33,961 nt of DNA, from the NCBI GenBank assembly GCA_001771535.1, contig MEUB01000038.1, positions 1 through 33,961 of the forward strand, in the 5' to 3' direction. This document shows positions 1-33,961 of this stretch, piece after piece. A program made the position numbers and the translations under genes. Source of the stretch: a candidate division WOR-1 bacterium RIFOXYB2_FULL_37_13. Its GTDB lineage: Bacteria > Margulisbacteria > WOR-1 > XYC2-FULL-46-14 > XYC2-FULL-37-10. The notes below the pieces were generated by a model that saw only the letters and a list, made by a program, of their open reading frames with translations, searched no databases and was not told where the DNA came from. Every line of letters begins with the position of its first letter. Position 1 is the stretch's first letter.

Positions 1-1278
1 AGCGTCTCCTGCTTTATCTACAACTATTGAAAAATCTTTTTGAGGAAACAAAGAAGCTGTCAATGAAATCCCTTTTTCGCCCCATAAAATTTTGCCGTCA
101 GAATTTATTTTTTGCAAATAAACCTTGGTGCAAAGGGGGTTTCTTCTGTCTAACCACGCTATAATCGCCCCATTTTGACCATCCCCTGCTATTTTGGGAG
201 ATTCTTGGGCAAAAACCCCTTTTGCCAAAGGTATCCCATCTATTCCCCACAACAAAGTCCCATCTTGGGAAATTTTCTGTGCATAAATATTTGGATACCC
301 CGATCTTTCATCTTCAAAAACAATTATCGCTTCTCCTGAACCGGTTTTAATTGCTTTAACATTTTTTTGAACAACACTGCCAATGGAAGAATTCACTTTT
401 TTACCGTTTTTAGCAAATTGCTTATTGCCGTTTTTGCCTATTTTTTGTATAAAAACATCATAATTGCCCAAGCGCTTTTCTTGCCAAGCTACAAAAATAG
501 CACCATCCGGAGCAACTGCAAATGACCGATTTTCCAACGAATTAAATTGGCTTTGCCCATCAATTTTAACAGTTAAAAATTTTCCAAGAAACAAAGCCGT
601 TTTTTTGCCATATACATTTTCAACAAGTTTTCCCTGATTCCCAAATAGAGGCTCGCCTTGTTTATTTATCTTTTGGATATAAGCATTTAATATCATGTCA
701 TCGGGATTAAAATCATGCCAAACAAAAAACCCTTCGCCAGTTTCATCCAGTGCACATTTTAATCCGATTTGTTCTGAAAAAATTTCAGCGATTTTTATGC
801 CATCATTGCTCCATACAGGCTTCCCCAAATTGTTAATTTTTTGGGCAAAAATGGTCGCAACTTTATCTCTATAATCCTGCCAAGCCACGATAGCTCCTCC
901 CATTTTATCTCCAACAATGACAGGAAACTTTTGACCGCCAAAAGCTTTGCAAACAACAATTCCATCTTTCCCCCATTTAATATTTCCCTCTTTATCAAAT
1001 TTTTGCGCATATAAATCAATTCCGCCTAATCTTTTATCTTCCCACACAGCTATAACGCCATCTTTCCCATCGCTAGCCAATTTTGGATTTTGTCGGGCTA
1101 CTGCACCCTGTGAATTATTTATCAGTTTGCCTTGCGGCTCCCATAGGGGGACGAGCCCTTTATTAAAAGCAAAAGAACTTCCATAAAAACTAAATAAAAA
1201 AATAGAAAAAAGCAGAATAGCCTTGATAGCCGTTGCTCGATTATTATTCCTTATGTCGCCCTCTTTAAGAGTTTTCAT
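1..1278 (-). CDS. Secreted repeat (beta-propeller-like) protein, 3' end outside window
   Basis: A continuous frame of 426 codons runs from the ATG at 1278 to the window edge with no stop, so the C terminus is missing. The N terminus has charged residues followed by a hydrophobic stretch (about residues 20-38, ending near SSFA), consistent with a Sec signal peptide. The rest is built from irregular repeats of roughly 50 residues, each with a core like AVWEDKRLGGIDLYAQK followed by an aspartate/asparagine-glycine turn and a tryptophan-glycine element. Cores lie near residues 78, 130, 270, 325 and 380. Such repeats occur in secreted bacterial proteins of propeller-like fold; the fold and the extracellular location are inferred. 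I recognise no catalytic motif. A sigma70-like promoter lies directly upstream and leaves almost no leader. The gene stands alone, separated from the next genes by an insertion sequence. Confidence 0.75.
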   Translation of the reverse strand, partial: MKTLKEGDIRNNNRATAIKAILLFSIFLFSFYGSSFAFNKGLVPLWEPQGKLINNSQGAVARQNPKLASDGKDGVIAVWEDKRLGGIDLYAQKFDKEGNIKWGKDGIVVCKAFGGQKFPVIVGDKMGGAIVAWQDYRDKVATIFAQKINNLGKPVWSNDGIKIAEIFSEQIGLKCALDETGEGFFVWHDFNPDDMILNAYIQKINKQGEPLFGNQGKLVENVYGKKTALFLGKFLTVKIDGQSQFNSLENRSFAVAPDGAIFVAWQEKRLGNYDVFIQKIGKNGNKQFAKNGKKVNSSIGSVVQKNVKAIKTGSGEAIIVFEDERSGYPNIYAQKISQDGTLLWGIDGIPLAKGVFAQESPKIAGDGQNGAIIAWLDRRNPLCTKVYLQKINSDGKILWGEKGISLTASLFPQKDFSIVVDKAGDA

Positions 1279-1287
1279 TTCCCCGCT

Positions 1288-1316
1288 ATTTTACACAAAA
1301 AATATTAATAATGCAA
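1288..1316 (-). promoter_or_regulatory. Sigma70-like promoter of the repeat-protein gene
   Basis: On the minus strand, TTGCAT (1316-1311) and TAAAAT (1293-1288) are separated by 17 bases. The expected start point is near 1281, only 2-4 bases before the ATG at 1278. The transcript would therefore be nearly leaderless, although a GGGG run sits just before the start codon. Confidence 0.5.
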
Positions 1317-1391
1317 TTTTTTTGTTTAACATTTCACCCTATTTGATTATCTGTGTTTACTGCTAGGATAAAGTCCCCAATAATTCATTGG

Positions 1392-1416
1392 GGCTTAATA
1401 TCAAAAACGTGCACCT
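1392..1416. repeat. IS left terminal inverted repeat
   Basis: This 25-bp sequence is the exact reverse complement of 2407-2431. The duplicated target TTCATTGG lies immediately outside it. Confidence 0.95.
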
Positions 1417-2343
1417 AGTTTTGCAAAATATACTCAATAATCTTTCTTTTAAGTTTGCTGTTTAGCCCTCTATGGATTTTTAGTTTAGGCTTTAGATGAC
1501 CGAAGCAACCATCAAGTGAATTTGTAGTATTTGGGATGTTAAGATCAGGATAATTTTTATATGTGAAAAGATAAGGAAGATTTGTTTTTAGGCTTCTGTA
1601 AGCTGACCGTACTCCTCGATGAGTGTAGTACCAAAATCCAGCTGAAGGATTTGATGTTCTTTCTTTTAAAAATTTATCCCATTTTTTATGCCAAGAATTT
1701 AATTTTCTTGTAAATGTTTTTGCATCTGTAGTGCACAGAGTCGTTAATATTTTCCTTAACTCTATACCAGCTTCTAATTTAGGACTACTGGTCAAATATC
1801 TTTGAATAATTTGTTTTTGATGGAAGTGACACATCTGCACTGGGATGTCCAGAAACAGCTTCCTTATGCCTGGCTTACCGTCTAGAACTATGGCTGACAG
1901 CGTAATCCCCTTAGATTCCAACATCACTCTGCCAGACAAATATTCATCTATAGTCTCGTGCTGAATCATTTTGAAATATAGATTCTTTTTTAACTTTGGA
2001 GATCTGAAAACTATGTACCCATAGGCTCTTTTAAAATAAGTAGCATCAGCAACAATTACTAGACTGTTGGCATCAATAATTTTCTTTTCATATTTTGCTT
2101 TTGATATTTTATCTCTTAACCAGTTTAAGCTTTTTCCATACTCTTTCGATAAATCTTTTAAAGTGCGATGACCATTTACATATTTATCAAAAATTATTTG
2201 CTCTAGTTTTTTGTGTCTTTTTCTTGATTGGAAGTAAACTTTGCAATTCTTACAATAATATCTTTGCTGTTTTGATAAGCGCGTGCTTTTTCCTTTCTTT
2301 ATACAATCATTGGAACCGCATTTCGGACAGTTTTTTTAGCCAC
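1415..2343 (-). CDS. DDE transposase, IS1249-like, with frame break in an A7 run near the start
   Basis: Read as one protein it would have about 309 residues. An N-terminal zinc ribbon (NCPKCGSNDC, then YYCKNC) is followed by the first catalytic aspartate in VIVADATYF, a second in AIVLDGKPGI, a CHFHQ motif, and NTTNSLDGCF, where the acidic third position is Asp rather than the usual Glu. The start is a GTG at 2343 with a good AGGAG nine bases upstream. From that GTG the frame reads M-A-K-K and then leaves the conserved frame, ending after 14 codons. The conserved frame needs one extra A in the seven-A run at 2331-2337 (or -1 slippage there). The first in-frame ATG, at 1969, would lose the zinc ribbon and first catalytic Asp. 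So it is either a young frameshift mutant or is expressed by slippage on the A run. Confidence 0.85.
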
Positions 2344-2406
2344 GTTTACACTCTCCTGTAGATAAATGGAGCTTTCCCTACAGACTCTAGCATAAAAAGC
2401 CATTTC

Positions 2407-2431
2407 AGGTGCACGTTTTTGATATTAAGCC
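2407..2431. repeat. IS right terminal inverted repeat
   Basis: This 25-bp sequence is the exact reverse complement of 1392-1416. The second copy of TTCATTGG follows at 2432-2439. Confidence 0.95.
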
Positions 2432-2481
2432 TTCATTGGCAATTTCATAACTCTCCAAACACATTATAGGCTGAAGAAACT

Positions 2482-2709
2482 TTAAGAAAGCCCTAATGTT
2501 TTTTTTGCTTTTTCTTCACTCGTTCCGCTCTCAATCAATTTTGATAAAGCTTTTTTTAGCCCTTCCTCCCTGCCTTCCTCCCTACCTTCTTCCCTGCCTT
2601 CTTCCCTGCCTTGTTCCCTGCCTTGTTGCATGCCTTGTTCCAATGCAAGGTCAATTGATCCTTTTTGTAGCCAGATGAAATCTCTTCGCTTGAATTGAGC
2701 CTCTTCCTC
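2482..2709 (-). pseudogene. C-terminal remnant of an Rpn-family (PD-(D/E)XK) nuclease
   Basis: An open stretch of 75 codons begins directly after, and in the same frame as, the stop of the giant barrel gene. It encodes a coiled-coil-like tail (LALEQGMQQGREQG followed by repeats of REEG) and ends SEEKAKKTLGL. Repeated Q/E-G-R-E-E tails are typical of the C terminus of Rpn recombination-promoting nucleases (PDDEXK transposase-like). No nuclease core or plausible start codon precedes it, so this is a 5'-truncated remnant. The only in-frame ATG lies inside the repeats. Confidence 0.6.
2561..2632. repeat. 12-bp tandem repeat, six units
   Basis: Six units of CCTTCYTCCCTG (with G or A variants at some positions) run head to tail inside the Rpn remnant. 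They encode the REEG/REQG repeat on the minus strand and explain the repetitive protein tail. Confidence 0.85.
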
Positions 2710-5700
2710 TTAATAATCAGATAAAGTATAAGCGCCTGTTAATTTAAGATAGCAACCTTTTGCCTGATAGTTTTGGCTTAAATCCGCACCACATGAAAAA
2801 TCAATAAAATTATATCCGCCAACGATTTGAAAGCCGTCGACGGGAGCATAGCCCAGTTCAAGCTGTGCTCCGCGCCTTGCATCAAGGCTTGTATTTTCCA
2901 ACAATAAGCGATATTCTCCCGCTATAAAAACCTGCTTAACCAAATTAAAAGAAACCCTGCCGGATATAATGTCAGCAGATGAAAAAACCTCCTGCGTGGA
3001 TAAAATATCCGTGTTGGTTTTTTGTGCAAACCTGCCTGATATTGTCCATCTATTGCCAGGCGTATAAATTATATTAAAGTCTGTTGAATTTTTTTTAGTG
3101 GAAGTTTGAGGTGTAACTAATTTATTGTCAGCTCCGCTTGCCGAAGCATTAAACAGCAAAGAAATTGAATCAAAAAAAACAGGTCTGTAAGCAAAGCTTA
3201 CCCAAGAGTTGTCAAGAGAAGACACAATGTTGCCCGTTTGTTTGTCCACATCCCAAGCCAAAGCGCTTTTACCGTAAAAATCTAAGTCGCAAAAAATTGG
3301 ATACGCTATCTCAACATCAGCAGTACTGTGAGTTTCAGCCGTTCCTGTTAAAGCCTGTTTTATGTTGTATTTAATTGCCCCCTTTTTGTTTTTTGAGCCC
3401 CCATATGAAACATCAACCCCAATAGTTGAATATTTTTCGTTGGTATTAGTTGCATAATCGATAGAATCTTGAAGCTTATAAGTTGCCGTAAAAGGTAGCT
3501 TTTCAACAAAACTAAATCCTATCCCAATTAAATTTGTATTTGTCTCTTTTAAAAGAGCAGAAGAGTTTTTGCTGTTCTTTCTTTCAGTGCCCCCCTCATA
3601 AAACGGTCTGATGACTCCAGATAAAATCGCCAGCTTATAATCATATCTATTTGTTAAAGCACTTGAGCTTAAATTTTTAAAGTCTGTCTCATCTTCGATT
3701 GCATAGTTAATATCTGCCCCTACTATCCATATTTTAGGAGATAAACCCAAAGAAATAGAAGTCGCAATAGAATCGATGCTTTTAAACGAATCCAAAGATT
3801 CTCGTTCAGTCTTATATTTTAATCCCCACAAATCATACTTAAGCAACGATGAAAAAGAATCATGAAAGGTAGTTCCTTTGTTTTGGTCATCTGAAATATT
3901 ATTCTTCCATTGCTTATAATCCGCAGTCAAATAAGATTTTTCATTTATTTTATATTCGGTATTTATGCCATATTCCTTTATGTCAGTACCTTTTGAGGGG
4001 GCATTGGTAGGATTATAGAATGAAAGCCCTGCCTGATATTGATAAAAATTCAATTTTAAATGTCTAATAGGCTTAATTGTTAATTGATTATAAAAACAGG
4101 AAGATTCACTGCTGCCCAAATTGTCGGCATATTCGCTTATAAAATTGGCATTGCTCCCTAATTTCAGGCTTGTATCAATCCCAAACAGCTTATACCCTCC
4201 AGACAAATGATCCTCACTAATGTAAGTTGTCCCAACAGAAATTAAATCTTTATGCCCTGTCTTCCCTCGCAAGCCATAAGTATAGTAGTTTTGTCCGTTT
4301 TGCGGCTTATATTCATAAAGTACGACTATATAATACTTATCTCCTGTTATATTTTCAGGAGTTATCGCTTTTTTAAATATTATAGATCCAGTATCATAAT
4401 TTATGCTGTAATCTGTATCTTTGGCCATGGAAACTGCCTTTATCACAGCATTCGGATAATCTTTTTCTCTTGTTTCAATTATAATCGTTTCACTCTCTTC
4501 CATGAGGGGAGCTTTTGATAAGTAGTAGGGGCCTGCCGTATCATTTGGAATAAGTTCATCTCTAACAGCAACTTGAGCGCTAAAAGCTCCAAAAAAATCG
4601 AACATGTTATTTTTCCCGTCATCTAAATAAGTCCTTAAGCCAAAAAGTTTACGGCTATATTTTGTAAATTCAGTGTCAGAAAGGGAAGGCGAAACATCAC
4701 CATATAAAATATAGTTTTTGTCTTTTTCCAAACGAACATACAACTTCTCTAGCCCGCGAAGTTCTTTGCCTAAAACACTGTCGTCTCCATAAATATAATA
4801 AGATTTATCAGGATCAATATTATCAAAAGAAATATCGGAATTATTCGCTGTATCCACAACCGAAGTTAATAACCAGTCTCCTTTTACTTTCCCTTTTAAA
4901 TAAAAAGCTGCCCTGCCATTTGTATAAAAAGGGGAGATATATTCCCCTCCTTCAGCTTTTGTAAAATTATCCATATTGCCTGTGGTTTGCAAGTATCCCG
5001 CCTGCATTTCAGATAAGGCGGCAAAAAAGAACCCTTCATCCTCGGATAAAATAGGCAGTTCCTCTAATTTGGAATGACTTATACCAAAACTCCCCTTTGT
5101 CAAACCTCCTTCAGGAAGGTACAAAATTTTTGAGGGAGAAACAACCGCGCCATAATTTATAGGAATTGTTTTTTTGTCTATCATTATTAGATGGTTTCCT
5201 GCTCTAACATTAGGGATTGAATATGCCCCATTATTATCGGTTATAACAAAAGTTCCATCTTCAGTGTAAATTTTAATTTTTGGAAGACCTATATCTCCTT
5301 TATCTTGAATATTATTGCCATTTAAGTCGTCAAAAACTTTGCCTATGATGGTTCCCCTTTTAGAAAAAATTCCTTCTTTTACATTGACGGTAGCAAAAAC
5401 AGGTCCGGCAGAAGAGGCTCCTTGTTCAGCCTGAAAAGTTACAGATGCTGAATTTTTTGCTATTCCAAAAGGAGTTCCAATGCCAACCAACGCCCGATAG
5501 GTCAATTCAATGCCTTCTCCCGAAGCTATAGTGCCAACATTCCATGACAAATTGCTTATGCCTGACGGATCATCAAAGGAAAAATTGTTCATCATTGTGC
5601 TCCCTGGCACATATTTAAACCCTTGAGGAAGAATATCGTTAATTTTGACTTCTTCCAATGAACCAATTCCTGTATTTTCCAAGGTAACGCCGTAAGTAAC

Positions 5701-6639
5701 TACATCCCCAATCTCCACAACCGAAGAGGAAAAGACTTTTTTGTTAATAAAGACAGAAGAAGAAGCATTTTGTTCACTATAAAGCCGTGTTGATAAATTG
5801 TTAACCTCAACCAGTCCTTTTGCAATTGTTATGATTGTTGATCCTACAATTCCGCTAATTTCATATAAATATTTGCCGTTTTTTACTATATTATGCAAAT
5901 CGGATGTTCCATCCCAGACAATATTGTACATTCCCGCCTTTTGCAAATTGTTTAAAGCTAAAGTTTTAATCAGGTTATTATTTTGATCAAAGATTTTGGC
6001 TGTTACAGCCGTATCCTGCGAAATCATGTAATATATTTGCGTAAAATCATTCACACCATCGCCATCAGGCGAAAAAGGATTGGGATAAGCGCCGGAAATG
6101 TCAATATTGGCAACTGAAGTATAAATTAAATCGGTTGTATAACTGCCTGGCTTATCCCTAAAATCAAGATTCACCTGATAATCAAAAATAAATCCTGCAG
6201 GAATTCCACTTGTTGGCGGCTGTAAAGCTACAAGCTGTTTTGGAGATAAGCTAACAGCTGTCCAATCCGCCTCTTTATTTGTTCCTGACTGTTTTATTTT
6301 TACCCGATTTATAGGAATTGTTTTTTTTGCGCCGGATGAGTTGTCAATTAAATCGCTATTTGCATTTACAGACAAATCCCAAGGAACATTGCTTGAAACA
6401 CAAATGCCTATTGCGGATTTTATTACATGCGGTTTTTTTGAAGGGATTATATTGTTTACGACCAACATTGGTTTTTCAGAAAAACCCTTTTCGTTTGGTG
6501 AAATGATGTCCAACAAAATAGAAGGGACAGAAAGATTATTTTCAAAAGGTTCCTGCGCAAAAGAAAATGAAACCGCAAAAATAAAAAAAATAGCGGCAAA
6601 AAACCAGAATTTACTTAACAAAAAAGACCGTGTTGGCAT
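2710..6639 (-). CDS. Giant outer-membrane barrel protein with subunit-like, FlgD-like, DUF11 and SdrD-B-like domains (usher-like candidate)
   Basis: 1309 residues from the ATG at 6639, chosen because a clear signal peptide (MPTRSFLLSKFWFF... to SFAQ) starts there and GGAAGAG lies about 11 bases upstream. The frame is open to 6708, so a longer start is possible. Approximate order: signal peptide 1-29; beta domain 35-180 containing CVSSNVPWDLSV and ending GSYTTDLIYTSV, which resembles the pilin-like subunits of this window; FlgD/CHU_C-type Ig domain 182-282 (AYPNPFSPDGDGVND); DUF11 295-422; SdrD B-like domain 430-520 (GKVFDDLNGNNIQDKGD); then about 770 residues of alternating strands ending in tyrosine, as expected for an outer-membrane barrel. 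The start overlaps the chaperone-like gene by 29 bases, so translation is probably coupled. A role as secretion pore or anchor for the neighbouring subunit is inferred. It might instead be a large adhesin. Confidence 0.8.
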   Translation of the reverse strand: MPTRSFLLSKFWFFAAIFFIFAVSFSFAQEPFENNLSVPSILLDIISPNEKGFSEKPMLVVNNIIPSKKPHVIKSAIGICVSSNVPWDLSVNANSDLIDNSSGAKKTIPINRVKIKQSGTNKEADWTAVSLSPKQLVALQPPTSGIPAGFIFDYQVNLDFRDKPGSYTTDLIYTSVANIDISGAYPNPFSPDGDGVNDFTQIYYMISQDTAVTAKIFDQNNNLIKTLALNNLQKAGMYNIVWDGTSDLHNIVKNGKYLYEISGIVGSTIITIAKGLVEVNNLSTRLYSEQNASSSVFINKKVFSSSVVEIGDVVTYGVTLENTGIGSLEEVKINDILPQGFKYVPGSTMMNNFSFDDPSGISNLSWNVGTIASGEGIELTYRALVGIGTPFGIAKNSASVTFQAEQGASSAGPVFATVNVKEGIFSKRGTIIGKVFDDLNGNNIQDKGDIGLPKIKIYTEDGTFVITDNNGAYSIPNVRAGNHLIMIDKKTIPINYGAVVSPSKILYLPEGGLTKGSFGISHSKLEELPILSEDEGFFFAALSEMQAGYLQTTGNMDNFTKAEGGEYISPFYTNGRAAFYLKGKVKGDWLLTSVVDTANNSDISFDNIDPDKSYYIYGDDSVLGKELRGLEKLYVRLEKDKNYILYGDVSPSLSDTEFTKYSRKLFGLRTYLDDGKNNMFDFFGAFSAQVAVRDELIPNDTAGPYYLSKAPLMEESETIIIETREKDYPNAVIKAVSMAKDTDYSINYDTGSIIFKKAITPENITGDKYYIVVLYEYKPQNGQNYYTYGLRGKTGHKDLISVGTTYISEDHLSGGYKLFGIDTSLKLGSNANFISEYADNLGSSESSCFYNQLTIKPIRHLKLNFYQYQAGLSFYNPTNAPSKGTDIKEYGINTEYKINEKSYLTADYKQWKNNISDDQNKGTTFHDSFSSLLKYDLWGLKYKTERESLDSFKSIDSIATSISLGLSPKIWIVGADINYAIEDETDFKNLSSSALTNRYDYKLAILSGVIRPFYEGGTERKNSKNSSALLKETNTNLIGIGFSFVEKLPFTATYKLQDSIDYATNTNEKYSTIGVDVSYGGSKNKKGAIKYNIKQALTGTAETHSTADVEIAYPIFCDLDFYGKSALAWDVDKQTGNIVSSLDNSWVSFAYRPVFFDSISLLFNASASGADNKLVTPQTSTKKNSTDFNIIYTPGNRWTISGRFAQKTNTDILSTQEVFSSADIISGRVSFNLVKQVFIAGEYRLLLENTSLDARRGAQLELGYAPVDGFQIVGGYNFIDFSCGADLSQNYQAKGCYLKLTGAYTLSDY

Positions 6640-8080
6640 TAGTAACTTTGTCTCTTCCATAAGAGATTGATGCCTCTGCTTTGTATAATCCCAAAGGAAG
6701 CTTGTCATCGCATGAAATTTTAACTTCTTTGCGAGTCTTTGGTTCTATATTATGATTAGGGATCAATAGTTCTTTAAATACCTTGTCTTCTTTTTTTATT
6801 TTAATTGTGCCACCAAACACAAGAGGGACATTTCCCTCATTTTCAAAATTAATGGAAAAGGCAACAGGCTGTCCACTTTTAACTATCTCTGCCGCAAATT
6901 TCACGATTTTTCCTTCTTTCACCACCGTCTGTTCAATTATTTCCAAATTACTCTCACTTACAACAGAAATAGGGTCTCCATAAACAATTTTTGCCAACGC
7001 TTTGTATTTGCCTATTATGATATCCTCTTCCAGTTCTCCTTTAACTTCTCCCGTGCCATAAGCATCAATCTTTATTGTATTTAAAGGGACAGAAGCAATC
7101 ATACCGCCAGCATCATTGTAAATTTCAACAACTCCGCCTGCATCAACTTTTGTATTGCCACAATTTCTCGCTGTTACAATAAAAGGAATTGGCTGTTTTT
7201 GTCTTATCTGCATGGAAGGAAACTTAATTATTTCAACTTTTTTAGCCTTTACATCATAAGCATCTAAAACAGAAAAAAGAGTTTCTCCTGAACTTAAAAT
7301 CTTTTTGTTGTCATTTGACGCTTCACACTTTACCGCATAGTCGCCTTTTGGCAAAACAGGCGGATCCCATATACCTTTCAGCCAATCTTCTTCCCCAGGA
7401 AGAATTGTCCCCCCTGACATATCCACCTTGCCAACCAAACCCCCGTTTTTATTATAAACAAAAGCTTTTCCTGAAACAGCAAGGTGGACATTGCCGTTAT
7501 TTTTAAAAAAGGCATAAATATCAACTGGTGAATTTTTGTCTTTTTGAACAACTTTTACTTTTGTTATTTTCCCTGACCAGTCCAACCCATGCGAAGAAAG
7601 AATTTTTGTTAATACGGCTACGCTGTTATTTTCTCCTTTTTGCCCCGAACCATATTCAAAAAACAAAGTAGCATAAAGCCCGCCTGTCCAGTCATAAGCA
7701 AGCGGTTTATTAAAAATAACTCGTACTTCACGGGCATCATCAGAGTTCAATAGGAAATTATTTGGTTCAATTTTTATGTATCTTACTCCACTGTAAATGC
7801 TTTCAGTCTTGTCATTAACAATATCCCCATTTGTTTGTTGGTTAGTTCCTGCTACGCGAATATTGACATTTATTGGGAAATTTCCGGTATTTGTTACAAC
7901 AACAGGCAAAGAAACATCCTCTTCATCCAAAATAAGCTCTATTTGGGCAGGGCTAATTTTCAACCCCGCCCAAACAATATTGGATAAAAAAGCCAAAAAA
8001 AACAAAACATACGCCGCATAAAAAGCTTTTCGGCTTTTCTGCCAACATAGATTGTAAAAAATGGATTTAAATAGTCTCAC
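6611..8080 (-). CDS. Periplasmic chaperone-like protein (DUF916/PapD-like), three beta domains
   Basis: 489 residues from a GTG at 8080; there is no ATG alternative before the signal peptide (hydrophobic about 20-37, ending VWA). The mature protein begins GLKISPAQIELIL, with NTGNFPINVNIRVAG and later FNKPLAYDWTGGLYATLFFEY, a pattern shared with the neighbour at 8092-9573 and the short protein at 14645-15127. This resembles PapD-type chaperone N-domains and DUF916. Two further Ig-like/CARDB-like domains follow, the last ending ASISYGRDKVTNANTVFFVK. The gene starts 11 bases after the preceding stop and overlaps the barrel gene, so it is part of a coupled operon. Binding and folding of secreted subunits is inferred; no function is proven by the sequence. 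It may be membrane-anchored if the signal is not cleaved. Confidence 0.7.
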   Translation of the reverse strand: MRLFKSIFYNLCWQKSRKAFYAAYVLFFLAFLSNIVWAGLKISPAQIELILDEEDVSLPVVVTNTGNFPINVNIRVAGTNQQTNGDIVNDKTESIYSGVRYIKIEPNNFLLNSDDAREVRVIFNKPLAYDWTGGLYATLFFEYGSGQKGENNSVAVLTKILSSHGLDWSGKITKVKVVQKDKNSPVDIYAFFKNNGNVHLAVSGKAFVYNKNGGLVGKVDMSGGTILPGEEDWLKGIWDPPVLPKGDYAVKCEASNDNKKILSSGETLFSVLDAYDVKAKKVEIIKFPSMQIRQKQPIPFIVTARNCGNTKVDAGGVVEIYNDAGGMIASVPLNTIKIDAYGTGEVKGELEEDIIIGKYKALAKIVYGDPISVVSESNLEIIEQTVVKEGKIVKFAAEIVKSGQPVAFSINFENEGNVPLVFGGTIKIKKEDKVFKELLIPNHNIEPKTRKEVKISCDDKLPLGLYKAEASISYGRDKVTNANTVFFVK

Positions 8081-8091
8081 TTTTTATGCCA

Positions 8092-9573
8092 TTACTTGCT
8101 TACAAAAAAGGATGTTTCTTTTGTTAAAACTTTTCCATCAGCATAAGAAATCATAGCATTTGCCTTATAAAGACCTGCCGGCAGATTGGCTTTCCAGCTA
8201 ATTGAAAAAACCTGTTCTTTTCCAGCCGCTATAACGGCTTGAGGAATAGCCATTTGCCCTGCTGTTGCTCCTGATCCTGTTTTTATTTCTATTATTCCTT
8301 CAGTGCTAAAAGGCACATTCCCTTGGTTTTTTATTGAAAACTTGGGGGATAAATTCCCTCCTGATTTTACTGAAGATATTGAAAATTCAGAGATAAGCCC
8401 CTTAATAATAGCAATTTTTTCAAGAACATCAAAATTAACATCAGCAAGCGCTTTTGTTTGTCCGCCATAGTCGACAGTCGCATTGGCAATATATCTCCCC
8501 ACAGGAAGACCCTCTTTATAGGTTCCTTTAAACGCGGTATTTTCGTTAGGAATCACAACACTCAAAGGCAACATTATTGTCCCAACTATCTTTTCATTTT
8601 CATCGACAAAATCAATTTTTGCCTCGGCATCTAAATTTATATTCCCGCTGTTATGAACAAGGAAATTAATGTCAAACGGTTGTTTTTTTGCCGCGACAGG
8701 CGCCCTAAAATTCAATATCTCTCCTCTTTTTACAGCAACTTCATTTTGAGCAATAACGGAAAACTTACCTGACGCAGAAGTCCCTTCTATTTCACTTTCA
8801 ATTGTATATTCTCCCGCAGAAAGAGAGGTTGTCTCCCAAATAGCTCTTAAATCTCTAACACCTCCAGGAAATATTTTTGCCGGTTCAACCGGAATATTTC
8901 CCAATAAATTTCCTGATGAATCTTTTATTTTGATAAAACCTGAAGGTAAAAAGTGAATATTTCCCGTATTTTCAACCGCGGAAAAAAATTCAATCGGAGC
9001 ATTAGCGCTTCTTTGAGCCACATAAACTTTATCAACTTTAGCGGTTTTAATTGTTTCTCCCGGTATTGTCATTTCGCTTATAATGCCTATTCTTGAAACA
9101 GCATCAACTCCGGCATTTCCTCCTGTTGACAAGTCGGACGACTTATCAACTTTTGATTCAAAAAATATTACAGCATAAAGACCGCCACCACTGTTCCCCT
9201 CTGGCTTATTAAATGTAGCCCTAACTATTTGTTCCTTTCCTCCTTCAACCGTAAACTCTTTTGGATTAAGTTCTATATTGGAAATACCAGAAAAAACTCC
9301 TCCGGTATTTGGCGCAAAATCAATTCCTCGCTCAAGAGTTTGAGTTAATCCCTCAACATAAATTTTTACTTGAACAGCAGTATCCCCCGTATTTTTAAAA
9401 GTTATAGGAATATCTTTACTGCTTTCAGTCAAAACAAGCTCAATTTTGGCAGGAGAAACGCCTATTCCGGCAAACGCTGTTCCAACTGCAAAGGTCAAAA
9501 AAGAAAAAACAAGGCTAACCATTAAGCAAACTGGCAAAAATTCATTCATTTTACTTTTTAATTTTATTAACAT
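8092..9573 (-). CDS. Periplasmic chaperone-like protein (DUF916/PapD-like), three beta domains
   Basis: 493 residues from the ATG at 9573, four bases after the subunit stop, with AAGGATGGTGAG just upstream. A TTG 33 bases further up is in frame but lies inside the subunit gene. The signal peptide ends near GTAFA. The mature N terminus GIGVSPAKIELVL, KNTGDTAVQVKIYVEGL and FNKPEGNSGGGLYAVIFFES match the same scaffold as the next gene. Domain 2 begins near residue 190, and the last domain ends SYADGKVLTKETSFFVSK, closely parallel to the neighbour. The two genes are probably an ancient tandem duplication. Placement directly after a subunit gene suggests a dedicated chaperone or scaffold; this is inference. 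Confidence 0.7.
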   Translation of the reverse strand: MLIKLKSKMNEFLPVCLMVSLVFSFLTFAVGTAFAGIGVSPAKIELVLTESSKDIPITFKNTGDTAVQVKIYVEGLTQTLERGIDFAPNTGGVFSGISNIELNPKEFTVEGGKEQIVRATFNKPEGNSGGGLYAVIFFESKVDKSSDLSTGGNAGVDAVSRIGIISEMTIPGETIKTAKVDKVYVAQRSANAPIEFFSAVENTGNIHFLPSGFIKIKDSSGNLLGNIPVEPAKIFPGGVRDLRAIWETTSLSAGEYTIESEIEGTSASGKFSVIAQNEVAVKRGEILNFRAPVAAKKQPFDINFLVHNSGNINLDAEAKIDFVDENEKIVGTIMLPLSVVIPNENTAFKGTYKEGLPVGRYIANATVDYGGQTKALADVNFDVLEKIAIIKGLISEFSISSVKSGGNLSPKFSIKNQGNVPFSTEGIIEIKTGSGATAGQMAIPQAVIAAGKEQVFSISWKANLPAGLYKANAMISYADGKVLTKETSFFVSK

Positions 9574-9577
9574 ACTC

Positions 9578-10084
9578 TCACCATCCTTGTACAACAGTAT
9601 AAACAATATTAATACGATACACGCGCCCTTGCGGCAATACAGGGTCAGAATATCTGACGGCTTGTTTGTATTTTACATATGTTGTTTCTCCGGGAGAAGG
9701 GATATTTGATACTACCACTTGCTCCATGGTAGAAATATTTGTATATAATGTATTGTCCTTTTCTTTAAACTGAAGGTTGTAATACAGCTTTTTTGGATTT
9801 GCTGTTACATAGCCAGTTCCGTCAAATTCCTGCATTCTTCCAGCCGCAACAGTATCACAATTTATCTTTATGCCATAGCTTTCGTTGCTATCTACAATAA
9901 CAGCCTGATTTGTTGAATAATTTGCTTCTCCAACTGTCATTGTCCAATTTAAATCAGCAGGGGTTGTAAGGATTAAATAAGGGCTAAATTGTACAATAAA
10001 ATGCTGTCCGCCATTACCAGCAAAACTAAATTCACAAAAAAAACATACCATACAAAAAATAGCGGATAATTTTACTTTAATCAA
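9578..10084 (-). CDS. Secreted pilin-like/WxL-like beta-sandwich subunit
   Basis: 168 residues from a TTG at 10084, which has GGAGG six bases upstream (10095-10091) and directly opens a signal peptide ending FSFAG. The mature protein shares a spaced pattern with the subunits at 14040 and 15218: LxTxP, a TVG segment, VxxSNxxYxIK, an M-x-x-F/Y-x-G-T-x-Y stretch, Q-x-V-x-Y-x-D, and a terminal strand (YRINIVYTVVQGW here, YHLVITYTAVQN there). Final strands of the form GxYxxxxxYTxV recall WxL domains and SCPU-type pilins. It is first in the coupled run subunit, chaperone-like, chaperone-like, barrel. Likely an exported structural subunit; polymerisation is not shown by the sequence. Confidence 0.7.
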   Translation of the reverse strand: MIKVKLSAIFCMVCFFCEFSFAGNGGQHFIVQFSPYLILTTPADLNWTMTVGEANYSTNQAVIVDSNESYGIKINCDTVAAGRMQEFDGTGYVTANPKKLYYNLQFKEKDNTLYTNISTMEQVVVSNIPSPGETTYVKYKQAVRYSDPVLPQGRVYRINIVYTVVQGW

Positions 10085-10124
10085 GCAATGCCTCCTGCTC
10101 TATCCATGCAAAAACCAAGAAATA

Positions 10125-10148
10125 AGAGGCAGGAATTAACCTGCCTCT
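10125..10148 (-). terminator. Hairpin after the SLH porin gene
   Basis: A perfect 9-bp stem AGAGGCAGG / CCTGCCTCT with a six-base loop lies 22 bases past the porin stop and upstream of the subunit ribosome-binding site. The U tract after it is short and interrupted, so it probably acts as a leaky terminator or mRNA stabiliser. Confidence 0.55.
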
Positions 10149-10170
10149 ATAAAATATTAATCAAAAACAA

Positions 10171-11370
10171 TTAGAACAATATTTGAGTCCTTAAAGCCGC
10201 CGAACTTGAAGTTGCGATGTTTGTTGTAGAAACACTATAATCAGCAAGCAATTTCACATTGCTATTCCAATCATAGTATCCACCAAAAGAAATATCAGTA
10301 ATGCTATCGCTGTCTACGCTTCGGTTTGGATCATATATATCCACGCGACCAAACACGCCAACAGGAGTCAGCATTTCATCAAGAACGCCAAGCTTGCAAA
10401 GCCCTGCTACGCTATAGCCAATGGCTCCTTTACCATAGCCGATCTCGGCATAAGCACTTACGACATCAGCTTTGTAAGCAACTAATACATTAGCAAGCTT
10501 GTTCCCAGTTGTACTATTGCCTACACCTTCAATCTGACCTCCAGCGCCAATTGTGATGCCTGGTAAAATTTCAGCATCAACTCTTGTGCCAATATCTTTC
10601 CCTGCATCTGTTTCTACTGCATTAAAGCCGTTGCCGTTTAATACTGTTGCAAGGTAGTTAATTTTTGGAAGCATATTCGTTGTTATACTTCCCATCGCAC
10701 TAACACCTGTATCAGCCGTTGGCTCACCATACCTGCCACCCATTAAGCTGACAGAAACAACACGAAGCCCCAAAATATCATCAACCCAATTTGACCAGTA
10801 AGTAGGCTGAACGCCAATTCTGGCATTCAAAGTAAAAGAATCAATAGCAACAACATTCAATAAATCAACATAAGCATATTTTACGAACTCCGTAGTAGTA
10901 CTGCCATCTAGGGTTACTCTGGCAATTGCATTGTTTCCAAGGGCTTTTTTTACTGTAAGATATGCGCGTGAAAGATTAAAGTTGTTTGTAATGCCTGTAT
11001 TCTGCAAGTTTTTCTGGTAGTTCAAAAAGACCTGCCCTGAAACCACGGCATCCGCAGGCAAAGAAGAATTTTTCGCCAGCACTTTATTTACAACTCTTTC
11101 TATGTCTGAATCTGTAATTTTGGGTTTAACATTGTTTTCTATGGATTTAGCCATTTTTGAAAGAAATTGAGCGGTCTCATATCGTGACAATTTCTCGTTT
11201 CCACGAAATGTACCGTCAGGAAACCCGTTTGTAATCTCTCTTTCAACTAAATCATAGACAGAATCTGCCGCCCAATGATCGTTGCCCATATCTCTAAATT
11301 TTTCCGCTGAAGCAGGCAAAGACAATGCCAAAGCAAAAAGAACCAATAATATCAGACCTTTTTTCATCAT
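10171..11370 (-). CDS. SLH-domain outer-membrane porin (OmpM-like)
   Basis: 399 residues from the ATG at 11370, chosen because AAAAGGAGT lies just upstream and the signal peptide (MMKKGLILLVLFALALS... ASA) begins there. An upstream in-frame ATG at 11418 would put a basic 16-residue extension before the signal. An SLH domain (about residues 23-80: FRDMGNDHWAADSVYDLVER, GFPDGTFRGNEKLSRYETAQF) is followed by a short helical linker and a barrel of alternating strands ending in LF-type hydrophobic residues (RTQILF). In diderm Terrabacteria such proteins tie the outer membrane to secondary cell-wall polymers and act as porins. It has its own promoter and a hairpin behind it, and probably a highly expressed transcript. 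Confidence 0.9.
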   Translation of the reverse strand: MMKKGLILLVLFALALSLPASAEKFRDMGNDHWAADSVYDLVEREITNGFPDGTFRGNEKLSRYETAQFLSKMAKSIENNVKPKITDSDIERVVNKVLAKNSSLPADAVVSGQVFLNYQKNLQNTGITNNFNLSRAYLTVKKALGNNAIARVTLDGSTTTEFVKYAYVDLLNVVAIDSFTLNARIGVQPTYWSNWVDDILGLRVVSVSLMGGRYGEPTADTGVSAMGSITTNMLPKINYLATVLNGNGFNAVETDAGKDIGTRVDAEILPGITIGAGGQIEGVGNSTTGNKLANVLVAYKADVVSAYAEIGYGKGAIGYSVAGLCKLGVLDEMLTPVGVFGRVDIYDPNRSVDSDSITDISFGGYYDWNSNVKLLADYSVSTTNIATSSSAALRTQILF

Positions 11371-11401
11371 TTTACTCCTTTTAATTTTAAAACTTAAAAA
11401 C

Positions 11402-11428
11402 CTAAATCCCCTTTTCATCTTTTTTCAT
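11402..11428 (-). other. Possible eight-codon leader ORF before the porin gene
   Basis: The best ribosome-binding site of this transcript, AAGGAGGTG (11439-11431), sits directly before an ATG at 11428 that encodes only MKKDEKGI and a stop. It is 14 bases from the in-frame ATG at 11418 and far from the likely porin start at 11370, which has its own AGGAG. A leader peptide or a standby ribosome-loading site is possible. Confidence 0.35.
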
Positions 11429-11486
11429 TTCACCTCCTTGTTTTTAAAAAAATCTTAGGTTGATTGAAATGTAAAATTTTGTGATA

Positions 11487-11516
11487 TTGTAACAAAAAAA
11501 AACGCTCCTTGTCCAG
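11487..11516 (-). promoter_or_regulatory. Sigma70-like promoter of the SLH porin gene
   Basis: On the minus strand TGGACA (11516-11511) and TACAAT (11492-11487) are 18 bases apart. The predicted start near 11480 gives a leader of about 110 bases before the porin ATG at 11370. Confidence 0.55.
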
Positions 11517-11540
11517 CTCCAAATAAATTCAAATAAATTG

Positions 11541-11569
11541 TTGACAATATTCTGCTTTATCTATACAAT
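11541..11569 (+). promoter_or_regulatory. Strong sigma70-like promoter immediately upstream of the glycosyltransferase
   Basis: A consensus TTGACA (11541-11546), a 17-base spacer and TACAAT (11564-11569) precede the gene. The start point expected six to eight bases later coincides with the ATG at 11576, so the mRNA would be leaderless. No Shine-Dalgarno sequence lies before that ATG. Confidence 0.7.
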
Positions 11570-11575
11570 TTCAGC

Positions 11576-13138
11576 ATGCAAGTTAAACCAAGCACTAAAA
11601 GTGTTGTTGTATTTATACTACTTGTATGCGCAATCCTTTTGTTTTCTAGAATTTTTCAAGCCGATGCCTTTACCCAAAACGAAGCAATCCACGGCAATAA
11701 TGGCGTTATGATATGGAAAAGCCTTGTAACTTTTGACTGGCAATCTTTTTGGTATAGCACCAATCAGCAGGTGTCTTCTTCTTTTTTGCATTCATGGCTT
11801 GAATCTTTTATTTTTCTAATTCTTGGGATTAGTTTTACTTCTGCAAGGATTTTGAGCCTGGTTTTATTTTTTATTCTTGCCTTATTGCTTTATCATATGC
11901 CTATAAGCCTTAATTTAAAACATGGCAAATTCATAGGGTTGGCATCGCTTACTTTTTTGCTTACTTCTCCCGAAGCTGTAAAATATGCGACTCAAAATTC
12001 TACAGAAACATTGGGTGTTCTAATTTTTCTTGCCGCCGCGTATTTTTACGCCGTTGCGGAAGAAAGCAACTTGTTTTCTCACTATATTATAGTAGGCTTG
12101 CTTTTAGGCCTTTCAATTTATACTGATTACATATATGCATATCTCATTTTGGTCTCATTTTCAATAATCATCACTGCCAAAATGACAGGAGCTGTTGTCG
12201 AAACGATATATTTAATAAGAAAAGGAGAACAAAATGCTTTTCCTTTTTACTGGTGGATGTATAAAAAACTGACAATCCTTGCGATTGCCATTTTATCGGC
12301 TTCTGTTTGGTTTTTTTCGGGCTTCTTTTCCAGAAAAGTTCATATGTTTTTTTCAACTGTTTTCGGAGACTTTTCAGCGGACATAGCATTTACAGGTTTG
12401 TTGAATAATTTGTTCTTTTATCCAAAATGGATTGCCCAAAATTTTAGCTTCTCTCCTGTGATAGGGATTATTCTTTTGTTCTCAATCATTTCGCCTCTTG
12501 CTTTTTATAAGGACAAAAAAATAAGAATATATTATTTATTTTGCTGGATATCTTTATTTCTCCTTGTTTTTTCCGTAGGAGACAAGGCTCCTTCCATGGT
12601 TTACGCCATAACGCCTTTTATTTTTATTATTTTTTCCGCAAACATCATTTATTTATTTGAGACCAATAAAAAAATGGCTACTGTTTTTACTTCGGCGATT
12701 TTAATCATATCCGTAGCTTACCTGCCAAATCTTTTTAAAGCCTACTTTCCTGAACAGCCTTCTGTTAAAGCAAAAACTGTTCTTGATTTTTTTTATAAAA
12801 ATATTCCTGCAGATCATTCTTTTGCCACCTCGCTTAATTTTTCTAGATTGAATGCGGATATAATAAACTTTTATTTTTACAACTGGAAAGCTCCAATATT
12901 ATCTGACCTTTCCTATCCTTTGGAGTCTACCCCCTCGGACTGCCAATATTATGCAACCATAGAATTAGCCAATGAGAGCTTGTATAATCACGATTCAAAT
13001 GGAGTGCAGTCAATAATACAATTAAATCAAATGCTGGAATACGAAGAAAAATCAGGAGAAATAAAACTGTTTGCCAGTAAAAATTTTGGTAATAAACTTA
13101 CCGCCAAAATATACGCAAAGGCAAGAATTTCACTATGA
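11576..13138 (+). CDS. GT-C fold membrane glycosyltransferase (GT39/PMT_2-like)
   Basis: 520 residues with about ten to twelve hydrophobic segments. The first (residues 9-25) is followed by a loop with QADAFTQNEAIHGNNG, resembling the acidic catalytic motif after helix 1 of protein mannosyltransferases and ArnT-like enzymes. The C-terminal 110 residues are soluble and presumably periplasmic. GT-C enzymes transfer sugars from polyprenyl-phosphate donors to lipid or protein acceptors on the outer face of the inner membrane. The acceptor here is unknown; the surrounding secreted subunits are possible targets, but that is inference. The gene is transcribed divergently from the SLH porin and seems leaderless. 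The next gene has its own promoter. Confidence 0.7.
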   Translation: MQVKPSTKSVVVFILLVCAILLFSRIFQADAFTQNEAIHGNNGVMIWKSLVTFDWQSFWYSTNQQVSSSFLHSWLESFIFLILGISFTSARILSLVLFFILALLLYHMPISLNLKHGKFIGLASLTFLLTSPEAVKYATQNSTETLGVLIFLAAAYFYAVAEESNLFSHYIIVGLLLGLSIYTDYIYAYLILVSFSIIITAKMTGAVVETIYLIRKGEQNAFPFYWWMYKKLTILAIAILSASVWFFSGFFSRKVHMFFSTVFGDFSADIAFTGLLNNLFFYPKWIAQNFSFSPVIGIILLFSIISPLAFYKDKKIRIYYLFCWISLFLLVFSVGDKAPSMVYAITPFIFIIFSANIIYLFETNKKMATVFTSAILIISVAYLPNLFKAYFPEQPSVKAKTVLDFFYKNIPADHSFATSLNFSRLNADIINFYFYNWKAPILSDLSYPLESTPSDCQYYATIELANESLYNHDSNGVQSIIQLNQMLEYEEKSGEIKLFASKNFGNKLTAKIYAKARISL

Positions 13139-13161
13139 TGTTTGTAAAGATAAAAAAGGTG

Positions 13162-13190
13162 TTGACAATTTCAAGTTTTTTGCGTATTCT
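13162..13190 (+). promoter_or_regulatory. Sigma70-like promoter of the small outer-membrane protein gene
   Basis: TTGACA (13162-13167), a 17-base spacer and TATTCT (13185-13190) lie upstream. The start near 13197 precedes AAGGAG (13213-13218) and the ATG at 13233. Confidence 0.65.
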
Positions 13191-13232
13191 TACCAGCGAT
13201 TAGATAAATAAAAAGGAGTTGGGTTTATTGCC

Positions 13233-13970
13233 ATGAGCAAAATAAAAAAATTTCCAACCGCTTTGATTCTGGTTTTAACTTTTCTTTTTTTTGCGGGTTC
13301 TTCTGCTTCCTCTCAAAGCAAGACAGTCAAAAAAACAATCAAAAAAGTCATACAGCCTGAAATAGCTCCAGTTGCACCACCTGAATCTCTGGACGAAGAA
13401 AAAATCTTTCCTGAAGTCTCCGCCCCACCCGAACCTCCCATAGAAGAATACAAAGTTAAATCAGAGCCAAAAGGGCTTTGGGGTTTAGGATTAAATACCA
13501 CCTGCGGAGGATCATATTTATTCAATTTAAAAGGGCAACAAGGATTGCTTGGGGCGTTATCAATGAGATGGGACATTGTGTTTGGCGATCCATGGTCAAC
13601 AGGATCAAAAATAGGGCTGGCAGAAGATGCGGTTGAATACAAAGCAGGGTTAGGCTATTCAATGGGAAGCGGGACTGATGATCAACCTATAAATGCGATT
13701 CCGTTGTATGTCGATGCAATTATATATTTAAAAGAAGGTTCTTTATTTGGAATGGATCCGTTTATCGGGTTTGGGTTAAATTTTAATTTAATAGGAAGAG
13801 ATGGAAAATCGGGCAATTTAGGCGGGCAGGTCTACGGCGGAATTCTCGCAAATTTTGGGCTTGGAGGAAAAACCGAGTTTTCTATCGGCTATCAGTCTAT
13901 GAAAATTGGAGACGGAGTACCATCGGCAAACGGAATAATATTTTCTGTGGCACATCCGTTTGTTTTATAA
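13233..13970 (+). CDS. Small outer-membrane beta-barrel protein with proline-rich linker
   Basis: 245 residues. A signal peptide (hydrophobic 8-24, SSASS) is followed by a lysine-rich stretch (KTVKKTIKKV), then a proline- and glutamate-rich linker to about residue 75 (APVAPPESL, APPEPPIEE), then about 165 residues of glycine-rich alternating strands ending VAHPFVL, as in eight-stranded barrels. The basic-then-proline segment could cross or contact the peptidoglycan. I recognise no specific family. A palindromic terminator follows. The ribosome-binding site AAGGAG is rather far (14 bases) from the ATG, but no other start is in frame. Confidence 0.65.
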   Translation: MSKIKKFPTALILVLTFLFFAGSSASSQSKTVKKTIKKVIQPEIAPVAPPESLDEEKIFPEVSAPPEPPIEEYKVKSEPKGLWGLGLNTTCGGSYLFNLKGQQGLLGALSMRWDIVFGDPWSTGSKIGLAEDAVEYKAGLGYSMGSGTDDQPINAIPLYVDAIIYLKEGSLFGMDPFIGFGLNFNLIGRDGKSGNLGGQVYGGILANFGLGGKTEFSIGYQSMKIGDGVPSANGIIFSVAHPFVL

Positions 13971-13984
13971 ATTAAATTTTACTT

Positions 13985-14012
13985 TTAAAGGCATATGCCT
14001 TTAATTTTTATT
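13985..14012 (+). terminator. Palindromic terminator between barrel gene and subunit gene
   Basis: A perfect 20-bp palindrome, TTAAAGGCATATGCCTTTAA (13985-14004), is followed by a T-rich run, the usual form of an intrinsic terminator. The subunit gene's ribosome-binding site starts only about 17 bases later, so transcription of that gene needs read-through or a promoter inside the upstream gene. Confidence 0.65.
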
Positions 14013-14039
14013 TTTTTTAAAAAAGGAGGTGAACAAAAA

Positions 14040-14540
14040 ATGAAAAAAATTTCACTTTTATTGGTGGCATTGCTTTTTGTCTTTGCTATATCAACAAGCA
14101 CTCTTGCTGATACCTCAAGTTCTGGAAACCAGGCAGTTGACACCAACCTTGTACCTGCTCTGGAAATGACCGCGCCAAGCGCTACTACTCTTTCCAACCT
14201 TACAGTTGGAACCAACAGCGATCTTGGACTTGGAAACTTAGTTGTTAGCAGTAATGCTCCTTATACTATTAAGTATCATGTTGATAAAACCCATATGACA
14301 AAGTATGCGGGCACAGACTATACTACCGCTACTGCGTTGATAAATGTCATGTCATTGATGGGTGGAGATGCCAGCTATGCAACTGTTTCAACGACCGATC
14401 AGAATTTAAAGACAGATTGCGGAGTTGAGAATGGAGCATCGTTCCCTATAGCTGCAAAGCAGGTAGTTGATTATGCAGATAAGGCTTTAGCTTCTGGGGT
14501 TTACCATTTAGTCATAACTTATACTGCTGTACAGAATTAG
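14040..14540 (+). CDS. Secreted pilin-like/WxL-like subunit, copy 1
   Basis: 166 residues from the ATG at 14040, preceded by AAAGGAGGTGA. A longer frame to 13995 overlaps the terminator and is unlikely. The signal peptide (MKKISLLLVALLFVFAISTS) ends near TLA. The mature protein has LEMTAPSATTL, VVSSNAPYTIKYHVD, MTKYAGTDY, QVVDYADKA and a final strand YHLVITYTAVQN. The same pattern appears in the subunits at 9578 and 15218 and, in part, in the N-terminal domain of the giant barrel protein. It is 167 residues in copy 2, with long identical blocks. A strong ribosome-binding site and a following hairpin suggest high expression. Structural role inferred. Confidence 0.75.
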   Translation: MKKISLLLVALLFVFAISTSTLADTSSSGNQAVDTNLVPALEMTAPSATTLSNLTVGTNSDLGLGNLVVSSNAPYTIKYHVDKTHMTKYAGTDYTTATALINVMSLMGGDASYATVSTTDQNLKTDCGVENGASFPIAAKQVVDYADKALASGVYHLVITYTAVQN

Positions 14541-14571
14541 TTAAGTATTGTTTTTGTTATCTGTTATTGGA

Positions 14572-14614
14572 GTATAGGTATACTTAGATTGGAGGTGTAC
14601 CTATACTTTTTTAT
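14572..14614 (+). terminator. Terminator/attenuator hairpin after subunit copy 1
   Basis: A 13-bp stem, AGTATAGGTATAC (14572-14584) with GTGTACCTATACT (14596-14608), includes one G-U pair, has an 11-base loop, and is followed by TTTTT. The same hairpin occurs after copy 2. It lies before the chaperone-like gene and could lower that gene's expression relative to the subunit. Confidence 0.7.
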
Positions 14615-14644
14615 AAAAAGTGTTAGAGAAGGAGGTGTAATAAA

Positions 14645-15127
14645 GTGAAATTAAATACCATTGGGAAATTCATCTTCCTTGGCGTATTTTTGATTGTCCT
14701 GCAAACTTTTGCCTCCGCAGGATTAAGAGTTATGCCAAGCACAGTTGATGTAAAATTCGGGAAGAAGCCTATTGCTGAAACTTTGATGTTGAAAAATACA
14801 GGTGGAGAATCGTTAATGATCAAAGCTTATGTAATGGGACTTGCAAAAAACAAAAAAGGAGACTGGGTGTTTACCGACCCTGTAACAAAAAATTATAATC
14901 TTAATAAGTATGTCACAATTTCCAGATCTTCGTTTGTTTTAAACGCAGATCAGGAATCAAAAGTAATTGTTAATGTAAAAAAACCCAAATATTATTCAGG
15001 CAAATTTCAATGTGTAGTCTTTTTTGAAAACTATCCTTTAGAAAAAACTGAAGTTGATACTTCAGCTCAAATGCAGACTTTAGTAGAAATACACGGCAGA
15101 CTTGGAGTAATTTTCAAGGAAAAGTAG
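14645..15127 (+). CDS. One-domain chaperone-like protein (PapD N-domain/DUF916-like)
   Basis: 160 residues from a GTG at 14645 with AAGGAGGT eight bases upstream. The signal peptide ends near FASA. The mature protein (GLRVMPSTVDVKF, LKNTGGESLMIKAYVMGLAK, then ISRSSFVLNADQESKVIVNV and CVVFFENYP) matches the first domain of the two large proteins at 6611-8080 and 8092-9573 but lacks their two further domains. Pro, NTG and FFE landmarks are conserved in all three. Its place between two subunit genes suggests a dedicated chaperone. The PapD-specific C-terminal domain is absent, so the mechanism would differ from classical donor-strand chaperones. Confidence 0.65.
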   Translation: MKLNTIGKFIFLGVFLIVLQTFASAGLRVMPSTVDVKFGKKPIAETLMLKNTGGESLMIKAYVMGLAKNKKGDWVFTDPVTKNYNLNKYVTISRSSFVLNADQESKVIVNVKKPKYYSGKFQCVVFFENYPLEKTEVDTSAQMQTLVEIHGRLGVIFKEK

Positions 15128-15148
15128 ATTTTATTTGGCGATCTAAAG

Positions 15149-15187
15149 ACGGGAGTAATAAAATGTTATTGTTATTCCCGTTTTTTT
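15149..15187 (+). terminator. Intrinsic terminator after the one-domain chaperone-like gene
   Basis: ACGGGAGTAATA (15149-15160) pairs with TGTTATTCCCGT (15170-15181), with two G-U pairs and a nine-base loop, followed by a run of T. Confidence 0.75.
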
Positions 15188-15217
15188 AGATGAATAAAAA
15201 GGAGGAGAATGAAACAA

Positions 15218-15721
15218 ATGAAAAAAACTTTAATTTTATTGGTAGCATTGTTTTTTGTCTTTGCTATATCAACAAGCACTCTTGCTGATACCTCAAGTTC
15301 TGGAAACCAGGCAGTTGATACAAACCTTGTACCTGCCCTAGAAATGACCGCTCCAAGTGCTACTACTCTTGATACTCTTCAGGTTGACGGCGATAATGAA
15401 TTTTTGCTTGGGAATCTAGTTGTCAGTAGCAATGCTCCTTATACCATTAAGTATCATGTTGATAAAACCCATATGACAAAGTATGCGGGCACAGACTATA
15501 CTACCGCTACTGCGTTGATAAATGTCATGTCATTGATTGGTGGGGATGTCGGAGATTTTGCAACCGTTGCTACAACCGATCAGAATTTAAAGACAAATTG
15601 TACAGTTGAAAATGGAGCTACATGGTCTATAAGCGGACATCAAGTAGTTGATTATGCTGATAAGGTATTGACTGATGGGGCTTACCATCTGGTTATTACC
15701 TATACAGCCGTGCAGAATTAG
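15218..15721 (+). CDS. Secreted pilin-like/WxL-like subunit, copy 2
   Basis: 167 residues from the ATG at 15218, which corresponds to the start of copy 1 (MKKTLILLVALFFVFAISTS). An ATG nine bases earlier is only three bases from the GGAGG and less likely. Long stretches are identical to copy 1, including a 92-bp exact block (15446-15537), whereas residues about 51-64, 108-117 and 125-140 differ strongly. The final strand YHLVITYTAVQN is unchanged. The duplicated unit includes the 3' hairpin. Probably an alternative or partner subunit of the same fibre; inferred. Confidence 0.75.
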   Translation: MKKTLILLVALFFVFAISTSTLADTSSSGNQAVDTNLVPALEMTAPSATTLDTLQVDGDNEFLLGNLVVSSNAPYTIKYHVDKTHMTKYAGTDYTTATALINVMSLIGGDVGDFATVATTDQNLKTNCTVENGATWSISGHQVVDYADKVLTDGAYHLVITYTAVQN

Positions 15722-15752
15722 TTGAGTCTTGTTTTTTGTTGTCTATTATTGG

Positions 15753-15795
15753 AGTATAGGTATACTTAGACTGGAGGTGTACCTATACTCTTTTA
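15753..15795 (+). terminator. Terminator hairpin after subunit copy 2
   Basis: The same 13-bp stem as at 14572 (15753-15765 with 15777-15789) with a loop differing by one base, followed by CTTTTAT. It is a weaker U tract than in copy 1. Confidence 0.65.
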
Positions 15796-15811
15796 TGAAT
15801 GATAAATGTTT

Positions 15812-15841
15812 TTGTTCTTTTTATTTTTGTTATGCTATAAT
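15812..15841 (+). promoter_or_regulatory. Sigma70-like promoter of the response-regulator gene
   Basis: A consensus TATAAT (15836-15841) has TTGTTC (15812-15817) 18 bases upstream. The start near 15848 gives a 29-base leader with AGGGGAG before the ATG at 15877. Confidence 0.6.
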
Positions 15842-15876
15842 TGCGATCAGTTTAATTATGCAAAGGGGAGATCATT

Positions 15877-16359
15877 ATGCTAAAGCCTTTGGTTCTTGTT
15901 GTTGATGATGAAGTAGACCTTAATAATGACATTGTAGAATCAATAAACAAATCAAATAAAAAATATGAAGCTATTAGCGCGTATTCTGCAGAAGAGGCTT
16001 TGTCCTCGCTTGAAAAGCATAAAGTATGTTTTGGCTTAGGAAGAAATTGCATACGATTTGTCGTCCTTGATATAAAGATGCCGGGGATGAACGGATTGGA
16101 ATTGCTTGAAACATTAAGAGAAAAATACAAAGAGAACATAGGGGTTGTCATGCTTACAGCATGGGAAGATAAAGAAAAATGGGACAAAGCTACCGCAGGG
16201 TTTGTTGTCAACTATCTTGTCAAACCTTTTGACCCTGCAAAACTCATTGAAATATTAGATCGTTTTTTTGAAGGTGAGGAAGAGCGAATGATCGTTGAAA
16301 CCTTTGAAAAACATATCGAAAAAGATAAGAAATACGAAAATCCTGCTTCATCTTCTTGA
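15877..16359 (+). CDS. Single-domain response regulator (receiver only)
   Basis: 160 residues. The receiver has acidic residues D10/D11 (VVDDE), phosphoacceptor D65 (VVLDIKMPGMNG), T94 (MLTAWED) and K116 (VKPFD). The domain ends near 132, and the remaining residues form a charged tail with no DNA-binding or enzymatic domain. An insertion before the phosphoacceptor strand (HKVCFGLGRNCIRF) is shared with the paralogue at 29787-30275, which also has the TAWED motif, so the two probably act in the same chemosensory/pilus pathway. It is the only plus-strand gene of that group and overlaps the convergent NAGPA gene by 12 bases at its 3' end. Confidence 0.85.
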   Translation: MLKPLVLVVDDEVDLNNDIVESINKSNKKYEAISAYSAEEALSSLEKHKVCFGLGRNCIRFVVLDIKMPGMNGLELLETLREKYKENIGVVMLTAWEDKEKWDKATAGFVVNYLVKPFDPAKLIEILDRFFEGEEERMIVETFEKHIEKDKKYENPASSS

Positions 16360-17898
16360 TTGAGGCTCAAACAAAATCGCGTTGCTTATTTTTCTTTGCG
16401 CGCCGCCTGAAGGAGTATTTTTTATTTTCCCGCGCACAACCATAGTGCTTGATCCCCCTCCGTCCAGATTTAAAGCGGACACAGCACCCAATGCTTTTAA
16501 AAAATAAGCCGCTTCTGTAAGAGACATTCCTATGCTATGACCCTCCCCCCTTTCCTTTTCTCTTTTTTTTCTTTTTAGTTTCCCATCAACTGTCACAAAC
16601 AATAAAGCTCCATCGTTTTTTATTCCGACTATTGTACGCGCCGCTCTCCCTCTTGCCACATCTGCCCTAAAGTTTTCCTCCTGTTTTGTAATATAAATTT
16701 CGCCATTTTTTATAAGCCTTGGTCCCCCACCGATAAGATGCAAAAACGATTCCGTCGTCGCGGAAACATTTAAAAAAGGTACTACATTAACAGCAACTTT
16801 CACTTTATCTTCTTTTTTTGCATTCAAAAATAAAAGCTCTGAAAGCTCCATTCCCGCAGATAAAACATACCCATTGGAAGGTATAAGCGAATTGCCGCAT
16901 TCAAAAGATACAACAACATCGTTTACAACAATAATATTAAAATCATCAGGTTCTGTATCAGTAACAACTCCATAGTAAGGAGTGTACAAAACGATATCTT
17001 TTTTTGGGGCCTTTTTTTCATTTATTCCCATTATTGGATATTTAGTAGCATTTATTTCAAAATAAGCATCCAGTGCGACATTGTCTATATAGGCTCTATG
17101 ATCGCTTGTTAAAATCAACGCAGTGCGGTCAAAAATCGGGCAGGAGATCACATTTTTGTTTATCATCAATATTCCAAGAGGCAAGCCGGATTTCAAAAAA
17201 TATGTTCCATTAATCCCTGCTATCGCATTATTTTGCAGGGCAATTCTTGAAGTTGTAGCAGGATAAAAACCGGATTGCTTTTCTTTTGTCCACGGATTAA
17301 AAAATTTCAACACCGAATAGATAAAAGCTCCTTCTGGCTCTCCTATAGCAGGAAAAACATCAATTTTTTTTGGGTCAACTTCAAGAACTTGGGCTAAAAC
17401 CAACTTATCGTCAACAGCTTTTGTAATATCATAATAATCCAACCCTTCGCAAATTTGTTCATTGTTTTTTACTTGTATAATCGTCCGTTCAAAATCAATA
17501 ATCAGCCTATCAGGAAGACTTAACGAGAAAATTTTATAAGCAAGACCATGTTTTAAGGGTACCCGTAATAAAAGACCACTTTCATAAGAAGTTATTTCAA
17601 TTTGTTTAACAGTAAAATCATTTATATCAAAACTATTTTGGATATTTTCTCCGTTCTTTACATTGAAAAGATAAATATCAATTTCGTTTTCCAATGATTC
17701 AACATTATAATAAGCTGTCCCGTCAAAATCGAGCGCGATCTTCAACCTATCAGGCTCGCTTAGGCGAATATTGTGTAAAATAGCAGAAGTTTCATATGTT
17801 AATTGTTTGCTCGATAAAACAGGAGCATCTGCTGTAGCCTTTAAAGTAAAAGAAAAACACATCAAACTCATTATAACGGTCAAAATACATTTGTTCAT
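16348..17898 (-). CDS. AMIN-domain phosphodiester glycosidase (NAGPA family)
   Basis: 516 residues with a signal peptide (ends near TADA). Residues about 30-135 resemble an AMIN domain (repeated LRVPLKHG, SLPDRLIIDF), which binds peptidoglycan. The C-terminal half is a NAGPA domain: AGINGTYF, RAARTIVGIKNDGALLFVTVDG, and ALNLDGGGSSTMVVRGK near the end, the characteristic LDGGGSS signature. Members cleave phosphodiester-linked sugars, and periplasmic cell-wall glycopolymer processing is likely. It is last in the pilus gene run, 42 bases after the secretin. The short secretin lacks an AMIN domain, so this protein could supply the peptidoglycan contact; that is inference. Confidence 0.85.
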   Translation of the reverse strand: MNKCILTVIMSLMCFSFTLKATADAPVLSSKQLTYETSAILHNIRLSEPDRLKIALDFDGTAYYNVESLENEIDIYLFNVKNGENIQNSFDINDFTVKQIEITSYESGLLLRVPLKHGLAYKIFSLSLPDRLIIDFERTIIQVKNNEQICEGLDYYDITKAVDDKLVLAQVLEVDPKKIDVFPAIGEPEGAFIYSVLKFFNPWTKEKQSGFYPATTSRIALQNNAIAGINGTYFLKSGLPLGILMINKNVISCPIFDRTALILTSDHRAYIDNVALDAYFEINATKYPIMGINEKKAPKKDIVLYTPYYGVVTDTEPDDFNIIVVNDVVVSFECGNSLIPSNGYVLSAGMELSELLFLNAKKEDKVKVAVNVVPFLNVSATTESFLHLIGGGPRLIKNGEIYITKQEENFRADVARGRAARTIVGIKNDGALLFVTVDGKLKRKKREKERGEGHSIGMSLTEAAYFLKALGAVSALNLDGGGSSTMVVRGKIKNTPSGGAQRKISNAILFEPQSRR

Positions 17899-17940
17899 TT
17901 CAAAATGATTAAAATTTAAAGCATTTTCATTTTTTGGCTT

Positions 17941-19059
17941 TTAATGAATTAGCTCCGAATTGTTTTCTTTTTCAAAAATCCGATTTTCCAAATTCTTTCC
18001 TCTTTGCGCCATTTCCTCTAAAAACGCTGGGGTTACAATATGAGGAGTAATAATTACCATAATTTCCCTTTTTTCCGATTGCAGTTGTGTCTGTCGAAAC
18101 AAAGTCCCCACAAATGGGATTTGAGATAAAAATGGAACGCCGTATTCAACTTGAGTCGTATAATTTTTGGTAAGTCCGCCAATAACAATTGACTGGCTAT
18201 CCTTCACCAAAACTTTACTGCTTGTTTGAGTCGTATTTTCTTGAGGAAGCCCATTCACCACGGTTCCTTCGCTAATAGCCGGATATATCTCCATAATAAT
18301 AAATCCGTCATCCGAAATGTGCGGTGTAAATTTGAGTTTTGTTCCAACCTCTAAAAAGTTTACTTCTTGAAGCGTGCCTGTCGTTGTTGTAAGCAAAGTT
18401 GTATATCCTATTTTTGAGCCTATTAAAATTTCTGATTCTTCATGGTTTAACGCCGAAACCCAAGGAGAAGCAATAAGATTATAGCCTATTTTATTGCTTA
18501 AAGTTTTAAGATAAGCCGAAATGTTGCCTGAAAAAATTTGAGCAAAAAAACCAAACGACGAAGCTCCGGTTACCCCCTGCGTAACTGTATTTGTAACAAT
18601 TTGTCTCGCATAATCGTTTGAATCCGAAGGATTTGTATATGTCCAATTCAGTCCTAATGTTTCCGGATTTGAAGAATCGCCGTTCCCTTTTTTAAATTCT
18701 ATGATTTTTGCTTCTACTTGAACTTGAAGAGGAGGAATATCAATTTGGCTTATAACTTTTGTTATGTTATCAATTGTTTTTGTGGAAGCCCTGACAGCAA
18801 TAGTGTTTAATTTTTCACTAACCGAAACCCCCTCCCCCTCTGCCAAAAGATCTTTTATCATATCGCTTATTTCTTTTGCTCTCGAAAATTTAAGATAAAA
18901 CTTTTGAATATAATATTCCGGTTTTTTGGGCTCCACTTTTGATGTAGAAGAGCCAACAGACGGCTCCGTTTCTTTAACCTTTAAAAACAAAGCAAAAGAA
19001 GAATTAGCAAAACACGCACAAATTGCGACCAATATAAACAGCAAAAAAAACTTTTTCAT
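17941..19059 (-). CDS. pilQ: Short secretin of type IV pilus/type II secretion (PilQ/GspD)
   Basis: 372 residues with signal peptide (MKKFFLLFILVAICACFANS). One N1-type KH-like domain (about 50-112: FYLKFSRAKEISDMIKDLL, EKLNTIAVRASTKTIDNI) precedes the secretin core (about 115-345), including VQVEAKIIEF, LIASPWVSALNHEESEILIG, SQSIVIGGL and VPFLSQIPFVGTLFR. Typical PilQ or GspD proteins are much longer and have AMIN or several N domains; here they are missing. It should form the outer-membrane channel for pilus or pseudopilus. A good AAAGGAG precedes the ATG. It sits between pilO and the NAGPA gene. Confidence 0.92.
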   Translation of the reverse strand: MKKFFLLFILVAICACFANSSFALFLKVKETEPSVGSSTSKVEPKKPEYYIQKFYLKFSRAKEISDMIKDLLAEGEGVSVSEKLNTIAVRASTKTIDNITKVISQIDIPPLQVQVEAKIIEFKKGNGDSSNPETLGLNWTYTNPSDSNDYARQIVTNTVTQGVTGASSFGFFAQIFSGNISAYLKTLSNKIGYNLIASPWVSALNHEESEILIGSKIGYTTLLTTTTGTLQEVNFLEVGTKLKFTPHISDDGFIIMEIYPAISEGTVVNGLPQENTTQTSSKVLVKDSQSIVIGGLTKNYTTQVEYGVPFLSQIPFVGTLFRQTQLQSEKREIMVIITPHIVTPAFLEEMAQRGKNLENRIFEKENNSELIH

Positions 19060-19077
19060 GCAAACGCAACTCCTTTT

Positions 19078-19563
19078 TTAGTTCAGGTATCCGCTAACCA
19101 GCTCCATGTCAACAACCAGCTCATCGTTTTCTTGCTCCGCTTTAACTTTGCTTATTATAAGAATGGTATCTATTTTTGCAAAATAATTTACAACATTTAA
19201 AAACTTTTGGTCTGTAGTCTTAAATTGCAAAGAAAAAACAAGCCTGTTGCCGTCTGATTCCTGATGCAGTAAAGACAAAGAAACACCGGCTTTATTAAAT
19301 GATGAGTTTAAAAAGTCAACTATTTTGCTTACTTGCTCTTCATAAGGCAATATTTGTAGTCCTCTCTTTGATAGAATATAAGCGGATGATACAGGGGGCT
19401 TTAATTGCTCAACTTCCATTTGCAGTTTTTTTATTTCCATATTCCCATTGTTTATTTTTAAAAAAACAGGTCCCATAAGCAAAATCCAGTAGGCAACAAA
19501 GAGTAAAAGCCCTATAGTCAGCAAAATAAGCTGTTTTTCCCGTTTTGACATATTGAAATTCAT
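19078..19563 (-). CDS. pilO: PilO/GspM-like inner-membrane assembly protein
   Basis: 161 residues. A short basic N terminus and one membrane segment (about 11-31) are followed by a coiled coil (INNGNMEIKKLQMEVEQLK) and a ferredoxin-like periplasmic domain ending VDMELVSGYLN. Size, topology and position directly after the pilM-pilN fusion and before the secretin match PilO. The ATG shares one base with the stop codon of the upstream gene, indicating translational coupling. No PilP gene follows, although one normally links PilO to the secretin. Confidence 0.8.
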   Translation of the reverse strand: MNFNMSKREKQLILLTIGLLLFVAYWILLMGPVFLKINNGNMEIKKLQMEVEQLKPPVSSAYILSKRGLQILPYEEQVSKIVDFLNSSFNKAGVSLSLLHQESDGNRLVFSLQFKTTDQKFLNVVNYFAKIDTILIISKVKAEQENDELVVDMELVSGYLN

Positions 19564-21143
19564 TATATTTTACCCTTTATTAAATCACAGGAAATATAAA
19601 AATCAAATATCGGCACATTAAATCTATCCGATTCTTCGATAGAAGATAATGTTATGGTTTTAAAGTAGCCGGTAGCTTTTAGTTTGTCCATAAAGTCAGA
19701 CACAGCAAACTTGCCGTCCCTTTTTTTTAAAGATATCCCTTTTATAATAAGTTTATTGGCAGAATTGTCATAATTTAAATATTTATAATAAACATCGGAA
19801 GGTGTAAGTTCCTTTAACAAGACCATAATTTTAAGATATCTGTCAATGCCTTCATAAACCGTCGCTTCTGCAAGCAAAGAAGCTAAAGCTTTTTCCTTTT
19901 CTATCGATTTTTGGACATCTATTCCCTGTTGTTTCATCTGTTCTTTGAGATTCAAAAGATATAAATTGGTTTTTATCTCCTTTTGGCAAAAAAAGAACCA
20001 CGCAAAAAACATTGAAATAAATATTACAGAAGCAATTCCCCATGTTGCAAAAATTTTTACGGCCTTTTTAAATAAGGGATTCCTTAATTCATAAGGCAAA
20101 AGACTCATATTTTCATCTTTTGACAAAGCAGCTCCCAAGGCCAAAGCCAAGGGATGCGCAGATTCTTCAAAATCTTTATTAACCTGCAAATTAAGAGGTA
20201 AAACTTCCACATCAAAGCCGAATTCATTTTTAAAAAACTCTATAAAGTTTTTTACCTTTGGAGCCAGTCCCGTAAAATAAGCTTTTTTAAATTCGGTATC
20301 ATCTTCCATTTCTTCACGGTAATATGCTATTGTCCTTAAAATTTCAGCGCCAATCTTTTCAAGCGGGGGCATCATCAGGGACATAATATCAGCGGCAGGA
20401 AGAGTTGACTTCTGTGCATATTCTTCATAATTCAGCGGTATGCCAAAATCAAAAAAAAGTTTACTCGCTTTTGTGCAATCAAGTTCAATTTTGCCAGATT
20501 CCGTCGCTATAGCCTGGGTCATAGCAGATACTATTGCATCTATCCCTATTTTGAATTCTCTTGCAAAAACAACTTCTTTGTTTTTTGTCAAAACAACAAC
20601 AGTTGCGCATTGTCCCAAATAAATCAAGACAGAAGGGTTTAAATCGATAGCACCGACAATATTCTTTAACGCCCATGAAGGAGGAATAATTTCGCAAGCG
20701 GAAAATCCCGCTTCTTTGGCATCTTGTGCAATTTTTTTAATGTATGACAAATCAGTCGCGACAACTAAAAAAAGTTGTTTCCCCGTTTTGGCGGAATTAT
20801 GGATTTTATAATAATCAAAAATAATTTCTTCTTTTTTGATAGACAGAGAATCTTCAAGTTTTAACCTTATCGCAGATATAACTTCATTTTGCGGCATGTT
20901 AGGCAGTTTTATGATTTTATAAATTAGTTCTGACCCTAGCAAAGTAATTTTTGCTTTTTTACAGTAAAATTTTTGCTTATTAAGAGGAGAAAAAAGTTCT
21001 TTTATCTGATGAGGCTCTAAGTTATTTGAAGAAAAACTGCTTAAAGCCCAATTTAATATTTTAGGCTCTTTGCTGGAAACATCAAGTTCTACAACATCCA
21101 TCGAACTTGACGATATTTGCACTCCAAGTGTTCTTTTTTTCAT
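19563..21143 (-). CDS. PilM-PilN fusion protein (GspL-like architecture)
   Basis: 526 residues from the ATG at 21143; a GTG nine bases upstream is an alternative, and neither has a clear ribosome-binding site. Residues 1-340 form the cytoplasmic actin-like PilM ATPase fold (LGVQISSSSMDVVEL, SAIRLKLEDSL, VLIYLGQCATVVVL, YFTGLAPKV, HPLALALGAAL). Then MSLLPYELRNP, the PilN-start motif normally bound by PilM in trans, continues without a break into a membrane helix (about 365-385) and a periplasmic PilN domain. GspL of type II secretion has the same order. The fusion fixes one-to-one stoichiometry in the inner-membrane platform. Confidence 0.88.
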   Translation of the reverse strand: MKKRTLGVQISSSSMDVVELDVSSKEPKILNWALSSFSSNNLEPHQIKELFSPLNKQKFYCKKAKITLLGSELIYKIIKLPNMPQNEVISAIRLKLEDSLSIKKEEIIFDYYKIHNSAKTGKQLFLVVATDLSYIKKIAQDAKEAGFSACEIIPPSWALKNIVGAIDLNPSVLIYLGQCATVVVLTKNKEVVFAREFKIGIDAIVSAMTQAIATESGKIELDCTKASKLFFDFGIPLNYEEYAQKSTLPAADIMSLMMPPLEKIGAEILRTIAYYREEMEDDTEFKKAYFTGLAPKVKNFIEFFKNEFGFDVEVLPLNLQVNKDFEESAHPLALALGAALSKDENMSLLPYELRNPLFKKAVKIFATWGIASVIFISMFFAWFFFCQKEIKTNLYLLNLKEQMKQQGIDVQKSIEKEKALASLLAEATVYEGIDRYLKIMVLLKELTPSDVYYKYLNYDNSANKLIIKGISLKKRDGKFAVSDFMDKLKATGYFKTITLSSIEESDRFNVPIFDFYISCDLIKGKI

Positions 21144-21174
21144 ATATGACACTTTTTTATTGTTTTACAGTCAA

Positions 21175-21203
21175 AGTTTACAATAGAATGAAACAAGTTG
21201 CAA
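21175..21203 (-). promoter_or_regulatory. Possible weak internal promoter before pilM-pilN
   Basis: In the 62-base gap after the PilX-like gene, TTGCAA (21203-21198) and TAAACT (21180-21175) are 17 bases apart on the minus strand. The -10 element is poor, so support is weak. Confidence 0.25.
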
Positions 21204-21214
21204 TTGATTTTTGG

Positions 21215-22648
21215 CTAATAAACTTCACGCCAATTACCAATATGCATTATTGAATTTCCTTCACCGGAAATTCCGGGAGCTAGGCTGATAAACTCTGTTC
21301 CACCGTAAATATCAGCCGCTTCTATTCTTGTTCCGTTAAAATCTCTGCCAATTAATGCTCCTTTAATATAAGATCCGGCATTCCACAATCTGGCATAAAT
21401 TCCCCAATTGCTGTCAGATAAAAACATCCCGGCTAGGTGCCCTCCGTACAAATATAACCGCCCCCTGCTTATCACACTCCCTTCAAAAGTAGCCAAATCA
21501 TTAAATGTTATATAATCATTGCTTGCTTGCGAGTAAATTACACTGCCACCTGTAATTGCAGGATTATTATTGATAGTTATTCTGCTTGTTGTCATAGACA
21601 GTATCTTTTTTGCTGTCGTGCTGTTGCTTTGAAAATAAGTATATCCGCCTTTATTATAAAAAATCACTCCAAAATCAACACTTGAGGCCCCTTCTTTTAT
21701 GTCAACAGCTGTCCCTCCAACATTAATATCTCCCAGAGCCCCGCTTGTCGCAAAAACAATGCTCCCCCCTTCAGGAGAAACAGTCGCATTGTCCTGTATT
21801 GTTATATTCCCTCTTGCCGCAATGATGGCAGAGCCTTTTACAACACAATTTTGCCCGATTGTAAAATTTCTACACTTTATAACCCCACCCACATTATACG
21901 AAGATGTGTTTAAGTTATATGGAGAATCAGCATTCCCTAAAGTTATGCTCAAATTACCGGAAGTAGGAAGTAGTGAATTGTAATAAGAGATTAAATTATC
22001 ATAATATGAATAATCTATATAAGGAAAACTAGGAAAACTGGATATCGCCTCCCAACTGCCAACGCTTGCTCCAGGCTCAATATAAACTTGAGGATAAGAT
22101 CGAGAAGCATCCGCATAAATTGTGCCGGCAACGGAAGAATCGCTTCTAACCCTTACCCTGCCTCTTGCCAAAACATCTCCTTGTATGCCTAAACTTAAAC
22201 CTAGCGCAAGCTGGGTATTTGTATTTCCCTGATTATCCCAAAAAACAGCATAATGAAAAGCCTCGGGAAAAGCATCCCCTTCTTTCGAGACATCGCATGA
22301 CACTGTTTTTATATACGCATAACCCTCTCTTGTTAATATTCCTGACGAATATAAAGTAAGTGAATTGTCAGCTTCGTTTGATATAGAAAGGACAAAAGTG
22401 CCACCACTAAAATTGCAAGATAAGGGAAATCCCATGTTTTGCGTCCAATTGGAATATCCTTCAATATGTTTTAATCCGTAAGCTCTGCCTGCTTCTGCAA
22501 TATAAAAAGATTTGTTGTAATAAATTTCTTTTACGGAGCTTTTTGATTCAGAAAAAATTATTGATGTTAAACTTACGGCTAAAATAGAAAAAACAAGCAT
22601 AATGAAAAGCACAGTCAAAAGGGCAAATCCTTTGCTTGATTTATTCAC
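21215..22648 (-). CDS. PilX/GspK-like minor pilin with large beta-helical-like C-terminal domain
   Basis: 477 residues. The N terminus (SSKGFALLTVLFIMLVFSIL) is a type III pilin signal and helix of the PilX_N kind, followed by SFYIAEAGRAYGLKHI, the typical continuation. From about residue 130 the protein is rich in short glycine/asparagine/valine repeats (LGLSLGIQGDVLARGRVRVR, NAVVKGSAIIAARG-type rungs) suggesting a beta-helix or bactofilin-like solenoid. It overlaps the preceding pilin gene by four bases (ATGA). Probably a tip or priming minor pilin; the C-terminal domain may be an adhesive head, by inference. Confidence 0.8.
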   Translation of the reverse strand: MNKSSKGFALLTVLFIMLVFSILAVSLTSIIFSESKSSVKEIYYNKSFYIAEAGRAYGLKHIEGYSNWTQNMGFPLSCNFSGGTFVLSISNEADNSLTLYSSGILTREGYAYIKTVSCDVSKEGDAFPEAFHYAVFWDNQGNTNTQLALGLSLGIQGDVLARGRVRVRSDSSVAGTIYADASRSYPQVYIEPGASVGSWEAISSFPSFPYIDYSYYDNLISYYNSLLPTSGNLSITLGNADSPYNLNTSSYNVGGVIKCRNFTIGQNCVVKGSAIIAARGNITIQDNATVSPEGGSIVFATSGALGDINVGGTAVDIKEGASSVDFGVIFYNKGGYTYFQSNSTTAKKILSMTTSRITINNNPAITGGSVIYSQASNDYITFNDLATFEGSVISRGRLYLYGGHLAGMFLSDSNWGIYARLWNAGSYIKGALIGRDFNGTRIEAADIYGGTEFISLAPGISGEGNSIMHIGNWREVY

Positions 22649-23127
22649 CTGTTTCTAATCCCCGCGCCGGAGCTCAACCTTACAACATTTTTGCCGTCTT
22701 GAACAACAAGGTTAAATTGCACAACATTTATATTAGATTCTATTGTAGCAACATTCCCACTTCCATCCAAATAAGTAAAGTGCAATCCATCAGGAGAAGC
22801 AATCCCTGAAAGCAAAATCGAGCCGTTTCTTTCCAGATTCGCTCCGTTTCTTTTGTATTCAATCATATTATCGTCTATGTCAACAAATTTAAAATCACCT
22901 GGCGTAAAAGTTATTATGTTTGACGATGAATTGCTTTTTACTCTGCGAATTTCTTTTGTCATTCTTATTAAAACCCCTTTAACCTCTTGCATAAGCTTTT
23001 TTTGCCCCCGTAAAAACCCCCAAGAATCTATCCCTGTTGTAATAACCACAAATAGCATGCTTGAAATAACTCCAGCTATTGTTATTGCAATTATTGTTTC
23101 AATTAAAGTAAATCCGTTTTTTTTCAT
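22645..23127 (-). CDS. PilW/GspJ-like minor pilin
   Basis: 160 residues. It begins MKKNGFTLIETIIAITIAG: a prepilin peptidase site (G before FTLIE), the conserved Glu at position 5 and a hydrophobic helix. The globular part contains EIRRVKSNSS and the YKRNGANLERNGS hairpin typical of PilW/GspJ proteins. It starts two bases after the upstream pilin gene and overlaps the PilX-like gene by four bases. Confidence 0.85.
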   Translation of the reverse strand: MKKNGFTLIETIIAITIAGVISSMLFVVITTGIDSWGFLRGQKKLMQEVKGVLIRMTKEIRRVKSNSSSNIITFTPGDFKFVDIDDNMIEYKRNGANLERNGSILLSGIASPDGLHFTYLDGSGNVATIESNINVVQFNLVVQDGKNVVRLSSGAGIRNR

Positions 23128-23129
23128 AT

Positions 23130-23519
23130 CTAATTTGATGCGTCTGAAACCAAGGTAGAAACCTCAAGCGAACCCAAGCTGTAAGAACTGACAAAAACTT
23201 TAATCCATTTATAACTGGTTGGAGTTAAAGAAACTTCTTCAATTTCTTGTGAAGCCACATAGGCTGCCTGTACACTATAGTTATAGTCCGAAAAATCTCC
23301 CAAAAAAGAAGTTAAAGATTCAGATGTTATACTATTAAAATTTCTGTTCGATATTTCTTCGAGCTTTGCAGAAGCAAGGTATAATGAGGTGGATACAGCT
23401 TCAAGCTTTGGGTTTTTAAAATTAATATTGATAAAAATATTCAAAACTGATAAAACAACAATTCCAAGTATCACCACAGCCATTATAAGTTCAATCAATG
23501 TAAACCCATTTTTTTTCAT
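23130..23519 (-). CDS. PilV/GspI-like minor pilin
   Basis: 129 residues from the ATG at 23519. A longer frame adds 16 residues with no pilin sense and overlaps the upstream gene. The chosen ATG overlaps the upstream stop (ATGA). The protein starts MKKNGFTLIELIMAVVILGI, with the type III signal and Glu5. Later, LASAKLEEISNRNFNSI matches the conserved region of PilV/GspI proteins (AxxxxEExxN). One of four successive pilin-like genes. Confidence 0.85.
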   Translation of the reverse strand: MKKNGFTLIELIMAVVILGIVVLSVLNIFININFKNPKLEAVSTSLYLASAKLEEISNRNFNSITSESLTSFLGDFSDYNYSVQAAYVASQEIEEVSLTPTSYKWIKVFVSSYSLGSLEVSTLVSDASN

Positions 23520-24010
23520 TGTATCGTCACAGCTCCGCTTGTGGGAGAAATCGTTACAACCACACAATTGCCCCCTTTTAACAAAGAAACAAATCCATTT
23601 GAACTGATAGGAACGCCTGTTTTATCTGAAAAGGGAACTCCGTAAGGGTCAAATTCAACTTTATTGCCAGAAGCTATATTAACACTGCTAATTGAAACAT
23701 CATCATAATTATCTGAAATATTTATTATAAAATCTTCGCCTTCTCTTTCAGGATTGCTAATAGGAATATCGTTGACCCCATCTGTTTCGTATACAGTGTA
23801 AGTATTGCCGGAAAAAACCGCGCCATGCCATTTTGAACTTGCTAAGGCAAGATTTCTTGCATATCTTAAATCAGAAGAAAGTTTTTCCGCCGCCGCCATT
23901 AAATAATGACATTTGTAAGACGAAATTGCGACAAAAGCAGAAGCAGAAACTATCCCTAAAAGAACAATAACCATCACAAGCTCAATTAATGTAAACCCGC
24001 CTTTTCTCAC
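23516..24010 (-). CDS. FimT/GspH-like minor pilin
   Basis: 164 residues. It begins MRKGGFTLIELVMVIVLLGI, with prepilin cleavage site and Glu5. The stretch MAAAEKLSSDLRYARNLALASS is the FimT/GspH signature, and VEFDPYGVPFS recurs in the C-terminal domain of this family. First of the four pilin-like genes, 23 bases after pilC. No long glycine-rich major pilin is seen, so it is more likely minor. Confidence 0.88.
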   Translation of the reverse strand: MRKGGFTLIELVMVIVLLGIVSASAFVAISSYKCHYLMAAAEKLSSDLRYARNLALASSKWHGAVFSGNTYTVYETDGVNDIPISNPEREGEDFIINISDNYDDVSISSVNIASGNKVEFDPYGVPFSDKTGVPISSNGFVSLLKGGNCVVVTISPTSGAVTIQ

Positions 24011-24033
24011 AAAAACCGCCTTCTATTGCAAAC

Positions 24034-25251
24034 TTACCTTCCCATATATAAATTCATTAAATTCCAAGTGGGTAAAAATATTCCAAGAGCTAAAACGGTG
24101 ACAAATATGGCAAGAATAAAAATAAGAACTGGTTCAAGCAATGTCATTAAATTATCTATCATATAATCCGTCTCTTCGTCAAAATAATCGGCATTTTTGG
24201 TCAACATATTTTCAAGATCACCCGATTGTTCTCCCACCGATATCATATGAACTGAAACAGAAGGGAAAATAGGAAAGTTTTTCATCGCATCCGAAAAAGA
24301 ACTGCCTGAAGTAATGATATTTTTTATGCTGATAATATTTTCAGAAAGAAAAACATTATTGCTTACTTCTGAAGCAACCTCCAGCCCTCTGGTCAATGGG
24401 ATGCCGCTTGATATCATTGATGATAACATCCTGAAAAATCTAGACAAAGAAAGCTTAAGAACCAGAGAGCCTAATATAGGCAGTTTAAGCTTTAACGTGT
24501 CAATTTTTTTCATACCAAAAGGAGTATTGCAATACATCCTTCCCCCGACAAAAAGGATAATTCCTCCTGTTAAAACAGCTCCCCAATAATTAATTACAAA
24601 AAAGTTAAGCCAAATAAGAATTCTTGTTGGCAATGGAAGCGCGCCTCCAGCAGCGCGAAAAACAGCGGTAAATTTTGGAATTATAAAGGTAACCGCAAAA
24701 ACAAACGCAATAATCAAAGCTATAACAACCATTACCGGATATCTAAGAGCTCCCTTTATTTTTAACTGCAGTTTTATATCTTTTTCCATTTGCCATGAAA
24801 TTCTTTTAAGAACTTCTCCTAATATCCCCCCATTTTCCGCCGCTTCCACCATAACAACAACAAGCCTTGAAAAGACAAAAGGGTGTTTTGATAAGGCCTG
24901 CGAAAAAGTACTTCCAAATTCTATTTCCCGGCTCAAATCCTTGACTATTTTCTTAAGAAATGGGCTCCCAATTTGCTCTTGCACCAATGTCAAAGATTCA
25001 AATAAAGGGACTCCCGCAGAAAACATGGAAGAAAGTTGCCTAAAAAAGATTGAAACCTCTTTTGCCTCTGCCCGTTCTTTAAAAACCCATAATTTTGGGA
25101 TGCTGATCCCTTCGAATTTTTTTTCAATAAAGACAGGGGTATATCCTTTTGCCGAAAAATCATATTTTAAGGTTTCAAAAGAAGAAGACTCGATCTCCCC
25201 TTCAATCAATTCTCCTGTTTCTTTTCTTGCTTTAAATTTAAATTTGCTCAA
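24034..25251 (-). CDS. pilC: Type IV pilus/type II secretion inner-membrane platform protein
   Basis: 405 residues from a TTG at 25251; the N terminus MSKFKFKARKETGELIEGEI is typical of PilC/GspF, and the frame overlaps the pilB end by 14 bases. Two GspF domains (about 70-190 and 270-390) each carry helices before membrane segments; LIWLNFFVINYWG and the C-terminal VLIFILAIFVTVLALGIFLP are hydrophobic. FRQLSSMFSAGVPL and FRMLSSMISSGIPLTRGLE are the repeated family signature. It transmits ATPase movement to pilin assembly. Confidence 0.95.
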   Translation of the reverse strand: MSKFKFKARKETGELIEGEIESSSFETLKYDFSAKGYTPVFIEKKFEGISIPKLWVFKERAEAKEVSIFFRQLSSMFSAGVPLFESLTLVQEQIGSPFLKKIVKDLSREIEFGSTFSQALSKHPFVFSRLVVVMVEAAENGGILGEVLKRISWQMEKDIKLQLKIKGALRYPVMVVIALIIAFVFAVTFIIPKFTAVFRAAGGALPLPTRILIWLNFFVINYWGAVLTGGIILFVGGRMYCNTPFGMKKIDTLKLKLPILGSLVLKLSLSRFFRMLSSMISSGIPLTRGLEVASEVSNNVFLSENIISIKNIITSGSSFSDAMKNFPIFPSVSVHMISVGEQSGDLENMLTKNADYFDEETDYMIDNLMTLLEPVLIFILAIFVTVLALGIFLPTWNLMNLYMGR

Positions 25252-26740
25252 GTTCCGTAACCCTTAAAACTTCATCCAAAGTAGTAATCCCGTTTTTTAC
25301 TTTTTGTATTCCATCGTCAAAGAGAGTTTTCATCCCTTGAGCAACAGCTAGTTTTTTTATTTCATTTGCGGAAGTTTTTGCATTAATCAATTTTTTTATT
25401 TCTTCATCAACAATTAAAATTTCAAATATAGCGGATCTCCCTTTAAACCCGGTTCCTTTACAAGCTTTACATCCTTTTCCTTTATGTAAAGACAAAACTC
25501 CGGGGAACTTCTCTTTCCATTCATCAGGCACTGGTATGTCAATTTGACATTTTTGGCAAACTATCCTTACAAGCCTTTGAGCCATAATAGCGGCAACAGA
25601 AGATGAGATCAAAAATGGCTCCACATTCATATCCACAAGGCGTACAACTGCGCTTGAAGCATCGTTTGTATGGAGAGTTGAAAAAACAAGATGCCCTGTC
25701 ATTGACGACTGCATTGCAATTTCTGCCGTTTCTGTATCCCTTATTTCTCCTATAAGAATAACATCGGGATCCTGCCTCAAAATAGACCGTAATGCGGAAG
25801 CAAATGTGAGCCCCGCTTTGATGTTCACCTGGCATTGGGTAAGCCCTTTTAATTCATACTCTATAGGATCTTCAACAGTTGTAATATTAAGTTCCTTATT
25901 ATTTAATTCTGCCAAAGAAGCATATAATGTTGTGGTTTTCCCTGAACCAGTAGGGCCTGTAACAAGAACTATCCCATGAGGCCTGTGTATTATTTCCCTG
26001 AATTTTTTTAAACCTTCGCCGGAAAATCCTATGTCAGGCAAAGAAAGCATCATTTTTGACTTATCTAAAATCCTAAGGACTATCTTTTCGCCATGAGAAG
26101 ATGGAAATGTTGAAACACGAAAATCAATAAATTTACTATCTATTTTTGCCTCAAATCTCCCGTCTTGAGGGACACGGTTTTCCGCAATGTTTAAGCCCGA
26201 CAAAACCTTAATCCTTGACACAACGGGAGGAAGCATATAGGCGGGCATATTGATTTCTTCATGAAGAATGCCATCCACTCTATATCGAATTCTAACAGTA
26301 GTCTCTCCTGGTTCTATATGTATGTCAGATGCTCCTTCCGATATTGCCTGCTTTATGACAGCGTCAACTAATGTAACAATCGGTGCATCCGTTTGTGCCT
26401 TTGACTTTATGTCAACTCTTTCTTGCAAAGGCTGATATTTTTGTATTACATCTTCAATGATAGGAGTAATTCCATAATATTCGGCTATTGCTTTTTCTAT
26501 ATCCAAAGTGTTGCTCTTCATAATAGATATATCCATTCCGGATATTGTCCTTACTTCATCCAAAGCAATAATATCTTTTGGATTTGCCATCGCCAAGGTT
26601 AAAACTCTACCTATTTTAAAAAGAGGAATTATTTTATGCTTATTGGCAACTGTCGCCGGAATAATGCCAATAACTGTCTGATCTATGGCATAAGTTGATA
26701 AATCAATTTGCGGAGTTTCATGAGCTTCTTTTATTCCCAT
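25238..26740 (-). CDS. pilB: Pilus extension/secretion ATPase
   Basis: 500 residues from the ATG at 26740. A TTG 21 bases upstream also opens the frame but overlaps cheY. An N-terminal MshEN domain (about 10-95, a domain able to bind cyclic-di-GMP in relatives) is followed by Walker A GPTGSGKTT (262-270), the Asp box, Walker B DPDVILIGEIRD (324-335) and a His box (STLHTND). A C-terminal tetracysteine motif (C395, C398, C424, C427) is the metal-binding element of PilB/GspE extension ATPases and is absent from PilT. The gene starts four bases after the cheY stop, so the chemosensory output gene and the motor gene are coupled. Confidence 0.95.
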   Translation of the reverse strand: MGIKEAHETPQIDLSTYAIDQTVIGIIPATVANKHKIIPLFKIGRVLTLAMANPKDIIALDEVRTISGMDISIMKSNTLDIEKAIAEYYGITPIIEDVIQKYQPLQERVDIKSKAQTDAPIVTLVDAVIKQAISEGASDIHIEPGETTVRIRYRVDGILHEEINMPAYMLPPVVSRIKVLSGLNIAENRVPQDGRFEAKIDSKFIDFRVSTFPSSHGEKIVLRILDKSKMMLSLPDIGFSGEGLKKFREIIHRPHGIVLVTGPTGSGKTTTLYASLAELNNKELNITTVEDPIEYELKGLTQCQVNIKAGLTFASALRSILRQDPDVILIGEIRDTETAEIAMQSSMTGHLVFSTLHTNDASSAVVRLVDMNVEPFLISSSVAAIMAQRLVRIVCQKCQIDIPVPDEWKEKFPGVLSLHKGKGCKACKGTGFKGRSAIFEILIVDEEIKKLINAKTSANEIKKLAVAQGMKTLFDDGIQKVKNGITTLDEVLRVTELEQI

Positions 26741-26744
26741 GATT

Positions 26745-27116
26745 TTAAACTTTTCCTTCAAGGTGTTTTTTTACAACATCCAAAAGCTGATTCGGGTCAA
26801 AATTTTTGGTCAAAAATCCATTTGCGCCGACTTCTTTTGCTGTTTTTTCATCTTCCAAAGAAGTTTTCGCGGTAAACATGATAATGGGAATATTTTTATG
26901 CTTATCGTCAAACTTAAGCATTCTGCAAACATTGTATCCATCCATTTTTGGGAGCATAACATCAAGTATTATAATATCTGGCTTTTCTTTTCTTGCCGAT
27001 TCAAGCCCCTCCTGTCCATCTTGAGCTTTTAGCACTTCATAACCTGCTTCCTCTAAAACAACTCTAGCCATTTCAACGATTGTGGGGCTGTCATCTATTA
27101 TTAATATTTTAGGCAT
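26745..27116 (-). CDS. cheY: CheY-like single receiver protein (PilG/PilH-like)
   Basis: 123 residues, only a receiver domain: D8/D9 (IIDDS), phosphoacceptor D52 (IILDVMLPKMDG), T82 (MFTAK) and K104. It sits between cheB and pilB, the position expected for an output protein acting on the pilus motor, as PilG/PilH do in Pseudomonas twitching. Whether it works on PilB, PilC or a flagellar switch is not shown. No flagellar gene is in the window. Confidence 0.9.
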   Translation of the reverse strand: MPKILIIDDSPTIVEMARVVLEEAGYEVLKAQDGQEGLESARKEKPDIIILDVMLPKMDGYNVCRMLKFDDKHKNIPIIMFTAKTSLEDEKTAKEVGANGFLTKNFDPNQLLDVVKKHLEGKV

Positions 27117-27140
27117 TATTTGTTAGCTCCTTTTTATTTT

Positions 27141-28184
27141 TCAGGCAAGCGCCGCCATAATTCCTTTCGCAACATCGCTTATCGAAAGCACTTGATCAAT
27201 AACTCCCATCTCAATTGCGGCTTTGGGCATTCCAAAAACAATTGATGTTTTTTCGTCTTGAGCAATAGTATGCCCCAAATTATCTTTTATCGCTTTAATG
27301 CCAAGAACTCCATCTCTTCCCATCCCTGTCAATATAACGCCAATTGCTCTGTTTTTATACTCAATTGCTACCGATTCCAGCAATATGTCCGCAGAAGGCT
27401 TAAATCCATTATGAAAAGGCTCGTCAATAAGCTTAATCTCCCCGTTGTTTTGGATCAACATTTGAAAATTTGACGGGGCAATATAAACATTGCCTTTTTC
27501 TATTTTAAGCCCTTCTTTCCCTAATCTAATATTTAAAGAACAATTTTTAGAAAGCCAATCTACCAAACCTTCAGTAAAACCAAGCGATATATGTTGAACC
27601 ACAACTATCGGAGCCGGGAAATTTTTAGGCAAGTTTTTGAAAATTTCAAGCAATGCCTGTGGTCCTCCTGTCGATGATGCTATGGCAATTATTTTGTCGC
27701 TATCTTTTGAAGCAACAGTTAATGAGGAACTTTCTTTTTTTTGTTTTAATATTCTGGCCAATGGATGAGTTATAACCTTAATTTTTGACAAAAATTTGAC
27801 TTTTTCGACAAATTTATTAATCTCTCCTTCTTTATTCTCAAGTTCAAAGACTCCCTTATCCACAGCATCCAGTGCTCCATAAGATATAGCCTCAAAAAGC
27901 TTTTCCATCCCTTCTTTAAAGACAGATACGCTTACTATAAGAATAGGAGTTGGATAATAGGCCATAACATTTTTAGTTAATTCCATCCCATCCATTATGG
28001 GCATATTTATATCTGTTATAATAATATTGGGTCTAAGATCAGGAATCAGCTCAAAAGCTTCTTTCCCATTTGAAGCGGTGCCAACAATTACAATTTCAGA
28101 GGCAGAACTTAAAGCTTCTATTATAACTTTGCGCGCCAAAGCAGAATCATCTACAAGTAAAACCTTTATTTTTTCTCCAGCCAA
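27141..28184 (-). CDS. cheB: Chemoreceptor glutamate methylesterase/deamidase CheB
   Basis: 347 residues: N-terminal receiver (D12/D13, D58 in IIITDINMPIMDG), a linker, and the methylesterase domain with the catalytic triad S171 (ASSTGG), H198 (VVQHIS) and D291 (TGMGRDG). Full length for the family. It removes methyl groups from the chemoreceptor encoded just upstream (one base apart). A partner CheR methyltransferase would be needed but is not present in the window. Confidence 0.96.
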   Translation of the reverse strand: MAGEKIKVLLVDDSALARKVIIEALSSASEIVIVGTASNGKEAFELIPDLRPNIIITDINMPIMDGMELTKNVMAYYPTPILIVSVSVFKEGMEKLFEAISYGALDAVDKGVFELENKEGEINKFVEKVKFLSKIKVITHPLARILKQKKESSSLTVASKDSDKIIAIASSTGGPQALLEIFKNLPKNFPAPIVVVQHISLGFTEGLVDWLSKNCSLNIRLGKEGLKIEKGNVYIAPSNFQMLIQNNGEIKLIDEPFHNGFKPSADILLESVAIEYKNRAIGVILTGMGRDGVLGIKAIKDNLGHTIAQDEKTSIVFGMPKAAIEMGVIDQVLSISDVAKGIMAALA

Positions 28185-28185
28185 A

Positions 28186-29769
28186 TTACTCCTCCTCTAT
28201 TTTAAATTGAGAAATGCTTCCTTTAATCTTTTCCGATAACAAAGTCAAGTCATTGGCAGAAAGAGCAGACTCTTTAATGGAAGCCACAAATTGTTTTACA
28301 ACTAGATCTACATTTTGCATAGCCTTAACAACTTGCGCCGCGGCAGACCGTTGCTGTTGGGTTGCCATGTCAATTTCTTTTGATTCTTCAACCGTGCTTT
28401 GCATCATTTGCAATCCCTTTGCTGTCCATTTTATTGCATCTTCAATACCCACTATCACAGCATTTGTTTCTGATTGTATTTCTCCAACCAAATGCCTTAT
28501 CTCCTCGGTAGACGGTCGGGCTTTTTCAGCCAATTTTCGTATTTCTTCCGCAACAACAGCAAACCCGCGGCCAGCCTCTCCCGCCCTTGCCGCCTCAATT
28601 GACGCGTTGAGCGACAAAAGATTGGTCTGCTCTGAAATTTCATCTATTATGCTGGAAATATTTTCTATCGTTTGGGTCTTTTCTCTCAAGGTTGAAATTT
28701 TTTTCGCGGTTTCTCCTACTTTTTTGTCTATTTCTTTTATGCCTGCCAGTGTTTTTTCCGCTGCTTCGTTTACATGCTGTGAATTAACAGCTATTTGGGA
28801 TGCTGTCGCGGCAAACTGTTGCAAAGTAGTTGAAATTTCAGAAATAGCGGAAGATTGTTGAGCCGCACCGGAGGCTTGCTGTTCGGTTGCCGCTTGGATC
28901 TGCGTTGACGCAGAAGTAAGTTGAAAGCTTGCATCCCTCATTTGCCTTATGCTCTTTGCCAGATTTTCCATCAAAGAATTAAAAGCCTCCGCCAATTCTC
29001 CTAATTCATCTTTTGACATAACTGCAATTTTTTGAGTTAATTTCTTTTTTTCAGAAAAAGCCCTTGCAAATTTGATTAATACATTTATTTGTGAAGTAAT
29101 AATTTTAGAAATCATAAAAACAAAAACAAAGCCCAAAATAAAAACAAGAAAAGCAATAAAAGAAACATATCTTAGGTTATATTTTTCGGCTTGAGCGGAA
29201 ACATTCATTTCTTTTAGCATATTTCCATAGAACAATGTCATCATATCATCTAAATTATTTGCAAGCTTTGCCTGTAATTCTTTCAAATAATTGCTCGCCT
29301 TTTCAAACTCTGCAGAAGAAGCATCCATAGAAAAAAACTCTTCATATTTTATTATAAGATTAAAATATTCTTTTTTAAAATCCACAAAAAGATTCATGGC
29401 ATTGCTTTTTGTTCTATCTTTTCCAATATCAAGCTTGTTGTATTTGCTATGAATATCGTCTATTTTTTTTATATCCTCTTCTATTATTAAGTTCCCCATA
29501 TAAAATCCCGTTTTATATCCTTCAATATCAAAGGGTTCATTGTTTTTCGGGAACATATCTTCCCATTTTTGCCCCTGTATTTTAAAGTCCGCTCCCAATT
29601 TGTTAATTACATTAATTTCCTCCAAATTATATCTTGCAAAACGAGAAAAATCTTTTGTTTCCCTAAAATAAAGATAAGAGCCAAACACAGCCAAATTCAA
29701 AAACAAAATAACTCCAAATCCAAACAATAACTTTTGCCGCATCTTTAAATTTAAAAACCATTTTTTCAT
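28186..29769 (-). CDS. Methyl-accepting chemotaxis protein
   Basis: 527 residues. TM1 (about 14-34), an alpha-helical periplasmic sensor (35-200, four-helix-bundle type with [12 protein letters not shown]), TM2 (202-222), a HAMP domain (222-276), and the cytoplasmic signalling coiled coil with the conserved hairpin tip (about 376-412: [20 protein letters not shown]). The Q/E-rich segments around 295-310 and 470-485 could be methylation sites, but this was not verified. No C-terminal CheR-binding pentapeptide is present. The gene lies between the receiver protein and cheB. Its ligand is unknown; the adjacent oligopeptide permeases invite a peptide hypothesis. Confidence 0.93.
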
Positions 29770-29786
29770 GGAAATCCTCCCTAACT

Positions 29787-30275
29787 TTATTTTGCCAAAT
29801 TATCATTATCTGGATTTTGAAATGTTAAAATTTCATCTTTTGTCTTTTTAATCATTTCTTGTGATTTGCCGGAAAAAAATCCGTCAATTGTTTCTATGAG
29901 TTTTTCCTCGTTAAAAGGCTTATGAAAATAAGCAAGCACATCGCCTCCCACAGCTTCCTGCTTTCTTTGCGCATCTTCCCATGCTGTAAGCATAATAACA
30001 CCCATTTGTTGCGCAGAATAATTTTCTCTTATTTTCTTTAAAAACTGCAGGCCGTCCATTCCAAACATCTTTATGTCGGATATTACCAAGCGAAACCGGT
30101 TAGATACACCCAAAAGGCTTTTCCCTTTTTCCAAAGCATCAAGAGCCGTCTGCGCGGAATAACAAACCAAAGTTTCATATCTGCCTGTGCTTCTTATAAA
30201 TTCGGCCAAATCATCCGCAAAATCTTTTTCATCGTCTACCACCATAATTACCGGCTTTTTCTCTATTGTTTGCAT
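29787..30275 (-). CDS. Single-domain response regulator, paralogue of the protein at 15877
   Basis: 162 residues. Receiver with D14/D15 (VVDDE), D67 ([13 protein letters not shown]), T97 (MLTAWED) and K119 (FHKPFN), then a charged tail. The same insertion and TAWED motif occur in 15877-16359. It has a good GGGAGGTG before the ATG and follows cheA after a small hairpin that overlaps the cheA stop codon. A phosphate sink or second output of the CheA hybrid is plausible. Confidence 0.88.
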
Positions 30276-30300
30276 TTAATTTGCACCTCCCAAAATCATA

Positions 30301-30315
30301 CCGCGCTTTACGCGG
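30301..30315 (-). other. Small hairpin over the cheA stop codon
   Basis: CCGCG-TTTAC-like arms (5-bp GC-rich stem, five-base loop) include the cheA stop codon. No U tract follows, so this is not an intrinsic terminator. It may affect re-initiation at the next gene. Confidence 0.3.
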
Positions 30316-32422
30316 CAAAACGGGATACTGTTTCTAGCAACTTGCTCTGTTCAAAATCTTCTTTTGTCATATAAGCATCTGCGCCGGCCTCCGTTCCTTT
30401 TGTTTTATCTTCTTCTTTATCTAAAGAAGTAAGCATAATAACTGGAATATTTTTGTATTTTTCATTTTTTTTTAATGTTTCGCACATTTGAAAGCCATCC
30501 ATGTTAGGCATTTGAGCATCCGTTATGACAAGATCAGGTGCTACCTTTGTTATTTTATTTAAAGCGTCTATTCCGTCAATCGCGGTTTCAACTCTATAGT
30601 TTTTATCTTCTAAGATTTTCTTCTCGAGCTCTCGTATCATATATGAATCATCAACTATTAGTATTTTCTTTTTTTCTTTTAAACTTTCCCCCTCTATTCT
30701 ATCTGTTCCTCCCTCCAATGCAACTCCTAATTTAACTTCTTTTGATGTATTTGCAAGAGAAAAAACGTCAACAACAACAGCTATTTCTCCACCACTCAAA
30801 ACAGCCGCGCCTTCAACATCTTTTATTTTCCCAAGGTATCCTCCCAACGATTTGACATATATCTCTTCTTCTCTCAAAATTTCGTCAACAACAAAGCCTA
30901 TCCCTCCGCCAAGAGATGAGGCAATAATCAGATGAATATCATCTTTTTTTATGTGTCTATCTTTTTCAGGCAAAAAAGGCATCCCCCACAATTCGCCTAA
31001 ATTTGCAACTTGCACAGGTTGCCCTCTCACATCAACAATTTCTTTCCCTTCTATAAAGCTTAAGTCGCATTTTTTTACTTTCACAGTCTCCAACACAGCA
31101 AATAAAGGGAAAGCAAAAAAATGGCTCCTTATTGTAACAATCAATGCTTGCATTACGGCCACAGTTAAAGGGAGCCTCAAGGTTATTGCCGTCCCCTGCC
31201 CCAAAGAAGACACAACCTCAACTCTGCCTCTTAACTTTTCGATCTGTGTTTTAACGACATCCAAACCAATTCCACGCCCGGAAATATCTGTAATTGATTG
31301 AGAGGTAGAAAAGCCATGCAAAAATATAAGGCTTAAAACTTCATTGTCCGTCATTTTACCAAGAGCATCTTCTGTGATATTCATTTTTTTGCTTGCTACT
31401 TCTTTTATAGCATTAAGATCAATACCTCTGCCGTTATCCGAGACCTTAACAACAACTTCTCCCCCTTCATAATAACTGGAAAGGATTATTGCTCCTTCTT
31501 TCTCAATGCCATGATCAACAGAATTTCTTAATATATGAATAAGGGCGGGATTTATTTCTTCTAAAATCTTTTTGTCTATTTCTGTCTCTTCTCCAACCAT
31601 TTTAAATTCTATTTTTTTATTTTGTGATAAAGCTATATCCCTGACCAGCCTAGGGTAAGATCCAAAAACAGTACTGGCAGGCAGTAATCTAAGATTTCTA
31701 ATGCTCTCTTGCAATTCTTTTATTACAGCATCCATTCTCAAAGCATCTGAAAAAACCTGTTCATAAAAAACAAGTATTTCTTTTTTTATCTTTTCAGAAT
31801 CAAGGGAACATTGATCTGTCAAATTTTTTGCCAGCAAAAATCCATAATCTGACCGCCCTTTGATTGTTATAAGTTCACCCATCAAATTTATCAATTTATT
31901 AACGCGCGACACAGGTATCTTTATGTACTCCTCAATTACACATTTTTCATCTTCTCCTGTTTTGCTTTTTTCACATTTTAACTCTTTCGATATCGCGGTT
32001 TTTTCTATGGTCAAATCAACTGTTTCATCTTTTTGAAGAATTATCTTATCGCATTCCAAACATATGCCCGAAACATCGGCATCTATTTTTTCACCTGAAA
32101 TAATTTTGCCCAAAAACTCTTTTATAAGGTCAAGCATTATTAAAATATGGCTTGCCCATTTTGAATGGAATTTAATATTTTTTTCTGATAAAACAGCAAA
32201 AAAATCTTCTATTTTGTGGGCAATATCCTGAATTTGGATAAATCCCATCATTCTAGCCGCACCTTTAATAGAATGGGCTTCCCTATTTAATTCTTTTACA
32301 AGGTCAATATTTCCAGGCTCTTTTTCAAGTTTTACAATGCCGTTTTCCAGGTTCATAAGCCTTTCTTGAACCTCATTTTTAAAAGTTTCCAAAAATTGAG
32401 ATTTATCAAAATCTTTTGGCAT
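30308..32422 (-). CDS. cheA: Hybrid chemotaxis histidine kinase CheA with C-terminal receiver
   Basis: 704 residues from the ATG at 32422, which has GGGGAG upstream; a TTG 12 bases earlier is weaker. Domains: Hpt (about 1-110, phosphorylatable H50 in NREAHSIKGAARMMG), an unstructured linker without a clear P2 domain, dimerisation domain (about 170-260, VSRVNKLINLMGEL), HATPase (N box HILRNSVDHG, G1 SDNGRGID, G2 DISGRGIGLDVVK), CheW-like domain (430-560), and a receiver (about 580-700; VDDS, LVITDAQMPNMDG). The layout resembles ChpA/FrzE-type hybrids that control twitching or gliding. The receiver may be a built-in phosphate acceptor. Confidence 0.96.
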   Translation of the reverse strand: MPKDFDKSQFLETFKNEVQERLMNLENGIVKLEKEPGNIDLVKELNREAHSIKGAARMMGFIQIQDIAHKIEDFFAVLSEKNIKFHSKWASHILIMLDLIKEFLGKIISGEKIDADVSGICLECDKIILQKDETVDLTIEKTAISKELKCEKSKTGEDEKCVIEEYIKIPVSRVNKLINLMGELITIKGRSDYGFLLAKNLTDQCSLDSEKIKKEILVFYEQVFSDALRMDAVIKELQESIRNLRLLPASTVFGSYPRLVRDIALSQNKKIEFKMVGEETEIDKKILEEINPALIHILRNSVDHGIEKEGAIILSSYYEGGEVVVKVSDNGRGIDLNAIKEVASKKMNITEDALGKMTDNEVLSLIFLHGFSTSQSITDISGRGIGLDVVKTQIEKLRGRVEVVSSLGQGTAITLRLPLTVAVMQALIVTIRSHFFAFPLFAVLETVKVKKCDLSFIEGKEIVDVRGQPVQVANLGELWGMPFLPEKDRHIKKDDIHLIIASSLGGGIGFVVDEILREEEIYVKSLGGYLGKIKDVEGAAVLSGGEIAVVVDVFSLANTSKEVKLGVALEGGTDRIEGESLKEKKKILIVDDSYMIRELEKKILEDKNYRVETAIDGIDALNKITKVAPDLVITDAQMPNMDGFQMCETLKKNEKYKNIPVIMLTSLDKEEDKTKGTEAGADAYMTKEDFEQSKLLETVSRFAA

Positions 32423-32458
32423 TTTTCTCCCCAATAAGCTTATAAATAATAAAAAAGA

Positions 32459-32932
32459 TCACTTTTTAAAGAATTCCTCAACATTTAAAATATATATAGT
32501 TCTTCCTGCTACATTAGATATTCCTTCTACATAATTTAATGTTTTATTTTCAACTGCCAACACAGGCGGGTCAATCTTTGAAGCAGAGAGACTTAAAATT
32601 CCTAGAACCTCATCTATAAACAGTCCGATTTTTTCCCCTTGTTTTTCGATAATGATTGTTTTAACTTTTTTCCCATCAGCATTATTATTGCAAGAAATCC
32701 CAAAAAACATTGTAAAATTAACGACAGGAATAATGTTTCCCCTTAAATTTATAATACCGCTAACAAAGGACGGGCTGTTAGGGAGGTAGGCAACAGGTAA
32801 AGGCTGTATAATATCTGAAAGGGCTAAGACATCAATGGCATAGCATTTTTGCCCTAAATAAAAGCTTATAAACTCTCTTTTTTGTTTCTCTTCTTGTTTC
32901 TCTTCTTGTTTCTCTTCAACAGCTTCGGGCAT
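32459..32932 (-). CDS. cheW: Chemotaxis coupling protein CheW
   Basis: 157 residues: a short acidic/glutamine tail of three EEKQ repeats, then a complete CheW domain (about 20-155: FISFYLGQKCYAIDV, INLRGNIIPVVNF, IGLFIDEVLGIL). It joins the receptor to CheA. GAGGTG lies nine bases before the ATG. First gene of the chemosensory run. Confidence 0.95.
   Translation of the reverse strand: MPEAVEEKQEEKQEEKQKREFISFYLGQKCYAIDVLALSDIIQPLPVAYLPNSPSFVSGIINLRGNIIPVVNFTMFFGISCNNNADGKKVKTIIIEKQGEKIGLFIDEVLGILSLSASKIDPPVLAVENKTLNYVEGISNVAGRTIYILNVEEFFKK
32882..32917. repeat. 12-bp tandem repeat at the start of cheW
   Basis: Three exact copies of TTGTTTCTCTTC encode the EEKQ repeats of the CheW N terminus. 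Copy number may vary between strains. Confidence 0.85.
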
Positions 32933-33012
32933 TTACAACACCTCATTAACAGAAGAATAATTACGGTTTTTTTACTTTATAAAACCAAGTTTCTCATCTT
33001 AATAAGGCTTAG

Positions 33013-33879
33013 TCAAGGGTTCTCTACCCTCTCTCGCAACCCTTCGCCTACAAAATATAACGATAATACCGTAATAAATATCAAAAACCCCGGGATGATC
33101 GACATCCATGGCGCATCAAAAAGATATGCTTGAGCATCCATCAACATATTGCCCCATGACGGGGTCGGAGGCTGTACTCCCAGCCCAAGAAAAGACAATG
33201 CGGACTCTGTTAAAATTGCACCTGCCATTCCCAATGTCGTAGCAACTATGATCGGATTTAAGGCATTTGGCAAAATATGTCTGAAAATAATTCTAAGATC
33301 AGAACATCCAATAGCACGAGCCGCTTCAACATAAGAAAGTTCCCTTATTTTTAAAAATTCCCCTCTTACAAGCCTTGCAACCCCCATCCACGATGTCAGG
33401 CCTATAACTATCATTACATTATAAATACTTGGAGTTAGCATTACTTGAATAGTTAAAACTAAAAAAATCGATGGGAAAGCAAGCATTATATCAACAAAAC
33501 GCATAATAATAGAATCAACAAGCCCGCCGTAATACCCCGAAAAAGCACCAAGAATCGTCCCAAGAATAACGGCTATAATAACCGAGATAAACCCAACCGT
33601 CAACGAGATTCTCGCCCCATACAAAGCACGACTAAAAATATCCCTCCCCAAATCATCGGTGCCAAAAAGATGACGAATTGAAGGCGCAAGTGTATCGCTT
33701 TCTATAATCTCGGAAGGATTATAAGGAGCAATAAAAGGAGCCAAAATTGCAAAAACAGTAAATAAAATTAAAACAGCCATTCCAAATAATGCAATTTTAT
33801 TATTAAAAATTTTCATCTTTTGATTCTTCTGTTTCTTCGTTCTTTGGTTCTTCCGTTTTTTGGTTGCTCCATTTGTCAT
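33013..33879 (-). CDS. dppC: Di/oligopeptide ABC transporter permease (DppC family)
   Basis: 288 residues from the ATG at 33879, which overlaps the dppB stop (ATGA). An ATG at 33816 would remove an unusual basic N/Q/K-rich 21-residue start encoded by a low-complexity stretch and is a possible true start. Membrane helix 1 (IALFGMAVLILFTVF), LFGTDDLGRDIFSRALYGARIS, five to six membrane segments, and the EAA loop EAARAIGCSDLRIIFRHILPN identify the DppC/OppC family. The ATPase and substrate-binding genes are outside the window. Confidence 0.94.
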   Translation of the reverse strand: MTNGATKKRKNQRTKKQKNQKMKIFNNKIALFGMAVLILFTVFAILAPFIAPYNPSEIIESDTLAPSIRHLFGTDDLGRDIFSRALYGARISLTVGFISVIIAVILGTILGAFSGYYGGLVDSIIMRFVDIMLAFPSIFLVLTIQVMLTPSIYNVMIVIGLTSWMGVARLVRGEFLKIRELSYVEAARAIGCSDLRIIFRHILPNALNPIIVATTLGMAGAILTESALSFLGLGVQPPTPSWGNMLMDAQAYLFDAPWMSIIPGFLIFITVLSLYFVGEGLRERVENP

Positions 33880-33961
33880 TGGTCATTTTTTGTATATCTG
33901 ATCCTCGGATCAACAAGTGCATACCCAATATCCGCCAAAAGATTCCCCATCACTATCAAAA
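33876..33961 (-). CDS. dppB: C-terminal end of DppB-type permease, partial
   Basis: Only the last 27 codons and the stop are inside the window (LIVMGNLLADIGYALVDPRI, then RYTKNDQ). The NLLxDxxYxxxDPRIRY ending is the standard C terminus of DppB/OppB. The stop overlaps the dppC start by three bases. Confidence 0.88.
   Translation of the reverse strand, partial: LIVMGNLLADIGYALVDPRIRYTKNDQ

Follow-up and report, generated by a model that had tools for sequence, protein, structure and literature searches.

Segmental gene conversion as the probable source of silent-site mosaicism in a pair of secreted-subunit genes from a Margulisbacteria genome

How do two genes that have diverged strongly at silent sites come to share 92 consecutive identical bases, and should a mosaic of this kind be read as a sign of antigenic variation? 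This question is raised by positions 14040-15721 of the window, the 33,961-nucleotide stretch of DNA analyzed here (contig MEUB01000038.1 of assembly GCA_001771535.1, candidate division WOR-1 bacterium RIFOXYB2_FULL_37_13). The assembly, in which the window is contig C38, comprises 1.79 Mb in 71 contigs and is 96.7% complete. An initial annotation of this DNA described tandem subunit genes whose identical and diverged patches were taken to fit gene conversion with antigenic-type diversification. The features on which the question turns are the following:

14040-14540, plus strand: subunit gene A, 166 aa
14074-14140, plus strand: second identical block, copy A, 67 bp (end of the signal peptide and N-terminus)
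14268-14359, plus strand: 92-bp identical block, copy A (putative conversion tract)
14564-14617, plus strand: 3' hairpin with a T-rich tail downstream of gene A, -20.5 kcal/mol
14645-15127, plus strand: gene for a single-Ig-domain PapD-like chaperone, between A and B, 160 aa
15218-15721, plus strand: subunit gene B, 167 aa, 81% identity to gene A
15252-15318, plus strand: second identical block, copy B, 67 bp
15446-15537, plus strand: 92-bp identical block, copy B
15746-15799, plus strand: 3' hairpin downstream of gene B, -23.2 kcal/mol

The product of gene A fits the subunit profile of the phylum (a profile that includes gene A), has a signal peptide by inspection and ends in ...YHLVITYTAVQN. 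The frame of gene B could start at either 15209 or 15218, of which 15218 is the counterpart of the gene A start. The two proteins differ by 31 substitutions and one single-codon gap (166 versus 167 aa), and most of the amino acid changes fall in alignment residues 52-63 and 107-155. Both end in ITYTAVQN; many relatives from the phylum end in FTLTE, FTMTE or FTLTQ. The genes are indeed tandem, as had been annotated, but they are not adjacent, with the chaperone-like gene intervening. A search of the genome found two close subunit copies, A and B, both intact; a third match, with an E value of 0.029 and within a 2651-aa frame on contig C12, was taken as chance. A promoter scan upstream of A and B found no clear promoter common to both.

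Comparison of the subunits with Pfam (16 members), NCBIfam and PDB sequences produced no credible family match, and we took as chance both the interleukin-18 matches among PDB sequences (E 0.08 or worse) and the NAD kinase matches in the NCBIfam search. The predicted subunit model is all-beta and of low confidence (pLDDT 55.8). A fold search with it gave no match at E <= 0.001, and a fold comparison gave Z scores up to 6.8, a level that the tool rates as uninformative. Rank 2 in that comparison is the fimbrial protein BPSL1626 (Z 6.5, rmsd 3.6, 112 residues aligned), which ties with unrelated beta proteins.

No base differs between positions 14268-14359 and 15446-15537, 92 bases each, as the initial annotation reported, and the match is maximal, since it cannot be extended on either side. 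The observation is slightly richer than first described in that it includes the second, 67-bp block and the hairpins. The two 3' hairpins are 93% identical over 67 bp, with 3 differences in 54 columns; given that a near-identical hairpin follows each subunit gene, the duplicated unit takes in the hairpin. The other ten genome matches listed for the hairpin region are all short (at most 38 bp), and neither hairpin was reported by a terminator scan. When the A/B alignment is segmented with a two-state model whose rates were set by hand, three sharp conserved islands emerge, the main borders of which are unchanged at the four switch rates tried, and the model beats a single rate by about 9 log units with switch costs included. 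Island 1 (14074-14140) contains 0 differences in 67 columns. Island 2 (14253-14359), which extends the 92-bp block, contains 1 difference in 107 columns, and island 3 (14564-14617, ending at 14607 at the highest switch rate) contains 3 in 54. Outside the three islands the copies differ by 25-30%, gaps counted. The flanks of the block had been said to differ heavily in both length and sequence; for length this statement is wrong, the only gap between the copies being one of a single codon. The DQNLKT region, which had been named as a divergent flank, sits in an identical run of 21 bp (14394-14414).

The initial annotation had proposed a window-by-window comparison of synonymous sites as a check, and we carried it out by pairwise Nei-Gojobori counting. 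The 92-bp block has a dS of 0 over 19.3 synonymous sites, a zero that rests on about 19 such sites. Outside the block, dS is 0.670 and dN is 0.148, a dN/dS ratio of about 0.22, and dS is greater than 1 in several windows. With Met and Trp excluded, 131 codons specify the same amino acid in both genes; 30 of these differ, and silent-identical codons form a run of at most 29, with a second-longest run of 23. In 100,000 shuffles of the silent codons, the longest run has p = 0.0056, a value that is moderate on its own, and the two longest runs summed have p = 0.00012. When nucleotide differences are shuffled within codon positions, a run of 92 bases is reached in 0 of 20,000 trials, so that the identity of the block is beyond chance by shuffling. 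Silent codons differ at 0 of 29 positions in the block run versus 30 of 102 elsewhere (Fisher p = 0.00027, for a block picked post hoc). Thus, in some segments the silent divergence of the paralogues is far below that of the segments next to them, which is the pattern expected of intragenomic gene conversion.

Constraint at the nucleotide level, whether from RNA structure, an overlapping signal or codon preference, might preserve such blocks without any recombination. The signal peptide and the hairpin coincide with islands 1 and 3, where constraint may help, and this coincidence is a point against the conversion reading. The 92-bp block folds at -16.9 compared with -14.1 (sd 3.0) for mononucleotide shuffles, a difference in the direction of constraint that nevertheless lies within 1 sd of the shuffles. 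Independent draws from the codon bias would yield 28 of 28 identical block codons with a probability of about 1e-10, which is an overstatement because the diverged parts are unsaturated (codons for the same amino acid agree in 19 of 31 and 27 of 43 cases, versus 11.4 and 20.5 expected at saturation), while the figure assumes independence. From the codon-draw and folding tests we reject the idea that the identity stems from codon bias or RNA structure alone. Silent conservation is also unclustered in all 17 of the between-genome pairs described below, and we regard nucleotide-level constraint as a very improbable explanation of the mosaic.

Relatives of the two genes were found with a chaperone profile (4 rows, from the window's own genome and genome G012) and a subunit profile (16 rows), and one subunit screen relied on the C-terminal pattern only. 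The chaperone profile has matches in 19 of 74 phylum genomes and the subunit profile in 18 of 74, the own genome included in both counts and the 16 rows of the subunit profile matching by construction. The subunits are a fast-evolving family, located beside PapD-like chaperones in 18-19 of the 74 genomes. The profile searches covered 31 genomes from the class of the window, among which only the own genome and G012 match, and within the same family or order no genome besides the own one has a profile match. A search for close relatives matched 1 of 115 genomes, the window's own, and a separate genome-contig search found none. The phosphodiester glycosidase gene that neighbors the locus is present in all four regions compared from neighboring lineages, one of which is cut off by the end of its contig. 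A tblastn search of these regions at E 1e-4 detected neither subunit nor chaperone genes, and there is thus no syntenic outgroup. This phosphodiester-glycosidase-like gene (16348-17898, named by inspection) has a 53%-identical paralogue elsewhere in the own genome (G000:C33:36852-38351). Unlike the fast-evolving subunits, it has relatives in all 8 of the other genomes searched for it.

The 30 loci listed from these relatives supplied 17 valid between-genome control pairs of at least 60% identity, drawn from 13 genomes and not independent of one another. None of the 17 shows silent clustering (run p 0.20-0.99), and their longest exact DNA matches are 10 to 61 bp. The six closest of these pairs have 94-98% protein identity and 19-36 silent differences in 168-175 codons; despite this lower fraction of silent differences than in A/B (30/131), their silent runs reach just 11-24 codons versus 29 in A/B. 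Twelve within-genome pairs of matched stretches from eight other genomes, with the partners on different contigs in two of the pairs, show 20-37% identity, and their exact matches are 9-11 bp long. Two or three adjoining subunits are present in several relatives, and among those compared a near-identical, patchy pair occurs only here.

Because the silent identity of A and B is patchy, unlike that of the 17 between-genome pairs, and because codon bias alone is insufficient, the mosaic is best explained by segmental gene conversion between A and B, which we consider probable. The two copies, between which the small PapD-like chaperone gene lies, would descend from an old tandem duplication whose repeat unit, the gene for a secreted beta-rich subunit, included the 3' hairpin. 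Strong silent-site divergence of the copies would have come first. Later, short segments would have been copied between them by homologous recombination, which would have restored identity in 14268-14359 and 14074-14140 at least, while the remainder stayed diverged. We infer from the pattern that recombination took place inside the organism's own genome; either copy may have been the donor, and RecA-type machinery presumably took part.

The main rival to conversion reverses this polarity. According to it, the duplication is recent, the islands are its unaltered backbone, and recombination with alleles of other strains or species brought in the diverged patches. Import into a young duplicate would yield the same pattern as conversion; the patches hold silent and amino acid differences alike, island 3 lies outside the coding sequence, and the GC content of the patches (0.41-0.46) is above that of the window (0.36) and the block (0.37), all of which suit this account. 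However, patch GC is similar in copies A and B (0.46/0.44 and 0.43/0.41), and high GC is also a feature of the 5' stretch (0.44/0.40). A separate import would be needed for each of the three diverged segments, and no donor sequence is known. Import of diverged patches therefore seems to us unlikely, though it deserves more weight than the other alternatives considered here.

The mosaic could also have been made by the assembler, if bubble-popping or graph collapse had turned near-identical segments into identical ones. The genome is in 71 contigs and probably comes from a metagenome assembly, and 92 bp is close to common k-mer lengths. Collapse of this kind would erase the few mismatches between near-identical paths, and the contrast between block and flanks would persist, which makes an assembly artefact an improbable source of the pattern.

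Gene conversion thus stands as the favored reading of the patchy silent identity, and the second half of the initial proposal, diversification of the antigenic type, fares differently. In an antigenic-variation system, conversion would sustain a variable surface protein whose exposed loops are under diversifying selection. The subunits are secreted and most of their amino acid changes are grouped (residues 52-63 and 107-155), as such a system would have it. The most changed twenty-codon window (from 14184) has a dN of 0.43, yet even there dS is higher, at 1.28, so that no excess of amino acid over silent change was found in the variable parts, and dN/dS outside the block is about 0.22. There are just two close copies, both intact, and no silent donor cassettes were found in the 96.7%-complete genome, which holds only these two and one distant copy; at that completeness an absent further copy is conceivable. 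Neisseria pilin, by comparison, draws on as many as 19 silent pilS copies, according to an excerpt of PMC4534519. The lack of silent copies is inconclusive by itself because, in the same excerpt, the Opa (about 11 copies) and Ehrlichia antigen families are built of intact copies (PMC4534519). With neither a donor reservoir nor diversifying selection in evidence, we reject antigenic variation as exceedingly improbable. Conversion here would be an ordinary process, a role in immune evasion is not supported, and mosaics like this one should not be taken for antigenic variation.

A second assembly-like locus occupies 2710-10084 on the minus strand of the window, comprising a distant subunit, two chaperone-like proteins and a protein of 1332 aa:

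9578-10084, minus strand: third, distant subunit gene, 27-30% identity to A and B
8092-9606, minus strand: multi-domain chaperone-like protein, 504 aa
6611-8080, minus strand: multi-domain chaperone-like protein, 489 aa
2710-6708, minus strand: large secreted protein, candidate outer-membrane partner of the second locus, 1332 aa; DUF11, FlgD_ig, SdrD_B (below cut-off)

The protein encoded at 14645-15127 has 24-26% identity to the products of 8092-9606 and 6611-8080. It is not a tandem-Ig (two-domain) chaperone, for its 160 aa align solely with the N-terminal part of its relatives; this single-domain result covers the 14645-15127 protein only, its relatives elsewhere having 258-267 aa. Its predicted model is of low confidence (pLDDT 57.9). 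The best Foldseek match of the model is to CsuC at E 0.010, and the top VIA-align match is the PapD-like domain of CEP192 (Z 6.5). By title, 28 of the 50 VIA-align matches listed are pilus chaperones, all with Z of 6.3 or less, the best being CupB2 (Z 6.3, rmsd 3.1, 81 residues aligned). A search of the PDB with the chaperone profile returned only EcpB (E 0.98), and the NCBIfam LpfB model matches at E 7.6e-4, far under its cut-off.

No usher-type gene lies beside 14040-15721. The 2710-6708 protein matches no Pfam usher model at E up to 1, in a type of search that a very distant usher could escape. Nor is there a match, at E up to 0.5, for the large proteins that follow the chaperone in genomes G045 and G037. 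Both of those genomes carry a pair of subunits with a 258-aa chaperone-like protein immediately after it; next comes the large protein, 854 or 775 aa long, which has SdrD_B domains and a match below cut-off to the pilus-formation N-terminal domain (E 0.13 and 0.0032). In G012, three subunits precede the chaperone. Only the SdrD_B region of the 2710-6708 protein aligns with the large G045 protein (E 1e-5). Among the loci of relatives, L173 (1991-7057), L174 (2095-6875) and L013 (3825-7090) repeat one gene order, in which a secreted protein bearing a D.FE..N motif is accompanied by two or three subunits together with a PapD-like chaperone; the motif protein of L173 has no Pfam match. In L173 and L174 a large SdrD_B protein follows, with a pilus-formation-like N-terminus and no recognized usher. 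This recurring operon of subunit, chaperone and large protein has no name in any library searched. We tentatively suggest, at somewhat less than even confidence, that some Margulisiibacteriota have a fimbria-like secretion system of their own. It would combine a PapD-like chaperone with between one and three beta-rich subunits that evolve rapidly. Instead of a recognizable usher, it would have a large outer-membrane protein with a possible barrel, a pilus-formation-like N-terminus and SdrD_B/carboxypeptidase-regulatory domains. The pair described here would be a case in which the subunits were duplicated and partly homogenized by gene conversion.

Other parts of the window hold unrelated features. 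An IS-like element of 1040 bp (1392-2431) has perfect 25-bp terminal inverted repeats (1392-1416 and 2407-2431), an 8-bp flanking duplication, TTCATTGG, at 1384-1391 and 2432-2439, and a transposase-like frame at 1415-1969 (by inspection), and it is present in a single copy in the assembly. Positions 15877-32932 carry what we take to be type IV pilus/type II secretion-like genes (secretin, PilM/PilO-like, prepilins, PilC, PilB) and an adjoining, presumably chemosensory, cluster (methyl-accepting protein, CheA-like, CheB-like, CheW-like, response regulators). The window's PilB-like ATPase has its closest named matches, at 62-63% identity, in two Candidatus Margulisiibacteriota MAGs, the next match being at 48%, which probably places the organism in that phylum.

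Among known systems, the archaic and alternative chaperone-usher pili (Csu, ECP, CFA/I), as described in an excerpt of PMC4654587, resemble this locus in placing small secreted beta-rich subunits beside an Ig-like chaperone, and the chaperone-like protein has weak fold matches to CsuC, EcpB and CfaA. The listed fold matches of the chaperone model, most of them PapD-like, support, short of proof, a reading in which the subunits may form a fimbria-like fiber with the help of the chaperone. Unlike in those pili, the large protein has no Pfam usher match and the chaperone is of single-domain length, the others in the window having 489-504 aa. The locus is not classed as chaperone-usher because no usher was recognized and its chaperone has one domain; in the titles and abstract beginnings searched, we found no paper on this locus or on pilus chaperones in Margulisbacteria. 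The WxL/WxL-interacting protein pairs of Gram-positive bacteria offer a second likeness, since the chaperone-like protein weakly matches WxLIP (9i1y) and its G045 relative matches PF06030 at E 0.056; unlike in WxL pairs, none of the 16 subunits matches a WxL family of Pfam at E up to 1. Neisseria pilE/pilS resembles A/B in its patchy exchange within a secreted subunit, but the pilS copies are silent and promoterless, according to the excerpt of PMC4534519, and here none were found, nor was diversifying selection seen. A further likeness is that to Salmonella tufA/tufB, likewise two paralogues in one chromosome, for which the excerpted text of PMC5485169 describes conversion as established, with continuous transferred tracts that mismatch repair shortens. 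The tuf copies differ at 12 nucleotides (PMC5485169), whereas A and B are strongly diverged at silent sites elsewhere and their conversion is deduced from that contrast. The mosaic is thus a new example of a known process, an apparent conversion between duplicated secreted-subunit genes seen at silent-site resolution in a little-studied phylum.
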